A DNA stretch of 64,000 nt from Glutamicibacter ardleyensis (GTDB lineage: Bacteria > Actinomycetota > Actinomycetes > Actinomycetales > Micrococcaceae), in the NCBI RefSeq assembly GCF_014644555.1, contig NZ_BMKX01000011.1, forward strand, positions 1 to 64,000, in the 5' to 3' direction. Below, in pieces: positions 1-64,000 of the stretch (position 1 is the first letter of the stretch; every line of letters starts with the position of its first letter). The notes under the pieces were generated by a model. The model made no database searches, was not told where the DNA came from, and worked only from the letters and a program-made list of their open reading frames with translations. Position numbers and translations under genes: made by a program.

Positions 1-213
1 CAGGCTCGTTTCCCGACGCTGCCGCACATAAGACGGCGGCATGATTTCCGGGACGGTTCATAACGACAGCTTGTTCGAGGTGAGACGTCTTCCAACCTAT
101 GGGTTGCAAGACGTCTCGGCGCGCACCGCTCCTTCAGATTAAAATCCTTGATAACTCAAAGCTAGGACTTTCTCGTAACCATGTGCTGCAACCAATTACG
201 TAAAATCGTTACG
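1..213. other. Left flank of the transposon, no certain gene
   Basis: The first 213 bases lie outside the transposon. A short open stretch runs from base 3 to a TGA at 42-44 on the plus strand and could be the last 13 codons of a gene entering from the left, but it is too short to identify. It is followed by a hairpin at 82-117 (arms GAGACGTCTT and AAGACGTCTC, extended inward by CCAACC/GGGTTG with one mismatch). That hairpin could terminate such a gene, although no clear T-run follows. Nothing else is recognised here. Confidence 0.3.
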
Positions 214-221
214 CCGCTGTC
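214..221. repeat. Target-site duplication, left copy
   Basis: The 8 bases CCGCTGTC directly abut the outer base of the left terminal repeat. They recur exactly at 9224-9231, directly abutting the right terminal repeat. This is what transposition of the 222-9223 element would leave behind. Confidence 0.85.
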
Positions 222-251
222 TGTGACTGTTAGTTTCGTTTGGCGGTTAAT
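222..251 (+). repeat. Left terminal inverted repeat (IRL)
   Basis: The repeat begins TGTGACTGTTAGTTTC, has G at position 17, and continues TTTGGCGGTTAAT. Its inverted partner is at 9194-9223 and differs only at position 17 (A). The outer end starts with TG, as is usual for this transposase class. The tniB stop codon (272-274) lies only about 20 bases inside it. Confidence 0.9.
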
Positions 252-271
252 TGCACCAAGGAATGGCGAGT

Positions 272-1084
272 CTAGGTATACCCGATGACGAGCGTCGAAC
301 GAGCAGCATCGACCACCTCATCTGTGATAGTCGTGAGCTCATTGATCTTCATGACGCGTTCTATTTGAGCGAAGAGCCTGATGATTAACCGGAAATTGCC
401 TCGGGTCACGCGAAGAATGGCCCCGACAGCTTGCGCGTCAGTGAAATCATCCATATTGAGCGTCAGCCCAAGTTTCGTCCACCACCGTTGCAGGACAAAG
501 ACTATTTCTTCTTGCCCAAGCGCTTTGTACTCATGGGCAAACCCAATACGGCTGTAGAGCTGCGGATACCGGCTGAACTGCTTTTCCATCCCGGGCATAC
601 CAATAAGAATCAATGCGACTTGGGTACGGTCATGAAAGTCCCGCAGATACTCCACAGCAACAGCGTTCAGGCGTTCACACTCGTCAACGATAATCAGCTG
701 GACGTTCCCGGGCCGGTCATGGGGCGGTGAACTGCGATTATTCTGATTGATCAAATGTTCATCAACACAGATGCTTAATCTCGTAGATACGACTCGTAGT
801 TCAGATTTGAGCAGCTTCGCTGTGGTCATGACTTGCGGGTTATAGAACACCGCACGTTTCCGATTGCACATCGCATACATCCGTTCATCCTCGTCAGTAC
901 GCGGCCCCCAGTCTTGAAGGAACGGCTCCAACTTGTCCCAACTCGCATAGGCCCGAGCTGAGTTTGTTTTGCCTACGCCAGCTTGGCCAAAGCAAATACC
1001 GATAGTTTTCTGCCGCCTGACCGCGTCCGCGAACTCTATAAAGCGACGGTGTTCTTTGGTCACGATGAGTTTAGAGCTTGCCAT
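272..1084 (-). CDS. tniB: TniB-type transposition ATPase
   Basis: This 270-residue AAA protein should act as the target-selecting ATPase partner of the TniA transposase (known of TniB/TnsC/IstB relatives). The Walker A motif GQAGVGKT is at residues 33-40 and Walker B LIIVDE at about 130-135, followed by sensor-type segments such as LILIGMPGMEKQFSRYPQL. The start codon overlaps the tniA stop codon (TGATG), so the two genes are translationally coupled. The gene ends about 20 bases from the left terminal repeat. It appears intact although its partner tniA carries a nonsense codon. Confidence 0.88.
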   Translation of the reverse strand: MASSKLIVTKEHRRFIEFADAVRRQKTIGICFGQAGVGKTNSARAYASWDKLEPFLQDWGPRTDEDERMYAMCNRKRAVFYNPQVMTTAKLLKSELRVVSTRLSICVDEHLINQNNRSSPPHDRPGNVQLIIVDECERLNAVAVEYLRDFHDRTQVALILIGMPGMEKQFSRYPQLYSRIGFAHEYKALGQEEIVFVLQRWWTKLGLTLNMDDFTDAQAVGAILRVTRGNFRLIIRLFAQIERVMKINELTTITDEVVDAARSTLVIGYT

Positions 1085-2541
1085 CAGCTTCCCTCCTGGT
1101 ACGTGCGCAGCTTCTTCCTAGTTGATGGCGCGGCGCTCGTCATAGGATCTTGTTCCGTATCTGTGTTCACCTGTGTCGGGGATCCGAATGACAGTTTGAG
1201 GTTGATTTGATTCCTTAGTTCTCGCTTTCGAGCATTGCGTGCGGCTTGTATATCTTTGAGCGTCACCGTACTTGATTCATGTTCAGGATCGACCGCTTTA
1301 CAAATAAGAGAGTCTCGGTGAAACACTCGGATTTCCGAAATGTCCCTGGGGTCATAGCGAATGGTGACTTGCTCTCACACATAGGCTGCCAATAAGGGGG
1401 AAATGTAGCGAAGTCCTTGAAAGTGGACTCCATCGCGGTGCACCATTCGTGGTTTGGCCACGGTGAGCAACAGAACGTTCAGAGCGTCAATGGACTCGGG
1501 TAGGCGTGGGAGCCAGCCTTGATTAAGCCAGGCTATTGTAGGAGCCGTTTTCGTTTCCGGGTGTGTTCGTTGGTGATAGGTATCGGTAATGAAAGACCTG
1601 ATCTTGCTGTCTAGTTCATTGAGCGTGAGCTTGGGTGGTGAGGATTGTTTACCGCGGATGATGTGCCCTGGCAGCGTCGGCAGAATTTCAGTATTGAGTG
1701 TTCCGAAGATCCGTTCAATTTTTCCTCGTCCCTGCGGTCTGGCGACCGCTGAGTAAACAATCTCGAAATGCAAATCCTTAGCCGTTTGCGCCAGGTGCAA
1801 GCTGGTGAAATCGGTGCCGTGATCAACGTAGAGCCGATCGGGTATCCCGCACATTGGCCAGGTTTGCTCGTTCTTGGGCCAGATAGCGTCTCGAAGTGCC
1901 AGTGACGTGAAGAATGCAGAGGGTGCACCGAGAAACACCATATAGCCGCATACTGCTCGTGAGTAGTCATCGAGAATTACGGTCAGCCATGGACGGGCCG
2001 GCTTCTGGTTCGCATCAAGTATGAGAATATCCAGCTCGGTGTGATCGGCCTGCCAGACTGAATTCGGTTCCTCGGCCCGGTGCCGCCACACCAGCTCATA
2101 TTTATCCCGGTAAGCCACTGGCCCTTGAAGCGCGAGTGTTCGCAGTGAGGGATCGAGGTTCTGTACGATTGAACGAACACTGCTATAGGAAATACCTGGC
2201 CATCCATTCTTTTTGGCCGCCATGCTGGACTCGCGGTAGATCTGAGCGATGCTTTGTACTGGTGTTTGTAGCGCTGAACGTTCAATAAACGCGACCAGCT
2301 GCGGGTGGATTCTCGATTCCCGGCCAGCCGGCGCAGCAGGCAGTAACCCAGCGATTCCGTCGTTGGCATAGGCATTTTTCCATCGCTGCAAGGTGCGCAG
2401 CCCTACACTGCTTTCATCCGCTAACTCAACGAGGGTTTGCCCACCGTTGATATGCCGGGCAAGGATGTCCCATCGGTTGGCGGCTGTTTCTTCGCGCGCC
2501 TGATGACTCGCTGGTTCAGGCCGTGCACCATTCGAAGGCAT
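1084..2541 (-). pseudogene. tniA: TniA-type DDE transposase, interrupted by an in-frame TGA
   Basis: Read through its stop, this is a 485-codon transposase of the Tn552/Mu class. An N-terminal helix-turn-helix region (about 29-60) precedes a DDE catalytic core with candidate residues Asp166 (QADHTELD), Asp240 (VDHGTDF) and Glu276 (GKIERIFG), and then a Mu-type C-terminal domain. Codon 389 is TGA at 1375-1377. The same frame then continues without break as EQVTIRYDPRDISEIRVFHRD, which is the expected continuation of the family, to the normal stop at 1084-1086. A single change, probably GGA to TGA, explains this. The truncated product keeps the catalytic core but lacks the last 97 residues, so activity is doubtful. 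Confidence 0.85.
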
Positions 2542-2582
2542 GGCTACATTCTGAACCTTGGCACGGTCTGAGGTCGAGGGTT

Positions 2583-3149
2583 TTAGTCTTGGGTTGTTTT
2601 CGACAAAGCACGATAGACGGTGCTTCGACTCACTCCCAGCACTTCACCAATTTGCGCTAGGGTCATTTCCTGCTGCTCATAGAGTTGTCGGGCGGTGCGC
2701 AGCTTATCGGCAGTGAGCAACGCGGGACGGCCTCCGACTTTGCCACGGGCGCGAGCTGCTTGAAGGCCGGCCTTTGTGCGTTCTCTGATCAGATCCCGTT
2801 CGAACTCGGCAAGTGACGCGAAAATGTTGAAGACTAACCGTCCACCGGATGAGCTGGTGTCAATGTTCTCTTGCAACGAACGAAACTCAATACCCCGTTG
2901 CTGCAAAGTATCAAGGTAGTCAATCAGATGCCGGATGGACCGTCCCAAGCGATCGAGCCTCCACACCACCAAGGTATCGCCCGGGCGCAGCTGATCTATC
3001 ACTGCGTCCAGTTCGGGGCGAGACTCAAGTGCACCGGATGCGGTATCGGTGAAAATCCGATAGCACCCAGCAGCAGTAAGCGCGTCGTGCTGCAACCGAG
3101 CGTCTTGATCACCAGTAGACACTCGCGCATATCCAAGAAGATGTCCCAT
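2583..3149 (-). CDS. tniR: TniR-type serine resolvase
   Basis: This 188-residue serine recombinase of the resolvase/invertase family should resolve cointegrates made during replicative transposition by recombining at a nearby res site. The N-terminal motif GYARVSTGDQ contains the nucleophilic serine (Ser11). A typical WRLDRLGRS segment and an LAEFERDLIRERT segment follow, and the C-terminal helix-turn-helix (TLAQIGEVLGVSRSTVYRAL) binds DNA. The start at 3149 (MGHLLGYARVST) matches the family. The frame stays open for 16 more codons upstream, but that stretch is unlike the family. It lies 41 bases upstream of tniA in the same direction. Confidence 0.9.
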   Translation of the reverse strand: MGHLLGYARVSTGDQDARLQHDALTAAGCYRIFTDTASGALESRPELDAVIDQLRPGDTLVVWRLDRLGRSIRHLIDYLDTLQQRGIEFRSLQENIDTSSSGGRLVFNIFASLAEFERDLIRERTKAGLQAARARGKVGGRPALLTADKLRTARQLYEQQEMTLAQIGEVLGVSRSTVYRALSKTTQD

Positions 3150-3164
3150 GCCTTGAAATGTATC

Positions 3165-3260
3165 AAAACTCGTCAAGCATCGATAGAACTGAAACATAGA
3201 TTATGGAACTGAGTTTTGAACCCTTATGCGAGAAGTTGACCCTTGAATTTTCAACTGAAA
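3165..3260. other. Possible res recombination site
   Basis: The AT-richer stretch directly upstream of tniR contains inverted repeats. CAAAACTC at 3173-3180 faces GAGTTTTG at 3211-3218, and AGTTGA near 3234 faces TCAACT near 3251. Serine resolvases of this class act at multi-subsite res sites next to their own gene, so this is the natural candidate. The assignment is positional and has not been matched to a known consensus. Confidence 0.35.
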
Positions 3261-3470
3261 TGGCGTGATGTGATTTCGGCATTTTCAGTGTGTCAAAAAC
3301 GAATGTTTTTGCTCTGCTCTAAAAGAGCTTGCAACAATAGTCATCCGTCAAACCTAATCGAATCACGACATCGTTCCCTGGCAACTCAAAAATGGCCGGC
3401 TTGGACGCAAGCAAGGTGGTCGTCGACCATTTCGATCAGGCCCAGCGTTCTGCATTTACCGATTGGCAAA
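3261..3470. other. Gap inside the transposon with a possible ORF remnant
   Basis: No full gene is recognised between tniR and the first arsR. On the plus strand a frame open from 3341 to a TAG at 3485-3487, with an ATG at 3392 (MAGLDASKVVVDHFDQAQRS and on), has coding-like composition and runs 17 bases into the end of the convergent arsR gene. It may be the broken tail of an earlier cargo gene, or chance. Confidence 0.2.
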
Positions 3471-3833
3471 TTAGCGGTGGTGCTTAGGGATGCGGCCAGC
3501 TGCTTCAACTGCGTGTTCTGCCAGCAGGACCGCTTCGCGGATCACGCGCATTGGGTGGGCATCAACGACGGCATACAACACCTTGGTCCCTTCGGGCCTG
3601 GTCGTCACCATTCGCGCCATCCGCAATCTGGCCAGGTGCTGCGATACGCCTGAAGGGGATTTTCCAACCAGCTTGGCTATTTCGCCTACTGGAAGTTCCC
3701 CCTCGGATTCCAGGGCATCCAGAATCCTAATCCGCGTGGGGTCCGAGAGAATCCCCAGGACCTCTGCGGCAAGCTCTACGAATTCTGGCTCAATCGGGTG
3801 CAACCCATCATTACTGTTCGCGTGCATACGCAT
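3471..3833 (-). CDS. ArsR/SmtB-family metal-responsive repressor (first copy)
   Basis: This winged-helix repressor of about 120 residues (118 if the second ATG at 3827 is used) belongs to the ArsR/SmtB family, whose members leave DNA when they bind metal. The recognition region reads GKSPSGVSQHLARLRMARMV, and the C-terminus ends in a histidine pair (PKHHR). The second ATG aligns with the start of the related regulator at 7425. It is divergent from the DUF418-like gene at 3912 across 78 bases, so it probably controls that gene and the copC and ggt genes behind it. It shares long blocks such as QHLARLRMARM and the segment EFVELxAEVxGILSDPTRI with the 7425 protein. The metal cannot be told from sequence alone. 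Confidence 0.85.
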   Translation of the reverse strand: MRMHANSNDGLHPIEPEFVELAAEVLGILSDPTRIRILDALESEGELPVGEIAKLVGKSPSGVSQHLARLRMARMVTTRPEGTKVLYAVVDAHPMRVIREAVLLAEHAVEAAGRIPKHHR

Positions 3834-3911
3834 ATACTTTCATTTAAGGTGCCTTTTCTCAATGAACCCGCCAAAACCATTCCCAAGCACAAGTGAAGGA
3901 TTCGATGCTGA

Positions 3912-5018
3912 GTGAATCAGCAAGCTCAATACCCTCTATTATCCGTCAACGACAACTCGCCACCCCCACGGCGAATCGCCATCGACGTAGCACGCGCACT
4001 GGCAATTATCGGTATGATCGCCGTCAACGTCGGCCCTCAGCAAGCCGATGACATCATCGGCAAGATCTTCATGCTGCCCTTCGGCCGCGCATCCTTGCTC
4101 TTCATGGTCCTCGCCGGTCTTGGCCTGGGCATTCTCACCCATTCATCTAAAAACCGCTCGAAGCAGGAAATCCGCCTGACCATCATCTGGCGTGCAGCAC
4201 TGCTCTTCCTTGCAGGACTGATCCTGCAGCAAATCAATCACGGGGCCAGCGTCATCCTGACGGTGTACGGACTCCTCTTCCTGTGCATTCTTCCACTCAC
4301 ACAATGGCGCACCCGCACCCTGGCCATCCTCACCGCTGCACTAACTTTCGTAGCGCCCTTGCTCTGGATTACCGTTTTATCGCTCCGTGGCCTGGAATTC
4401 CAGGGCATTCCCATCACGCTCGATGCCAACCCACTGCACGTGATTGACGGAATGATCCTCACCGGCCCCTACCCAGCCATGATCTGGATCGTCCCGATCC
4501 TTGCCGGATTGACGCTTAGCCGACTGAATCTCTCGAACAGGCGGCTTCAGCGAACCATGATGGTTGGCGGCCTGGTGCTCACGGTGGGAAGCCTCGCGGT
4601 ATCAAGAGTTTTGACCGCAGTTACCGGCATAGACCCGACAGATGGCGGGTTTGCCCGGCTTTTGGCCAGTTACGATCATTCCCAGGCCCCGCTGTGGCTC
4701 GTGTCCGGGATCGGTTCAGCCATCGCCCTTTTAGGTTTCTTGCTCCTCATCGAAACTTGGCTGTCTCGCCGCGCTGAGGCCTTGGCAAACCTCGGGCGGC
4801 TGTCGCTCACCATGTATGTCGCCCATTTGATCCTCATCGCGATCTTCGTGCGCCCTGATCCGCACACAACTCCTGAAGGCATTGCCTACGCGCTGCTTAT
4901 TTCGATCTTCTGCATCGTCTGTGCCCACGCGTGGGTGGTAATCCGGGGCCAAGGTCCGCTCGAACGGTTCTTGCGGCCCCCTCTTTTCCTTCGCCGGCTC
5001 ATCGATTCATCCCGATAA
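3912..5018 (+). CDS. DUF418/HGSNAT-like multipass membrane protein
   Basis: This 368-residue integral membrane protein has about ten hydrophobic helices. Its N-terminal block RRIAIDVARALAIIGMIAVN is typical of the DUF1624/HGSNAT-catalytic and DUF418 families. Those families include acyl-transferring membrane enzymes, but most bacterial members have no known role. The last third (LANLGRLSLTMYVAHLIL) has the DUF418 look. The start is GTG, with GAAGGA about 11 bases upstream. It is the first gene of a cargo operon with copC (8 bases downstream) and ggt, facing the arsR gene at 3471-3833. A role in the cell envelope during metal stress is an inference from context. Confidence 0.75.
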   Translation: MNQQAQYPLLSVNDNSPPPRRIAIDVARALAIIGMIAVNVGPQQADDIIGKIFMLPFGRASLLFMVLAGLGLGILTHSSKNRSKQEIRLTIIWRAALLFLAGLILQQINHGASVILTVYGLLFLCILPLTQWRTRTLAILTAALTFVAPLLWITVLSLRGLEFQGIPITLDANPLHVIDGMILTGPYPAMIWIVPILAGLTLSRLNLSNRRLQRTMMVGGLVLTVGSLAVSRVLTAVTGIDPTDGGFARLLASYDHSQAPLWLVSGIGSAIALLGFLLLIETWLSRRAEALANLGRLSLTMYVAHLILIAIFVRPDPHTTPEGIAYALLISIFCIVCAHAWVVIRGQGPLERFLRPPLFLRRLIDSSR

Positions 5019-5026
5019 GGAACCAG

Positions 5027-5683
5027 ATGACACAGCACCAGCGCTTCCCTATGCGTCACTCAAGGCTGCTCGTTGGCTTGTCCGCCGCGCTTGCTCTCGT
5101 GGCCGCCTCCATTTTCCCAGCCTCCCCGGCCTTCGCCCATGAGGGACTGGTATCGGGGACACCTCAACAAGGCTCAACGCTGCAGGGTGCTCCGGCCCAG
5201 ATGAAACTGGAATTCACCGGGCCGCTCCAGGAAATGGAAATCTCAGCATCCAACCAGATCGAGGTGGTCGATGAAAACGGCCAGTCCGTAGTCAAGGGAG
5301 AAACCAAAGTCGACGAACAATACTTGATTGCCGACCTGGAAATCACCACCAACGGCACCTATGCCGTCTCCTGGCGCGCATTGTCGGGGGACGGGCACCC
5401 GGTCGCCAACGAAGGACCCTACACCTTCACGGTCAATGACCCCGCGCTAGAAGCCGCGTCGGCCTCATCAGCGGCACCGACCCCGGAACCCAGCGCCACC
5501 AGCTCGAAAGTTTCTGCAGAAACGGGCGCCGCTGCGCGCATTGAAGCATCCGCCCCCGCCAAGGACCACTCTTTCTGGTCCCCCGGGCTCATCGGCCTGA
5601 CCATCGTGGTACTTCTGGCCGTAGCACTCTCAGCATTTTTCCTGGCTCGCAAGCGCCGCAATACCCAAAATCCAGGGGGCTAA
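5027..5683 (+). CDS. copC: CopC-type copper-binding protein with C-terminal anchor
   Basis: The 218-residue product has a signal peptide ending ASPAFA-HEG. The mature N-terminal His, and the later GDGHPVANEGPYTFTV block, are the hallmarks of the CopC copper-binding beta-sandwich. A Ser/Ala/Pro-rich linker follows, then one C-terminal membrane helix (about 190-210) and a basic tail, so the domain would sit outside the membrane. There is no fused CopD domain. The ATG at 5027 is preceded by AAGGA. The frame is open further upstream, but that would overlap the previous gene and place residues before the signal peptide. CopC proteins carry copper outside the membrane in copper uptake or resistance. 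Confidence 0.85.
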   Translation: MTQHQRFPMRHSRLLVGLSAALALVAASIFPASPAFAHEGLVSGTPQQGSTLQGAPAQMKLEFTGPLQEMEISASNQIEVVDENGQSVVKGETKVDEQYLIADLEITTNGTYAVSWRALSGDGHPVANEGPYTFTVNDPALEAASASSAAPTPEPSATSSKVSAETGAAARIEASAPAKDHSFWSPGLIGLTIVVLLAVALSAFFLARKRRNTQNPGG

Positions 5684-5685
5684 TA

Positions 5686-7356
5686 ATGATCTCGCCAACA
5701 CACACCAACGTCCTGCGCCCCAAGGCGCGGAACTCGAAGGTCCTTGCAACTCTCATAGGTACCGCGCTTCTTATCAGCAGTTGTTCAGCGGTACCAGAAG
5801 AACGCTTGGAAGGATCATCGCCCGTACCTACCCCCCAAACACCACTCAGCCAGATAGGTGTAGCAGCTGGCCATCCCGATGCAGCGGAAATCGGAGTTGA
5901 TGTCCTGGAAGCCGGAGGCAACTCGGTCGATGCCGCCGTCGCCACCGCATTCGCGGTCTCCGTGCTTGAACCCCATGCTTCAGGCATTGGCGGCGGCGGC
6001 GTCAGCCTGGTCGCTGTCCCCGGTGCTAAACCAGCGGCATTCGACTACCGCGAAGTCGTCGCCGAAAACGGGAAAATTCCGGCTTCCGGGACCGGGACCC
6101 CGGGATTTGTTGACGGAATGTGGACCTTGCACCAAAAGTATGGAGAGCTGCCCTGGGAAACGTTGCTAACCCCAGCAGCAGACATTGCACGTCAAGGATT
6201 CAAGATTCCCAAATTCCTCAGTGAACGAATGAATGATGGCGTGGGCTCGCAAGTAGTGTCCCAATACCCGCAATTCCGCAACTCCAAGGGCACCCGCGTC
6301 CTCAAAGAAGGCGAACTCCTGGTCCAAGATGACCTCGCAGATACCATCGAAACACTAGCTGCCTCGGGCCGGGACGCCTTCTATACCGGAAGCATCTCCA
6401 AGAAGCTCACACAAGTTGAAGGCCTGGACTCCAAAACACTTAGTAAATATCGCACGGAAGAATTCACGCCTGTCCAAGGGCAAGTTGGCCAATACACTGT
6501 TGTCAGCGCGCCACCGGCCTTGCCAGGAGCAGGTCTCATCCAAATGCTGCAGCAAGCCGAAGGTGCTGGCATTGCCGAAGACGCCCCTACCTCGGGAGCA
6601 TACGCTGAGAAATTGATGAGGGCCTGGAGCAACGCCAATGAAACGGTGACCACGCAATTTGGCGACCAGCGATTCACGACCGTGGATACCGAAGAAATAC
6701 TCGATCGCCAAGCCAACCTCGATATTGGCAAAAATTTTGAGGAATCCGCCAACACCAAGACCCCTTCAGGGCCAATCGATCCCGGAAACACTACGCATCT
6801 GACGGTGGTCGATGCCCAGGGCATGATGGTTTCGATGACCAACACGATCACCAGCTTCTGGGGAGGGACAAAGAGCGAAGTTGTCGGAGGATTCTTCCTC
6901 AACAACCAGCTCAGCCGCTTCAAAACCGTGGATTCACCCGCGAACCAGCCTGAACCAGGGCGAAAATCAGTCACCTGGTCCAACCCCACCATGGTTCTCG
7001 ATCAGCAAGGCCGCCCCGTGCTGGGCTTGGGGAGCCCTGGAGGCCAGCAAATCCCCAACATCCTCTCGGCGGTCCTGATCCCTGCATTGCTCCACGAAAC
7101 TCCGCTCCAAGAAGCAATCGACGGCCCCCGCTACCACCTCCAGGGGGGCGCCTTGGCCGTGGAGGGATCCGCATCCGCGGACATCCTCAAAGCAGCCAAG
7201 AAGCAGGACTGGAAAATCCGCGAAACAAAACGTGTTGATGGCATTTTCGGATCGGTTCAAGCCCTGCGAATCAACTACGAAGACCGCAGCCTCACCGGAG
7301 CCACCGATTCGCGCCGCGACGGCGGCCACGTCGTACGCGACGCGCCAACCCCATAA
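5686..7356 (+). CDS. ggt: Gamma-glutamyltransferase (glutathione hydrolase family), lipoprotein
   Basis: This 556-residue Ntn-hydrolase is made as one chain that should cleave itself in front of the catalytic threonine, here Thr369 in GNTTHLTVVD. The N-terminal block EAGGNSVDAAVATAFAVSV and the late LGSPGGQQIPN loop are family signatures. The N-terminus carries a lipobox-like LLISSCS, so the enzyme is probably lipid-anchored outside the membrane. It starts two bases after the copC stop codon and closes the operon, with a strong terminator 6 bases past its stop. Actinobacteria generally use mycothiol rather than glutathione, so its substrate here (external gamma-glutamyl peptides, perhaps metal-binding ones) is open. 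Confidence 0.88.
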   Translation: MISPTHTNVLRPKARNSKVLATLIGTALLISSCSAVPEERLEGSSPVPTPQTPLSQIGVAAGHPDAAEIGVDVLEAGGNSVDAAVATAFAVSVLEPHASGIGGGGVSLVAVPGAKPAAFDYREVVAENGKIPASGTGTPGFVDGMWTLHQKYGELPWETLLTPAADIARQGFKIPKFLSERMNDGVGSQVVSQYPQFRNSKGTRVLKEGELLVQDDLADTIETLAASGRDAFYTGSISKKLTQVEGLDSKTLSKYRTEEFTPVQGQVGQYTVVSAPPALPGAGLIQMLQQAEGAGIAEDAPTSGAYAEKLMRAWSNANETVTTQFGDQRFTTVDTEEILDRQANLDIGKNFEESANTKTPSGPIDPGNTTHLTVVDAQGMMVSMTNTITSFWGGTKSEVVGGFFLNNQLSRFKTVDSPANQPEPGRKSVTWSNPTMVLDQQGRPVLGLGSPGGQQIPNILSAVLIPALLHETPLQEAIDGPRYHLQGGALAVEGSASADILKAAKKQDWKIRETKRVDGIFGSVQALRINYEDRSLTGATDSRRDGGHVVRDAPTP

Positions 7357-7361
7357 CCAGG

Positions 7362-7395
7362 CGGCCCCTAGGGACAACTAGGGGCCGTCTTCTTT
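7362..7395 (+). terminator. Intrinsic terminator after ggt
   Basis: A perfect 10-bp stem (CGGCCCCTAG and CTAGGGGCCG) with a 6-base loop is followed by TCTTCTTT. It closes the DUF418-copC-ggt operon. Confidence 0.8.
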
Positions 7396-7440
7396 GCCCT
7401 GCACCTTAATGCTATTATCTACGCATGAATGCATATAAGC
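7394..7440 (+). promoter_or_regulatory. Promoter/operator region of the second arsR, probably leaderless
   Basis: TATTAT at 7413-7418 lies 6 bases before the ATG at 7425, so transcription should start at or near the A of the start codon. The box GCACCTTAA at 7401-7409 recurs (on the opposite strand) in front of the first arsR. AT-rich dyad-like sequence (CATGAATGCATATAAGC) spans the start, as expected for an ArsR operator. Confidence 0.4.
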
Positions 7441-7790
7441 AGATATGCGGCTTAGATCCTTCCTCGGAGTTCGTCGAGCTCTCCGCCGAAGTATTCGGCA
7501 TCCTTTCGGATCCCACCCGCATTAAGATCATCCTGGCTTTGCGCAAGGCTAACGAACTATCCGTCAATGCGCTGGCCGAACTGGTGGAAAAGAAACCCGC
7601 GGCAGTCTCCCAGCATCTCGCCCGCCTGCGCATGGCCCGGATGGCTTCCACCCGCCAAGAGGGCACCAAAGTCCTCTACCGGCTCACCAATGAACACGTC
7701 GTCAATCTTGTCGCCGAAGCAGTCAAACAGGCCGAGCACTCGGTAGCCAACGGACACACCCCGTCACACCACCACCGCGCCCAGGCATAA
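7425..7790 (+). CDS. ArsR/SmtB-family metal-responsive repressor (second copy)
   Basis: This 121-residue ArsR/SmtB winged-helix repressor closely resembles the regulator at 3471-3833, sharing SEFVELSAEVFGILSDP-like and SQHLARLRMARM blocks. The recognition helix region is EKKPAAVSQHLARLRMARM. The C-terminal tail is His-rich (GHTPSHHHR), as in Ni/Co/Zn sensors of the NmtR type, although the sensed metal is not provable here. It is followed 26 bases later by an MFS exporter on the same strand, which it probably controls together with itself. Confidence 0.87.
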   Translation: MNAYKQICGLDPSSEFVELSAEVFGILSDPTRIKIILALRKANELSVNALAELVEKKPAAVSQHLARLRMARMASTRQEGTKVLYRLTNEHVVNLVAEAVKQAEHSVANGHTPSHHHRAQA

Positions 7791-7816
7791 TCCGGTCCTC
7801 ACCTAAGGTTCAAACC

Positions 7817-9055
7817 ATGCTCGCAGTTCTTCGCCACCCGGCCTATGCAAAACTTTTCAGCGCCCAGATCATTGCTCTGGTCGGCACCGGGCTGCTTACC
7901 GTCGCCCTGGGCCTGCTGGCCTTCGACGTCGCCGGGAGCGATGCCGGTGTGGTCCTCGGCTTGGCCATGACCATCAAAATGGTCGCCTATGTCGCAGTGG
8001 CACCTCTCATCAGCGCGCTAGTCGCCCACATCCCTCGCAAACCCCTGCTGATCGGTGCCGACGTGGTTCGCGCCCTGGTCGCGGTGTGCCTGCCATTCGT
8101 GAGCGAAGCCTGGCAAATCTACGTGCTGATTTTCGTGCTGCAATCAGCTTCAGCCACCTTCACCCCAGCATTCCAAGCGATCATCCCCTCCATCCTGCCC
8201 GAGGAACGCGAATATACCCGCGCCCTGTCGCTCTCACGCCTGGCCTACGACATGGAATCACTCATCAGCCCCATGCTCGCCGCCATCCTGCTGACGGTCA
8301 CGAGCTACCACAACTTATTCCTTGGAACCGTCGTAGGATTCGTCAGCTCCGCAGCGCTCGTCGGGCTTACGCACTTTCCCGAGGTTGAGCCTCCAGCCAA
8401 AACCAGGTTCTTCCACCGTCTCACCGCCGGAACCAGGGCTTTTTGGGCGCAGCCCGAATTGCGCAGCCTCATGGCGTTGAACCTTGTGGTGGCCACGACC
8501 ACCGCAATGGTCATCGTGAACACCGTAGTCCTGGTCAAAGGCGAGCTAGGGCGATCGCAATCAGATGTGGCGCTGCTCCTCGGTGCCTACGGGGCCGGGT
8601 CAATGATCGTGGCGCTCAGCGTTCCACCGCTGCTGGATCGATTCCCCGATCGCCGGGTCATGCTCTGCGGCGCAGCTTCCCTTCCCCTGTTGCTGCTGGG
8701 CTCGGCCGCGATAATTCATTGGGGGCAAGGGGCAAGCCAGTGGATCCAGCTCCTGTCCCTGTGGTTGCTGCTTGGCGCGGCCACGGCAACCATTTTGACC
8801 CCCTCTTCCAGGTTGCTTCGCCGCAACAGCACAGAGCAAAATCGGCCAGGAATCTTCGCCGCTCAATTCTCCTTGTCGCATGCGTGCTTCCTGATCACCT
8901 ACCCCTTGGCGGGGACGCTGGGAGCTGCACTCGGATTAACCAGTACTGCCTTGATACTCGTGGGAATCGGTCTGGTCGGCACCGTACTTGCCTTCATCTC
9001 CTGGCGCACACCACGTCCCTCATCTGTGCTGACGGCGTCAGACGAGGCGTCTTGA
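7817..9055 (+). CDS. MFS exporter, probable metal efflux
   Basis: This is a 412-residue major facilitator protein with about 12 hydrophobic helices. An MFS-type loop between helices 2 and 3 reads LVAHIPRKPLLIGADVVRAL. Its overall shape resembles the NreB/enterobactin-exporter side of the family. Co-transcription with a His-tailed ArsR regulator suggests export of a divalent metal such as nickel or cobalt, which is inference from context. It is the last cargo gene before the right end of the transposon. Confidence 0.8.
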   Translation: MLAVLRHPAYAKLFSAQIIALVGTGLLTVALGLLAFDVAGSDAGVVLGLAMTIKMVAYVAVAPLISALVAHIPRKPLLIGADVVRALVAVCLPFVSEAWQIYVLIFVLQSASATFTPAFQAIIPSILPEEREYTRALSLSRLAYDMESLISPMLAAILLTVTSYHNLFLGTVVGFVSSAALVGLTHFPEVEPPAKTRFFHRLTAGTRAFWAQPELRSLMALNLVVATTTAMVIVNTVVLVKGELGRSQSDVALLLGAYGAGSMIVALSVPPLLDRFPDRRVMLCGAASLPLLLLGSAAIIHWGQGASQWIQLLSLWLLLGAATATILTPSSRLLRRNSTEQNRPGIFAAQFSLSHACFLITYPLAGTLGAALGLTSTALILVGIGLVGTVLAFISWRTPRPSSVLTASDEAS

Positions 9056-9143
9056 CAATCCAGGTGCTACGCCGATCTCCTAGCGCCGCAGCACCGTCAG
9101 CATGAGCACGACGGCTAAAGTTCCATTTCGCGTAAGTGCTTGA

Positions 9144-9164
9144 TGTGACTGTTAGCTTCACTGG
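9144..9164 (+). repeat. Extra copy of the transposon end, inside the element
   Basis: TGTGACTGTTAG followed by CTTCACTGG repeats the outer 12 bases of the terminal repeats exactly and most of the next nine. It points rightward, opposite to the true right end at 9194-9223, so the last 80 bases of the element form a head-to-head pair. No duplication flanks this copy. Confidence 0.7.
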
Positions 9165-9193
9165 ACGCACTTATCACCGTCATTCTCACTGTT

Positions 9194-9223
9194 ATTAACC
9201 GCCAAATGAAACTAACAGTCACA
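9194..9223 (-). repeat. Right terminal inverted repeat (IRR)
   Basis: Read from 9223 leftward it is identical to the left repeat except for A at position 17. It is directly followed by the second copy of the CCGCTGTC duplication. Confidence 0.9.
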
Positions 9224-9231
9224 CCGCTGTC
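9224..9231. repeat. Target-site duplication, right copy
   Basis: CCGCTGTC is identical to 214-221. Removing 222-9231 would restore an uninterrupted pre-insertion sequence. Confidence 0.85.
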
Positions 9232-9478
9232 CGTTGCGAGACACATTTAGCCAACACCTCACGCATCAACCATGTTCCCCGCTGCCATGAAGGATTGCTT
9301 AGACATTTCGCCAACGGTTGCTCATCTCGCGGTACTGACTTCTGTGGAAATTCAAGTCGTAATTAATTCACGTACTTCTGGCAGACCCATCCTGCACGCG
9401 CCAGAGCAACTTTCGTTAAATGACCACAAAGGAATCGAACGCGAATAGCCCAGCAAGCGCGGGCTATGAACCAAACGG
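9232..9478. other. Gap between the transposon and moaE with spaced short repeats
   Basis: No gene is seen. ACATTTAGCCAAC at 9243-9255 and ACATTTCGCCAAC at 9303-9315 are direct repeats exactly 60 bases apart, which recalls the repeated protein-binding sites of another mobile element or a resolution site. A hairpin at 9445-9467 (ATAGCCC and GGGCTAT) lies just past the moaE stop codon and may terminate moaE. Confidence 0.4.
9445..9467 (-). terminator. Possible terminator after moaE
   Basis: The stem ATAGCCC/GGGCTAT has a 9-base loop and lies about 12 bases past the moaE stop codon. The T-run is weak. Confidence 0.4.
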
Positions 9479-9886
9479 TTACAGCCCCACCCATTCGGAG
9501 CTGCCGGAGGTGAAGTGCTGCTTCTTCCAGATCGGGACCTCGGCCTTGATGCGTTCCACCAGGTTCTCGATTGCGTCAAACGCTTCCTTGCGGTGTGCTG
9601 CTGCCGAGGCAGCCACCAACGCGGCATCACCGATTTTCAACGGACCCACACGGTGCACAGCCGAGAGCTTCAGTCCCGTGCGTTCCTCCTCCTCCGCGAT
9701 GATTTTCTCCAAGAATTCTTGGGCCTGCGGGTGATGTGAGTAGTCCAGCGAGTTCACCGGCTGTCCGCCATCGTGGTTGCGGATGATCCCGTGGAAGAGC
9801 ACCACCGCCCCGGCGGTATCGGACTGCACCGCGGTGCGTACCGCAGCCTCGTCGATGGGTTCTTCGGTAATCAGGGCATAGCTCAT
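9479..9886 (-). CDS. moaE: Molybdopterin synthase large subunit MoaE
   Basis: The 135-residue product is the catalytic subunit of molybdopterin synthase. It takes sulfur from the thiocarboxylated MoaD tail and places it on cyclic pyranopterin monophosphate to make molybdopterin. Family blocks seen are VLFHGIIRNHDGG, YSHHPQAQEFL, HRVGPLKIGD and the lysine-bearing VPIWKKQHF near the C-terminus. It starts two bases after the moeZ stop codon and is cotranscribed with it. Its partner moaD is encoded on the opposite strand beyond moeZ. Confidence 0.93.
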   Translation of the reverse strand: MSYALITEEPIDEAAVRTAVQSDTAGAVVLFHGIIRNHDGGQPVNSLDYSHHPQAQEFLEKIIAEEEERTGLKLSAVHRVGPLKIGDAALVAASAAAHRKEAFDAIENLVERIKAEVPIWKKQHFTSGSSEWVGL

Positions 9887-9888
9887 AG

Positions 9889-11064
9889 TCAGACTCCTTC
9901 AACGTTTGAGGGTTCGGCCAGCAGGTTCGGGGCCAGGGCCGCCAAGGCAGGAATTCCACCCTCAAGATAGTTTGCATTTATTCCGCGTCCGGCCAGGAAT
10001 GCTGCGGCTCGCTGCGAGCGCGGCCCGCGGGCACAGTACACAGTGACCTGCCCGGGAATCTGATCCAGTGCCGCGCCAGCTTCAATGGCGGCTTCCAATT
10101 CAGGCAAAGGCATGAACAGCGAACCGGCAATGTGCCGTTCGAAGCGTTCATCTTCATTGCGAACATCCAACAGGACTGGTGCTTCACCACCAGCGAGCGC
10201 TTCGGCGAGCGCGGCAGCGTCGATGCCTTGCACTTCGGGCAGCGATCCGGAGCAGAAGAGCACGTAGTCGATCAGCTCAGTCACTTCTGCGGCTTGCGGG
10301 TCACGGGAATATTCAAGGGTGCGGGTGTTGGCGGCCAGTGCGTCATAGATCAATACCTTGCCCACCAGCGGGGCGCCGATTCCGGCAATCAGCTTCAGCG
10401 CTTCGGTGGCCAGCAGTGAACCGATGGTTCCGCATAATCCGGGCAGCACTCCCCCGACCGCGCAGTCCGGCACCGTCCCCGGGGCTGGTGGCACCGGGAA
10501 GAGATCGCGGTAGCCCGGGCCGTGCTCGTGCCAGGCCACGGAGACCTGGCCGTGGTGCTGCAGGATTGATCCCCAGATCAGCGGGATCCCGGATAATTGC
10601 GCGGCATCATTGCTGAGATAGCGTGTCGGGAAGTTGTCACTTCCATCGATCACGAGGTCATAATTCGCAAAGATTTCCAGCGCATTGTCCGAGTCCAACC
10701 GCAGCGTGTGCTCGATGATTCTCACATTGGGGTCCAACGCGGTGGCTGCCTGGGCCAGTGAAGCGGTCTTAGCAACCCCGATATTTGCAGTGGTGTGGGT
10801 GATCTGGCGGTGCAAATTTGATAGCTCAACTAGGTCATCATCAACTATCCCGACCGTGCCCACTCCGGCGCCGACCAGATACGGGATGCAGGCACTGCCT
10901 AGCCCACCGGCGCCGATGACCAGTACCCGGGCCGCTGCCAACCGGCGCTGGGCGAGGAGATCAAACCCGGGCAGCGAGAGTTGACGCGCGGCACGTTGCC
11001 GCTGTTCGTCGCTCAGTTCAGCCCCGGGGCCAACAAGGGCTGGAAAGTCGAGTTCGCTCATCAT
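9889..11064 (-). CDS. moeZ: MoeB/ThiF-type adenylyltransferase fused to rhodanese (MoeZ)
   Basis: This protein of about 391 residues activates the C-terminal glycine of MoaD by adenylation and then provides sulfur through its rhodanese domain. The N-terminal Rossmann motif GAGGLGSACI is followed by LHRQITHTTANIGVAKT and DGSDNFPTRYLSND, as in MoeB. CAVGGVLPGLCG holds the conserved cysteine region. The C-terminal rhodanese domain has its active-site loop as YCARGPRS. The ATG at 11064 was chosen because GGAGG lies 5 bases upstream. The frame also stays open for 10 codons further upstream. It is divergent from moaD, with under 40 bases between the starts, so the two promoters overlap. Confidence 0.9.
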   Translation of the reverse strand: MMSELDFPALVGPGAELSDEQRQRAARQLSLPGFDLLAQRRLAAARVLVIGAGGLGSACIPYLVGAGVGTVGIVDDDLVELSNLHRQITHTTANIGVAKTASLAQAATALDPNVRIIEHTLRLDSDNALEIFANYDLVIDGSDNFPTRYLSNDAAQLSGIPLIWGSILQHHGQVSVAWHEHGPGYRDLFPVPPAPGTVPDCAVGGVLPGLCGTIGSLLATEALKLIAGIGAPLVGKVLIYDALAANTRTLEYSRDPQAAEVTELIDYVLFCSGSLPEVQGIDAAALAEALAGGEAPVLLDVRNEDERFERHIAGSLFMPLPELEAAIEAGAALDQIPGQVTVYCARGPRSQRAAAFLAGRGINANYLEGGIPALAALAPNLLAEPSNVEGV

Positions 11065-11100
11065 CGTGTCCTCCGCGCACCGGCGCGATAGCATGAAGTC

Positions 11101-11352
11101 ATGTCGAAGATTACGATACGCTACTTCGCTGCCGCCGCCGCGGCGGCGGGGACCGAGCAGGAGCTGTGGAGCAAACCAGAAACCCTAGCCCAATTGCGTG
11201 CAGAGCTCAGTGAAGCCTACGGCCCGGCGATGGCCCAGGTACTGCGTGCCGGAAGCTTCCTGATCAACGGCGTAGTCCGGCGCGACGCCGGTGCGTTGGG
11301 CACCGATGAGCCGCTGACCGTGGACGTACTTCCGCCCTTTGCGGGCGGATAA
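11101..11352 (+). CDS. moaD: Molybdopterin synthase sulfur carrier MoaD
   Basis: This 83-residue ubiquitin-like protein ends in the required Gly-Gly (PFAGG), whose last glycine carries the thiocarboxylate used by MoaE. The C-terminal PLTVDVLPPFAGG is typical. TAGCAT lies about 7 bases before the ATG, so the transcript could be leaderless. It begins the plus-strand operon moaD-moeA-moaC-mog. Confidence 0.92.
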   Translation: MSKITIRYFAAAAAAAGTEQELWSKPETLAQLRAELSEAYGPAMAQVLRAGSFLINGVVRRDAGALGTDEPLTVDVLPPFAGG

Positions 11353-11355
11353 TCC

Positions 11356-12588
11356 ATGTCCTGCACCTTAGAAAACCATCGCACCGAGCTCGAGGCGCTA
11401 TTGCGCCCGGTATTCAACTCCTTAGGTACCCAGGTACTACCGGTGGCAAGCGCCGAGCTCTGCGACAAGGTCACCAGCGAAGATCTTTTTGCCGCCTTGC
11501 CCATCCCCGCCTTCACCAATTCGCAGATGGATGGTTATGCCGCACGCAGCGCCGACCTGCTTGCGGCTTCCTCCACCACCCCGGTAACTCTGCCTTTGGG
11601 CTTCACCGCGGCAGCCGGAGACCGGCAGATCCCGCTCCAGCATGGCACCGTGAGCCCGGTGATGACCGGGGCGATGATTCCCCAGGGAGCAGACACCGTC
11701 ATCCCCGTGGAAGAAAGCGTCCTCGGTACTTTTCCGCAACTGGTTCGTGCGGGCCAGGGCACTGCCAGCGGCCACGCACAGTTCACCGCACCCAGCGCCC
11801 CTGGACGTTTCATCCGACCGGTCGGCGTTGATCTGGAAGCCGGAGCTTTGGTGGCAAGTGCCGGCACCCGGCTGACCCCCACCATGATTGCAGCTCTGGC
11901 GTCCAGCGGACTGCGCGAAATCCCGGTGCGCCGGACACTGACGGTGGCACTGTGCACCACCGGCGACGAACTGGGCGGCGATAACCCAGCCGAAGGCCAG
12001 ATCCCGGATGCGAACTCCCCGATGCTCGCGGCCCTGCTGCGCCGCTATGGGGTGGAAGTGCGCACCGCCCAGTTGCCAGATGACCCAGACCGGTTCGCGG
12101 CGGCTATCGACCAGTTGCAAGAACACGTCGATCTGATCCTCACCGTAGGTGGGATCAGTGCCGGCGCGTACGAAGTGGTCCGGCAAGCGCTCGCCGGGCG
12201 CGGAGGAAATTTCCACCATGTGGCGATCCAGCCCGGAGGGCCACAGGGCTTCGCCGCGCTGGAGCACTCAGTAGTGCTGTGCTTTCCGGGCAACCCGGTC
12301 AGCGCGTTGCTCTCGGTTGAACTATTTCTCACCCCGTTGCTGCGCGTCTTCAATGGACTGCCTGAACCGCAACCGGAGCACTTCCCCTTGGCGCAAACAG
12401 TGAGCTCACCGGAACATAAGCACCAGGTGCGCCGAGCCTTGATCCGCGATGGCCAGGTCACCATTCTGGACCCGGGATCCCATCTGGTCCATGACCTTGC
12501 CCGCGCCGACGCGCTGGTGCACATCCCGGTCGGAGTCAGCGAGCTGGCCGCCGGGCAAAGCGTTGAAATTTGGAGAATGAATGTCTGA
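11356..12588 (+). CDS. moeA: Molybdopterin molybdenumtransferase MoeA
   Basis: The 410-residue MoeA inserts molybdate into adenylylated molybdopterin. It shows the N-terminal NSQMDGYAARSADL block, VMTGAMIPQGADTVIPVEE, the MoCF-type core TTGDELGG...DANSPML...TVGGISAGAYEVV, and FPGNPVSALLS. All are MoeA signatures. It begins 3 bases after moaD and overlaps moaC by 8 bases, so the genes are translationally coupled. Confidence 0.93.
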   Translation: MSCTLENHRTELEALLRPVFNSLGTQVLPVASAELCDKVTSEDLFAALPIPAFTNSQMDGYAARSADLLAASSTTPVTLPLGFTAAAGDRQIPLQHGTVSPVMTGAMIPQGADTVIPVEESVLGTFPQLVRAGQGTASGHAQFTAPSAPGRFIRPVGVDLEAGALVASAGTRLTPTMIAALASSGLREIPVRRTLTVALCTTGDELGGDNPAEGQIPDANSPMLAALLRRYGVEVRTAQLPDDPDRFAAAIDQLQEHVDLILTVGGISAGAYEVVRQALAGRGGNFHHVAIQPGGPQGFAALEHSVVLCFPGNPVSALLSVELFLTPLLRVFNGLPEPQPEHFPLAQTVSSPEHKHQVRRALIRDGQVTILDPGSHLVHDLARADALVHIPVGVSELAAGQSVEIWRMNV

Positions 12589-13057
12589 GAAACTCACCCA
12601 CCTGCGCGAAGACGGCAGCGCTCATATGGTCGATGTCAGCGACAAGGCTGTCACCAAGCGTGTGGCTACCGCCGAAGCTATCTTCGTCACCCGCCCGGAG
12701 GTCATTAAAATGCTGATGACCGGAGACCTGCCCAAGGGCGAAGCACTGGGCACCGCGCGGGTCGCCGGAATCATGGCCGCCAAGCGCACCTGGGAGCTGA
12801 TCCCGCTGTGCCACCCGCTGCCCATCTCCAAGGTCTCCATTGACTTCACTGCAGAGGATTCGGCCGTGCGGGTTACCGCGCAGGTGACCACCAAGGGTGT
12901 GACCGGGGTGGAGATGGAAGCCCTCACTGCTGCCAGCGTTGCGGCACTGACGCTCTATGACATGGTCAAGGCCGTGGACAAGCAAGCTGAGGTCCGCTCG
13001 GTGAAGGTGTTGGCTAAGTCTGGTGGAAAGAGTGGTGACTGGGTTCGTGGAGACTGA
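12581..13057 (+). CDS. moaC: Cyclic pyranopterin monophosphate synthase MoaC
   Basis: The 158-residue MoaC converts the MoaA product into cyclic pyranopterin monophosphate. The motif LCHPLPISKVSIDF, the MEALTAASVAALTLYDMVKAVDK helix region and the KSGGKSGDWV tail are diagnostic. It overlaps moeA at its start and mog at its end. No moaA, which would act just before it in the pathway, is present in this window. Confidence 0.95.
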   Translation: MSEKLTHLREDGSAHMVDVSDKAVTKRVATAEAIFVTRPEVIKMLMTGDLPKGEALGTARVAGIMAAKRTWELIPLCHPLPISKVSIDFTAEDSAVRVTAQVTTKGVTGVEMEALTAASVAALTLYDMVKAVDKQAEVRSVKVLAKSGGKSGDWVRGD

Positions 13058-13538
13058 CCGTAGCGCTGCGGTGGTTGTCGCCTCCACCGGTGCCGCAGCA
13101 GGAACCGCGACGGATAAGACCGGGCCACTGATTGCCGGGTGGCTGACCGAGCATGGTTTTGAAACCGGTGAACCACAGGTAGTTGCCGATGGGCAGCCGG
13201 TGCGTTTTGCCGTAGATGAGTTGCTGGCTCGTGGCGTCCAAGTAGTGATCATCACCGGCGGGACAGGGGTCTCCCCCGATGACCAGTCCCCCGAAATGGT
13301 GGCTCCGTTGCTCGACGTGCAGTTGCCCGGAATTATCGAGGCCATTCGCCGCCGCGGCGAAGCCTCAACACCGCTGTCCATCATTACCCGCGGGGTCGCC
13401 GGGTTCGCCGGGGACTGCTTCGTGATCACCTTGCCAGGTTCCACCGGCGGGGTGAAGGACGGGTTGGCCGTGCTGGACCCAATTTTGGAGCACCTGCTGA
13501 CTCAGCGCAGCGGCGGCACCGGCCACGGTCCACGCTAA
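13023..13538 (+). CDS. mog: MogA/MoaB-type molybdopterin adenylyltransferase
   Basis: The product is 171 residues from the GTG at 13023. GTG codons at 13032 or about 13047 are possible shorter starts. It adenylylates molybdopterin before MoeA inserts molybdenum. The MoCF signature IITGGTGVSPDDQSPE and the late FVITLPGSTGGVKDGL are clear. The start overlaps the end of moaC in another frame by up to 35 bases. It is the last moco gene of the operon. Confidence 0.88.
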   Translation: MERVVTGFVETDRSAAVVVASTGAAAGTATDKTGPLIAGWLTEHGFETGEPQVVADGQPVRFAVDELLARGVQVVIITGGTGVSPDDQSPEMVAPLLDVQLPGIIEAIRRRGEASTPLSIITRGVAGFAGDCFVITLPGSTGGVKDGLAVLDPILEHLLTQRSGGTGHGPR

Positions 13539-13565
13539 TGATCTTTGCACTAGGAAGGCTGAACG

Positions 13566-13775
13566 ATGAGCGTTGAAGCTGGTATCTACCAACATTTTAA
13601 GGGCCAACGCTATGAGGTGCTGGCCGTGGGCCGGCATAGCGAAACCGAAGAGCCACTGGTCTTCTACCGCAAGCTCTACGATGACTACAGCTTCTGGGCA
13701 CGCCCCTTGTCGATGTTCGACGAAGTGATTGAACGTGATGGCTATAAAGGTCCACGCTTCACCCGGATCGCTTAG
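13566..13775 (+). CDS. DUF1653 family small protein
   Basis: This 69-residue protein is a DUF1653 member. It has the block YQHFKGQRYEVLAVGRHSET and the EPLVFYRKLYDD and FWARPLSMFDEVI segments. The family folds as a small beta-rich domain of unknown role. It lies 27 bases past mog on the same strand and may share its transcript. Confidence 0.85.
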   Translation: MSVEAGIYQHFKGQRYEVLAVGRHSETEEPLVFYRKLYDDYSFWARPLSMFDEVIERDGYKGPRFTRIA

Positions 13776-13798
13776 TCAACCCGTTGGTAAGGCATACT

Positions 13799-13821
13799 CG
13801 TGGCTACTGCGAATCAGCCAC
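13799..13821. terminator. Possible bidirectional terminator between DUF1653 gene and marR
   Basis: CGTGGCT and AGCCACG form a 7-bp stem with a 9-base loop between two convergent genes, running into the marR 3' end. No strong T-run is present. Confidence 0.35.
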
Positions 13822-14235
13822 GTTGTAACGGCTTAATGCGGCGGCGAATGAGGAAATCTGCTCTTCACTCCAGTCTTTCAAGCGTTCGCTGACCGCGGCC
13901 CGATGCACGGCGGCAGATTCCGCTAACCGGTTGCGCCCTAAATCCGTTAGTTCTAGCACCCGACCGCGGCCCGCTTCGGCATCGTCATAGGCGGCATAGC
14001 CTAGGTCCAGCAGCGTGCCAACCTGCCGGGAGACCGTCGAGCGGTTCAGTGCGAACGCCTCGGCAATATCGGTGGCCCTGGTTCCGGGAGTATCGGCGAT
14101 AAATCGCAGGAGTGAATGTTCCACCAGGCTCAGCGGTTCGGCTAGGTGCCGGGCACGCGCATTGGCACGTCGGGTGATCATTTGCATGTGGTGGTAGACG
14201 GATTGAATATCGGTCTCGCGCTGTTCCCTGCCCAT
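13804..14235 (-). CDS. MarR-family transcriptional regulator
   Basis: This 143-residue winged-helix regulator has the MarR layout. The recognition region is TRATDIAEAFALNRSTVSRQVGTL and the wing is DDAEAGRGRVLELTDLGR. MarR proteins act as dimers at palindromes and are usually relieved by small aromatic ligands. It is divergent from the membrane protein at 14314, and a perfect palindrome lies between them (14273-14293). A -10-like TAGACT sits about 6 bases before the ATG, so its mRNA may be leaderless. Confidence 0.88.
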   Translation of the reverse strand: MGREQRETDIQSVYHHMQMITRRANARARHLAEPLSLVEHSLLRFIADTPGTRATDIAEAFALNRSTVSRQVGTLLDLGYAAYDDAEAGRGRVLELTDLGRNRLAESAAVHRAAVSERLKDWSEEQISSFAAALSRYNVADSQ

Positions 14236-14272
14236 AGTTCGAGTCTAGTACGTGGCGCAAAGATCAAATCTC

Positions 14273-14293
14273 AATGTTGCATAATGCAACATT
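14273..14293. promoter_or_regulatory. Perfect palindrome, probable MarR operator
   Basis: Arms AATGTTGCAT and ATGCAACATT match perfectly around one central base. The site overlaps the -35 position of the rightward promoter (TAATCT -10 at 14299-14304) and lies upstream of the leftward marR promoter, so one bound dimer could control both. Confidence 0.75.
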
Positions 14294-14313
14294 AAGAGTA
14301 ATCTTTAATTTTG

Positions 14314-15414
14314 ATGACTCTCACCGATACCACCCCGCCTAAAATTCCTTCCTCCAAGCACGCAGGCACGCCCGCACCGAAGAAGTCCCCCGCAGCTAAG
14401 CCCGCGAAGCTTGGTTGGGGAAAGCTGGTCTTGACCATGCTGATCCCATTCTTTCTCTGCGCGGTGATGGGCTTGTTCTACTTGGGCGCATTCCATGCAC
14501 CCACCCCTCACAACGTTCAGGTGGCGGTGGTTGGCGACTCCGCACAGATCAAGGTCTTCGCCCAGTCCCTCCAGGACAAGGCCGACGGAGCCCTGAACGT
14601 GCGCACCGTCACCGACGCGCAGACCGCCAAGGAACTTGTCGCACAGCGAGAAATCGTGGCGGCCTACGAAACCAAGGATTCCACGGCAACGCTCTTTGCC
14701 TCCAGCGCGGCGTCGGAAACCTCGCTCAATATTGCCCAGAAGATATTCATGAATCTAGCCTTTGAGCAGAACCAGCGATTCCACATCGAAGATGTGGTTC
14801 CTACCGGGGAACAAGACACCACCGGACAGGGGCTATTCTTCTTGTTAGTGGCGCTCAGTATCGGCGGTTATGCCAGCGCGGTTCCGCTCGCTGGCTTCAT
14901 GAGCAAGGTCAAGCTTCCGATTCGCTTTCTTATGGCTGCCGTCGCGGCTGCCGTGGTAGCCACGATTGCGGTGGTAATTGCAGGACCGGTATATCAGATC
15001 ATCAACAGTCACTTTGCCGGCATCTGGCTGATTTCATGGGTCTACGCGGCAGGCATCACCCTGCTAGGCCTAGGCCTGCATCCACTTTTGCGGCACTGGA
15101 CCACACCGGCACTGACCCTGTGCTTCGTCGCCTTGAATTTCACCAGTTCTGGCGGGATTTTTCAACCAGAAATGCAGCCGGGGTTCTACGGCGCACTGAA
15201 CACTTTCTGGAACGGGGCGGGGTGGTTGCACGCGGTGCAGACCCTAGTCTATTTCCCGGACCAAGCACTTGGCATGGATATTTTGCGACTCATCTTGTGG
15301 CTCGTTCCCGGTGCGGTCTTGATTATTTTGACCCACACTTGGAGCGTGCGCAATACCCGCTTGGCCAACGAGAAGGCCACGATCAAGGAAGTCGAAGAGA
15401 CCGTCGCGGTCTAG
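14314..15414 (+). CDS. YhgE/Pip-like multipass membrane protein, MarR-controlled
   Basis: The product of about 366 residues begins with a Lys/Pro-rich cytoplasmic stretch, then one helix (about 38-60). An extracytoplasmic domain of about 110 residues follows, and then five or six helices. This 1+5/6 helix layout and the QVAVVGDSAQIKVFAQSLQ block resemble ABC-2-like exporter permeases of the YhgE/Pip and DUF3533 group. The role is probably export or drug tolerance. The ATG at 14314 is preferred over the TTG just before it. With TAATCT at 14299-14304 the mRNA would have almost no leader. It is divergent from the MarR gene. Confidence 0.75.
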   Translation: MTLTDTTPPKIPSSKHAGTPAPKKSPAAKPAKLGWGKLVLTMLIPFFLCAVMGLFYLGAFHAPTPHNVQVAVVGDSAQIKVFAQSLQDKADGALNVRTVTDAQTAKELVAQREIVAAYETKDSTATLFASSAASETSLNIAQKIFMNLAFEQNQRFHIEDVVPTGEQDTTGQGLFFLLVALSIGGYASAVPLAGFMSKVKLPIRFLMAAVAAAVVATIAVVIAGPVYQIINSHFAGIWLISWVYAAGITLLGLGLHPLLRHWTTPALTLCFVALNFTSSGGIFQPEMQPGFYGALNTFWNGAGWLHAVQTLVYFPDQALGMDILRLILWLVPGAVLIILTHTWSVRNTRLANEKATIKEVEETVAV

Positions 15415-15474
15415 CTGAACTCATCCAAGTGCATATTCAATAGCCGGTTCACCCCAAGGTGGCCAGCTACGCGG

Positions 15475-15768
15475 TTAGTTGCGCAGCGCCGCCGAACGGG
15501 CGGCACCCAAAGCAGCGTGCAGCCCGTCTACGGCCTGGGCCATCACGGCAGTACCCACGTCCTGAAATGACCCCATGCCTCCGCGGTAAAGCTTCAAGGC
15601 TTCGTTAGCCGATTCGCGCAGCTGCGCAGGGGTTTCGATGTCCGCGAAAAGTGAATCGAGCCAATCGGCCGTGCGGGAGCGCCGCGAATCCCGGTCGTGC
15701 ACCACTGCGCGGTGCAGTGTTGCGATCGCCTCGCGTACTTCGTCCAGCGTTTGATTCAGCGTAGCCAT
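15475..15768 (-). CDS. Small hypothetical protein
   Basis: The 97-residue product is mostly helical, soluble and unrecognised. It has an acidic and basic heptad-like N-terminus (LNQTLDEVREAIATLHRAVV) and an Ala-rich C-terminus. It lies 60 bases past the convergent membrane protein and 67 bases downstream of the esterase gene on the same strand, so it is probably cotranscribed with the esterase. Codon use looks like that of its neighbours. Confidence 0.6.
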   Translation of the reverse strand: MATLNQTLDEVREAIATLHRAVVHDRDSRRSRTADWLDSLFADIETPAQLRESANEALKLYRGGMGSFQDVGTAVMAQAVDGLHAALGAARSAALRN

Positions 15769-15835
15769 GGCACCAGATTACCCTTGCGACTGGCGCCGAA
15801 GCTGGGAATGCCATTCACCAACAGAGGCGACCGGC

Positions 15836-16486
15836 TCAGGCCTCGTCGCCCTGCAGCGCACCTAGGCGCGAGGCGACATGATTGCGCACGTCGTTCAGCT
15901 CATCCATGTTGATACCGTGAGCCAACCCAGGGTAAGTCCGCTGCGTCAAGGTCGAGTGCCGAGGCAAGAATTCGGTGGTGCGCTCGATAGCTATCGGAGC
16001 GATCACGCGGTCTTCGGTGCCGCGGCCCCAAAATACGGGCGGAAGCTGTTCGGCGAGTATAGCGTCCGCCGGCTGCTCGCCACCGAGGACAAAACCGCCA
16101 AGGATCGTAGTGGCCAGCACGCGTTCCGGACGAGTTCGCAGCAGCTGGCTTGCCATCAAGCCACCTTGCGAGAAGCCGATGGGGATGATCTTCGTTGTCT
16201 GATCCAGATTGGCGTCGATCCAAGCCCAGATAGCCTCGGTAGCGGCTTCGACCGGGGCCACATCGGGCACTCCCGGGGTGGTGATCTGGAACCAGGCCGC
16301 GCCGCCTTGCCCCAGTTCCACGGGGGCTCGCAGCGAAGCCCACTGCAAGTTCAGACCTAGCGGTGCCTCAAGCGAGCAGAGGTCACTTTCGTTGGAGCCG
16401 AAACCATGCAGAAAAATCAACACGGCTTCGGAATCCGGGGTGCGATTCCACTTTTCGGATCGCACGTCGCTCAATATTTTGCCCAT
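15836..16486 (-). CDS. Alpha/beta-hydrolase, phospholipase/carboxylesterase family
   Basis: The 216-residue protein has the nucleophile elbow GFSQGG, an N-terminal oxyanion block LIFLHGFGSNESD, an acid near GTEDRVIAP, and a histidine in GLAHGINMDEL. This is the carboxylesterase/acyl-protein-thioesterase (YpfH-like) branch. It has no signal peptide and should be cytoplasmic. Its substrate is unknown. GAGGAG lies about a dozen bases upstream of the ATG. Confidence 0.83.
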   Translation of the reverse strand: MGKILSDVRSEKWNRTPDSEAVLIFLHGFGSNESDLCSLEAPLGLNLQWASLRAPVELGQGGAAWFQITTPGVPDVAPVEAATEAIWAWIDANLDQTTKIIPIGFSQGGLMASQLLRTRPERVLATTILGGFVLGGEQPADAILAEQLPPVFWGRGTEDRVIAPIAIERTTEFLPRHSTLTQRTYPGLAHGINMDELNDVRNHVASRLGALQGDEA

Positions 16487-16664
16487 GGCGGGTCAACTCC
16501 TCATAATGATGCCCGGGTCGCGCCCGGAAAATGCAAAGATCGCACAGGCACGTCGCCACGGAAAATCTTCGATATAACAACCATACAGGAATTAGTTGAA
16601 GATACAATCAATTTCCCGAAGGTCTACCGATCACCTGGCTCAAAGGCAAAGTGAACGGTAGCGC

Positions 16665-17447
16665 TCAGCGGCTTGCCGCCAAGGCTTCACGCACCTGTTG
16701 CGCCGCGTTTAATAGTTCAGGCAAGAACTTCTGCGCGGACTGCTCGGCCGTTTCCGTCGTATTCGGGCGCACACTCATGGACACGTTTAATGCGGCCAGC
16801 ACCGTGTGCTCCGAACCAAAAACGGGCACAGCCACCGAACGCAACCCAATTTCCAGTTCTTGATCTACCACCGCGAAACCTTGCGTGCGAATCTTTTCCA
16901 ATTCCTGGAGCATTTCCTCACGGTTATCGATCCCCAATCCGGTGACCGAGTGGATGCCTGCGGTCAGCACGGATTGTTGCACCTGTGCAGGCTGGTAAGC
17001 CAAATGCACCCTGCCCATGGAGGTGTTCACCGCCGGGAAGCGGGTACCGACCGAGATACCCACGCGCATTATCGAGCGGGTGTGGACGCGGGCAATATAA
17101 ACAATGTCAGAACCGTCAAGCACCGAGGCCGAGGCCGATTCATGCACCTTGGCCGACAGTTCTTCCAACACCGGCTCGATCAGCTGCGGCAAGGTAGCAC
17201 TGGATAGATAGGCGTATCCCAGTTGCAAGACCTTGGAGGTTAGTTCGAAGTACTTGCCGTCCGAGCGAACATAACCAAGATCTTGCAAGGTCAGCAAAAA
17301 TCGGCGCGCGGTGGCGCGCGACAGCCCGGTCAGCACGGCAACTTCTGAGAGCGTCATTGACGGGTGCTCAGCATCAAAGCTGCTGATCACCTGAAGTCCG
17401 CGCGCTAAAGACTGCACGGACGTAGTAGTTGCGGCCTGCTCGCTCAC
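16665..17447 (-). CDS. pcaR: IclR-family regulator of the beta-ketoadipate genes, PcaR-like
   Basis: This 260-residue IclR regulator has an N-terminal winged helix (MTLSEVAVLTGLSRATARRF) and a C-terminal effector domain (VGTRFPAVNTSMGRV, GFAVVDQELEIGLRSVAVPV). PcaR proteins sense beta-ketoadipate and activate pcaIJF genes. The GTG at 17447 was chosen because AAGGAG lies at 17452-17457 (reverse strand). The frame is open 22 codons further upstream without any better start. It lies behind pcaJ on the same strand, separated by a strong terminator, so it has its own control. Operators for it are probably at 20159-20192. Confidence 0.85.
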   Translation of the reverse strand: MSEQAATTTSVQSLARGLQVISSFDAEHPSMTLSEVAVLTGLSRATARRFLLTLQDLGYVRSDGKYFELTSKVLQLGYAYLSSATLPQLIEPVLEELSAKVHESASASVLDGSDIVYIARVHTRSIMRVGISVGTRFPAVNTSMGRVHLAYQPAQVQQSVLTAGIHSVTGLGIDNREEMLQELEKIRTQGFAVVDQELEIGLRSVAVPVFGSEHTVLAALNVSMSVRPNTTETAEQSAQKFLPELLNAAQQVREALAASR

Positions 17448-17489
17448 GGGACTCCTTGCACAAGCCGTGATCACGGCCCGCTGGTATTG

Positions 17490-17536
17490 AAAAAGTGGGG
17501 GTGCCTTACACAAAATATTGGTAAAGCACCCCCACT
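17490..17536 (-). terminator. Intrinsic terminator after pcaJ
   Basis: An 11-bp stem (AGTGGGGGTGC and GCACCCCCACT) is followed on the minus strand by TTTTT. It separates the pcaFIJ operon from pcaR and lies 15 bases past the pcaJ stop. Confidence 0.82.
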
Positions 17537-17550
17537 AATCTACTGTGTTT

Positions 17551-18207
17551 TTAGGCTTTGGTCAGTTCAACCGGCAGCTTGGACTGCAGTTCTTCGAAGC
17601 TGATTCCGTGCGAGGAACGCACGAAGACCTTCCCGCCGCGCAATTCAAAAATTGCCACTTCGGTGTAGATCCGCGAGACACAACCCAGACCGGTGACCGG
17701 GTAGCTCAGTGCTTCGACAAGCTTTGATTCACCGGTCTTGGTGAACAGGCTCATCATCACCCAGGTCTGCTTCGCACCGATGGCTAGATCCATGGCGCCA
17801 CCGACGGCAGGGATCGCGCCCTCGGCACCGGTGTGCCAGTTGGCCAGGTCGCCAGCTTCGGAAACTTGGAAGGCTCCAAGTACGCAGACATCCAAGTGTC
17901 CGCCGCGCATCATCGCGAAGGAATCTGCGTGATGGAAGAAGGAAGCTCCGGGAAGCTCAGTCACCGGAATTTTGCCCGCATTGATCAGATCTTCATCGAT
18001 ATCATCCCCGGTGGCTACCGGCCCCATACCCAACATCCCGTTTTCGGTGTGCAGGGTCACGCCCTGCTCACTGGTCAGGAAGTTGGACACGTTGGTCGGC
18101 TGGCCGATGCCCAGGTTCACAAAGGCGCCGGACGGAATATCCGCGGCAACCGTCTGAGCCATGTCGTCGCGGCTGAGTTTTTCTTGCGTGTTGGAGTAGT
18201 TGCTCAT
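17551..18207 (-). CDS. pcaJ: 3-oxoadipate CoA-transferase subunit B
   Basis: The 218-residue beta subunit carries the catalytic glutamate in HTENGMLGMGP. With PcaI it moves CoA from succinyl-CoA to beta-ketoadipate. GIGQPTNVSNFL near the N-terminus and GAFQVSEAGDLANW are family blocks. The ATG overlaps the pcaI stop codon (TAATG), which fits tight coupling of the two subunits. Confidence 0.93.
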   Translation of the reverse strand: MSNYSNTQEKLSRDDMAQTVAADIPSGAFVNLGIGQPTNVSNFLTSEQGVTLHTENGMLGMGPVATGDDIDEDLINAGKIPVTELPGASFFHHADSFAMMRGGHLDVCVLGAFQVSEAGDLANWHTGAEGAIPAVGGAMDLAIGAKQTWVMMSLFTKTGESKLVEALSYPVTGLGCVSRIYTEVAIFELRGGKVFVRSSHGISFEELQSKLPVELTKA

Positions 18208-18878
18208 TATTTGTTCCCTCCAAGTGCCACAACGGTATCTACATAGATGCCCGGGGTGATGACGTTCTCCGGATCCAGGTCGCCAGCTTGGACGACCTCG
18301 TCCACCTGCACAATGGCCTGCTTGGCGGCGGTGGCCATGATCGGACCGAAGTTACGCGCGGTCTTGCGGTACACCAGGTTGCCCATGGTGTCGGCCTTCA
18401 GCGCCTTGATCAGTGCGAAGTCCGCATTGATCGGGGTTTCGAGCACATAGCCCTTGCCGTCGATGACGCGGGTTTCCTTGCCTTCGGCCAGCAGCGTGCC
18501 GTAACCGGTCGGGGTGAAGAAACCACCGATGCCGGCACCTGCGGCGCGGATACGCTCGGCCAAGTTGCCCTGCGGAACCAGTTCCAGCTCAATTTCACCG
18601 GCGCGGTAAGCCTCATCAAAGTGCCACGAGTCCGACTGGCGCGGGAAGGAGCAGATAATCTTCTTCACCCGGCGTTCCTTGATCAACAACGCGAGGCCTG
18701 CGTCAGCCTGCCCGGCATTGTTGTTCACAACCGTCAAGTCCTTGGCGCCGCACTCCATGAGTGCATCGATCAGTTCCATCGGCTGGCCGGCGTTGCCGAA
18801 GCCACCGATTAGGACGGTGGAGCCGTCCTTGATTTCGGCGACGGCGTCCGCCGCCGAGTTGGCTATACGTGGTGCCAT
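18207..18878 (-). CDS. pcaI: 3-oxoadipate CoA-transferase subunit A
   Basis: The 223-residue alpha subunit has the CoA-transferase type I pattern GGFGNAGQPMELIDAL and the GGFFTPTGYGT loop. It lies 41 bases downstream of pcaF and overlaps pcaJ by one base (TAATG). It acts in the next-to-last step of the beta-ketoadipate pathway. Confidence 0.93.
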   Translation of the reverse strand: MAPRIANSAADAVAEIKDGSTVLIGGFGNAGQPMELIDALMECGAKDLTVVNNNAGQADAGLALLIKERRVKKIICSFPRQSDSWHFDEAYRAGEIELELVPQGNLAERIRAAGAGIGGFFTPTGYGTLLAEGKETRVIDGKGYVLETPINADFALIKALKADTMGNLVYRKTARNFGPIMATAAKQAIVQVDEVVQAGDLDPENVITPGIYVDTVVALGGNK

Positions 18879-18919
18879 GTTTCTGCCTTTCTAAAGATTT
18901 GGGGACCGAAGCAGTTGGA

Positions 18920-20131
18920 CTACTTGGTAGCGTTTTCGTTCTCGATGACTACTGCCAGCCCCTGGCCAACACCGATGCAGATTGCTGCGACACCGTAGCG
19001 CTGACCGGATTCTTGCAGACGGCGTGCAGCGGTACCGAGGATGCGCAATCCCGAAGCACCCAGCGGGTGGCCGATCGAGATAGCCCCTCCCCAAGCATTG
19101 ACGATGGTTGGGTCGATATCCCAAGCGCGGATGCAGGCAAGGGACTGCGCGGCAAAGGCTTCGTTGAGCTCAACTACGGAAATATCGGTCCATTTCAGAC
19201 CGGCCTTGGCCAATGCCTTATTTGCTGCCTCTACCGGGGCAAAGCCGAAGAACTGTGGATCCAAGGCAAAAGAAGCGTTGGAGACGATGCGCGCCAACGG
19301 CGCTGCGCCCAGTAGCTCGCCGCCGCGGGCGGACCCGATGAAGGCTGCCGAGGCGCCGTCGTTCATTGGCGAGGCGTTGCCCGCGGTGACCGTGGCATTC
19401 TCGCCGGTGCGGAACACCGTGCGTAGCTTGGACAGGGATTCTGCGGTGGAATCCGCGCGAATGGTCTCATCGCGGGTCAGCTCGGTTCCACGCTTGTTCG
19501 CTGGTGGAACCGAAACGACGAGGTTGTCATACTTACCGGCGTCCCATGCGGCCGCTGCCTGCTGGTGGGACAGGGCCGAGAATGCGTCCTGGTCTTCACG
19601 GGAGATGTTGTGCTTTTCGCGCAACTGTTCGGTGGCTTCACCCAAGGACACGGTCCACTCACCGGGCATGGCCGGGTTAACCAGGCGCCAGCCCAAGGTC
19701 GTATTGGCCAGCTCGAGGTTGGACATCGGGAAGGGACGCTCGGTCTTTGGCAGTACCCATGGGGCACGGCTCATGGATTCGACTCCGCCAAGCAGTACCA
19801 GGTCCGCGTCGCCGGTGGCGATCTGGCGGGTGGCTGCGATGGCTGCGTCCAGCGATGAACCGCACAGGCGATTCATGGTGGTGCCCGGCAGGGAGGTAGG
19901 CAAACCTGCCAGCAAGGTACTCATGCGTGCAACGTTACGGTTTTCTTCGCCGGCACCGTTGGCGTTACCGAAGATTGCCTCGTCAATGGAGCTGGTATCG
20001 AGCTTGGGCGCGCGTGCCACGAGCTCGCGCACCACGTGCGCGGCCAAGTCATCGGGGCGGTGGGAGGAAAGCGCTCCGCCAATTTTTCCGAAGGGGGTTC
20101 GAATTGCGTCGTATAGGTAGGCCTGCTGCAT
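18920..20131 (-). CDS. pcaF: Beta-ketoadipyl-CoA thiolase
   Basis: This 403-residue thiolase cleaves beta-ketoadipyl-CoA to succinyl-CoA and acetyl-CoA. It has the nucleophile cysteine in NRLCGSSLDAA, the histidine in ISIGHPLGASG and the second catalytic cysteine in ICIGVGQG. It is the first gene of the minus-strand operon pcaF-pcaI-pcaJ. Two GTTC-N7-GAAC sites lie just upstream of its start. A more general acetyl-CoA acetyltransferase role cannot be excluded by sequence alone, but the neighbours fix the pathway. Confidence 0.9.
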   Translation of the reverse strand: MQQAYLYDAIRTPFGKIGGALSSHRPDDLAAHVVRELVARAPKLDTSSIDEAIFGNANGAGEENRNVARMSTLLAGLPTSLPGTTMNRLCGSSLDAAIAATRQIATGDADLVLLGGVESMSRAPWVLPKTERPFPMSNLELANTTLGWRLVNPAMPGEWTVSLGEATEQLREKHNISREDQDAFSALSHQQAAAAWDAGKYDNLVVSVPPANKRGTELTRDETIRADSTAESLSKLRTVFRTGENATVTAGNASPMNDGASAAFIGSARGGELLGAAPLARIVSNASFALDPQFFGFAPVEAANKALAKAGLKWTDISVVELNEAFAAQSLACIRAWDIDPTIVNAWGGAISIGHPLGASGLRILGTAARRLQESGQRYGVAAICIGVGQGLAVVIENENATK

Positions 20132-20158
20132 GTATCCACTGCTCCATCGCTATATCTT

Positions 20159-20192
20159 GTTCACATCGTGAACTTAAGTTCGTGATATGAAC
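20159..20192. promoter_or_regulatory. Two tandem GTTC-N7-GAAC palindromes, probable PcaR operator
   Basis: GTTCACATCGTGAAC at 20159-20173 has perfect 6-bp arms. GTTCGTGATATGAAC at 20178-20192 has the same outline. Their centres are 19 bases apart and the region starts 28 bases upstream of pcaF. The GTTC half resembles the published 15-bp PcaR box of Pseudomonas (which also starts GTTC), so binding by the IclR protein at 16665 is a reasonable inference. Confidence 0.6.
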
Positions 20193-20298
20193 TTTAGCAG
20201 TTGATTGTCTTCGTTTTCAAGAGGTTTGAGCAAAGAGCTTCTACGGAAGCCATCGCTGAGCAACGGCAGACTGAGCGGGTTTCCAGGTGTTGCGTGGA

Positions 20299-22575
20299 TT
20301 AATCCACCTTCGGTTTGTCCTGGTCTTCAGGCTCAGCACCGTGAGGTTGCCCGGCAGCATCAACGCGTGGCACCACGCCGGTCGCCGGCCTTGGCGGGGT
20401 CAGCACCGAGGCGGAATCATGTTCGGTGGAGTACTTCAAGAACGACAGGTGCGCTTCATAACGGTCAAGTACGTCATTGATGACCTGCTCGCGGTCCAAG
20501 CCCATCACGTCATAACCTTCGGTTCCGGTTTGAGTGAACACTTCAAGCCTGAAGTACACGTCGATTTCTCGCGACATCGAACGCGCGCCAAACATTGGGA
20601 CCGGAGCTTCCACCGCTGCCACCTGATAATGGAAATTACGGTGTTCCGGAATATAGACAACCAGCGCATGCTCGGCGATCTGGGTCTGCTCGTTAGGGGT
20701 GGTGGTCAGCTCGGCGTGGTAACCGAGCTTCATGAATTCCTGGGCCACATCCTCCAAAGCAGGATGAACTACCTTGTCCACGTAGCGTGCGACCTGCTTA
20801 TTGGATGGGTAAGAACGCAGCTGCGCCAGACGCTGACGCCAAGTCTTATCCGGGGCCGCCCCGCCATGCGCGGCAGTAGCCCGCCGGCGATTCATCCGGC
20901 CCTCACGTTCGGCTCGTTCCATGCGCAATACCTTGGAGAACGAAGCCATCACCAAGTAGGCAATAATCGTCACCGGCAACGCAAAGATCAGCGTGGCATG
21001 TTCCATGGTGGTGACGCCCCCGGCCACGAGCATGGCTACGGTAAGCAACGCGGTCAGCAGAGCCCAGAAGATCCGCAGCCATTTGGGTCCGTCTTGTGAC
21101 GGGTCGGGAATCGTTGAAGAGAAGTTAGACATCACCATCGCGCCCGAGTTGGCGCTGGTCAGATAAAAAAGCAGGCCGGAGAGCGTGGCAAGACCAATCA
21201 AGAAGGGAGCTCCGGGGAACATTTCCAAAAGACTGTACCAACCATGTTCTGGAGAGTCGATGGCTTCTTGGGCGAACCCGCTATTGCCGTCCATCACCAC
21301 CTTCAACGCACTATTGCCGAAAATGGACACGATCAGGAAATCACAGAGCACCGGCGCGGTAATCGCTGCGATCACGAATTCTCGTAACGTGCGTCCACGC
21401 GAGATACGCGCCAGGAACATGCCCACGAAGGGACCCCACGCCAACCAGAAGGCCCAGAAGAATAGCGTCCAGCTGGCCATCCATTCAGAACCATCGTCCT
21501 GATAGGCGAAGGTCTGCAAGGTTCGTTCGGGAAAAGTGAAGATAAAACGGCCAATGTTCTCCACCAAGGCGGTCAGCAGGAACGAAGTTTTTCCCGTCAC
21601 CAATATGTAAAGCATCATTGCCGCGGCAGACCAAAGGTTCAACTCGGAGATAATCCGGATGCCCTTATCAACCCCCGAGGTGCATGCGGCAATCGTCATC
21701 ACCACGGCGACCACCACCAAGGCAATCTGCAGGCCCAGCCCTTCGGAAAACCCGAAAATCGAGGCGAACCCCACGTTGAGCAGCACCACGCCGATACCCA
21801 TGGAGGTCGCTACACCGAAGACCGTCCCGACCAGCGCAAAGATATCAATAACATCCCCGGTGGCACCGCGCACCCGTTTCCCCAACAGAGGGTAGAGCGC
21901 CGCACGGATGGATAGCGGCATTCCCCACCTGTAGGCGAAATAGCCCATGGCCATGCCCAATAGCGCGTACATGGACCAGCCGGCCACACCGTAATGGAAC
22001 ATGGTCCAGACCACCGCGTCCTGGGCCGCGGCCGCGGATTCAGGGTCAGCCGCAGGCGGAGCAATGAATTGGGTAATCGGCCCGGTGACCGAATAGAACA
22101 ACATGTCGATACCCACACCGGCAGCAAAAAGCATCGCGACCCAGGTGACTAAGTTGTATTGCGGACGAGAATGGTCCGGCCCCAGACGGACGCTACCTTC
22201 CTTCGAGAACGCCACCCACAGAACGAAGAGCACCACCAAGGTGACGGTTAGGACGTAATACCAGCCGAGATTAGTCGAAATCCATGCAACGGTAGTGGCC
22301 ATCGTCGAAGCGGCATGATCCGGGGTGAGCATCGCCCAAGCGGAAAATGCAATGATGAGCAATGACGAAATCACAAAAACGCGCCAGTTGACCTTCGTGC
22401 CGCGTTGCTCCGTGAGTTCTTCAGGCCCTTTGCTCAGTTCTGAGCTGGTCATCGGGGCTCGAAATTCTTCGACAACAGGATTTTTAGGCTTCTTGCTGAC
22501 GCCAAATTGGCTGCGTTCCACCGTGGGCTGAAGCTCGTCTTTGAATTCGTCCGAAGCGTCGTGGTGATCAGCCAT
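20299..22575 (-). CDS. betT: BCCT-family choline/betaine transporter
   Basis: The 758-residue BCCT transporter has twelve hydrophobic helices between about residues 50 and 545. The tryptophan-rich WTLFFWAFWLAWGPFVGMFLARISRGR segment is the family signature. There is also a long hydrophilic C-terminal domain (about 550-758) like that of BetT, where it senses osmotic state. The start has TAGGAGG just upstream. It stands alone on the minus strand between the two pca halves. Choline or glycine betaine is the likely substrate. An aromatic quaternary amine is possible but not supported. Confidence 0.88.
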   Translation of the reverse strand: MADHHDASDEFKDELQPTVERSQFGVSKKPKNPVVEEFRAPMTSSELSKGPEELTEQRGTKVNWRVFVISSLLIIAFSAWAMLTPDHAASTMATTVAWISTNLGWYYVLTVTLVVLFVLWVAFSKEGSVRLGPDHSRPQYNLVTWVAMLFAAGVGIDMLFYSVTGPITQFIAPPAADPESAAAAQDAVVWTMFHYGVAGWSMYALLGMAMGYFAYRWGMPLSIRAALYPLLGKRVRGATGDVIDIFALVGTVFGVATSMGIGVVLLNVGFASIFGFSEGLGLQIALVVVAVVMTIAACTSGVDKGIRIISELNLWSAAAMMLYILVTGKTSFLLTALVENIGRFIFTFPERTLQTFAYQDDGSEWMASWTLFFWAFWLAWGPFVGMFLARISRGRTLREFVIAAITAPVLCDFLIVSIFGNSALKVVMDGNSGFAQEAIDSPEHGWYSLLEMFPGAPFLIGLATLSGLLFYLTSANSGAMVMSNFSSTIPDPSQDGPKWLRIFWALLTALLTVAMLVAGGVTTMEHATLIFALPVTIIAYLVMASFSKVLRMERAEREGRMNRRRATAAHGGAAPDKTWRQRLAQLRSYPSNKQVARYVDKVVHPALEDVAQEFMKLGYHAELTTTPNEQTQIAEHALVVYIPEHRNFHYQVAAVEAPVPMFGARSMSREIDVYFRLEVFTQTGTEGYDVMGLDREQVINDVLDRYEAHLSFLKYSTEHDSASVLTPPRPATGVVPRVDAAGQPHGAEPEDQDKPKVD

Positions 22576-23107
22576 GCAGTCCTCCTAAAGTCAGAGTCCA
22601 CACTGTGGCTAACGACCCGCATATCTAACTAGCGCGGCATTGGGTCATACAATGCGGACACGATGGCACAGTACACCGTTGGGTCTCTGCAATTTTTATC
22701 GTAGGCGGTGCCAATGCCAGGCACCAGCGACCATCAATAAATATCGCTTGCTTTGACTGTTCCGAGAAAAATCCATTTTTCTCCCATAACCACGCCGGCA
22801 AGGAGTTTGAGACACCAGCCCGCAACGGTTACGGTGCTCCAACGTTCAAGGAATAAATCTTCCGACATGAGAGTACACCCCTTCACGAGCAACTGCCCTG
22901 CTTTTTATTGGACGATTCCTCGGTTCGATACGCACCCTCCACTCCGGCGCAAACGCTGCCGTTGAATATCAATAGCCTCCGTCCCGCTTGCAGGTCTGCC
23001 TTTCCCCGAACGGCAACGTCAGGCCCGCGAAATCACAGGTCTCGTCGGCTCAACCCTTCTCATCGAAGTGGCTGGAACGCCGAGACCCGACCACGAAAGA
23101 AAATAAT
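22576..23107. other. Long intergenic region upstream of betT
   Basis: No convincing gene is seen on either strand. It holds a perfect 6-bp inverted repeat GGTGCC/GGCACC at 22707-22725 and an AT-type dyad (GAGAAAAAT and ATTTTTCTC) near 22765-22784. Both lie in the presumed promoter and leader region of betT. Confidence 0.4.
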
Positions 23108-23144
23108 TGAACCGAGATCCAAGTCATACCCGGATCTCGGTTCA
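23108..23144 (-). terminator. Intrinsic terminator, minus strand
   Basis: A perfect 13-bp stem (TGAACCGAGATCC and GGATCTCGGTTCA) with an 11-base loop is followed on the minus strand by AATTATTTTCTTT. It ends the transcript of the genes at 23219-23983. Confidence 0.75.
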
Positions 23145-23218
23145 GAAGCTTACCCACATTCCAGTTCGTGGATATTGATCGTCAAACATGCTCTGAGGCG
23201 AAGCAGATATTTCGCCTG

Positions 23219-23485
23219 CTACTGGGCGCTGTATGCGAGATTGAGTGGCTTCCATCCGGTGTCCTGATCAAATTCCGCATCCGATACAGCAAGCCCACAG
23301 ATCGAGCCAATGAAATTACCATCCTTGTCGAAGACGATTTCGTTCCAGTTCGCGATGGCTTCCTTGTAGGACACAGCCTCAAACTTATGCGAGGGCTCAC
23401 CGACCGAGTCATAGGCAGTCCCTGCTTTTCGCAAACTGAACACCCCCTTCGCGCGCATCACGGACGTGTTTTGATACTCCCCCAC
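23219..23485 (-). CDS. Small hypothetical protein
   Basis: The 88-residue frame starts at GTG 23485 or, less likely, at ATG 23458. The core YKEAIANWNEIVFDKDGNFIGSICGLAVSDAEF looks like real folded protein rather than chance translation. The frame lies 24 bases downstream of the DUF3237 gene and is followed by a good terminator, which supports expression. No family is recognised, and it may be the remnant of a longer gene. Confidence 0.45.
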   Translation of the reverse strand: MGEYQNTSVMRAKGVFSLRKAGTAYDSVGEPSHKFEAVSYKEAIANWNEIVFDKDGNFIGSICGLAVSDAEFDQDTGWKPLNLAYSAQ

Positions 23486-23509
23486 TCAAAGGTAAGGCTC
23501 CACGTCGCT

Positions 23510-23983
23510 CTACCTCACGCGAAATACATCGATCCGGACCCCCTGGGCAAGGCGTTCACCGGTGCCAAGGAATAACGTGCGGTTCAGCCATGCATAGGGT
23601 CCGGATTCATCGGCAGAAAGAGCCGGCACACAACGGAAATAAACACGGGACGGGTCCACGTGCTCTCCCGACATCATGCGCTCAAGGTCCGCAGGGTCAG
23701 CCGTGCGTACAGCACGGTTCTCGACCAAAATTCGGTGCCCATCATCGAGCTCAAGCACGTAGTTCGCTTCGAGCAGGGCAAGATCTGCGCTTGGATAGCG
23801 TTGGAAGTCTGCCCCGGCATCTAATACGCGTCCCCTCATCTGAGGACCGCTAACGCTACCACCACGAATCGGAGCGACCCGGCGCACGCCTTGCGCGGTG
23901 TTGCCGATGGTGATCGTCTCGCTTACCGCAACTTCGATGGTTGCCACGAAGTCCAGACTAGGCGGAGTGGGAGTAATTTCCAC
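23510..23983 (-). CDS. DUF3237 family protein
   Basis: This 157-residue protein matches DUF3237, with the block RGGSVSGPQMRGRVLDAGADFQ and the late VYFRCVPALSADESGPYAWLNRTLFLGTG. The family folds as a lipocalin-like barrel with unknown role and often lies near catabolic regulators. It is divergent from the IclR gene at 24147 across about 160 bases, so the two may be regulated together. Confidence 0.83.
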   Translation of the reverse strand: MEITPTPPSLDFVATIEVAVSETITIGNTAQGVRRVAPIRGGSVSGPQMRGRVLDAGADFQRYPSADLALLEANYVLELDDGHRILVENRAVRTADPADLERMMSGEHVDPSRVYFRCVPALSADESGPYAWLNRTLFLGTGERLAQGVRIDVFRVR

Positions 23984-24146
23984 GGTTGATCCTTTCGCTT
24001 ACTTGGGTTCAGCCTACTGCTGGCGCTTCGAGGCGAACTCAAATTCACTGAGAATAACGTACTAAGAAAATGTCAGCTAGCCGTATGGTTACCTCGTCGT
24101 GTTACAGCAAAAGGCACTCGTCAAAACCCTGGTTTACAGTAGAGTC

Positions 24147-24896
24147 ATGGCCAATTCGCCCAGCGGGGATTCAATGCTGGATCGCTTAGTGCGGATCCTG
24201 GATTCATTTGACTCAGAAAATCAGTCACTGAGCGTCATCGCACTGGCCCGCCGGGCAGAAATTCCCAAAGCCACCATGTATCGGCTACTCGATGAGCTGG
24301 TTGGCCATGGTCTGCTGGCGCGGGACAAAGACGGGCAAGTGCGCCTCGGACTGCGGTTGTGGGAGCTGGCCAACCGCAGCACCACCACGCAAGATCTGCG
24401 CAAGACCGCGTTACCTTTTATGGAAGACATCAACCAGCTTCTAGGGCAGAACACGCAGCTATCAATGCTCCACCAAGACGAAGTGCTGATCATTGAACGA
24501 TTGTCCCGTCCTGGCTCCGTAGTCAACCAAGCCAGCGTGGCAGGCCGAATGCCGGTGCACAGCACTTCCATGGGGATGGCACTTCTAGCATTTTCCCGCC
24601 CAGAAGTGATCCGCGAGTTCCTGGACCGCCATCGTGAAATCATGAATTCAACCCACCCGAACTTCCGCGCCGAGATGGCAGAGATCAGACGCAACGGATA
24701 CGCCTCGTTTGACGGGTTCATCGATCCCGAGACCACCGGCGCGGCGGCACCGATCCTGGATAATTCCGGTTACCAAGTTGCCGTGCTTTCGGTGGTAGTT
24801 CCCCGCGATTCAACGTCTCTGCAGCCTGCAGCGATGGCGCTACGCACCGCGGCCCGAGGTATTTCCCGAGCGCTGCTTTTGACTAATACCCCTTAG
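24147..24896 (+). CDS. pobR: IclR-family regulator, probable PobR
   Basis: The 249-residue IclR regulator has an N-terminal winged helix (LSVIALARRAEIPKATMYRLLDELVG) and a C-terminal ligand domain (GRMPVHSTSMGMALLAF, GYASFDGFIDPETTGAAAPI). It lies 298 bases upstream of pobA on the same strand, so it is the natural regulator of 4-hydroxybenzoate hydroxylation. This is context, not proof. The ATG at 24147 was chosen because TACAGT lies 6 bases before it (a leaderless layout) and because upstream codons do not match the family. Confidence 0.75.
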   Translation: MANSPSGDSMLDRLVRILDSFDSENQSLSVIALARRAEIPKATMYRLLDELVGHGLLARDKDGQVRLGLRLWELANRSTTTQDLRKTALPFMEDINQLLGQNTQLSMLHQDEVLIIERLSRPGSVVNQASVAGRMPVHSTSMGMALLAFSRPEVIREFLDRHREIMNSTHPNFRAEMAEIRRNGYASFDGFIDPETTGAAAPILDNSGYQVAVLSVVVPRDSTSLQPAAMALRTAARGISRALLLTNTP

Positions 24897-24984
24897 CGCC
24901 CCTAGCCTCGGCGCCATGCGATGATCGGCCAAGATCGATGACCGTTCACCGAATCACTCAAGGCCGGTGCGCCGATTTTGACTT

Positions 24985-24994
24985 CGGAATTCCG
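24985..24994. promoter_or_regulatory. Short perfect palindrome upstream of pobA
   Basis: CGGAATTCCG lies 200 bases upstream of pobA, between it and the iclR gene. IclR operators are often of this short GGAA/TTCC shape. It may be a second site next to 25135-25158. Confidence 0.35.
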
Positions 24995-25134
24995 GCAGGA
25001 CTGCTCTGGCGTGTAGCACTGAGCCGCGAAGCGTAACCAACCATTCACTTTTCTCATTCATTGAGACTCTTGGTGCCGGCCCGCCGGGTTCCACAGCATT
25101 CTTGAGGAAGTTCCACATCCTCGACCACCAAGGG

Positions 25135-25165
25135 GAATCCGGCAATGCTGCCGAATTCTTATACT
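25135..25165 (+). promoter_or_regulatory. pobA promoter with overlapping palindrome
   Basis: Arms GAATCCGGCA and TGCCGAATTC (9 of 10 matching, 4-base centre, 25135-25158) lie directly in front of a -10-like TATACT at 25160-25165. The ATG follows at 25195. A regulator bound here would sit across the -35 region. The IclR protein at 24147 is the likely ligand-responsive factor. Confidence 0.55.
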
Positions 25166-25194
25166 GCTGGTCCCGCACAGACAGGCAGGATCCC

Positions 25195-26391
25195 ATGGTT
25201 CAGAGTCCACGCATCATCAAGACCAAGGTCGGCATCATCGGTGGCGGCCCCGCAGGCCTGATGCTCTCGCATCTGCTTTCTAAATCCGGCATCGACAACT
25301 TGGTAGTCGAAATGCGCGACCATGAGACAATTCGCAACACCCACCGCGCGGGCATTCTCGAAGCGCAAGCAGTTAAGATGCTCTCCGACTCTGGAGTCAA
25401 CGGGCGAGTACTCACCCACGGAGACGAGCACGCCGGAATCGACCTTCGTTTCAACGGTGAGTCGCATCCGTTGGATTTCCGCGATCTCGTTAACGCCACG
25501 GTCACCTTGTACGCACAGAACGAGGTTTTCGTAGATCTGGCAGCAGCCCGCCAGCGCGACGGTGGCGACGTTCGCTATAACTGCGAAGTCACCGAGATAC
25601 TGGACATGGAAACCTCCACCCCGAAGTTCCGTTTCACCGATGCGCAGGGCACCCTCTTCGAGGTCCATGCAGACGTGATCGTCGGCGCCGACGGCTCACG
25701 TTCATTCGCTCGCCGGCAGATGCCAGACACCGTTCGCAAGGACTTCAAGGTCGCTTACCCATTCGCTTGGTTCGGCATTCTCACCGAAGCTCCAAAGTCT
25801 TCACCGGAATTGATCTACGCAAACTCGCCTCATGGGTTTGCCCTCATCTCCCAACGCAGTGAAACAGTACAGCGTATGTATTTCCAGTGCGACCCGAATG
25901 AAGATGTTAATGCATGGAGTGATGATCAGATCTGGTCAGAACTTCAAAAGCGCGTTGATGGTCCTGATAACTTCCAGCTCAAGACCGGCAAGATCTTTGA
26001 CAAGACCGTATTGGGTTTCCGCTCCTTTGTCCGCGAACCACTCTCCCACGGGCGCATGTTCTTAATTGGCGATGCCGGGCATACCGTGCCACCGACCGGC
26101 GCCAAGGGGTTAAACCTTGCCTTCGCCGATGTGAAAGTGCTCTTCGAAGCACTAGATTCCTTCTTCTCCACGGGCAGCGACAAGCTTCTAGGCGGCTACT
26201 CAGATCTTGCGTTGAAGCGCGTTTGGAAAGCACAGAACTTCTCCTACTGGATGACGTCCATGCTGCACACCCCCGTAAACGCAGACCCATTCATGGCTAA
26301 GCGAGCACTGGGTGAACTGGAAACAGTCACCTCTTCCCGGTATGGCCAGCAGTACTTGGCCGAGTCGTACACCGGCTGGCCACACTCCTAA
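25195..26391 (+). CDS. pobA: 4-hydroxybenzoate 3-monooxygenase
   Basis: The 398-residue FAD enzyme hydroxylates 4-hydroxybenzoate to protocatechuate using NAD(P)H and O2. The FAD motif GIIGGGPAGLMLSHLL is near residue 10, and the substrate-site block YANSPHGFALISQRS is in mid-chain. DAGHTVPPTGAKGLNLAFAD is the second FAD motif. The late RVWKAQNFSYWMTSMLH also matches PobA. The ATG at 25195 gives the usual PobA length. The upstream open frame has no match. It heads the run pobA-pcaH-pcaG-pcaB-pcaD-pcaC. The loop MRDHETIRNTHRAGILE differs from the Pseudomonas enzyme in the region that sets NADPH preference, so NADH use is possible. Confidence 0.93.
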   Translation: MVQSPRIIKTKVGIIGGGPAGLMLSHLLSKSGIDNLVVEMRDHETIRNTHRAGILEAQAVKMLSDSGVNGRVLTHGDEHAGIDLRFNGESHPLDFRDLVNATVTLYAQNEVFVDLAAARQRDGGDVRYNCEVTEILDMETSTPKFRFTDAQGTLFEVHADVIVGADGSRSFARRQMPDTVRKDFKVAYPFAWFGILTEAPKSSPELIYANSPHGFALISQRSETVQRMYFQCDPNEDVNAWSDDQIWSELQKRVDGPDNFQLKTGKIFDKTVLGFRSFVREPLSHGRMFLIGDAGHTVPPTGAKGLNLAFADVKVLFEALDSFFSTGSDKLLGGYSDLALKRVWKAQNFSYWMTSMLHTPVNADPFMAKRALGELETVTSSRYGQQYLAESYTGWPHS

Positions 26392-26435
26392 ATCACAGTC
26401 ATATCAACAACCCTCCATTCCGAAAGGAGCACGTA

Positions 26436-27269
26436 GTGAGCACCGAAACCACCAAGGACGAATCGTTCGAGAATTCGCACGTCCTAGACCCTGCGGCCAC
26501 CGCCGACTCGCAGGAAAAAATCACCGACGAGATCACCAGCATTCACGAGGCTTACCGCCAAGAAGTGGTGTCCGGGAAGAAGGCTGAAACTCAGCCACGC
26601 ATCAACTTTGCCCCGTATCGTTCCTCGCTGCTGCGCCATCCAACGAAGAACCTGCACCATGTGGATCCGGAAACCATTGAGCTGTACTCCCCTGCCTTCG
26701 GTCAGCGCGACGTCCATGCTTTGGAATCGGATCTAACCATTCAGCACAACGGCGAGCCAATTGGTGAGCGCATTGTTGTGGCTGGACGCGTGCTTGATGG
26801 TGACGGTCGCCCGGTGGCCGGCCAGCTGGTGGAAATCTGGCAGGCCAATGCCGCCGGCCGCTACATCCACAAGCGTGACCAGCACCCCGCCCCGATCGAT
26901 CCGAACTTCACCGGTGTGGGGCGCGCAATTACCGGTCCGAACGGCGAATACTCGTTCACGACCATCAAGCCGGCACCGTACCCGTGGAAAAACCACCACA
27001 ATGCGTGGCGCCCGGCGCATATTCACTTCTCGCTGTTCGGCACGGACTTCACCCAGCGGATGATCACCCAGATGTATTTCCCCGGTGACCCGTTGTTCAG
27101 CCTGGACCCGATCTATCAGGCCATCACCGATGCGGATGCACGCGACCGTTTGGTCGCCACCTATGACCACTCGATTACCAGTCATGAATGGGCCACCGGC
27201 TACAACTGGGACATCGTCCTGACCGGTTCAAACCGTACTTGGATGGAAGACGAAGAGGGAGATCACTAA
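26436..27269 (+). CDS. pcaH: Protocatechuate 3,4-dioxygenase beta subunit
   Basis: The 277-residue subunit holds the non-heme iron. The ligand region is seen as GRYIHKRDQHP (Tyr) and PYPWKNHHNAWRPAHIHFS (Tyr, His, His). The enzyme opens the ring of protocatechuate to 3-carboxy-cis,cis-muconate. The start is GTG with AAAGGAG upstream. It has an N-terminal extension of about 45 polar residues. The pcaG start follows immediately after its stop codon. Confidence 0.94.
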   Translation: MSTETTKDESFENSHVLDPAATADSQEKITDEITSIHEAYRQEVVSGKKAETQPRINFAPYRSSLLRHPTKNLHHVDPETIELYSPAFGQRDVHALESDLTIQHNGEPIGERIVVAGRVLDGDGRPVAGQLVEIWQANAAGRYIHKRDQHPAPIDPNFTGVGRAITGPNGEYSFTTIKPAPYPWKNHHNAWRPAHIHFSLFGTDFTQRMITQMYFPGDPLFSLDPIYQAITDADARDRLVATYDHSITSHEWATGYNWDIVLTGSNRTWMEDEEGDH

Positions 27270-27848
27270 ATGTCTCAGGCACCAGAACTCAAACTCGCTC
27301 CCACTCCGGGACAGACCATTGGCCCGTTCTACGGTTACGCTCTGCCGTTTGAAAAAGACAACGAGCTGGTCAATCAGGCCAACCCGAATTCGATACGACT
27401 GCATGGGGTCATCACCGACGGCAAGGGTGAGGTTATCCCGGATGCACTGCTTGAAATTTGGCAGGCAGACGAGAACGGAAACGTGGTTTCCCGCGATGGT
27501 TCGCTAGTCCGTGACGGGTACACCTTCACCGGTTGGGGCCGTACCGCGGTGGACAACGTTGGGCATTACACCTTCACCACGGTGAATCCGGGTGCCACCG
27601 AAGACGGCAAGGCCCCGTTCATCATGCTCACCGTATTTGCCCGTGGGCTGCTGAACCGCCTGTTCACCCGCATTTATTTGCCCGAGGACACCCAAGCTCT
27701 GGCCAATGACCCGTTGTTGTCTTCACTGACTGAAGCACAGCGCAAAACCTTGATTGCTACCCGCGAAGAAGACGGCTCATTACGTTTTGATATTCACTTG
27801 CAGGGCGAGGACGAAACGGTGTTCCTCGCCTACCCACGCGAGAGTTAA
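27270..27848 (+). CDS. pcaG: Protocatechuate 3,4-dioxygenase alpha subunit
   Basis: The 192-residue alpha subunit pairs with PcaH. It shows TPGQTIGPFYGYAL and LLEIWQADENGNV, and the late FARGLLNRLFTRIYLPED, all typical. It follows pcaH directly and is itself followed by a strong hairpin (27863-27921) before pcaB. Confidence 0.93.
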   Translation: MSQAPELKLAPTPGQTIGPFYGYALPFEKDNELVNQANPNSIRLHGVITDGKGEVIPDALLEIWQADENGNVVSRDGSLVRDGYTFTGWGRTAVDNVGHYTFTTVNPGATEDGKAPFIMLTVFARGLLNRLFTRIYLPEDTQALANDPLLSSLTEAQRKTLIATREEDGSLRFDIHLQGEDETVFLAYPRES

Positions 27849-27862
27849 GCACTCGTTACAGG

Positions 27863-27921
27863 CCCCGTGTCAGTGCACCGGCATCCGAAGAAATTCGGTG
27901 CTGGTGCGCCCACGGGGTTTT
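27863..27921 (+). terminator. Terminator-like hairpin between pcaG and pcaB
   Basis: The outer stem is CCCCGTG/CACGGGG, with an inner stem GCACCGGCA/TGCTGGTGC capped by CCGAA/TTCGG, and then TTTT. It would reduce read-through from pobA-pcaHG into pcaBDC. Confidence 0.65.
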
Positions 27922-27976
27922 GCCCGTTGCCGGGCACTAAAGTTTAAAATACAGCCAGCAAAGAATTGAGAGATGG

Positions 27977-29383
27977 ATGAACAGCGTGGATTACGGTGTA
28001 CTCGCTCCAGCTTGGGCCGGAACAAATGCTGCAACCACCGCCAGCGATGTGGCTTTTGTTCAGGCCATGCTAGATGTTGAAGCCGCCTGGGTGAAAGTGC
28101 AAGCCGAGGTGGGGCTGTGCACCACCGAAGAAGCACAGTCCGTTGCCGAGGTCGCCAAGGTCTCCCGCTACGATCTGGTGTCCTTGGCTGCTAAAACACC
28201 GGATGGCGCTAACGCGCTGATCCCACTGTTGGCCATGATGCGCGCACTGCTGGTGGAAGATGGTGCCTCCCCCAAAGCTGGTACTGCGTTACACCGGGGT
28301 GCCACCAGCCAAGACATTATCGATTCAGCACTTATGCTCGTGGTCTCACGAACCTTACAGACCACGCTGGCAGATCTTCGCCAGACCGCTCGAGGCCTAG
28401 CCTCCTTGGCCGCAGATCACCGCGAGACTGTGTGCATTGCGCGCTCGCTGACCCAGCATGCACTGCCTACCACCTTCGGTTGGAAGGCTGCCAGCTGGCT
28501 GTCGGCAGTGCTCAGCGCCGAAGCTGGACTGCAACAGGCAGAGCAGCATCTTGCCCTGCAGTGGGGTGGCGCGGTAGGTACGCTCGCTTCGCTAGAGCAG
28601 CTTCTCGCCACCCATCCTAAAGTAAAGACCACGTCCGCAGAGTTGAGTACCAAGCTCGCAGGCATTCTCGGTCTTGCAGATGTCGGCGCCCCGTGGCATA
28701 CCAACCGCATGCCAATCCTCCAGATTGGTTCGGCGTTGGCAAGTGCCGTGGCAGCTTTAGGCACCTTTGGAGCCGATGTACTCACCGCTTCACGCCCGGA
28801 AATTGCGGAGCTTTCCGAACCACGCGAGGCCGGCAAAGGCGGGTCATCGGCCATGCCGCATAAACAAAACCCGGTGCGTTCACTGTTGCTGCGCAACGCT
28901 GCAATCAGCGCCCCTGGGTTAGTCGCAACCCTGTTCACCGCCGCCGGCACCGCGGTTGATGAACGTCCCGATGGAGGCTGGCACTCCGAATGGCAGGCGC
29001 TACGTGAACTGCTGCGTTTAGCATCCGGAGCCGCTCATCACGGTGGGGCGCTAGCCCTGGGACTGGAAGTTAATGAATCTTCTATGGAGCGCAATCTGCG
29101 CCTGAGCGGCGATGCGATCATGTCCGAACGCGTTACCTCTGTGGCCGCAGGATTCGTCAGCGGAGGCAAAGCCGCCGTTCAAGCGTTAGTTCGACGTTCA
29201 TTGACCGACCAAGTCAGTCTCGGTGAACTACTGCGTTTAGAAATCCCCAGCACCGAGCTATCTGACAAAGAACTCTCCGAATTACTTGATCCAGCCGGAT
29301 ACCTCGGTGCCGCAGATCGTTTCACTACAACCGTTCTCGCCGAATATTCGGCACGGAAGGAAATATGGCAGTCCCACAGCTAA
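27977..29383 (+). CDS. pcaB: 3-carboxy-cis,cis-muconate cycloisomerase
   Basis: This 468-residue member of the fumarase/aspartase superfamily has the signature GKGGSSAMPHKQNPV and the early RGATSQDIIDSAL block. It closes 3-carboxymuconate to gamma-carboxymuconolactone. It sits 128 bases past pcaG, behind a hairpin, and overlaps pcaD by 19 bases. Confidence 0.93.
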   Translation: MNSVDYGVLAPAWAGTNAATTASDVAFVQAMLDVEAAWVKVQAEVGLCTTEEAQSVAEVAKVSRYDLVSLAAKTPDGANALIPLLAMMRALLVEDGASPKAGTALHRGATSQDIIDSALMLVVSRTLQTTLADLRQTARGLASLAADHRETVCIARSLTQHALPTTFGWKAASWLSAVLSAEAGLQQAEQHLALQWGGAVGTLASLEQLLATHPKVKTTSAELSTKLAGILGLADVGAPWHTNRMPILQIGSALASAVAALGTFGADVLTASRPEIAELSEPREAGKGGSSAMPHKQNPVRSLLLRNAAISAPGLVATLFTAAGTAVDERPDGGWHSEWQALRELLRLASGAAHHGGALALGLEVNESSMERNLRLSGDAIMSERVTSVAAGFVSGGKAAVQALVRRSLTDQVSLGELLRLEIPSTELSDKELSELLDPAGYLGAADRFTTTVLAEYSARKEIWQSHS

Positions 29384-30162
29384 CCCCCTCATTGCTACAC
29401 ACCAATAAGGACCTCCCCACGCTCATCGCAGGCCCTTCGCTGGGCACCGCGGCCTTGCCACTTTGGGGGCCAGCCGTTCCGTATCTGAAAGAGCACTTCC
29501 AGGTCGTCGCTTGGGATCTGCCTGGCCACGGTGAAAGCAAGCCTTCCACTCAGGCGTTCTCCTTAGGTGAGCTGGCCTCCGGCGTGATTGCGATGATTGA
29601 TGCTTTACGCGCCGATGGTGTTATCGCCGAAGGCTCCAAACTGTACTACGCCGGCGTTTCAGTAGGTGGCGCTACCGCACTGCAGCTGGTAGTGGACTAC
29701 CCGGGTGTCTTTAACGGCATTTCATCCATCTGCTCTGCAGCGAAGATCGGCACCCCCGAAGGATGGACCGAACGTGCTGAGCTAGTAGCAAAGGCCGGAA
29801 CTCCCACCATGGTTGCTGGTTCCGCCCAGCGCTGGTTCGCCCCCGGATTCATCGAGAAGAACCCGGTGGTCTCCACCGATCTGTTGCACAGCCTGCAGGA
29901 TGCGGATCGTTTCGCCTACGCTCATGCCTGCGGTGCATTGGCCGGATTTGATGTGCGTGAGCAACTGGCGTCGACCACAGACCCGATCCTCGCCATCAAC
30001 GGCGCTCAAGATCAGGTCTGCCCGCCGACCGATGCACAATTCATTGCCGAGCACGCCCCGAAGGGCACTGCGGCAGTCATTGATTCCGCGGCCCACCTTG
30101 CACCTGCTGAAGCCCCCGAAGAGACAGCCGCCTTGCTGGTCGATTTCTTCACCTCCAACTAA
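29365..30162 (+). CDS. pcaD: 3-oxoadipate enol-lactonase
   Basis: The 265-residue alpha/beta hydrolase has its nucleophile in YYAGVSVGGATALQL, an acid in AINGAQDQVCPP and a histidine in DSAAHLAPAEAPEE. It hydrolyses beta-ketoadipate enol-lactone to beta-ketoadipate. In many actinobacteria pcaD is fused to pcaC as pcaL. Here it is separate. Its start lies inside the end of pcaB. Confidence 0.92.
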   Translation: MAVPQLTPSLLHTNKDLPTLIAGPSLGTAALPLWGPAVPYLKEHFQVVAWDLPGHGESKPSTQAFSLGELASGVIAMIDALRADGVIAEGSKLYYAGVSVGGATALQLVVDYPGVFNGISSICSAAKIGTPEGWTERAELVAKAGTPTMVAGSAQRWFAPGFIEKNPVVSTDLLHSLQDADRFAYAHACGALAGFDVREQLASTTDPILAINGAQDQVCPPTDAQFIAEHAPKGTAAVIDSAAHLAPAEAPEETAALLVDFFTSN

Positions 30163-30178
30163 AGAAGGTCTAAGACTG

Positions 30179-30586
30179 ATGTCAGATTCTCAGCGCCAGC
30201 CCGGTGACACCTATGATGCGGGCATGGTTGTGCGCCGCGAGGTGCTCGGCAGCGAGCACGTAGATCGCTCCACCAATAACTCAAATGAATTCACCGACGA
30301 ATTCCAGGAAATGATCACCCGCTACGCATGGGGCACCGTCTGGACCCGTGACGGACTGCCGCGCACCACCCGCAGCGCCATCACGCTAACCGCCATGATT
30401 GCCGGCGGCTACTGGGAAGAACTGGAAATGCACGTGCATGCCGCACTGCGCAACGGCATGACCGCGGAGGAGATCAAGGAAGTCTTCTTGCAGTGTGCCA
30501 TCTACTGTTCGGTTCCTGCAGCAAACGTTGCTTTCAAGATCGGCAAAAAGGTCTTGGACGAGTACGCCGCGGAAGAAACCAACTAA
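30179..30586 (+). CDS. pcaC: 4-carboxymuconolactone decarboxylase
   Basis: The 135-residue protein of the CMD/AhpD-like fold decarboxylates gamma-carboxymuconolactone to the enol-lactone used by PcaD. ITRYAWGTVWTRDGLPRTTR and NGMTAEEIKEVFLQCAIYC are diagnostic. The ATG at 30179 is 16 bases past the pcaD stop codon and preceded by an AAGAAGG-type site. It ends the operon, with a strong terminator behind it. Confidence 0.92.
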   Translation: MSDSQRQPGDTYDAGMVVRREVLGSEHVDRSTNNSNEFTDEFQEMITRYAWGTVWTRDGLPRTTRSAITLTAMIAGGYWEELEMHVHAALRNGMTAEEIKEVFLQCAIYCSVPAANVAFKIGKKVLDEYAAEETN

Positions 30587-30604
30587 CAAGGTCTTCCAAC
30601 CGCC

Positions 30605-30657
30605 AAAAACCAGTGCCCCCGGACGAATCAGCGGATTCGTCCGGGGCACTGGTTTTT
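30605..30657. terminator. Strong bidirectional terminator after pcaC
   Basis: A nearly perfect 24-bp stem (left arm 30605-30629, right arm 30634-30657, one bulged C, 4-base loop) has AAAAA on the left and TTTTT on the right. It can serve both pcaC and the convergent thioesterase gene. Confidence 0.88.
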
Positions 30658-30670
30658 CATCTGGCAATGC

Positions 30671-31111
30671 TTAGCTACGTGCTGGAATCAGCGACTTCCC
30701 CAGCCAGTCGCGTTCAATGTCGTTGAGCGCGCGTGCGGATTTGCCATCTTGAGCTAGCGGGACCATGACCGTGGTTGAATCGAAGACCTGCTGGCCGTCC
30801 TGATAGCCGATCCCGCGAACGGTAAAGGATTTGTTTCCCACGCGGCTAATTCCCATGCGGATCAGCATTTCTGGCTGGTAATAGAGCGGGCGCAGGTAAT
30901 CGATATTAATCGAGGCGACCACCGTTCCATACTCAAAACGTCCGGTGTTGCCGTCTTCGCGCGTCCACCTAATTCGCGCTTCTTCCATCAGCGTGACGAT
31001 GCGGGCATTGTTAACATGTCCGAGGGCGTCCTGATCAGACCAGCGAAGTTGTAATAGTACTTCGGTAGCTGCGGCTAAATCCTGCTGGCTTGCTTCACTC
31101 ATGACATCCAT
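30671..31111 (-). CDS. Hotdog-fold acyl-CoA thioesterase
   Basis: The product of about 146 residues has the 4HBT hotdog motif RWSDQDALGHVNNARIVTLMEEAR with its conserved Asp. A thioesterase acting on aromatic or fatty acyl-CoA is the usual role. Possible starts are 31135, 31111 and 31102. The middle one is given. It is convergent with pcaC and may have nothing to do with the pca pathway, which makes few CoA esters of aromatic acids. Confidence 0.82.
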   Translation of the reverse strand: MDVMSEASQQDLAAATEVLLQLRWSDQDALGHVNNARIVTLMEEARIRWTREDGNTGRFEYGTVVASINIDYLRPLYYQPEMLIRMGISRVGNKSFTVRGIGYQDGQQVFDSTTVMVPLAQDGKSARALNDIERDWLGKSLIPARS

Positions 31112-31161
31112 TTCATCAAAATTTGGCCTGTGCACCTAGTTGGGTGACGTGCTATCTTGTG

Positions 31162-32286
31162 TCAGTTTTTTGAAATGCGTTCCCAACGACAATCTTCGTT
31201 GTAAGCGTCAAGACAGTTCCAAATGTCCGGCTCCGCATAAAATCTCAGCTCATCGGTGAACCAGTAGGTCTTCCCCGGGTCCCACCCGGCGATCACGCTG
31301 GCAAAGTTTTCGTCTACGACCAAGCATTCTCCGGCGAGCGCCAAGTAACCGGCAATGCTCAGATGTACACCGTCATAGTCTTTGGATACCGCAAACCAGT
31401 CGGGCATCACCCACGCTCCGTCTCGTCCGGTGGTCCGATACCAGTCGTGCCGTTTATGGGCGGTGACCTCGATGCCGTAGTCCCGGCATAGTTGCACCCA
31501 ATCGTTGGCTGTGGAGATTTCTAGAACTTTGACAGAAGGAGGAACGCTAGCTTTCCGTGTGACTGCTTGCTCCTAGGTGAAGGCATCTTCAACGCAGCTC
31601 GCTCCTATTGGTTGCTGGTTAGTGAACACCCCTGTAGTGGCCCGCAAGTCCCAACTAGGCCTGGACCACCATTCACCTCCAATCATGGCGGTGACCGGTG
31701 TTGGCTTTTCTGCGCGCGCACGTGCCTCGGTGAGGATCAAGTTCTCTTTCCATCGCAGCAGCTTGTCAAAGACGCTTGACCCGGTGCTCGTCATCGAGCC
31801 GGCGGGATCAGGCTGGTCAAATTCCACATGAAACTGTGTGCGCAGATCAACCGGGGCTAACCACTGCTGCGTGAGACCAGAGGCCACAATATACTCGGCA
31901 ACCCGACACAAGGCGTTTTGCAGCGCGGGCGCAGCTAACAAGGTGTCCTCCCCATCTGGTTCTTGCCAGTATCTGGCATGGACAACAGTACTTTCCAGCG
32001 ACTTTTGCAAGAGCTGATCGGTGACCGGCAACAGCGTGGTGGCGCTTATCAGCTTGGCAAGTTCCTCCACGCTCACGGTGACGGTGCGTCCTTCGTCCGC
32101 ACCCGGACCAAACATGATGACCGAATCACCACGGCATGCCTCTACTTGGTACGACGCATAATACATTGCCGAATGCAGCGGGTGATCAGCGAATTCAGAC
32201 AGCGCCTGGGCTTCACTGTCCAACGCAAATTCCCAAAGCACACGACGCCCCCGCCGACCACTAAGCAACAGCTCGACGATATCCAT
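31162..32286 (-). pseudogene. Hypothetical protein gene interrupted by in-frame TAG
   Basis: A 375-codon frame runs from the ATG at 32286 to a stop at 31162, but codon 238 is TAG (31573-31575). After it the same frame continues as EQAVTRKASVPPSVKVLEIS and then NDWVQLCRDYGIEV, with normal protein character down to the end. There is no start codon between the TAG and the GTG at 31497, so the second part is the rest of the same gene. A single-base nonsense change is the simplest explanation. The protein is soluble, Trp-rich in its C-terminal third, and of a family I do not recognise. The upstream part could still be made as a 237-residue product. Confidence 0.7.
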
Positions 32287-32465
32287 GGCTTACTCCTGCA
32301 ATCGGCGAATCAAAACGATAAATCTTCCCAAGACACCGGGTTAGTTTTTACGAGATCGATTATTAGACATTACCCCAGAGCTCACTGCTATTTACCTCCG
32401 GCTGACAACGTTGGCTCTGGCTGGTCAACAGACTGACCGAATGTCACCACCCCGGAGGAACGTTC

Positions 32466-34313
32466 GTGAAATCATTCGCTCAACCCGGCAAGACCAATCG
32501 TTTCACCCCACTTCGGATCACCGCAGGTTCACTTGTCCTTCTCGCAACCTCGGCCGCCCTCACCGCGGCGAATTCTGCACCCGTTCCAGAACAAGCCAGT
32601 ACTTCCGCCGCCAGCTGGAAAAGCACCGCCTACCGTGGCAACGTCGAAGTAATTCCCGCCAACGCTGAGCAGACGAATATCACTCCCGAGTCCATCGATG
32701 GCGTGGTGTTTGATGACCGCAACAAGAACTCCGCACGGGATGTTAACGAACCAGGCAGACCAGGTGTCACGGTGTCCAACGGACGCGAGGTGACCACCAC
32801 CGATGGCCAAGGCCGCTATGAACTTCCTGCATTTGAGAACATGACCATGTTCGTTACCCAGCCTCGTGGCTATCAGGTCCCAGTCGATGAACATAACGTC
32901 ACGCAGTTCTTCTATACTCATCTTCCCCAAGGGTCACCGGAGCTCAAATACGGTGGGATCGCGCCAACCGGCCACCTGCCTGAAGCGGTCAACTTCCCGC
33001 TCACCCAAAGCTCCGCCACCCAAAGCCCAGAACAGAGCTGCCTGATCGGCGCGGACGTGCAAACCTACAATCAAAAGGAAGTTGAGTTCGCTCGCAATGG
33101 TGTGTTCACCGATCTGGCGCAGCGCACCGACTACACCGGATGCGGGGCACTGTTCATTGGCGACTTGGTGGGCGACGATCTGTCCTTGTTCACCGCGACG
33201 CGCGAACTAACTTCCATGCTCAACGGGCCAGCGCGTTTCCTTCCCGGCAATCACGACATCGACTACGACTCCTTGGATGGGCAACACGAATTCGATAGCT
33301 TCCGCGCCCAGTTTGGGCCAGAATATTACTCCTACGACACAGGAAAAACACACGTCGTTGCGCTGAGCACCATCGCTTACCCCACCAAGGTTCCAGCCAA
33401 AAAAGGCGACTACACCTATGACCTTGGCGAACAACAACTGCAGTGGTTGCGCGCCGACATTGCAAAGGTTCCTAAGAACAAAGCCATTGTCTTAGCCGGG
33501 CACAGCCCCTTATTGGAATTCTTCTACAGCGATGAGCACACCACTAAACAGATTAAAGAAATCTATAAGATCCTCGAAGGCCGCGAAGTTGTTTCCCTCG
33601 GTGGACACACCCACATGTCGGAGAATCTACGTGCCGGTGATTTGATGGCCGGATGGCAGGATGAAGTGGGCGCCGATGGGTTGCCGTTCACCCATCTGAC
33701 AGTTCCAGCGGTTTCCGGACAGTGGTATGAGGGGCGGGTCACCGGCAATGGTTATCCAACATCCATCCAGCGTGATGGCACCCCGCCAGGAGTCTTGACC
33801 CTAGATATCAAAAACACCAAGATCACCGAACGCTTCACTATTACCGGAGGCGATACATCAAAACAAATGTCGCTGGGACTTAACACCCCGCTCTACCGCA
33901 CGTGGTACGAGCAAAACATCACCAAGCCACGTGGCACCGTGAGCGCATTGGAAGATCCGCTAACGGTCAGCCAAGCAGATCTGTCCAAGGACACCTGGCT
34001 CACCACAAACTTCTGGTTGGGAAGTACCGGCTCAAAAGTTGAGGTGAGCCTTGATGGCGCAACATCAGCCACTGCTACACGTACCCAGCAATTGAACGGT
34101 GAGCGTCCACGCGTAGGCGCCGAGTTCTCCGATCCGGTAGCTATCGCCGAACAGTTCGTGCATGGTGGCGGTCTGGCCGAGAAGACCACCCACCTGTGGC
34201 GGTTTGAAATACCTTCGGATCTTGCGGTGGGTTCGCACACGGCAACGGTGAAAGCCACAGACGTCCATGGACGTACCTTCACCGACCAACTGACCTTTGA
34301 AGTCACTTCGTAA
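32466..34313 (+). CDS. Secreted calcineurin-like metallophosphoesterase
   Basis: The 615-residue exported protein has a signal peptide (about 1-38). A Sdr/B-type beta domain follows at about 78-135 (DGVVFDDRNKNSARDVNEPG), then a calcineurin-like phosphoesterase core with GADVQ, GDLVGDD, PGNHDID, GHSP and GGHTHMS as metal-binding motifs. It ends in a beta-rich domain like MetallophosC. The first metal motif is DVQ rather than DxH, as in several relatives. It probably hydrolyses phosphoesters outside the cell. The start is GTG with CGGAGG upstream. It stands alone. Confidence 0.87.
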   Translation: MKSFAQPGKTNRFTPLRITAGSLVLLATSAALTAANSAPVPEQASTSAASWKSTAYRGNVEVIPANAEQTNITPESIDGVVFDDRNKNSARDVNEPGRPGVTVSNGREVTTTDGQGRYELPAFENMTMFVTQPRGYQVPVDEHNVTQFFYTHLPQGSPELKYGGIAPTGHLPEAVNFPLTQSSATQSPEQSCLIGADVQTYNQKEVEFARNGVFTDLAQRTDYTGCGALFIGDLVGDDLSLFTATRELTSMLNGPARFLPGNHDIDYDSLDGQHEFDSFRAQFGPEYYSYDTGKTHVVALSTIAYPTKVPAKKGDYTYDLGEQQLQWLRADIAKVPKNKAIVLAGHSPLLEFFYSDEHTTKQIKEIYKILEGREVVSLGGHTHMSENLRAGDLMAGWQDEVGADGLPFTHLTVPAVSGQWYEGRVTGNGYPTSIQRDGTPPGVLTLDIKNTKITERFTITGGDTSKQMSLGLNTPLYRTWYEQNITKPRGTVSALEDPLTVSQADLSKDTWLTTNFWLGSTGSKVEVSLDGATSATATRTQQLNGERPRVGAEFSDPVAIAEQFVHGGGLAEKTTHLWRFEIPSDLAVGSHTATVKATDVHGRTFTDQLTFEVTS

Positions 34314-34329
34314 GCGAGCGTAGGTCTTC

Positions 34330-34360
34330 GCGGTGCCAGCTTAGGTCAGCTGGGCACCGC
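34330..34360 (+). terminator. Hairpin after the metallophosphoesterase gene
   Basis: GCGGTGCC-AGCT pairs with AGCTGGGCACCGC (one bulged C, 6-base loop) 16 bases past the stop codon. No T-run follows, so termination may be weak. Confidence 0.5.
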
Positions 34361-34366
34361 CATATT

Positions 34367-34405
34367 CATGACTCATAGGCTCCCTATCGGGGCCTATGAG
34401 TCATG
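34367..34405. promoter_or_regulatory. 14-bp perfect inverted repeat upstream of the dehydrogenase gene
   Basis: CATGACTCATAGGC and GCCTATGAGTCATG are perfect arms around an 11-base centre, 19 bases before the ATG at 34425. It could be an operator or an RNA hairpin acting on translation of the dehydrogenase. Confidence 0.5.
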
Positions 34406-34424
34406 GAACGCATAGGATGAGACC

Positions 34425-35399
34425 ATGCGTATTGCTATCTTGGATGACTATCAGAACGCGGCTCGCGACTTCGCAGATTTTGATGCATTGGCTGCAGAGC
34501 TCAACGCCGATCTCACGGTGTTCAACGAACACCTCGGCCACGAAGACGATGTGGTCAGCGCGGCGCTAGAACCCTTCGATGTCATCGTGGCGATGCGCGA
34601 ACGCACCCCGTTCACCCGGGCACGTTTCGAAAAGCTGCCCAACCTGAAAATGCTTGTTTCTACCGGGCGACGCAACGGTTCGATCGATTTGGCCGCCGCA
34701 GGACTGCATAATGTGGTGGTTTCACATACTGGCTATTCACCAACCGACGCCGTGGAACACACCTGGGCGCTCATCCTGGCTGCCGCGCGCAGGCTTGACG
34801 TGGAGCTGTTCTCTGCACAGTCTCCACGTGGTGAGGCAGAGCCTTGGCAGTCAACCTTCGGAATGGGTTTGGCAGGCAAAACCCTCGGCGTTTACGGTCT
34901 AGGTAATCTTGGGTCGCGCGTGGCCAAGGTCGGCCTTGCCTTCGGTATGCGGGTTATTGCTTACAGCCAGAATCTGACCAAAGCTCGGGCTACAGAGGTG
35001 GGTGTCGAGCTGGTTTCGGAAGCTGAGCTCTTCGCAACTAGCGACGTATTGACCATCCACCTGAAGCTTTCCGATCGGAGCACCGGAGTGGTCGGTGCCA
35101 AGCAACTATCTTGGATGAAACCCGAGGCCATTTTGGTGAACACCTCACGTAGCCGCATTGTTGAAACCCCGGCGTTGATCACCGCAATGGAGAACCGGAT
35201 GCTGCGTTTGGCAGCGGTGGATGTCTTTGATGTTGAGCCATTGCCGGTGCTTGATCAGCTGTCCCGTACCCGCGGGCTGATCGCTACACCGCATATTGGT
35301 TATGTAACTGCCGAACAGTTTGAAATGTTCTATCAGGATTCGGCTGAGAATATTCGTGCGTGGGCTAAGGGTTCACCGATCCGCGTGATGGGTCTCTAA
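34425..35399 (+). CDS. D-isomer-specific 2-hydroxyacid dehydrogenase
   Basis: The 324-residue NAD(P)-dependent enzyme has the Rossmann motif GLGNLGSRVA, the catalytic Arg in NTSRSRIV, Glu in VFDVEPLP and His in TPHIGYV. This is the 3-phosphoglycerate/glyoxylate reductase side of the family. Its natural 2-hydroxyacid cannot be told. Its end overlaps the convergent PAP2 gene by 35 bases. Confidence 0.88.
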   Translation: MRIAILDDYQNAARDFADFDALAAELNADLTVFNEHLGHEDDVVSAALEPFDVIVAMRERTPFTRARFEKLPNLKMLVSTGRRNGSIDLAAAGLHNVVVSHTGYSPTDAVEHTWALILAAARRLDVELFSAQSPRGEAEPWQSTFGMGLAGKTLGVYGLGNLGSRVAKVGLAFGMRVIAYSQNLTKARATEVGVELVSEAELFATSDVLTIHLKLSDRSTGVVGAKQLSWMKPEAILVNTSRSRIVETPALITAMENRMLRLAAVDVFDVEPLPVLDQLSRTRGLIATPHIGYVTAEQFEMFYQDSAENIRAWAKGSPIRVMGL

Positions 35400-36090
35400 C
35401 CACGGGTTTCCGAGGCACAAAGTAGAAGTGCAAGATTGCGACTACCGCGGCCCAAGCGGCACCGATCAGCAGTCCTACCACTACGTCTGACACCCAGTGG
35501 TGCCCAATGTAGATGCGTGATGCGCCCATGGCGAGTATAAAGAGCGCCGCGATGATGCTGATCAGGTATGCGTATCTTTGCAGACCGTAAACAATGGCCA
35601 GGTAGCTGGCAATACCAATTAGCGCGGCCGCGTTGAGTGTATGGCCGCTGGGAAATGAAAACGATTCCGGCGGTGCAGGTCCACCGGGAATCCCCTGCGG
35701 ACGGATGACTTGAAGGCTCGCTTTGAGAATGACCGTAAGCAGCACCGAGACCAGCGCGGTGAAAGCAACCGTTGCCAATGGCCATACGCTGCGCGTCCAC
35801 CAACAGAGTAAGCCGGTCAGCACGAGCATGATCATCGTCATTCCGGGGGTGGACCCCCAGAAATATAGGAAGTCAGAAATACCTTGTAGTGCTGGAGTTT
35901 GATGATCTAAAACCCACTGGTATGTGGGTTGGTCCATGTCTTTAGCCCAACCACCGACATGCAAGGAAACTAGCACTCGTCGAGTGAAAAAGAACATCGC
36001 AACCACAAGACCAAAAATGATCCACAATATTTGTATGCCACGAGGCTTTTGCCCCTGACGGAAGTTCCAAGACGATCTCATAGCTTCCAT
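35365..36090 (-). CDS. PAP2-family membrane phosphatase
   Basis: The product is about 241 residues with the three PAP2 phosphatase motifs KASLQVIRP, PSGHTLNAA and SRIYIGHHWVSDVVVG, between five or six membrane helices. It should dephosphorylate a lipid phosphate (phosphatidate or undecaprenyl pyrophosphate type). Starts at 36090 and 36081 are both plausible. The frame is open further upstream. It is divergent from rlmH. Confidence 0.85.
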   Translation of the reverse strand: MEAMRSSWNFRQGQKPRGIQILWIIFGLVVAMFFFTRRVLVSLHVGGWAKDMDQPTYQWVLDHQTPALQGISDFLYFWGSTPGMTMIMLVLTGLLCWWTRSVWPLATVAFTALVSVLLTVILKASLQVIRPQGIPGGPAPPESFSFPSGHTLNAAALIGIASYLAIVYGLQRYAYLISIIAALFILAMGASRIYIGHHWVSDVVVGLLIGAAWAAVVAILHFYFVPRKPVVRDPSRGSVNP

Positions 36091-36147
36091 CGTAGTGGGC
36101 ACGTCGGTACGCAACTTCCGCCCCGGGCTATACGGAACAATAGAACC

Positions 36148-36606
36148 ATGACGATCAAGATCTTGGCCATCGGCAAAAAACATGAATCCTGGGTAGACGA
36201 GGGAATCGCTCGCTACGAAAAGCGCCTGAAGAAGCCTTTTGACCTGTCGTGGCAGTTACTTAACCATTCATCGCGTGAGAACGATGCGGCACGCATCGAG
36301 GAATCTGCACGAATCCTCGCGAAGATCGATGACCGTGATTTTGTGGTGTTGCTCGACGAACGTGGCAAGAACGTGGACTCCCCTGCTCTAGCGAACACAC
36401 TACGAGCCCCAATTGATTCTTCACGCAACGTCGTCATCATCATTGGCGGGGCTTACGGCGTAGACGCCTCGGTTCATCAGCGCGCGAACTTTGAGTGGTC
36501 CTTGTCTAAGCTGGTCTTTCCGCATCAGCTGGTGCGACTCATCCTCACCGAGCAGCTCTACCGGGCCCAAGATATTCTCGCCGGTGGCAAATACCACCAC
36601 GTTTAA
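36148..36606 (+). CDS. rlmH: 23S rRNA (pseudouridine-1915-N3)-methyltransferase RlmH
   Basis: The 152-residue SPOUT methyltransferase has the knot blocks FVVLLDERGKNVDSPALA, IIGGAYGVDASV and the HQLVRLILTEQLYRAQDILAGGKYHH tail. It methylates pseudouridine 1915 of 23S rRNA in helix 69 on the assembled ribosome. The ATG at 36148 gives the family length. Confidence 0.93.
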   Translation: MTIKILAIGKKHESWVDEGIARYEKRLKKPFDLSWQLLNHSSRENDAARIEESARILAKIDDRDFVVLLDERGKNVDSPALANTLRAPIDSSRNVVIIIGGAYGVDASVHQRANFEWSLSKLVFPHQLVRLILTEQLYRAQDILAGGKYHHV

Positions 36607-36618
36607 GCACGCCCCTCG

Positions 36619-36660
36619 ACTTTCTATTATGGAAAGTCAAGACTTTCCATAACGGAAAGT
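36619..36660. promoter_or_regulatory. Two tandem 19-bp palindromes, operator of the membrane-protein module
   Basis: ACTTTCTATTATGGAAAGT (36619-36637) and ACTTTCCATAACGGAAAGT (36642-36660) are palindromes with the same ACTTTC/GGAAAGT arms, 23 bases centre to centre. The ATG of the first module gene follows at 36670. The winged-helix regulator at 37641, last gene of the same operon, is the natural ligand. Confidence 0.72.
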
Positions 36661-36669
36661 GAGAAAATC

Positions 36670-37134
36670 ATGACTGGTGAACAAGAGCGGATCGATAAGC
36701 TGACTGCAGCTGAGCTTTTGGTAACCGCTGATCGAGCTTCCCATACGATGGTTTCTACTGGTGGTTCAACTCGTGTCGTCCTGCTTGTATATGTCTTGAT
36801 CGGCAGCACGGGGCTGAGCCTTGCGGACGTTATTTCAGGAACCGCCATTTTGTGGCTGGCAGCTTTGATCATCCCGGTCTTGCTGGTGCAATTTTTTTCC
36901 ACGCGTAATCGAGTCAAGGCTCGCCCTGTGCTCGATGGTTCAGCTATCTACGGCTGGTATTCCTTTATGGCGATGATTGCCGTATTCTGCTTGCGCATGT
37001 GGACGGCCGTTGACCCATGGGCTATCGGATCCAAATGGATCATTTCGTGTTTTGTCATGTGGCACCTGCTCTCTGCGGCGCAACGAAGCCTGGATAAGGA
37101 TCGGGTGCAGGACGCGCAGGAACGAGCCGCATGA
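36670..37134 (+). CDS. 4-TM membrane protein, first of a paralogous pair
   Basis: The 154-residue protein has a short charged N-terminus (residues 1-25) and four hydrophobic helices. Between the second and third helix is a basic cytoplasmic loop (FFSTRNRVKARPVLDG). The next membrane gene encodes a protein of exactly the same length with a matching loop (WSRKRPKSRPALKHSG) and a similar N-terminus, so the two look like an ancient tandem duplication. The family is unknown to me. It begins the operon controlled by the palindromes at 36619-36660. Confidence 0.72.
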   Translation: MTGEQERIDKLTAAELLVTADRASHTMVSTGGSTRVVLLVYVLIGSTGLSLADVISGTAILWLAALIIPVLLVQFFSTRNRVKARPVLDGSAIYGWYSFMAMIAVFCLRMWTAVDPWAIGSKWIISCFVMWHLLSAAQRSLDKDRVQDAQERAA

Positions 37135-37192
37135 CTTGCTAAGTCACCCCGCAACCAAAGCGTCCGCATCTATCCACGAAGAGGAGGCAACT

Positions 37193-37657
37193 TTGAACCC
37201 GGCATCGCAGAATCCGCCAACGCATGATGCTCAAGCACTTCTCGCTCAAGCCGAGGAAGCATCCACTGCCAGCGTGAGAGCTACAGAGCCACCGCTCGGA
37301 TTCCTACTTAGCTTGGCATTGACCTACGCGGGCATCTTCTCACTTCACGGAATCATCAATTCAGCACTCTGGTACTGGTCCTTGTTACTCTTCTTGCCAC
37401 TGCTGGTTTGGTACATCTATTGGTCTCGCAAGCGCCCAAAATCCCGACCGGCGCTGAAGCACTCCGGCAAATACATGCTCGGAGTATTTCTCATGATCGG
37501 TGGGATGCAGTTCGGTAATTTCTGGATTCCGCAGACTTGGCTGCTAATCGCGCTCAAGTTCATGGCACTATTCGCGGTGCTTATCACCGCACTGTGGGTC
37601 ATGCGCCGAGAAACGATCACCTCTCGCATCAAGGATGGGAATGAACAAGCAAGCTAA
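37193..37657 (+). CDS. 4-TM membrane protein, second of a paralogous pair
   Basis: The 154-residue protein has an Ala/Glu-rich N-terminus of about 35 residues and four hydrophobic helices. Its WSRKRPKSRPALKHSGKYM loop corresponds to the RNRVKARPVLDGSAIY loop of its upstream neighbour. The start is TTG at 37193, chosen because GAGGAGG lies at 37181-37187, five bases upstream. No ATG fits. The end overlaps the regulator gene by about 17 bases, so translation is coupled. Confidence 0.68.
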   Translation: MNPASQNPPTHDAQALLAQAEEASTASVRATEPPLGFLLSLALTYAGIFSLHGIINSALWYWSLLLFLPLLVWYIYWSRKRPKSRPALKHSGKYMLGVFLMIGGMQFGNFWIPQTWLLIALKFMALFAVLITALWVMRRETITSRIKDGNEQAS

Positions 37658-37943
37658 CACGGCACGCTTCGACGAGCTGATCCATGCACCGATTAGGCTG
37701 CGCATCTGCGCCAGTCTTGCGCCCGTGCAATGGGCAGAATTCGCCCATCTCCGTGATGCTTTGAACATTGCTGACTCGGTGCTCAGCAAACATCTGAAGC
37801 AACTTACCGACACCGGTTATATCCAAATCGAACGATTCACAAAGCTAGGCCGCAGCCATATGCGGGTCTCCTTAACCAGGGCCGGTCGGGATGCCTACGT
37901 CGGACATGTGGCAGCCTTACGCGAAATTACGGCTGGCGAATAA
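37641..37943 (+). CDS. Winged-helix transcriptional regulator
   Basis: The product of about 100 residues is a compact winged-helix protein (HTH_27/MarR-like), with IHAPIRLRICASL, a recognition segment DSVLSKHLKQLTDTGYIQI and a wing ERFTKLGRSHMRVSLT. It has no effector domain, so the signal may come through the membrane proteins it is encoded with. The ATG at 37641 has AAGGA at 37631-37635. A start at 37635 would sit on that site. It likely binds the tandem palindromes at 36619-36660 and controls its own operon. Confidence 0.78.
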   Translation: MNKQANTARFDELIHAPIRLRICASLAPVQWAEFAHLRDALNIADSVLSKHLKQLTDTGYIQIERFTKLGRSHMRVSLTRAGRDAYVGHVAALREITAGE

Positions 37944-37983
37944 TGCCACTTCTTGTCGGTCCCCACGACGTAGTATCAATTCC

Positions 37984-40900
37984 ATGAACGAGATTCTTTC
38001 CAGGTTTGGCACAGCGACCCGTCAGTGGTTCACGGACGTTTTCACCGAACCAACGGCAGCCCAAGTAGGCGCCTGGGATTCAATCTCCAGTGGCCACCAC
38101 ACGCTGGTCATCGCGCCCACTGGTTCGGGTAAAACCCTAGCGGCGTTCCTCTGGGCATTAGACCGGCTACACCAAGCCGAAGTTCCCAAACCAGCACTGC
38201 CAGGGCTGGAACCTGAAACCACGCAAGGCTCTGGTGCCGGCACTAAAGTGCTTTATATTTCACCGCTCAAGGCCCTGGGTGTGGACGTTGAACGCAACCT
38301 GCGTTCCCCACTGGCGGGGATCCGCGCCACCGCGCATGAATTGGGGATCACTCAACCCTCGGTTTCCGTGGGGGTGCGCTCCGGTGATACTCCCCCGAAC
38401 GTGCGCAGGCAGCTGTTAAAGAACCCGCCGGACATCCTGATCACGACACCCGAATCTTTGTATCTGATGCTGACGAGCCAGGCACGGCAGACCTTGACCA
38501 GTGTGCACACCATCATCATCGATGAGGTGCACGCAATCGCTAGTTCCAAGCGCGGCACCCACTTAGCTTTGTCCCTAGAACGCCTCGATTCGCTCTTGTC
38601 GGTGCCTGCCCAACGCATTGGGCTTTCGGCCACCGTTGAGCCACCCGAAGAGGTAGCTAGATTCCTTGCAGGTTCTGCGCCAGCAAATATTGTGCGCCCA
38701 AAATCCACTAAAAAATGGGAACTAGCGGTCCGCGTTCCGGTGGAGGACATGACAGACCTTCCTGCTGCGGCAGGAGCCCACGATCTCGGTCCAGGTTCCT
38801 CGCCCACAGCAGGGGCAAGTATCTGGCCGCATGTGGAAAACCAACTCGTTGATCTGGTCCTGGAGAACCACTCGACAATTATCTTCGCCAACTCGCGCCG
38901 TCTGGCCGAACGGCTCACCGGCAGACTAAATGAAATTTACGCCGAACGTGAGGGATTCGCTGCCGAAAACGCCGCAACTTCCAGCCCGGCAGCAATGATG
39001 GCTCAGGCAGGATCCAGCGCGGCCAGCGACCCTCAAGCACCACTGCTCGCGCGAGCGCACCACGGTTCGGTGTCCAAGGATTCTCGCGCCCAAATTGAGG
39101 AAGACCTCAAACTTGGCAGGCTACGTGCGGTAGTTGCCACCAGCTCACTGGAATTGGGCATCGATATGGGACTGGTTGACTTGGTCATCCAGGTCGAATC
39201 CCCCAACTCTGTCTCCTCCGGATTACAACGCGTAGGACGTGCCGGACACCAGGTGGGTTCCGTTTCCAAGGGTATTTTCTTCCCCAAACACCGCGCAGAT
39301 CTGCTCTCTACCGCGCTTGTAGTCACCCGTATGCGAGATGGCGTCATTGAAAAAATGGTCATCCCCGCCAACCCGCTAGATGTGCTGGCCCAACAAACCC
39401 TCGCGGCGGTCGCCATGGATGAACTGGACGTCGAGGCCTGGTTTGATACGGTTCGCCGGGCAGCCCCCTACCAGCAGCTGCCACGCAGCGTCTACCTCGC
39501 CACCTTAGATATGCTCTCGGGCAAGTACCCCTCCGATGAGTTCGCCACGCTGAAGCCACGACTGGTCTGGGACCGTGATGCCGGAACCCTCACCGCCCGC
39601 CCCGGGGCCCAACGCCTTGCAGTGATTTCCGGAGGCACCATTCCGGACCGCGGACTGTTCGGTGTATTCCTCGCCGGCTCGGAAGATGACAAAGCCCCCA
39701 AACGAGTGGGCGAACTTGACGAAGAGATGGTCTATGAATCACGGGTGGGAGACGTCTTCGCACTCGGTGCTACCAGCTGGCGTATCGAGAACATCACCCA
39801 CGACAGGGTGCTTGTCACCCCAGCCTTCGGCCAGCCAGGCAAACTACCGTTCTGGCATGGCGATGGGCTAGGCCGCCCGGTAGAGCTGGGCGCCGAACTA
39901 GGCAAATTTACCGCCGGGCTGCTCGCCGAAGAACGCGGGGAGGCCGCCTCACGGCTGGAACATAGCGGACTGGACTCGTACGCCGCTAATAACCTGTTGA
40001 ATTATTTGGGCGAACAACAACGCGCCACCGGTCAGGTGCCGAACCATCAAAACTTTGTCATCGAACGCTTCTACGACGAACTGGGCGACTGGCGCGTGAT
40101 GCTGCACTCCCCCTTCGGGCTGTCCGTCCACGCACCGTGGGCCTTGGCCATCGGCGCCCGAGTACGTGAACGCTGGGGGCTGGATGCCTCGGCGATGGCA
40201 GCCGATGACGGGATTGTTTTGCGCATCCCCGCGATGGATGATGAACCGCCAGGGGCTGAACTCTTCGCCTTCGAAGCAGATGAAATCGTTGACGTAGTTA
40301 CCTCCCAGGTAGCGAACTCCGCGTTATTTGCCGCCCGCTTCCGTGAGTGTGCCGCGCGTGCTTTGTTGCTGCCACGGATCAATCCCACCAAACGCACTCC
40401 CTTATGGCAGCAACGCCAACGCGCCAGTCAGCTACTAGACGTAGCGCGTAACTACCCGGACTTCCCGATCATCTTGGAAACCGTGCGCGAATGCCTGAAC
40501 GACGTCTATGACCTACCTGCGCTGCGTGAAATTCTCTCCCACGTTTCTTCCCGCGCCATCCGGCTGGTGGAGGTACAAACAGAACTCCCGTCCCCTTTCG
40601 CGCAATCCTTGCTCTTTGGCTACGTAGCTCAATTCCTCTACGAATCCGATGCGCCTTTAGCTGAGCGCCGTGCCGCGGCACTCAGCCTAGACCCGGTACT
40701 GCTTGGTGAACTACTAGGCCGCAACGACGTTCGCGAGGTCCTCGACGCACAGGTGATCGCGCAACTTGGCGACCAGTTGCAACATTTAGCGCCAACCCGC
40801 CGCTTCAGCGGCGTTGAAGGAGTGGCGGATCTGTTGCGTCTACTCGGACCGATGAGTGCAGCCCAGCTTGCACTGCGATTACGCCATCCGGAGCACGAGG

Positions 40901-42648
40901 ATGAAGCACTTGATGAGCAGACCGCCCGAATCCACGCCGAAGCTTTGGTGGCCACCCGCCGCGCATTCACCCTACGTTTGGGAGGCAAGCACTCTTACGC
41001 AGCCATCGAAGATGCCGCTAATCTTCGTGATGCTTTAGGCACCCCGCTACCCACTGGAATTCCCGCCTCGTTCTTGGAACCCGCAACACAACCGGTTCAG
41101 GACCTGGTCTCTCGGTACGCGCGCACTCACACCCCATTTACGGCCGGCGAATTAGCAACAGCATTGGGGCTGGGTGTTGCGATGCTGCGTCCGGTGATGG
41201 ACCAACTCGTGGCCGCCGGACGATTATCGCTAGGAGCTTTCCGTCCTTTAGAGCTAGTCCCGGACGGTGTTTCGGGGGATGAATATACCGATATCCAGGT
41301 ATTGCGCACTATCCGCACCCGCTCGTTAGCGGCTTTGCGTGCCGAGGTGGAACCGGTAGACCAAGCCACCTATGCCCGGTTCTTACCCACCTGGCAGCAG
41401 GTCGCCTCCCAGCTGACCGGAAGCGATGGAGTCTACGAAGTGATTGCTCAATTAGCTGGCGCAGATCTTCCTGCCTCCGCGCTTGAGTCCTTCATTCTTC
41501 CAGCCCGACTACGCAATTATCAGAGTGCTTGGTTAGATGAATTAACTAGCTCCGGTGATGTTCTGATTTGTGGTGCGGGAGCCGCCGGAGGCAACGACGG
41601 ATGGCTGTCCTTACACACCGCCGAACATGCGGCGCTCACCCTGCCCGGGGGAAATACCAGCGAGTTGAGCGCGCTGGACTTAAAGGTGCTGAACTCATTT
41701 CAAAGTACCGGTGCTTATTTCACCGAAGAAATTGCGGCGCTACTACACCACAGCGAAGAGGTGCCACCGAGCAACCAAGAAATCACCGAGTCCTGTTGGA
41801 ACCTGTTCTGGGCCGGTTTCATCTCCCCGGACACACTCACTCCGGTGCGTGGTTACCTTGCAGGTGGCAGCACCGCGCATAAAATCGCTAAGCCTGCCCC
41901 GCGAGCACGCGCGGCAAGACTTAACAGGTTATCGGGATTAAACCGCTTGGCTCGCGAACAAGCAGGGCAGTCCGCTCGTTCGGTCCGTGGTGGTGCAAGG
42001 TGGGCTTTACTCCCGCCTCCGGTCACGGACCTGACCATCGCCGCCCATGCCACCGCCGAGGTGCTCCTAGAGCGCTACGGCGTTCTCACCCGGGGTTCGG
42101 TCGCTGCCGAAGCTGTGCCCGGAGGATTTGGGCAGCTGTACCGCGTGCTGTCCAAACTCGAAGAAGCAGGCCACGCCCGCCGCGGATACTTCATCGAGAA
42201 ACTCGGTGCCGCCCAGTTCTCCACTTCCAATACCATCGACCGTTTACGCGGTTTTGTGTTAGCTGATGATCCACGCCGCAAACCCACGGCCACGGTCTTA
42301 GCTTCCACAGACCCGGCGAATCCCTATGGTGGCGCGTTGCCTTGGCCGGTGGGCGATACCGGGCACCGTCCGGGACGTAAGGCTGGCGCTTTAGTCGGAT
42401 TGATCGACGGTTCGCTCTGTTTCTATTTGGAACGTGGGGGCCGAACCGTACTAACCTTTGGTGAGCATTCAGAAGATGCGTGGCAGCTGCTCGCATCTGA
42501 ACTTGTGACGACGTTGCGCACCGCAAAGGTAGACAAGATTGCCATGGCCACGGTCAATGGCGAATCGGTCAGTTCACATCCTTTGGCAGCTCCGCTACTT
42601 GCCGCAGGATTTTATTCCACTCCACAGGGAATTCGGTTCCGCCGCTAA
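37984..42648 (+). CDS. lhr: Lhr-type large ATP-dependent helicase
   Basis: This is a 1554-residue superfamily 2 helicase. Its motifs are APTGSGKTLAA (Walker A, about 43-53), DEVHAIASSKRG, GLSATV and QRVGRAGHQVG. The winged-helix and Lhr-specific core and the long C-terminal extension give the full actinobacterial Lhr length. Lhr unwinds DNA-RNA and DNA duplexes 3' to 5' and is tied to DNA repair. The ATG at 37984 is the natural start. Upstream open codons overlap the regulator gene. The glycosylase gene follows 23 bases later, a common Lhr-Nei neighbour pair. Confidence 0.93.
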   Translation: MNEILSRFGTATRQWFTDVFTEPTAAQVGAWDSISSGHHTLVIAPTGSGKTLAAFLWALDRLHQAEVPKPALPGLEPETTQGSGAGTKVLYISPLKALGVDVERNLRSPLAGIRATAHELGITQPSVSVGVRSGDTPPNVRRQLLKNPPDILITTPESLYLMLTSQARQTLTSVHTIIIDEVHAIASSKRGTHLALSLERLDSLLSVPAQRIGLSATVEPPEEVARFLAGSAPANIVRPKSTKKWELAVRVPVEDMTDLPAAAGAHDLGPGSSPTAGASIWPHVENQLVDLVLENHSTIIFANSRRLAERLTGRLNEIYAEREGFAAENAATSSPAAMMAQAGSSAASDPQAPLLARAHHGSVSKDSRAQIEEDLKLGRLRAVVATSSLELGIDMGLVDLVIQVESPNSVSSGLQRVGRAGHQVGSVSKGIFFPKHRADLLSTALVVTRMRDGVIEKMVIPANPLDVLAQQTLAAVAMDELDVEAWFDTVRRAAPYQQLPRSVYLATLDMLSGKYPSDEFATLKPRLVWDRDAGTLTARPGAQRLAVISGGTIPDRGLFGVFLAGSEDDKAPKRVGELDEEMVYESRVGDVFALGATSWRIENITHDRVLVTPAFGQPGKLPFWHGDGLGRPVELGAELGKFTAGLLAEERGEAASRLEHSGLDSYAANNLLNYLGEQQRATGQVPNHQNFVIERFYDELGDWRVMLHSPFGLSVHAPWALAIGARVRERWGLDASAMAADDGIVLRIPAMDDEPPGAELFAFEADEIVDVVTSQVANSALFAARFRECAARALLLPRINPTKRTPLWQQRQRASQLLDVARNYPDFPIILETVRECLNDVYDLPALREILSHVSSRAIRLVEVQTELPSPFAQSLLFGYVAQFLYESDAPLAERRAAALSLDPVLLGELLGRNDVREVLDAQVIAQLGDQLQHLAPTRRFSGVEGVADLLRLLGPMSAAQLALRLRHPEHEDEALDEQTARIHAEALVATRRAFTLRLGGKHSYAAIEDAANLRDALGTPLPTGIPASFLEPATQPVQDLVSRYARTHTPFTAGELATALGLGVAMLRPVMDQLVAAGRLSLGAFRPLELVPDGVSGDEYTDIQVLRTIRTRSLAALRAEVEPVDQATYARFLPTWQQVASQLTGSDGVYEVIAQLAGADLPASALESFILPARLRNYQSAWLDELTSSGDVLICGAGAAGGNDGWLSLHTAEHAALTLPGGNTSELSALDLKVLNSFQSTGAYFTEEIAALLHHSEEVPPSNQEITESCWNLFWAGFISPDTLTPVRGYLAGGSTAHKIAKPAPRARAARLNRLSGLNRLAREQAGQSARSVRGGARWALLPPPVTDLTIAAHATAEVLLERYGVLTRGSVAAEAVPGGFGQLYRVLSKLEEAGHARRGYFIEKLGAAQFSTSNTIDRLRGFVLADDPRRKPTATVLASTDPANPYGGALPWPVGDTGHRPGRKAGALVGLIDGSLCFYLERGGRTVLTFGEHSEDAWQLLASELVTTLRTAKVDKIAMATVNGESVSSHPLAAPLLAAGFYSTPQGIRFRR

Positions 42649-42671
42649 CCACTATAAGTTCAGGAGGGTTC

Positions 42672-43487
42672 ATGCCCGAAGGCGATTCCGTCTATCGTGC
42701 CACCGCTCGGTTGCATCATGCCCTGGCCGGCCACAAGCTACTACGCAGTGACTTTCGAGTTCCTCAGTTAGCCACCACGGATCTGAAAGACTATACGATT
42801 GACGCGGTCCGCCCGCGAGGCAAACACCTGCTGATGCGCCTAGTCCCACCTGCCGGTAGCGATTTTCAGCCGGTGACGCTACATTCTCATTTATTAATGG
42901 AGGGCCGTTGGGATGTGTATTCTCCTGCCGAGCGTTGGAAACGTCCAGCGCATACGGCCCGAGTAGTTCTCTATACCGAATATGCCACCGCCGTCGGTTT
43001 TGATATTGCTCAGGTGGATTTGATTCCTACCGACCAAGAGCAAGACCTAGTCGACCACCTTGGACCGGATCTGTTAGGCGCTGATTGGGATTCTAAGCAG
43101 GCGAGAAAGAACCTATTGGCTGACCCCGAGCGAAGCATTGGCGACGCATTGTTGGACCAACGTTTGCTGGCCGGAATCGGTAACGTATACCGCTGTGAAG
43201 TGCTGTTTCTAGCCAGGACCCACCCGTTGACGCCGGTAGGTAGGGTCAAGAATTTAGCGCGGATTGTTGAGCTCTCCCACCGGCTGCTACAGGTTAACAA
43301 AGATCGTGGCAAACGGGTCACTACCGGGGATCCGCACAGCAGAGAGCCGCTGTGGGTTTATGGGCGTGCAGCAAAACCGTGTCTACGCTGCGGAACTAAA
43401 ATTCAGCTGTTTAAACTTGCCGCACAGAATACCGGGCTAGAACGAGACTGCTATTACTGCCCCGCGTGCCAGGAAATGAAAGAATAG
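42672..43487 (+). CDS. nei: Fpg/Nei-family DNA glycosylase/AP lyase
   Basis: The 271-residue base-excision enzyme has the catalytic Pro2-Glu3 (MPEGDSV), the conserved KHLLM lysine region and a C-terminal zinc finger with CLRCGTK and CYYCPAC. It removes oxidised pyrimidines and then cuts the AP site. AGGAGG lies just upstream of the ATG. It follows lhr in the same operon. Confidence 0.92.
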   Translation: MPEGDSVYRATARLHHALAGHKLLRSDFRVPQLATTDLKDYTIDAVRPRGKHLLMRLVPPAGSDFQPVTLHSHLLMEGRWDVYSPAERWKRPAHTARVVLYTEYATAVGFDIAQVDLIPTDQEQDLVDHLGPDLLGADWDSKQARKNLLADPERSIGDALLDQRLLAGIGNVYRCEVLFLARTHPLTPVGRVKNLARIVELSHRLLQVNKDRGKRVTTGDPHSREPLWVYGRAAKPCLRCGTKIQLFKLAAQNTGLERDCYYCPACQEMKE

Positions 43488-43492
43488 CCCTT

Positions 43493-44506
43493 ATGGCTAT
43501 GCTCTCCCCACTCCCGGTACGTAACGGCGTCAATGCAACACGTTTGCGTGTGCCCAAGGTTGGGCCATGGGACACCGTCGCAGACTACCTGCTGGAACGC
43601 TTCGGCCATGTGGATCCGGACGGTCTCATGCGCCGCTTTGACGAGCAGGAAATCGTTGGTCTCGGTGGGGTTCCACTGAACATCAACACCACACTGGGAG
43701 AACACGAGTTCATTTGGTATTACCGGTCATTGCCGGCAGAAACTCCGATCCCCTTTGAAGCAAAAATCTTGCATCAAGATGAACACCTTATAGCCTTGGA
43801 TAAACCGCATTTTTTGCCTTCCACTCCCGGAGGTCGGTTCATCCAGGAATCCGCGTTGGTCCGCCTGCGAAACCAAGTAGGGAACCCGGATCTGGTTCCC
43901 ATGCACCGATTGGATCGTGCCACCGCCGGCGTGATCTTGTTCGCGGCAAACCCGCAAACTCGCGGCGCCTATCAACTGCTTTTTGAAAATCGGAAGATCT
44001 CCAAAAAATATCAGGCGGTCGTTGCTCTAGAACCTGGGACAGGCCTAGAGACCGGTCGGGTGCTCGAAGCTAATGGAGAACACCCCAACGTCCGCACTGC
44101 CCAAGAATTAAATGCGCTGTTGCAGTCAATGCCTTTGGTCTTTGAAAACCGGATGGCCAAGCTTAAGGGCCAACTTCGTTCCTCGGTTGAAGAGGGCGTA
44201 CCCAACGCACAAACCAAAATTTCTTTGGGGGCCATCGGCACTAGCAAGGGTCACCATACGGGCCTGAAGGTAGCCATGATGGATCTGGACCCGCTCTCCG
44301 GCAAAACCCACCAGTTACGTGTCCATCTAGCTTCTCTGGGGCTGGGGATCATCAATGATGCGTTTTATCCGCGACTGTGGGATTTGGCTCCCGATGACTA
44401 CTCTCGCCCATTACAGCTGCTGGCCCACACAATTTCTTTTACCGACCCACTCACCGGAAAACCGCGTAGTTTCAGCTCGCAACAACGCCTAATAGAAGCG
44501 CCATAG
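43493..44506 (+). CDS. RluA-type pseudouridine synthase
   Basis: The product of about 337 residues has the RluA signature HRLDRATAGVILFA with its catalytic Asp, followed by FENRKISKKYQAVVAL and HQLRVHLASLGLGIINDAFY. It modifies uridine in rRNA or tRNA, with the exact site not readable here. Starts at GTG 43466, ATG 43493 and ATG 43499 are possible. An insertion of about 50 residues (about 190-240) separates the core motifs. Confidence 0.87.
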   Translation: MAMLSPLPVRNGVNATRLRVPKVGPWDTVADYLLERFGHVDPDGLMRRFDEQEIVGLGGVPLNINTTLGEHEFIWYYRSLPAETPIPFEAKILHQDEHLIALDKPHFLPSTPGGRFIQESALVRLRNQVGNPDLVPMHRLDRATAGVILFAANPQTRGAYQLLFENRKISKKYQAVVALEPGTGLETGRVLEANGEHPNVRTAQELNALLQSMPLVFENRMAKLKGQLRSSVEEGVPNAQTKISLGAIGTSKGHHTGLKVAMMDLDPLSGKTHQLRVHLASLGLGIINDAFYPRLWDLAPDDYSRPLQLLAHTISFTDPLTGKPRSFSSQQRLIEAP

Positions 44507-44609
44507 ACCAAGCCCTTCTTCTAAAAGCCAGTGGATTATCCTAGGCTGTTGCACACACCTGACGAGTAGCGTCAGGGGTCTTGAAGCACACAGCTAAGGA
44601 CGGTAACCG

Positions 44610-45509
44610 ATGGCAGAGCCGCAGCCCACCGAGAATTTACGTTCGCTAGTGGACTCAGCCCAACAGGCTATTGCCGCCGCCTCACAAAAGCAGAGCCTGC
44701 AATTGCCCTACGCCGCTCCTGACCGTCGTCCAAATCCTGCAGTAGAAACCTTTGACAAGGTTCGTTCCGGACTGTTTGGACTAGCCGCAGTCCTCTTACT
44801 GATCACTTCCTTAAATGCTGCGCTGGATACCAGCTTTGGTTCCCGAACAAACATTTTGGACACCTCGCAAATTTTGGCATTCATCTGGCCAGCCATTGCG
44901 GTGCTGATGATCGCCAGCGCCATTTATTCGGTGTTGCCGCATCAGCTTTCCTCACGGAGGCAACGAGCCATCACCGTCTATGGCCTCTCCGCCGCAGCGT
45001 TGATGGCCTGTGCACTGACCTTTACCGCCGGTTTTTTGCTTTGGCCAGGAGCGATACTTGCAACTTTGGCTACCGGCTTCGGGTTGTATGGGATGCTCCA
45101 AATGAATCTACATACCGCGCGTAATCATTTAGAGCGCATTGCCACCGATCTACCCGTGAGCTTATTCAGTGGTTTTTCGCTGGTATTCACCGTGCAACTG
45201 TGGCTCTCCGCCGCCGGTTGGAACAGCTCGGGACACTTACTGGGGATCAGTATCGTAAGTGTTGTGGTGACACTGCTGGCGGCAGCATTCGCGCAGACAG
45301 AACGCGGCCGTCACGCCTTCGCCGCGGGTTTCGGCCTCGGCATGTTATCGGCCGCGTTCAGTGCTTGGCGCCAAGAAAGCGCACCTCTATGGTTTGCCGC
45401 GTTATTGGTCTTCATGGCAATAATCGTCTTTATCTGTGCCGAAAGCCGACGGTTCCACATAGCTCACGCAGAACATCGAATCCAGCGTGGGCTACGCGCC
45501 GAAGCTTAA
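44610..45509 (+). CDS. Multipass membrane protein of unknown function
   Basis: The 299-residue protein has a soluble N-terminus of about 50 residues and then seven or eight hydrophobic helices with short loops. No family is recognised. A perfect 7-bp hairpin (CCTGACG/CGTCAGG) lies at 44558-44576, in its leader. Its stop codon shares the four bases TTAA with the stop of the convergent SDR gene. Confidence 0.65.
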
Positions 45510-46282
45510 CGTGGGGCCATCCGAATGGCACCATCGAGTCGGATCGTTTCACCGTTGAGCATTGGGTTGGCAACAATGTGCGCCACTAGATCCGCGTACT
45601 CGTCGGGACGTCCCAGCCTAGACGGATGAGGCACCTGTGCGCCCAACGAATCCTGAGCCGCTTGCGGTAGTCCATCCATCATGGGCGTGTGGAAGATTCC
45701 CGGTGCTATAGTCATCACTCGAATTTGGTGAGCTGCCAGTTCGCGAGCCAAAGGCAGCGTCATTGCGGCCACCGCACCCTTCGAAGCAGCATAGGCGGGC
45801 TGACCAATCTGACCATCAAAAGCGGCCACCGACGCGGTATTGATTATCACTCCGCGTTCACTGGTGCCGTTTGCGTCGACAACCGCTTCGCTGTGCGCCA
45901 TAGCTTCAGCCGCCAGACGCACCACGTTAAAGGTACCGGTGACGTTAATTTCCAAGACCTTAGCGAATTTCTGCAGTGGAATAACGCCCTCGCGTCCGAG
46001 CACCTTTCCTGGAGTGGCGACTCCTGCGCAGTTCACCACGGTTCTCAGGTGTCCGAGTTCGGTGGCTCGTTGCACCGCGGCGGCCACATCTTCTGCTTGG
46101 GTCACATCAGCAGGAACATAGCGAACATTTGCAGCAATCTGTGCCGCAATTTCATCACCATCTTCACGAGGAAGATCCAGCACCACCACGTGCGTGGCAC
46201 TCTCGGCAAGTTTTTGTGCTGTAGCTCGTCCCAGACCGGATAGTCCTCCGGTGACGAGCGCGACGGTATCTCGCAGTTCCAT
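45506..46282 (-). CDS. SDR-family dehydrogenase, 3-hydroxyacyl-CoA type
   Basis: The 258-residue classical short-chain dehydrogenase has the cofactor motif [22 protein letters not shown], and the Ser-Tyr-Lys triad in NTASVAAF and YAASKGA. A segment [15 protein letters not shown] and the overall length fit the type II 3-hydroxyacyl-CoA dehydrogenase (HSD17B10-like) branch. The ATG at 46282 was chosen, with AAGGGGA upstream. A TTG directly before it is the alternative. Confidence 0.87.
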
Positions 46283-46453
46283 CAAATCCCCTTTTGAGCG
46301 TTGTTGACGTGAAATTTAGCCTAACCTTCGCGAGGAGATTTGAGAAGTATCCGTTAGTTGAGATGGCAAAACGCCGAAGCCATCGTTGGATCCCTAACGG
46401 TTGCACAAGATCCTCAACAACTACCGGCGCATACCCCAGCCCTCAGGTTAACC

Positions 46454-46495
46454 AAAAAAATTGGCGGTCAGAAGTTTACCTTCCGACCACCAATT
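46454..46495 (-). terminator. Intrinsic terminator after yqeY
   Basis: The arms 46459-46474 and 46480-46495 form a 16-bp stem with two mismatches and a 5-base loop. On the minus strand it is followed by a run of seven T. It lies 7 bases past the yqeY stop codon. Confidence 0.82.
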
Positions 46496-46501
46496 ACATG
46501 T

Positions 46502-46960
46502 TTAGGCGAGTTTTGCGCGAACAAGCGTTGAAAGAGTTTTACCATCGTAGCGACCAGCGACCTGAGCGTTGATTAGCTTCATTGCGGAGCCCATATCTTT
46601 CATCGTCAGCTCACGTTCGGCAGACAACTCAGCCATCACCGAATCAACAATCGAACGAGCCTCATCATCACTCAAAGCTTGAGGTAAATATCCTTCAAGG
46701 AACGTTGCCTCAGCTATTTCAGCCGCAGCTCGATCGGAGATCCCCTTGTCGGTGTAGGTCTTCGCGGTTTCATGGCGATTAGCAACCTGTTTGCGGATGA
46801 GCGTTTCCACCTCCGCGTCGTTCAGTTCCGTAGGAGTCTTGCCAGACTTTTCACGAGTTTCAATTTCGCCCAAGACATTGCGCAAGGTGGTCAGTTCCAT
46901 CTTGTTACCTGCCTTCAGCTGCGTGATACTGTCTGTTCGAAGCTGCTCTTTGAGTGACAT
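46502..46960 (-). CDS. YqeY/GatB-tail domain protein
   Basis: The 152-residue helical protein is of the YqeY family, which resembles the C-terminal domain of GatB and is thought to bind tRNA. LRNVLGEIETREKSGKTPTELNDAEVETLIRKQ and EGYLPQALSDDE are typical. AGGAAAG lies upstream of the ATG. It has no operon partner, and its own terminator follows. Confidence 0.9.
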   Translation of the reverse strand: MSLKEQLRTDSITQLKAGNKMELTTLRNVLGEIETREKSGKTPTELNDAEVETLIRKQVANRHETAKTYTDKGISDRAAAEIAEATFLEGYLPQALSDDEARSIVDSVMAELSAERELTMKDMGSAMKLINAQVAGRYDGKTLSTLVRAKLA

Positions 46961-47241
46961 TTTCTTTCCTATTCCTCAGAGTGTGACGCCGGTGTATACG
47001 TCAACACTATTCCTGTTCATCAGGTATTTTGGTACTGCCATTCAAACTCGTTCCTGAGGTACGAGCGAGCTCCAGCACTAAACACCTAAACTGCCCGCTT
47101 GAATGAGCTTGGCCGCTTTTTCATCAAGCCAGACTGTCCCAGTGGCGTCTAGGATACCTAGCATTTGTTCAGACGGAAATGGCCAGCAGTTTCCGGAAAA
47201 CCCGGAATCCGATGGCCATTGGCACCGCCATAAAAACTGAA
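46961..47241. other. Intergenic region between yqeY and the DHA2 exporter gene
   Basis: No gene is seen. A compound hairpin at 47178-47220 (AATGGCCA/TGGCCATT outer, TTCCGG/CCGGAA inner) lies about 20 bases past the exporter stop codon and may act as its terminator, although no T-run follows. Confidence 0.4.
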
Positions 47242-48690
47242 TTAGTGCATTGCCGGAGCGTTTTCAGGCTCCTGAGCCGCAAGCTCTTTTTTGCCACCCA
47301 TCAGGAACCCGATGACCAGGATTCCCACGCCGCAAGCAGCTCCCACGAAGAAACCAGGAGCGAATCCCTCCACCGTTGCGACAAGCTCGTCGCTTCCGGC
47401 AGCAAGCTTTGAAGCTGTGGTCGCAGCAACCACGCCGACTACCAACGCGGTACCCATCGCGCCACCGAGTTGCTGCAAGGTTGAGAGCAGGGCCGAACCA
47501 TGGGAGTGCAAGTGGTGTGGCAGTGGGTTGAGCGCCGTGGTGAAGGCCGGGGTGAAGATCAGTGCCATACCTAGGCTCATCGCCAGGTGCAGCACTACCA
47601 ATAGCCAGATTGGCGTGGTGGAATCCAGAATCAATGCATAGGCAAATAACACCGCGGTGAGTACCAGCGCACCGGGAACTACCAGTGGACGAGGACCAAC
47701 TTTGTCATACATTCTGCCGACAAATGGAGCCAGAATACCCATCAACAAGCCTCCAGGAAGCATGACCAGTCCGGTAGTCAGAGTCTCCATTCCAAGCACA
47801 TTGGTGAAGAACATTGGAAGCAGAATGATTACGCCGAATAATGCCACCATCGCAAACATCATCAGCACCAGCGACAGCGTGAAATCGCGGTAGGTCAGTG
47901 GGCGCAGGTCCAATAGCGCTTTATCTTCGCGCTGCAATCGGCCCTGCAAGAATGCGAATGCTGCCAGGCACAACACCGCAAGAATAAGGATTCCCACATT
48001 TAGTGCCGAGGCGCCACCGGCAGACAACCGGCTCAGCCCGAAGACTAGGCCACCGAAGCCGGGTACCGCCAATAAGATTGAAAGCCCGGACAATGGGGTC
48101 TTTGCCTGCCCGGATTCATTACCCAATCGTGGGGTGCCGATAACCAGCGCCAGGATAGCAATTGGGATGATCACGATGAACATGAAACGCCAGGACAGGT
48201 ACTGCAGAATCAAACCGGACAGCGTCGGGCCAATGGCTGGTGCCACGGAAATGACGATGGAGACGTTGCCCATCAGTACGCCACGTCGTGCTGGCGGAAC
48301 CAGATCAAGAATCGTGGTCATCAGCAATGGCATCATCACCGCGGTACCGCAGGCTTGGATGACGCGGGCTACCAGCAGTACTCCGAAACCTGGCGCCAAC
48401 GCGGCCAGTGTGGTGCCTAAGGCGAACATGCCCATCGCCAAGAGGAAAACCTTGCGGGTGCTCAGCACCTGCAAGAGGAAACCTGTCATTGGAATGACTA
48501 CGGCCATGGTGAGCATGAAGATAGTTGCCAGCCACTGGATCGCGTCAGCGGTGACATCAAATTCGACCATCAGCACAGGCAGTGCCACATTCATGATGGT
48601 CTCGTTGAGGATGACCACGAAGCTAGATACGATCAGTACCGCAATCGTGGTGAAATTCTTTTTGCTCAAGCGCTCTGGGGCGTTCGTCAA
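47242..48690 (-). CDS. DHA2-family (EmrB/QacA) MFS drug exporter
   Basis: This 482-residue proton-coupled exporter has about 14 hydrophobic helices. The N-terminal ETIMNVALPVLMVEFDV block, the ATIFMLTMAVVIPMTGFL helix and the IGPTLSGLILQYLSWRFMF motif C are DHA2 signatures. Multidrug or metabolite export is likely. It is a single gene with no divergent regulator in sight. Confidence 0.9.
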   Translation of the reverse strand: MTNAPERLSKKNFTTIAVLIVSSFVVILNETIMNVALPVLMVEFDVTADAIQWLATIFMLTMAVVIPMTGFLLQVLSTRKVFLLAMGMFALGTTLAALAPGFGVLLVARVIQACGTAVMMPLLMTTILDLVPPARRGVLMGNVSIVISVAPAIGPTLSGLILQYLSWRFMFIVIIPIAILALVIGTPRLGNESGQAKTPLSGLSILLAVPGFGGLVFGLSRLSAGGASALNVGILILAVLCLAAFAFLQGRLQREDKALLDLRPLTYRDFTLSLVLMMFAMVALFGVIILLPMFFTNVLGMETLTTGLVMLPGGLLMGILAPFVGRMYDKVGPRPLVVPGALVLTAVLFAYALILDSTTPIWLLVVLHLAMSLGMALIFTPAFTTALNPLPHHLHSHGSALLSTLQQLGGAMGTALVVGVVAATTASKLAAGSDELVATVEGFAPGFFVGAACGVGILVIGFLMGGKKELAAQEPENAPAMH

Positions 48691-48872
48691 GGCAGGACAC
48701 TGCTTCCGAGAGAAGTCGGGGGAGAGAAGCCGCCAAATTTGATGAGACGACTCAACTAATCCTACAGTTCACACTTTTTACGCACTAGAGCGGGTGCTGC
48801 GCATTGGCAGTGAATTACGCAACACAGCGCCAAGTTCACCACACACAAGCAATTATGTATGAAGATGGTTCT

Positions 48873-49412
48873 ATGAATGTGCGTACGCCCGACCCATATC
48901 CAGGCTGGCTCAACGAAGAAGACCTCTACGAAGCCCGCCAACGTCTTCCGATGCTCTATGTTGAGGCTATCCCCGTGCGCCTCGATCCACTGGGCTATGT
49001 CAACGAGGTGGGCCTGCTACTGACCGGGGATGAGTCCGGGCAGATGTTACGCACCTTCGTTTCCGGCCGTGTGATGTACCGAGAAACGATTCGGGCGGCG
49101 TTGATCCGTCACATTGAAAAGGATCTGGGCACCATGGTGCTCCCCCAGCTCCCAGCGTCTCCGGTACCTTTCACCGTTGCTGAGTATTTCCCCTCGCCCA
49201 GTGAAACTGGACTGACTGACGACCGTCAGCATGCCGTAGCGATGTGCTATATCGTTCCGGTACGTGGTGAATCAACTCCGCGTCAAGACGCCCTCGAACT
49301 GACTTGGCTCTCCCCCGCCGAAGCGCTGAGCGAAGACATTCAAGGTGAGTTCGCCGGGGGTCGAGAAAATATTCTCCGACAGGCATTAGCCCATGTCGGA
49401 ATCAATATTTAA
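48873..49412 (+). CDS. Nudix-fold protein with degenerate Nudix box (DUF4916-like)
   Basis: The 179-residue protein has the layout of the actinobacterial Nudix/DUF4916 family: GWLNEEDLYEARQRLPMLYVEAIPVRLD, then VSGRVMYRETIRAALIRHIEKDLGT. The latter aligns with the Nudix box (G-x5-E is present) but two of the metal-binding glutamates of the REUXEEXGU part are replaced (RHIEKDLG). It may therefore bind rather than hydrolyse nucleotides. The ATG at 48873 was chosen by family start. The frame is open 23 codons further upstream. Confidence 0.8.
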   Translation: MNVRTPDPYPGWLNEEDLYEARQRLPMLYVEAIPVRLDPLGYVNEVGLLLTGDESGQMLRTFVSGRVMYRETIRAALIRHIEKDLGTMVLPQLPASPVPFTVAEYFPSPSETGLTDDRQHAVAMCYIVPVRGESTPRQDALELTWLSPAEALSEDIQGEFAGGRENILRQALAHVGINI

Positions 49413-49423
49413 GTAGATCATTA

Positions 49424-50509
49424 TTAACCCTGCTCGGAAACACCTAGGCGCGGGCGCATGCGCTTGCCGAACCAGCTACCAACGAGCACACCAAGGATGC
49501 CCACCGCGGAACCGATGACCGTTTCAACTACACGGTCATACATCACCGCGGTGGACAACCCGGTGATCAGACTGGTGCCTACCAGAGCCAGTGGGGTAAT
49601 AAATACCTGAGCAAGGAAGTAGTTGCGCATTACCAGCATTTCGGCCAAGAACTGAAATAGCCCAATGAAGACCACGAGGATCCACATGGCTGGGTTCAGC
49701 ACGATAAGCAGCGCGATGAGCAGCATGCCCGCCAACGTGCCGAGCACACGGTGTACGCCGCGACGTACGCGCAGAGCCGTAGTGTGCCCTGCCAACGGCA
49801 CCACAGCGGCGACCATTGCCCAATAATTGTGGCCAGCTTCAAGTTGACTACCGACAATATTCGCTAATGCGCCAGCTACGCCGGCGGTGAGCACATAGAA
49901 CAAACCCTCCCACCAGATCGCCTTGCGTACGTTATCTGACAGCGGTGGCACGGGTGTGCGTTTCCACAGACTTGACCACTGACCCAAGGCCCCACTGGCG
50001 CCAATGAACAGCGCCAACAAAATCGTAGCTGCCGCAGCAAACATGGCTTCGCCAAAGGGCGCCGGCTTAGCAATCGAGGCAATTGCGGCGAAGGCGAAGA
50101 TGTGAAACAGAGAGCCGCCTGGACGCAACCGCAGATATCCCGTAATTACGGAGCAGATACCGGCTACCAACGTGGTGGCTCCGACAATCTGCCAGGCCTT
50201 GAACTCGGGGTTATCGTGGTCGATCCAGAAAGTGGAGGCACACAGCGCCAACCCAATCACGACGAAGAAGAGCAATCCGGAACGGCTCTGCATGCGCAAC
50301 CGATTCCAGTACCCATCAACACGACCGTAAACGCCGGTGAACGCACCAAAGACCACAAAGACCATCAGGTCTAACCGGTTGATGAGGAGTAAAAAAATCA
50401 GTGGCGCGAAGACGCCGATACCTGTGCGTAGACCGATCCAGTGATCTTTCCGAGCAGGACCCAAGGTCACCAAGGAACGTGCGGATTCCTTAAAATTTTG
50501 GAAATTCAC
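49424..50509 (-). CDS. FUSC-family inner membrane protein
   Basis: The 361-residue protein has two sets of membrane helices and the FUSC-type block VPLAGHTTALRVRRGVHRVLGTLAGMLLIA in its second half. FUSC proteins include aromatic-acid exporters (AaeB-like). It is convergent with the Nudix-like gene, 11 bases apart. A role in aromatic-acid export would fit the pob/pca genes of this strain but is only inference. Confidence 0.82.
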   Translation of the reverse strand: MNFQNFKESARSLVTLGPARKDHWIGLRTGIGVFAPLIFLLLINRLDLMVFVVFGAFTGVYGRVDGYWNRLRMQSRSGLLFFVVIGLALCASTFWIDHDNPEFKAWQIVGATTLVAGICSVITGYLRLRPGGSLFHIFAFAAIASIAKPAPFGEAMFAAAATILLALFIGASGALGQWSSLWKRTPVPPLSDNVRKAIWWEGLFYVLTAGVAGALANIVGSQLEAGHNYWAMVAAVVPLAGHTTALRVRRGVHRVLGTLAGMLLIALLIVLNPAMWILVVFIGLFQFLAEMLVMRNYFLAQVFITPLALVGTSLITGLSTAVMYDRVVETVIGSAVGILGVLVGSWFGKRMRPRLGVSEQG

Positions 50510-50580
50510 TAGATCCTTCCGTCGTTTACGACACAGTGCCGTTAACAGTATTATTCGTCTTTGACCAAGTCGAACGCTAG

Positions 50581-51936
<1,356 letters not shown>

Positions 51937-51957
51937 CTTTTAACTGCATTCTTTGAT

Positions 51958-52003
51958 AACGGCGGGTATCGATGAAATTTAGTAATCATCGATACCCGCC
52001 GTT
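51958..52003. terminator. Bidirectional terminator after tgt
   Basis: A perfect 18-bp stem (arms 51958-51975 and 51986-52003, AACGGCGGGTATCGATGA on the left) has a 10-base loop, between convergent genes. The flanks are moderately T-rich on both strands. Confidence 0.82.
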
Positions 52004-52008
52004 GCGCT

Positions 52009-53628
52009 TTATTGGCCGTTAGTTACCGGATGTGAGGTTGCTGATTCACCGGCTCGTCGCAGCGCCGCGTAGCCCGGGTAAGCGCACAGCAATCCGAACG
52101 CCCAGATTCCCCATGGCACGGTTGAGACTGGTGTTAGCAACAGTAGGATCAGGGGCAGCCCCGAGGCTACCGCTTGGAGGAAATACCTGAGTTCGATAAG
52201 CATCAGCGAACCGGTGTTTATCTCATTGCTGGCACCAAGAATCAGTGCTTCCCAGTCACGTTCTCCACGCGTGGCTCGGCCCCAGGCAGCAGCACTCGTA
52301 CCGCTGGCGGCCACCAATACGCCAAGGACCCAAAATCCAAGGTTCGCTGTGGGGATCATGCCTAGTGCTAACGGAAGCAACGAACAGATGCTCAAAATTA
52401 CGAGAATCATGCAGAGCGTGAATCCAATGGCCGGGCGGACTAAGGCGGTGCGCGGCTGGCTCAACATCTGTGCCAGCCCTGGCGCGCTGGCCAGTGGGCG
52501 GTTCAACCGGCCGAAGCTCTCCGTCAGCACCCATAACAGCAACACAAAAAATCCGGTCACTGCCAGTGGGTTAGCGATGGAACGTACCGCTAAAACCAGT
52601 GCGACAGTCAGCAATACCAAGTTTCCTGGTGCACGCCAATATCCTCCGCGCAGATATCGCAATAGAAGAATCTGGAGAACCACTGGCAGGTGGCGCAACG
52701 GCCGATGCCAAGAATTTCTTGATCGGGGACCTACGGATTCTGTAGCCGGTAGCATCCCGCTCAATTCCGTTTGAGCCAAAGAACCGACAAGCTCATTCTG
52801 TTTCTGCCCCGCCAGTCGTAGGCTATTGGCCTTCACTTGGTCTATTTTGCGCGTTGCCTGCCAAATAACTATGGTTGCCAGCAGCAGTGCCCCCACGCAG
52901 CCAGAGGCCCAGAAACCTGGGTCAAAGGCCAGGTCTCCAAGCAGCCCATAAGCACCTTGGGCCCATGCGTTCTCAGTTAGTAACAGGCTCCACGAAATGC
53001 TCAGTCCCATAGCAAAGAGCGTCAAGAGCAGACGGCAGATTCTGCGTACTACCCGCGCCTGCGCAGCTATTTGCGCATGAGTTGCAATCGCGCTGAGCAA
53101 AGTTCCCGTCACGGCGAAGAAAACGAAACCAAAGAAGAACACCTGAACTTCAAAACGACCAGAAAGAGTAAAGAGGCCTGCCAGCCACAAGATTCCGATA
53201 AAGCTGTTGAGCAGAGCGCCGAGGATGAGTGCATTATAAAATGAACGTTTTCGTATCCCTCTGAGATCCACCGCTAGTGGTAACCACCAGGCGGCTTTGT
53301 CGGGCCGCAGACCACAGGGGCCCAGATATAATAGTCCCCTAAAACAACTCAGCAGCATGACTGGGAGTAGGGCCACCGTCAGTTCCTGTAAATCCCAGAC
53401 GGCGCTGGGCAGTCGCGTTGCATTTCCCGCTGCACCTTGCAGCGCGAAGATCACCCCGGAAAGTGCGCTAAACAAATAGACCAGTGCGACAACCGCTAAC
53501 AGCACCCAGATATACCCATCGGAGAATGCGTCGATGCGGGCTGAGCGATCCCGAAGTTTCTTGACTGTGCGGATCAGTTCTCTGGGGTCATAGGTTTGTT
53601 CTACCTCGGAGGCTCGTTTAGCGTTCAA
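52009..53628 (-). CDS. ABC transporter membrane subunit
   Basis: The product of about 539 residues starts with a charged stretch (YDPRELIRTVKKLRDR), then has about twelve hydrophobic helices in two halves joined by a polar linker (about 280-325). No known export family is clear. The TTG at 53628 lies inside the end of the ATPase gene, with GGGG-type purines upstream. The frame is open 16 codons further. It is cotranscribed with the ATPase at 53618-54304 and should form its membrane channel. Confidence 0.75.
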   Translation of the reverse strand: MNAKRASEVEQTYDPRELIRTVKKLRDRSARIDAFSDGYIWVLLAVVALVYLFSALSGVIFALQGAAGNATRLPSAVWDLQELTVALLPVMLLSCFRGLLYLGPCGLRPDKAAWWLPLAVDLRGIRKRSFYNALILGALLNSFIGILWLAGLFTLSGRFEVQVFFFGFVFFAVTGTLLSAIATHAQIAAQARVVRRICRLLLTLFAMGLSISWSLLLTENAWAQGAYGLLGDLAFDPGFWASGCVGALLLATIVIWQATRKIDQVKANSLRLAGQKQNELVGSLAQTELSGMLPATESVGPRSRNSWHRPLRHLPVVLQILLLRYLRGGYWRAPGNLVLLTVALVLAVRSIANPLAVTGFFVLLLWVLTESFGRLNRPLASAPGLAQMLSQPRTALVRPAIGFTLCMILVILSICSLLPLALGMIPTANLGFWVLGVLVAASGTSAAAWGRATRGERDWEALILGASNEINTGSLMLIELRYFLQAVASGLPLILLLLTPVSTVPWGIWAFGLLCAYPGYAALRRAGESATSHPVTNGQ

Positions 53629-54304
53629 GCCACAACGCCCCTGACTGCGCGTCAATCGTTTGCACCTGATCGCCATCCAAAAGCACTACTTCGTCAAGAC
53701 ATTCACGAATCAGCTGGGGGTCGTGGGTAACCACGAGCAGGGTTACCTGTTTGGCACGCAATTGACGAAGCCTTCGATAGAGCTTAGTTCGAATGCGCTG
53801 GTCTAGCCGTTGCTCCGGTTCATCCAAGATGAGTAAGCTCGCCGGGCGGATCAAGGCGGCCGCCAACAGTAGTTTGCGCCGTTGGCCAGACGATAACTCC
53901 TGAGGTAGATGCTGCGTCACTTCAGTGAGTTCAAAAAATTCTAGCTCGTTGTCGACCGCTGCCTGCCACGCTTTGATCCGATGACCACGGGCCACCATTT
54001 CAAGATGTTCAGCCACCGTCAATTCTTCAAAAAACACACCGTCGGTGACCTGGACGGCGACTGCCTGACGAAACCGCGCCGAACCTTCATCGAAGGGGGA
54101 ACCACAATAAATGACAGTCCCGGAAACCGCTGGTTGCAGTCCTAACACGGTTCGAATGAGGCTCGATTTACCGCTCCCGTTTGGACCGATAATCCCCAAC
54201 CCGGCTCCGGTTTGCACGGAGAAACTAATTGGTTCACAAAGAGCCTGCCCTGCATAGCCAATCAGCAGTTCGTCGGTTTCGATTTGCCTGTCGCCTGAGC
54301 TCAT
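53618..54304 (-). CDS. ABC transporter ATP-binding subunit
   Basis: The 228-residue ATPase has Walker A GPNGSGKSSLIR (about 37-48), the Q-loop region, signature LSSGQRRKLLLAAALIRP and Walker B LLILDEP followed by EQRLDQR, then the H-loop VVTHD. The order is that of ABC-2-type exporters. It overlaps the start of the membrane subunit gene by about 11 bases. Confidence 0.9.
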   Translation of the reverse strand: MSSGDRQIETDELLIGYAGQALCEPISFSVQTGAGLGIIGPNGSGKSSLIRTVLGLQPAVSGTVIYCGSPFDEGSARFRQAVAVQVTDGVFFEELTVAEHLEMVARGHRIKAWQAAVDNELEFFELTEVTQHLPQELSSGQRRKLLLAAALIRPASLLILDEPEQRLDQRIRTKLYRRLRQLRAKQVTLLVVTHDPQLIRECLDEVVLLDGDQVQTIDAQSGALWLER

Positions 54305-54368
54305 TTATTTAGCTTAGCGAGCACGAGGTTACTTGGCTGACATCCTAACTGCTGATTGAAAATCGAGT

Positions 54369-55079
54369 TTAGACACCTGGTGCGGGTGCTGCATAACTTG
54401 GTTCACGCTTCTTGAACCAACGAATTACTAGCGAAGTGACCGGTACAAAGATGATTTCCACCGCCGTCTTGTAGACGAATCCGACCACTACATAGTTGAT
54501 GAAGTTAGGCATATCGGTGATTCCGATGACAGGTGCCGCCACGGCACAAAAAATCAAGGTATCAAGGAATTCTCCGACACCACTTGACCCGATGAGCCTG
54601 CCTACCAGTCCACGTTCGCCAAATCGTTGCTTCATACGGACCAAGACCCACGAGTTGGCCAGCTGTCCGACGAGAAAGCCCAAGCCTGATGCCAGAACAA
54701 TCTGCCAGATAGGTCCTAGCGTACGTTCGAGAGCTTCTTGCCCGTCGTAAAATTCGGCCGACGGCAACTGAATCATGATCCAAAAGGCGAACACCGCAAA
54801 GAACGCTAGTACAAACGTGACCAGGATAGACCACCTAGCAGCTTTGAGCCCATAGACTTCCGAAATCACATCGCCAAGAATGTAGGCCAGGGGAAAAAGG
54901 AAGAAACCGCCATCGGTGATGAACGGCCCGATAGTCACGCCCTTTGAGGCTCCGATATTGGAGAGTATGACTATGGCGCCCATGAGCGCGAGCACTGCAG
55001 AAAAATATGGAGATCCGGCGCTGGCAAATATCGCTTTGGAGGCTCGGGTACTTATTGGTTTGGCGTTCGGTTCGCCCAT
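54369..55079 (-). CDS. yhhQ: Queuosine precursor transporter, YhhQ family
   Basis: The 236-residue VUT/YhhQ protein has six helices. FLFPLAYILGDVISEVYGLKAAR and LASGLGFLVGQLANSWVLVRMKQR and the SSGVGEFLDTLIFCAVA segment are typical. It brings in preQ0/preQ1 or queuine for Tgt. The ATG at 55079 was chosen because GAGGAAA lies upstream. Together with tgt it points to queuosine made from salvaged precursors, since no preQ biosynthesis gene is in the window. Confidence 0.88.
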   Translation of the reverse strand: MGEPNAKPISTRASKAIFASAGSPYFSAVLALMGAIVILSNIGASKGVTIGPFITDGGFFLFPLAYILGDVISEVYGLKAARWSILVTFVLAFFAVFAFWIMIQLPSAEFYDGQEALERTLGPIWQIVLASGLGFLVGQLANSWVLVRMKQRFGERGLVGRLIGSSGVGEFLDTLIFCAVAAPVIGITDMPNFINYVVVGFVYKTAVEIIFVPVTSLVIRWFKKREPSYAAPAPGV

Positions 55080-55383
55080 AAAAATTTCCTCGTTAAAAGT
55101 GGTTCGCCAAGACTCCGCATGGACCGACACCTGATTAATCAACAATAGTTTGCTGACCTGTCATGATGTGCCGGAGCGCTGTCCCGCTGTATTAGCACTT
55201 ACCTAGTAAGTATCCCATGAAGACCTCAACCCACTCCAGTGACCTACTTCACGGTAACTAGGTTTATTGAAGCACAAAATACTTAATCTTCCATCTCACC
55301 TTGCATTCTTCAAAATATGAATTCGAGGAAAGAAAATTGGTCGTGACTCGACCCGCATCATTTGCAGCAAATTGGAGAGCTTT
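55080..55383. other. Intergenic region between yhhQ and the TetR gene
   Basis: This AT-rich stretch holds a perfect 15-bp palindrome ACTTACCTAGTAAGT at 55197-55211, placed where the yhhQ promoter should be. No gene and no preQ1 riboswitch-like fold could be recognised. Confidence 0.45.
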
Positions 55384-55411
55384 TTGAACGCGTTCAATAT
55401 TTAGATACACT
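55384..55411 (+). promoter_or_regulatory. TetR-gene promoter with palindromic operator, leaderless
   Basis: TTGAAC (55384-55389) and TACACT (55406-55411) are spaced 16 bases. The -10 lies 9 bases before the ATG at 55421, so the mRNA should begin at or next to the start codon. The perfect 14-bp palindrome TTGAACGCGTTCAA (55384-55397) covers the -35 box and is of the kind bound by TetR/AcrR dimers. Confidence 0.68.
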
Positions 55412-55420
55412 CAATAGAGT

Positions 55421-56167
55421 ATGGGAACTCTTAGCCAGCCAACTCCACTGAATCAGCCACGCACCGGCAAAGGACAACAAACCAAAGCCAAACTACTGCG
55501 CACGGCTTTGGACGCGTTTGCCGAAGACGGATATCAGGCCGCCAGCATGCGTGCTATCGCGCTGCGTGCCGGAGTTTCACTTTCACACGCTTATTACTAC
55601 TTCGGGTCAAAAGAAGACATAGTTCTTGAACTGCTCATCGCGCTGCGGACCGAGCAATTTGAGTTATGCAGTGCACAACTCGACGAAGGCAACACCTTAG
55701 AGACGAATATCCGCATTGCCTTCGACGCCAGCGTGCAGGTGATGGAGAAATACCACGATTTCGGGCCATCCTTTCTCAAGGTTTTACTCTCAAGAGACCT
55801 CGAAAATAGCGAACTCACACAGATCGAGATGACTTTATGGGAAAGCGTTGTTGTTCGAGCACGTCCGCTTCCCCCGCTGGCAATCCGGCGTGATTTACCC
55901 CGATTTCTCTGGCTGCTGTCACGGCAGATCTTTTCGACTTGGGCCTACGACAGTTCTCCCAATCAGCGCCGTTCACGTGCGCTGATGCGCAGCATAGCCC
56001 CGGTTATTGGCAAATTCGCCATCCTCTGCCGACTGCCGGTAGTACGTTCGCTCTTTGAAGATGTGCTCTCGTTAATGGATTCAGGTGCGAGTTCCATACA
56101 GGATCGAACGACCTCGACCGGTGAATCTGCCTATGAACACCGGTCCAGCAAAGCCAAAGCCTCTTAG
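55421..56167 (+). CDS. TetR-family transcriptional regulator
   Basis: The 248-residue regulator has an N-terminal TetR helix-turn-helix (LLRTALDAFAEDGYQAASMRAIALRAGVSLSHAYYYFGSKEDIV, about 23-66) and a long helical ligand domain. The palindrome at 55384-55397 suggests that it represses itself. No efflux or fatty-acid gene lies next to it, so its other targets are unknown. Confidence 0.87.
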   Translation: MGTLSQPTPLNQPRTGKGQQTKAKLLRTALDAFAEDGYQAASMRAIALRAGVSLSHAYYYFGSKEDIVLELLIALRTEQFELCSAQLDEGNTLETNIRIAFDASVQVMEKYHDFGPSFLKVLLSRDLENSELTQIEMTLWESVVVRARPLPPLAIRRDLPRFLWLLSRQIFSTWAYDSSPNQRRSRALMRSIAPVIGKFAILCRLPVVRSLFEDVLSLMDSGASSIQDRTTSTGESAYEHRSSKAKAS

Positions 56168-56353
56168 CTACCATTTCCGTAGGCGCACAGGGGTCTTTCC
56201 AGCTACCCGCCCCTTGCGCAATAGACCCTGCGCTAGCTCACGATAAGTACCTATCAGCACGCGGGCTTCGCCGTTGCATATTCACGATCTTTAAGGCGTA
56301 AAGTCGAAGGTACCGATCCATTATTTTCAAGGTGTTTAGGAGCTAATGTCACT

Positions 56354-56968
56354 ATGAGCGGAAACGCGACTCCCCTGCCGCAGTGGACCGAGAGTTATGC
56401 CCTGCTCCGCGATCGCATTGCCACATTCCCGAGTACCGGTCAGCTACGCTCCGTTGACATCAATGGTGAAGACCCGGAACTTTTACGTTATTGGCCGACC
56501 AGCGGTTGGAGCCCAAGTAGCGAGTACCGTCGTCTGATCTTGCTCGGGGCACCAAATACGGAGGTTGCAGAATCGCTTAAAGCGGCAGGCTGGAATGAAA
56601 CTTCCGCGATGAATCTGCTGGCTGCAAAACCAGATGATGTTGAGCAGGTAGTTAAACTCGCGGAAACCTCAAGCGTTTTTGAAGCGCCCATGGACAATTA
56701 CGACGTCGTGGAAGTCGCTGAATTCGACCGCCCGGTAGCCCGTGGACGCATGCATTACGGATCAACTTATGGGCTACTTTCAGACCCTGATTTGCAGGCG
56801 CCAACCAATCCGGACTTGGTACGTCGTGCGGTACTGGCAAACTTTGCCGGGGCTGCCTACAGTCACGGCTTGCCGTGGATTTTGCTTGTTGCTAGTGCGG
56901 ACCAGCTGGGTTCGATGACCGAGGGCTGGTCAAAAGCTACTAGTATCAGCATCTGGCAGCAAAGCTAA
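56354..56968 (+). CDS. Hypothetical protein, weakly GNAT-like
   Basis: The 204-residue soluble protein has a C-terminal half (VARGRMHYGSTYGLLSDPDL, RRAVLANFAGAAYSHGLPWILLVASADQ, KATSISIWQ) resembling a GNAT acetyltransferase in outline, but without a clear acetyl-CoA loop. No firm family. AGGAG lies 12 bases before the ATG. It is followed 36 bases later by the pyridoxal kinase gene on the same strand. Confidence 0.6.
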   Translation: MSGNATPLPQWTESYALLRDRIATFPSTGQLRSVDINGEDPELLRYWPTSGWSPSSEYRRLILLGAPNTEVAESLKAAGWNETSAMNLLAAKPDDVEQVVKLAETSSVFEAPMDNYDVVEVAEFDRPVARGRMHYGSTYGLLSDPDLQAPTNPDLVRRAVLANFAGAAYSHGLPWILLVASADQLGSMTEGWSKATSISIWQQS

Positions 56969-57004
56969 ACACCAATACATTCCGTACTATCTTCAAATGG
57001 GACT

Positions 57005-57829
57005 ATGACTACTTCATCAAATACCTCAGGCCCAGCCCTGACCTTGACTATTGCCGGTTCGGAAGCAACCGGAGGCGCCGGGGCGCAAGCAGATCTGAAA
57101 ACCTTTCAGGAGCTCGGCACCTTCGGCATTGTTGCGCTGACATGCATCGTTTCCTTTGATCCAAAGGACTCTTGGAACCACCGCTTCGTTCCAGTAGATC
57201 AGCAGGTCATCGCAGATCAGCTCGAAGCCATTCAGACCTGTTACGAAGGTCAGCTTGGCACTGTCAAGCTCGGCATGATGGGCTCGCCAGCCACGATCAA
57301 CACCGTCGCCACCGCGTTGCAGTCCCAGAAATGGAACAACGTACTTCTTGACCCAGTGTTGATCTGTAAGGGTCAGGAGCCAGGCCATGCGTTAGATACT
57401 GACCAGGCCCTGAAATCGACGTTGCTTCCATTGGCTAGTTTCGTCACCCCGAATCACTTCGAAGCCGAACAGCTCTCCGGGCTTTCGATCGATAACGAGG
57501 ATGACCTCATTGCCGCTGCCAAGAAAATCCATGAGATTTCGGGGGCAGCCGTACTCGCCAAGGGCGGCGTACGCATTGCCGGCGAGGACGCTATTGACGT
57601 CTTCTACGACGGAACCACGCTCGAAGTACTCCGTGAGAAAAAGATCGGCGAAGTTGCTGTGTCCGGAGCCGGCTGCTCACTGGCCGCCGCGGTTACCGCC
57701 GAATTAGCGAAGGGCGCAACTCCGTTGGAAGCTGCACGCACCGCGAAAGCCTTTGTCACCGAGGGTATCCGAAACCGCGTCTCAGGAAACACCCCCTTTG
57801 ACGCGCTATGGCAGGGCGGCCGGCGCTAA
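57005..57829 (+). CDS. pdxK: Pyridoxal/hydroxymethylpyrimidine kinase, PdxK/ThiD type
   Basis: The 274-residue ribokinase-fold kinase has LTIAGSEATGGAGAQADLKTFQE, IVSFDPKDSWNH and SGAGCSLAAAVTAELAKGA. The block FDPKDSWNH and the GAGCS motif match the Bacillus PdxK (CD-type pyridoxal kinase) branch rather than true ThiD. It phosphorylates vitamin B6 vitamers. The catalytic Cys side of the GAGC motif is present. TACTAT at 56985-56990 suggests a very short leader. Confidence 0.85.
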   Translation: MTTSSNTSGPALTLTIAGSEATGGAGAQADLKTFQELGTFGIVALTCIVSFDPKDSWNHRFVPVDQQVIADQLEAIQTCYEGQLGTVKLGMMGSPATINTVATALQSQKWNNVLLDPVLICKGQEPGHALDTDQALKSTLLPLASFVTPNHFEAEQLSGLSIDNEDDLIAAAKKIHEISGAAVLAKGGVRIAGEDAIDVFYDGTTLEVLREKKIGEVAVSGAGCSLAAAVTAELAKGATPLEAARTAKAFVTEGIRNRVSGNTPFDALWQGGRR

Positions 57830-57849
57830 GGCGCCTGGCACCGCAAGCG

Positions 57850-57883
57850 ACAAAGGCCACATCCGGTTGGGTGTGGCCTTTGT
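57850..57883 (+). terminator. Intrinsic terminator after pdxK
   Basis: A perfect 12-bp stem (ACAAAGGCCACA and TGTGGCCTTTGT) with a 10-base loop starts 20 bases past the stop codon. Confidence 0.75.
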
Positions 57884-58168
57884 TATGATTAAAAGATCAC
57901 GACTCCAGAGTTAACTCTGGAGCTCACACTGTCAAGACGTTGTGTGCCCGGGCACGCGGTAGGGAGGTCGGCTATGCAAGCCACTTTGACACCTGCCCCG
58001 TTCGTCCCCTCGACGGACGGGTAGCTTCCAAAGTTCCACTGCCAACGCCGCCGGCGTTGCTGGTGCTTATTTGTGCTACCTTCTGTGAATTCGTTGCTGA
58101 TGGGACATTCTTCTTCCACACAACTTTCCTGCGCCCTGAGTGCGCGCAGCACATTTTAAGGACCTGCC
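57884..58168. other. Leader region with two perfect palindromes
   Basis: CTCCAGAGTTAACTCTGGAG (57903-57922) is a perfect 20-bp palindrome, and GTGCCCGGGCAC (57944-57955) is a perfect 12-bp one. Both lie between the pdxK terminator and the FBP zinc-finger gene, whose start is about 210 bases further. No gene is seen, and the region may be the promoter and leader of that gene. Confidence 0.45.
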
Positions 58169-58657
58169 TTGCAGCCACTGACAGAAAAAACCATTCGCTC
58201 CGCCTTCGTTAATGCCTCTCGCAGTGAGACGAAGAAGCTAACGTTGCCAGAAAATTTTGCGACGTTGGACTGGGAAAACCTTGAGTACCTTGGATGGCGC
58301 GATCCCAAAATGCCACAGCGTGGTTATCTTGTCCACAGCAACGCTGCTGGCCAAACGCGGGCGCTATTGCTGCGTTCAGCAGATGGGACACGAAAGCGTA
58401 GCAGCCTGGCCATGTGCGACATGTGCCGAGACGTGAATATTCCTTGTTACGTCGGGGTGTTCAGCACCCGGCGGGCAGGCCAACCAGGACGCGACGGTGA
58501 CACCTTGGGCACCATGATTTGCTCCAACTTTGAATGCTCAACCAATGTGCGCATTCCACCTCCAAAGAACGCGATTTACCCTGACCCGATGGTAGTTGTT
58601 GCCGAACGTATCGAACTGCTCGACGAAAGAGTGAACAGTTTTATCGGCCGTGTTTAA
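58169..58657 (+). CDS. FBP-domain (FusB-type) zinc-finger protein
   Basis: The 162-residue protein matches the FBP/EF-G-binding C-terminal domain, with a treble-clef zinc site formed by CDMC (about 88-91) and CSNFEC (about 118-123). In staphylococci FusB-type proteins bind EF-G and free ribosomes stalled by fusidic acid. The role of the actinobacterial relatives is not established. The start is TTG at 58169, chosen because AAGGA lies at 58158-58162. Confidence 0.82.
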   Translation: MQPLTEKTIRSAFVNASRSETKKLTLPENFATLDWENLEYLGWRDPKMPQRGYLVHSNAAGQTRALLLRSADGTRKRSSLAMCDMCRDVNIPCYVGVFSTRRAGQPGRDGDTLGTMICSNFECSTNVRIPPPKNAIYPDPMVVVAERIELLDERVNSFIGRV

Positions 58658-58690
58658 CCGCCACTTCAGTTAGCTGATTTAAGTTCATTT

Positions 58691-58731
58691 AGCGGGCGCA
58701 GCATGCTCTAGCGGAGTATGTGGCGCCCGCT
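58691..58731 (+). terminator. Hairpin after the FBP gene
   Basis: AGCGGGCGC and GCGCCCGCT form a perfect 9-bp stem, with an inner CATGCTC/GAGTATG pairing, followed by ATTTCT. It lies 34 bases past the stop codon. Confidence 0.6.
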
Positions 58732-58739
58732 ATTTCTAA

Positions 58740-59112
58740 ATTCACGACCCCGCCCCGCGATCTCTGCGCACATTTGAACGCGACTAAGCAATGAAACCAT
58801 TACCCACTGGTAACAATCGATTAAAAATATCTAAAAAGTCCTCGACCACTAGGTGCTGAGTAGGCGCTGTTTTGCTTGGTGATTCGCGGTTTTGAATATG
58901 AAGCAAGTGCAGAATACTTTTCTTTCCCAAAGATCACTATTCAATAACCCCTTGATATATGACGTGGGTCACCTAAGATTCCACAGTAGGAGACTCGGCG
59001 TTTTAGCGGACGTCGGCTCCGGTCATCACTCAATACGCACCTTCATGCTGTGAGTGGAAACCGTTGCATCTTCACATGAAAGCATCCCGCTTTCAGCTCA
59101 GCTAGGAGAATC
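58740..59112. other. AT-rich upstream region of the subtilase gene
   Basis: No gene is seen in this 370-base region, which is clearly richer in A+T than its surroundings and should hold the subtilase promoter and a long leader. A small hairpin (GAAAGC/GCTTTC) lies shortly before the AGGAG ribosome-binding site. Confidence 0.5.
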
Positions 59113-62100
59113 ATGGTCACTCGGCGCAATCCACGATTGCCGCGGCTCATCTTGGGCTCAGCCACCGCTTTAGCGTTGGCTGTCACAATGACAGGCCCGG
59201 CATCAGCTGCCAACATCCCCCAACCGTCCGACGGTGAAAATGCAGCCTCACTGCCCATCGTCAAAAGCCAGACACTTTCAGGACTAAAAGTCAGCGGGCA
59301 ACTAGCCAAGGCCACCGGCGAGGTCTCGGTATTCGTTCAGCTCGAAGGCGACGGCGCATACAAAGAGGTCAAAAAGTCCGGTAAGAAAAAAGACAAGGAC
59401 AAGGTTAAATCTGTCCGTGCCCAGGTTAAGTCCAAGGGTAAAGAGCTGGCCAAGGAAGCTAAATCCGAGGTTATCTACACAACTTCCAACGCATTGAGAG
59501 GCGTTGCACTCACCGGTGATGCCAAAGAGCTCCGTGCGCTAGCCGAACGTACAGATGTCGCGAAGATCAGCGCCATCGTGCCCAAGTCTCCTTCTAACCG
59601 CGGTGCGGTCATTGACACCGAAGCGTTGGACGCATGGACCGCGCTAGATACTACCGGTGAAGGCGTGAAGATCGCAGTGCTCGATACGGGCATTGACTAC
59701 ACCCACTCAGGCTTTGGTGGACCAGGCACCATTGAGGGCTACAAGAAGGCGCAGGCTTCCAAAGAACTGCCTACCGCGGATTCCGGATTGATTGACAGCA
59801 AGAAGTTCATTGGTGGCTGGGATCTTGTCGGCGACGACTACAACGCTGACCCCGACGCCCCGGATTACCAGCCAGTCCCTAACCCAGACCCGAATCCACT
59901 GGACTGCGAAGCTGCAGGTCACGGTTCGCACGTTGCAGGCTCGGCGGCCGGCTACGGCGTTAACGCCGACGGTTCCACCTTCACAGGTGACTACTCCTCA
60001 CTGACCGCCGATGAAGTCGCCAAAATGAAGGTTGGCCCGGGCACCGCTCCCGAAGCTCAACTAATTGGTATCCGCGTCTTCGGTTGCGGTGGTTCATCCT
60101 CGGTGGTGGGGCAGGCACTGGACTACGTGCTTGATCCAAACGGTGACGGAGATTTCTCTGACCGCGCCGATGTGGTCAACATGTCCCTCGGCTCGGATCA
60201 TTCACCGGTTCAAGACCCAGAAAATGACATTGTCGATGCCCTTTCTGAAGCTGGAATCCTTTCGGTCATCGCTTCGGGTAACGCTGGTGATGTCACCGAC
60301 GTTGGCGGCTCACCTGGTAACTCTCGTTCCTCGTTGACCGTCGCAAACACCGTGGGATCCCAGGTCACCTTGGATAAGGTCCAAGTAGATGCGCCTGACG
60401 ATGTTGCCGGTACCGCCGCAGGCCAGTACTCGTCAAACTTCAATTACACTTCTGCTGACCCGGCCGACTTGAGCGGTGACGTAGTAATGGCTCCGGCCAA
60501 CAACGCTTTTGGTTGTACAGAATTTGAATCAGGTTCGCTGGAAGGCAAGTGGGTTTGGCTGCAGTGGAGCGAAGACGGCGAGTTCCCTTGTGGATCCGGC
60601 GCACGCTTCAACAACGCCGAAGCCGCCGGTGCCACCGGTGTCCTGTTAGATGCTGAAACTAACCTCTTTGATGCTGGCATCGCAGGCAACGCGAATATCC
60701 CAGGTGCACAGTTCACCTTGGACTACTCGAATAAGCTACGCCCAGCCGCCGAGGCAGGAGACCTGAAAGTCACCTTAGATGCTTCCTTCGTTGGCGCTGC
60801 TTCCGGCGAATCAGGCGTCAAGGACACCTTAAATTCGTCCTCCTCACGAGGCGTGCACGGCTCTAACGGCGTAGTAAAGCCCGACGTTGCAGCACCTGGC
60901 ACGCAGATCGGCTCGGTTGGCGTTGGAACCGGTAACGGACCAGCGGTCATGTCCGGCACTTCGATGGCTACCCCAATGGTTGCCGGCGTGGCAGCACTGG
61001 TCATGCAGGGCAAGAACCTCACCGCAGCCGAAGCCAAGAGCACCATCATGAACACCGCAGCAGCGGATGTTTTTGCGGCTAATGGCGAGGCTTACGGTCC
61101 AAACCGTGTTGGCTCGGGCCGCGTCATGGCCAAGGCAGCACTTGATACCCCAGCCATTGCCTACGATTCGAAGGCAGCAGATCTGACCAGCGTGGTCTTC
61201 GGTGTCCTTGAAATTGACGGTAAGAAGAAATTCTCCGACACACGTTCAATCACCGTAGAGAACACCAGCGACAAGGCCCAGACCTACAAGGTCAACTACG
61301 TGCCTGCTACGCAGATTCCTGGCACCAGCTTTTCGTTAGATCGCAACAGCGTGCGCTTGGCACCAGGTGCCAAGACTCGGGTCAAGGTTACTCTGCAGGT
61401 GGATCCCAAGAAGTGGGTCAAGACTTTGGACCCAACTATGGAGACCGCCCAGCAGGGTCTGGCCCGCGCCTGGGTATCAGATGCTAGTGGCCGCGTTGAG
61501 TTGACCAGTTCAACGGCTCCCACCTTGCGTGTTCCAGTGCAGGCAGCACCTAAACTCGCAGCCGATATGACCGCTTCAGTCAAGAAGCTGAAGAAGGGTG
61601 CAAACACCACCGAGCTGAAACTCAAGGGTAAGGATATCCGTGTAGGCGAGGGGGCCACCTCGGTCACTTCCCTCCTGGGTGCCTTTGAACTTGGTGCTTC
61701 GAGCGAGCGCGGTCCTAAGTCGATGGACAGCGTTCCAGCAGCCCGCGCGATGGATTTGCAGCACGTTGGCGCAGCCAGCACCGCGCCGGTAACCGGTATG
61801 GCCGATGGACTACTGAACATCGGCATCTCCACCTGGGATAACTGGGCACACCTTGCCGGCGGTACCGAGTTGGACGTCAACATCGATACCAACGGTGACG
61901 GCAAAGCCGACTTCGTGACCTTCACGACCGCACTTGACGGAATCGACCTTGACCTAGCAGCCACCTTCGACCTGACGACCGGTGCACAGGTAGACCTGCA
62001 GCCAGTCAATGGAGTGCTCGGAGATGTTGATACCAACAGCTTCGACACCAACGTAGCGATCCTGCCGGTATCACTTGCCGCACTGGGACTGGATGAGACT

Positions 62101-62430
62101 TCAGCCGAAATCTCTTACAGTGTTTCGAGCTACTCCTGGTACCACACCAACGATCAGGGCGCGATGATCCCCGTGGATCAGACCGACTGGGTCAAGTTCA
62201 ACGTTGCCGAACCTCAGGTTGATTTTGGGGCTCAGGGCACCGTCTTCACCGATCTGAAGGGCACCAACATTCCGGTGACCGTGGCAGATCCATCCGTTGC
62301 CTCCAAGGCACTGCTGCTGCACCTGCACAACAGCACCGGAAAGCTCGGAAAGAAGAAGAACGAGACCGGCGACCGCGCACAGGTCTTGGACATCACCAAG
62401 GGTGATAAGAAAGGCAAAGGAAAAGGCTAA
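59113..62430 (+). CDS. Secreted subtilisin-like serine protease (S8)
   Basis: The 1105-residue secreted protease has a signal peptide ending in SAA (about 1-33), then a Lys-rich propeptide-like region (about 75-125). The catalytic domain has Asp in AVLDTGIDYTHSGF, His in HGSHVAGSAAG and Ser in SGTSMATPMVAGVAALV. A protease-associated (PA) domain of about 130 residues is inserted between His and Ser. The C-terminal 400 residues are beta-rich domains ending in a Lys/Gly tail (KGDKKGKGKG), with no LPxTG sorting signal. It degrades external protein. Confidence 0.9.
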   Translation: MVTRRNPRLPRLILGSATALALAVTMTGPASAANIPQPSDGENAASLPIVKSQTLSGLKVSGQLAKATGEVSVFVQLEGDGAYKEVKKSGKKKDKDKVKSVRAQVKSKGKELAKEAKSEVIYTTSNALRGVALTGDAKELRALAERTDVAKISAIVPKSPSNRGAVIDTEALDAWTALDTTGEGVKIAVLDTGIDYTHSGFGGPGTIEGYKKAQASKELPTADSGLIDSKKFIGGWDLVGDDYNADPDAPDYQPVPNPDPNPLDCEAAGHGSHVAGSAAGYGVNADGSTFTGDYSSLTADEVAKMKVGPGTAPEAQLIGIRVFGCGGSSSVVGQALDYVLDPNGDGDFSDRADVVNMSLGSDHSPVQDPENDIVDALSEAGILSVIASGNAGDVTDVGGSPGNSRSSLTVANTVGSQVTLDKVQVDAPDDVAGTAAGQYSSNFNYTSADPADLSGDVVMAPANNAFGCTEFESGSLEGKWVWLQWSEDGEFPCGSGARFNNAEAAGATGVLLDAETNLFDAGIAGNANIPGAQFTLDYSNKLRPAAEAGDLKVTLDASFVGAASGESGVKDTLNSSSSRGVHGSNGVVKPDVAAPGTQIGSVGVGTGNGPAVMSGTSMATPMVAGVAALVMQGKNLTAAEAKSTIMNTAAADVFAANGEAYGPNRVGSGRVMAKAALDTPAIAYDSKAADLTSVVFGVLEIDGKKKFSDTRSITVENTSDKAQTYKVNYVPATQIPGTSFSLDRNSVRLAPGAKTRVKVTLQVDPKKWVKTLDPTMETAQQGLARAWVSDASGRVELTSSTAPTLRVPVQAAPKLAADMTASVKKLKKGANTTELKLKGKDIRVGEGATSVTSLLGAFELGASSERGPKSMDSVPAARAMDLQHVGAASTAPVTGMADGLLNIGISTWDNWAHLAGGTELDVNIDTNGDGKADFVTFTTALDGIDLDLAATFDLTTGAQVDLQPVNGVLGDVDTNSFDTNVAILPVSLAALGLDETSAEISYSVSSYSWYHTNDQGAMIPVDQTDWVKFNVAEPQVDFGAQGTVFTDLKGTNIPVTVADPSVASKALLLHLHNSTGKLGKKKNETGDRAQVLDITKGDKKGKGKG

Positions 62431-62478
62431 TCTTTCCTGAGCTCAGCGTCTGCGTGTAAGCGTGCAGACCAAAAAGCT

Positions 62479-62528
62479 AGACCCGGGCGTTCCCTAGCGA
62501 GTAGGGATCCGCCCGGGTCTTCTCTTTG
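62479..62528 (+). terminator. Intrinsic terminator after the subtilase gene
   Basis: AGACCCGGGCG pairs with CGCCCGGGTCT, with an inner TCCCTA/TAGGGA stem, followed by TCTCTTT. It lies about 50 bases past the stop codon. Confidence 0.85.
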
Positions 62529-62566
62529 CCCAAAATAGCTTTATCCGGCAACAAGCCAGACAAAAT

Positions 62567-63829
62567 TTATGAGTTCTCGCGAAGCTTCTCGGCCAGAATC
62601 AGCGTTGCCGCCTCGCGGACCTGCGCCGCCAGCTTGTCATCTTTTGCTGCCTGCTTTGCTAGGGCGCTCGCCATGGTCAGCGACTTATTCTCATCCACGC
62701 ATAAAGGCATCGTGCCTCCGGCTTGAACAAATTTAATCGCACGTTGTCCTACCGGCACCGCGGAAACCTGTTTCGCATCACACAGATCATCGGAGATGAT
62801 CAAGCGTTCATACCCTAAGTCTTCACGCAGCAGGCCGGTGATGATTTTCTTTGAAAAAGGTGCATCATTGTCTTTATCCAGTTGCGTATATTTGGCGTTT
62901 GAAATCATGATCCACGCGAGGTCCTGCTCAATGGCGGCCTTAAAAGGTTCTAGATCGGTGCTTTCTGCCCCGATTTTTGTGTCGGTAACCTGGGCATGGG
63001 TATCGGTGTTCAGGCTTACTCTGCCCAATCCCGGGAAGTGTTTGACTACCGGGTGCACTCCGGCATCTCTGAGTTCTTGGTTCACTACCAAAATCGCGGA
63101 CGCAACATCCGCGGAATTATCGGCGTACTGCCGTCCAAATTTCCCGATAGGTGCGTTGCCCGTGCCCAAACTCTGTGGCACCACGTCGGCTACCGGGGCA
63201 AGGTTGACGTTGATCCCGGCCTCGGACAACTCAGTACCGAGCGTGGAAATATTCGACCGTAGTTTTTTCTTGGACCAAGTACCCTGTTCTAATGCGGTGG
63301 GTAGCTTGGTGAATCCGGTCCCTTGAAGCACCCGGACAAAGCCACCTTCTTGGTCGGTGGCTACCCAGACAGGTAGTCCATCGGGAACGTTGGTTTCCAA
63401 ACCTTCGTGGAGTTTGCGCACACTGCCAGAAATCTTGGAGTGCGAGAGCTGCGACCTGCCACGAAGAAAAGCATTAGAGATTCCCGACTTCTTCAGCGAA
63501 GCGATGTGTGCCGCTGAGGCGCCGTCTGCCGAGACACCCGCCATGACCAAGCTCCGCGCCTGTTCAGATAGGCTCATCGAGTCGGCGAGCGCCACCGCTT
63601 GCTGTTGTAGTTCAGCTTCCGGGTCCGTTTGTGTGGGGCTGGCCGAGCTGGCTGTAGCCGAAGGCTCAATAGCCGATCCGGAGCTCGAGGGGTTTGGTGA
63701 ACTGGGCTGAGTTGGCCCGGCAGTACTCGGAGTAGGCTGTTCCGCGTTTTCTGCGGGGGCCGTACAACCACTAAGTAGAAGTGTGCCGAGCAAGCTCAGC
63801 CCCACCGTTCGACGCAGCACAGTAGACAT
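62567..63829 (-). CDS. Glycoside hydrolase family 3 lipoprotein
   Basis: The 420-residue lipoprotein has a lipobox LLLSGC (Cys near residue 22), a Ser/Pro/Thr-rich linker and a GH3 N-terminal TIM-barrel domain. The nucleophile region is LIISDDL and the active-site loop is VKHFPGLGRVSLNTDTH. The NagZ signature KHFPGHG is altered (Leu for His), though the later DTH is present. Its action may be on beta-N-acetylglucosaminides of the cell wall. The start at 63829 avoids overlap with the preceding gene. Confidence 0.83.
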   Translation of the reverse strand: MSTVLRRTVGLSLLGTLLLSGCTAPAENAEQPTPSTAGPTQPSSPNPSSSGSAIEPSATASSASPTQTDPEAELQQQAVALADSMSLSEQARSLVMAGVSADGASAAHIASLKKSGISNAFLRGRSQLSHSKISGSVRKLHEGLETNVPDGLPVWVATDQEGGFVRVLQGTGFTKLPTALEQGTWSKKKLRSNISTLGTELSEAGINVNLAPVADVVPQSLGTGNAPIGKFGRQYADNSADVASAILVVNQELRDAGVHPVVKHFPGLGRVSLNTDTHAQVTDTKIGAESTDLEPFKAAIEQDLAWIMISNAKYTQLDKDNDAPFSKKIITGLLREDLGYERLIISDDLCDAKQVSAVPVGQRAIKFVQAGGTMPLCVDENKSLTMASALAKQAAKDDKLAAQVREAATLILAEKLRENS

Positions 63830-63854
63830 GAGAGTTATTGTGTCACCAAAACCT

Positions 63855-64000
63855 TCATGCTTGCACGGTAAAGAGCTCGTCCCAGTCACTGGTATAGCGC
63901 GGAGACATATGTTCGCGTTTCATAGACCATTCCGGTGCCTTGGCCAGGCCGGCGCTGCCCAGGCCAATAGCTTTTGCGCCAAACCGTTGGGAGACCTGCT
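63855..64000 (-). CDS. umuC: C-terminal end of a UmuC-type Y-family DNA polymerase (partial)
   Basis: The frame enters from the right window edge and ends at TGA 63855-63857. The last 47 residues include EWSMKREHMSPRYTSDWDEL, the DUF4113 block found only at the C-terminus of UmuC-type translesion polymerases. The rest of the gene lies outside the window. It is 25 bases upstream of the GH3 gene on the same strand. Confidence 0.78.
   Translation of the reverse strand, partial: QVSQRFGAKAIGLGSAGLAKAPEWSMKREHMSPRYTSDWDELFTVQA

Follow-up and report, generated by a model that had tools for sequence, protein, structure and literature searches.

The window, the whole 64,000-nucleotide stretch of Glutamicibacter ardleyensis DNA that was analysed, contains a genuine inserted transposon of about 9 kb (Table 1). 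We consider it likely that this is a Tn552-like element that has landed in the res-like site of another resolvase, and that it carries an ArsR-controlled metal-stress gene set, with copper the likely metal. Here, the transposase and its ATPase would insert the element into res sites, as those of Tn552 and Tn5053 do, the element's own resolvase would separate cointegrates, and recombination at the element's own res would have swapped the cargo arm. The cargo would act outside the cytoplasm under ArsR control, with CopC binding Cu(II), a lipoprotein gamma-glutamyltransferase (GGT) and a DUF418 protein working as a pair, and an MFS pump serving in export. Insertion into res sites is already known for Tn552 and Tn5053; new are the same habit in a Tn552-like family of Micrococcaceae with mostly 8-bp duplications, and a cargo arm that in these elements seems to have been exchanged at their own res. 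The transposon itself varies a known type, and less expected is the strong and testable partnership of a GGT subfamily with DUF418, a domain of unknown function.

Table 1. Features of the transposon and its insertion site in window coordinates
Feature	Positions	Strand	Basis
Left part of putative split res-like site (target), dyad ~85-118	82..221	+	17 other copies
Target duplication, left copy, CCGCTGTC	214..221	+	sequence read and recomputed
Left end, 30-bp inverted repeat, TGGCG sites at offsets 19 and 42	222..251	+	repeat comparison
tniB-like ATPase, 270 aa, AAA_22	272..1084	-	ORF and profile match
tniA-like DDE transposase, TGA at 1375-1377	1084..2541	-	ORF and profile match
Serine resolvase (tniR), likely start near 3149	2583..3197	-	ORF and profile match
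Element's own putative res region, dyad ~3289-3310	3150..3311		homology breakpoint and dyad
ArsR1, metalloregulator-type ArsR/SmtB repressor without cysteine	3471..3833	-	ORF and profile match
DUF418 membrane protein, distantly like Acyl_transf_3	3912..5018	+	profile match
CopC with C-terminal membrane helix (helix by eye)	5027..5683	+	profile match
GGT, lipobox-like start, Thr369 at small-chain start	5686..7356	+	profile match and alignment
ArsR2, metalloregulator-type ArsR/SmtB repressor	7425..7790	+	profile match
MFS transporter (MFS_1; TIGR00900 under cut-off)	7817..9055	+	profile match
Right end, 30-bp inverted repeat	9194..9223	-	repeat comparison
Target duplication, right copy, CCGCTGTC	9224..9231	+	sequence read and recomputed
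Right part of putative split res-like site, half-site GTTGCGAGACAC	9232..9247	+	flank comparison

Boundaries and class of the element

The inverted repeats are identical at 29 of 30 positions, and the chance of the exact 8-bp identity found outside them arising at two fixed places is 1.5e-5. This bears out the sequence-only reading, which had described 30-bp ends with one mismatch and an exact 8-bp duplication and whose gene list proved correct in profile searches. It had also proposed a search for an empty site in a related strain, and the joined flanks indeed match a relative (G011) unbroken: query bases 86-588 align in one piece (71%), at an empty site beside moaE, the gene that the target adjoins in the window as well. 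All 10 left ends inspected have TGGCG at two offsets, as does 1 of the 3 right ends; these are candidate transposase sites, which in Tn552-like elements are ~20 bp long and arranged in arrays. The gene order is end, ATPase, transposase, resolvase, res, cargo, end. The transposon had been called complete, which holds for its structure but not for its transposase gene: the frame is interrupted once, by an in-frame TGA, so that the present copy is probably not autonomous and would need a helper to move.

Judged from gene content and duplication length, the element is Tn552-like and set apart from Tn402/Tn5053. Tn552 has two transposition genes (p271 and p480), a resolvase gene (bin), insertion into res sites, an inverted repeat of ~120 bp, and duplications of 6 bp and 10 bp on record (PMC3276174). 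Our element likewise combines two transposition genes and a resolvase with insertion into a res-like site, and its proteins are of similar size (ATPase, 270 versus ~271 aa; transposase frame, 485 codons versus ~480 aa). It differs in its clear inverted repeat of only 30 bp, in its duplication of 8 bp rather than 6 bp (or 10 bp), and in carrying a metal-type cargo where Tn552 has bla genes. The ATPase shares 42.9% identity with AAA ATPases on Staphylococcus plasmids, which we infer to belong to Tn552 copies. 'Tn552 transposase' is used as a family name in a Clavibacter legend (PMC5358740), and a study on Arthrobacter plasmids catalogues Tn3-family transposons and insertion sequences (PMC6305408).

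It is improbable that the element instead belongs to the Tn402/Tn5053 group, whose members carry mercury operons and class 1 integrons. The two have in common a DDE transposase, here a TniA-like protein with rve and Mu-transpos_C domains in the profile search, an ATPase, a resolvase and targeting of res or res-like sites, but the 'res site hunters' are characterized by TniA, B and Q and by 5-bp repeats (PMC7765201). In our element, there is no TniQ gene between the ends and no further gene among tniB, tniA and tniR, the duplication is 8 bp long, and the ATPase matches only AAA_22 in the profile search, with no TniB-family match. Because TniQ and 5-bp repeats are both absent, Tn402/Tn5053 membership was rejected; of the earlier label 'Tn552/Tn402 group', the Tn552-like half is retained and the Tn402 half is not.

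The insertion site and probable exchange of the cargo arm

The insertion appears to have split a res-like site that belongs to a serine resolvase other than the element's own. Flank copies of at least 99 bp occur at 17 other places. At 12 of these, an intact serine resolvase gene follows at a distance of 9-15 bp, and at 3 the resolvase gene that follows is decayed (15 of 17 for any resolvase gene). In the window itself, the split site has no resolvase gene next to it. A resolvase start that reads away from the element lies no more than 350 bp beyond an end in 7 of 25 family elements: 5 of the 20 with two ends and 2 of the 5 with a left end only. The 5 starts at two-ended elements compare with 0.12 expected from the further flanks of the same 20 elements (Poisson 2e-7). 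At 13 of these 20, neither an outward resolvase start nor a res-like stretch was scored at the ends, and res targeting by the family would thus be a preference at most. The same 13 elements would fit a coincidental res-like insertion by a family without any target preference, a reading we hold to be highly improbable in view of the enrichment of outward resolvase starts, the splitting of the window's own res-like site, and the right end of another family element (L052), which lies ~15 bp from the same palindrome. Duplications of 6-9 bp are seen at 13 of 28 family loci (window included), 7 of them 8 bp long; 7 loci have both ends and no duplication, and at 8 the right end was not placed.

Elements on the Glutamicibacter plasmids ZM05 and pQL1 (L009 and L010) have similar ends and a left module that is 83-89% identical to ours up to position 3311. 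Unlike the present copy, they carry a winged-helix regulator and a P-type cation ATPase as cargo, contain an IS3-like element inside tni, and have ends without duplication. Homology to both, and to L063, ends at 3311, at the dyad of the element's own res, where the cargo was probably exchanged. An Rfam search of L085 returned nothing at gathering scores.

The GGT subfamily and its DUF418 partner

The cargo GGT scores 307.5 bits with the Pfam profile and 291.7 with TIGR00066, under the cut-off of 357.85 for the latter, and in alignment its Thr369 falls on the first residue of small chains. A GGT had been thought unusual in a group that uses mycothiol, a view that finds no support, as 126 of 197 Micrococcaceae genomes searched have a GGT match. 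Gene neighborhoods suggest that the unusual feature is instead the GGT subfamily with its DUF418 partner: a DUF418 gene adjoins in 24 of 27 loci of this subfamily versus 0 of 16 ordinary GGT loci. A full CopC lies near GGT in none of the 27 loci. Within the limited literature searched, we found no paper on the GGT-DUF418 pair and next to nothing on GGT together with copC. The DUF418 profile has no match among solved structures at E 1, and a single-sequence AlphaFold model (mean pLDDT 49.6) is too poor for use.

A genome-contig scan with GGT, which required exact short peptides, returned one 27% relative only and no near copy. In the plasmid collection, the single GGT match above 60% is the ZM05 fragment, and there is no DUF418 match at 1e-25. 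Related clusters are found in two genomes (G215 and G226; L150 and L152), with identities of 75% for MFS, 71% for ArsR1, and 63-64% for both DUF418 and GGT. Their order is MFS, ArsR, DUF418, short CopC-like protein, GGT, with MFS on the opposite side compared with the window and with the CopC-like protein lacking a CopC domain. No transposon ends were found around these clusters within the stretches retrieved. The sequence-only reading had named the same cargo without the ends as an argument against its transposon; the two clusters go part of the way, in that related genes can be grouped without an element of this kind, but the insertion stands because the empty site in G011 supports it.

Possible function of the cargo

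The CopC domain scores 73.6 bits in Pfam (cut-off 23.3) and 62.5 with the NCBIfam equivalog, under its cut-off of 95. His-38 and the D122-x-H124 motif align with the copper-site positions of YcnJ and CopC, and these residues are the likely copper ligands. Both ArsR proteins score above the cut-off of the metalloregulator-type family. With zero cysteines in ArsR1 and one in ArsR2, they lack the thiolate pair or triad for As/Cd/Pb; counted by eye against the NmtR alpha-5 ligand set (D-x-H...H...H/E), ArsR1 has 3 and ArsR2 has 2 of the 4 positions. His-rich tails are seen in both. The MFS protein also weakly matches drug and siderophore exporters and has no relative among solved structures at 1e-3.

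Arsenic was rejected as the first-choice substrate because of the missing cysteines. Copper would be the better guess, since one relative of the cargo cluster (L151) has genes for a multicopper oxidase and for a DUF326 protein as neighbors. A metal role for the cargo, proposed earlier as a portable metal-stress island, would be plausible, and copper is the best candidate for it, but ArsR1 contains no cysteine. It is possible, though we think it the less likely case, that the cargo does not serve metal stress at all, and that MFS, GGT and DUF418 handle an antibiotic, a metallophore or a gamma-glutamyl nutrient, with CopC a chance addition. The exporter matches of the MFS protein, the incomplete metal-ligand set of the ArsR proteins, and the heme oxygenase or acetate kinase genes that adjoin some chromosomal GGT-DUF418 pairs would agree with this, but two metalloregulator-type ArsR genes, a CopC with its likely ligands, and the copper genes beside L151 argue for the metal-stress set.

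A bolder version of the copper reading, which we regard as doubtful, would make GGT, DUF418 and CopC the members of an undescribed pathway for handling copper outside the cytoplasm, mobilised in Micrococcaceae by a res-seeking transposon. In such a pathway, the surface GGT would free copper-thiol ligands of their gamma-glutamyl groups; the DUF418 protein, which distantly resembles transmembrane acetyltransferases, may modify or move the GGT product, and CopC would hold the copper. The neighbors of cargo relatives elsewhere are mixed: besides heme oxygenase and acetate kinase, they include two chromate transporters, a heavy-metal ATPase and a DUF305 protein.

The element and its ends

The inverted repeats of the 9-kb element match at 29/30 positions, and CCGCTGTC stands outside both ends as a direct repeat. 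Every one of the ten left ends compared has TGGCG at offsets 19 and 41-43, as does one of three right ends; the other two right ends, including the window's, carry a variant at the second place. Near matches to the element occur in three plasmid records, all from Glutamicibacter.

Features of the element (positions in the window)
Feature	Position	Strand	Remark
Left inverted repeat	222-251		
tniB-like ATPase	272-1084	minus	first gene from left end
tniA-like transposase	2541-1084	minus	second gene from left end
In-frame TGA	1375-1377		in transposase frame
tniR resolvase	2583-3197	minus	third gene from left end
ArsR1		minus	between resolvase and DUF418
DUF418, CopC, GGT, ArsR2, MFS		plus	in this order, right of ArsR1
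End-like copy	9144-9167		left-end orientation, 57 bp inside right end
Right inverted repeat	9194-9223		

The extra end-like copy (TGTGACTGTTAGCTTC...) may have been left by another copy of the element. Contig C11, at whose base 1 the window starts, belongs to a 3.94-Mb genome assembled into 28 contigs. Bases 1-60 of the window also stand at the end of a 4.8-kb contig (L085, G000:C19:1-4765), on which a transposase-like frame and two frames resembling tyrosine recombinases were recognized by eye; this contig is probably a mobile element present in several copies, at which the assembly broke.

The literature describes Tn552 with p271, p480 and bin, with 6-bp repeats (10-bp ones in sin res), and with res sites acting as hotspots (PMC3276174), and Tn5053 elements with TniABQ and 5-bp repeats (PMC7765201). 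Our element appears to resemble both in its working, with Tn552 the better fit by its features.

A single unbroken 500-aa relative from the Glutamicibacter plasmid pQL1 matches both pieces of the transposase frame, on the two sides of its one TGA, at 86.5% and 90.6% identity. Because this stop interrupts the frame and truncates the Mu-transpos_C domain (positions 2-33 of 61 remain, versus 2-60 in the relative), the window's copy of the element looks non-autonomous. Intact copies are present elsewhere. A second tni module in the same genome (L051, G000:C1:467305-469228), about 60% identical, has its transposase split in two frames.

A res-like target

The sequence-only reading had proposed a transposon insertion and called for an empty site. 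The two flanks, joined as one query, matched somewhere in all 18 genus genomes searched, in many at moaE only. An empty site was found in one relative, G011, at moderate identity: the match, which was then aligned, spans the junction (query bases 86-588, 71% identity).

A stretch of about 150 bp from the joined flank is found again at other loci. The comparison covered the 17 further copies that reach 99 bp or more; six matches of up to 65 bp, at the same loci, were excluded. In 12 of the 17 an intact serine resolvase gene begins 9-15 bp past the stretch and shares 92.7-100% identity with the pQL1 query, which is one of these 12. The gene has decayed in three copies (L077, L080 and L081), and none was detectable in the remaining two (L069, the G011 moaE locus, and L076). 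The stretch contains a dyad and repeated GTTGCRAGAC-like half-sites, a pattern that would be expected of a res site, and the element is inserted one base ahead of the last half-site. Inspection of the flanks revealed no resolvase gene left beside the window's split site. A cognate resolvase could act in trans, because another copy of the stretch with its resolvase is present in the same genome, at C13:35656.

TniB matches were found in 52 of the 197 genomes of the family, and 28 loci were examined, the window among them (20 chosen for this survey and eight from the other comparisons; some loci represent the same element). With an end-finding score biased toward duplications, and with L160 and L170 based on weaker end matches, target duplications of 6-9 bp were found in 13 loci (6 bp, one; 7 bp, two; 8 bp, seven; 9 bp, three), two ends with no duplication in seven, and a right end could not be placed in eight. 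A resolvase gene reading away from the element starts at most 350 bp outside an end in 5 of 20 two-ended elements (L159, L164, L167, L170 and L171), where 0.12 would be expected from further flanks (Poisson 2e-7, or 6e-6 when resolvases of either direction are counted), and in two of five left-end-only elements (L157 and L169). Resolvase pieces lacking the N terminus lie directly outside the right ends of L166 and L173 and were excluded from the count. The right end of L052 lies ~15 bp from a palindrome shared with the window, and nothing was scored at the ends of the remaining 13 of the 20 two-ended elements. For L009 and L066, candidate dyads resembling tniR's subsite were seen by eye beyond the ends.

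Probable cargo exchange at the element's own res

Window positions 222-3311 are 83-89% identical to the plasmids ZM05 and pQL1, and similarity to either plasmid, and likewise to the tniR region of a further relative, L063, ends at 3311. The dyad immediately before 3311 is clear in six of nine aligned sequences, altered in two (L052 and L156) and absent in L157; the cargo to its right differs from that of the relatives. We infer that the cargo was probably exchanged by resolvase at res. The idea that resolvases exchange modules is not new. Cargo parts do occur near such elements, since on ZM05 (L009:11843-14383, a G. nicotianae plasmid) a fragment of a GGT (76% identical across residues 349-555) and relatives of ArsR2 and the MFS flank a cation-ATPase element immediately beyond its right end; that element carries the same tni module as the window.

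The GGT-DUF418 pair and the likely metal

GGT matches are frequent in the family (126/197 genomes), but the cargo GGT belongs to a different subfamily. The cargo-type set comprises 27 loci (L121-L147), one per genome and 43-64% identical; also returned and excluded were L148 (GGT pieces with DUF418 adjoining) and L149 (an ordinary GGT without DUF418). A DUF418 gene adjoins GGT in 24 of the 27, divergently in 12 and in one direction in 12; in L123 it lies one gene further (L060), L137 is at a contig end and L141 has none. Around 16 ordinary GGTs (25-30% identical, taken from the lower part of the match list), no DUF418 was found within ~3 kb to either side. The clusters of G215 and G226 additionally carry MFS and ArsR1, and between DUF418 and GGT a short exported protein whose tail is CopC-like but which lacks the CopC domain; a full CopC adjoins GGT at none of the 27 loci.

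Our best guess for the metal of the cargo is copper. The window CopC retains its likely ligands, and ArsR1 has no cysteine and keeps three of four NmtR-type ligand positions. A second G226 copy (L151) adjoins genes for a multicopper oxidase and for a DUF326 protein; proteins of the latter family store copper. The other neighbors examined include two chromate transporters, a heavy-metal ATPase, DUF305, heme oxygenase and acetate kinase; three neighbor proteins were assigned to no family. Elsewhere in the window, the translations of open frames at 24099-30586 look by eye like a cluster for the breakdown of aromatics (protocatechuate-type) that includes an IclR regulator.
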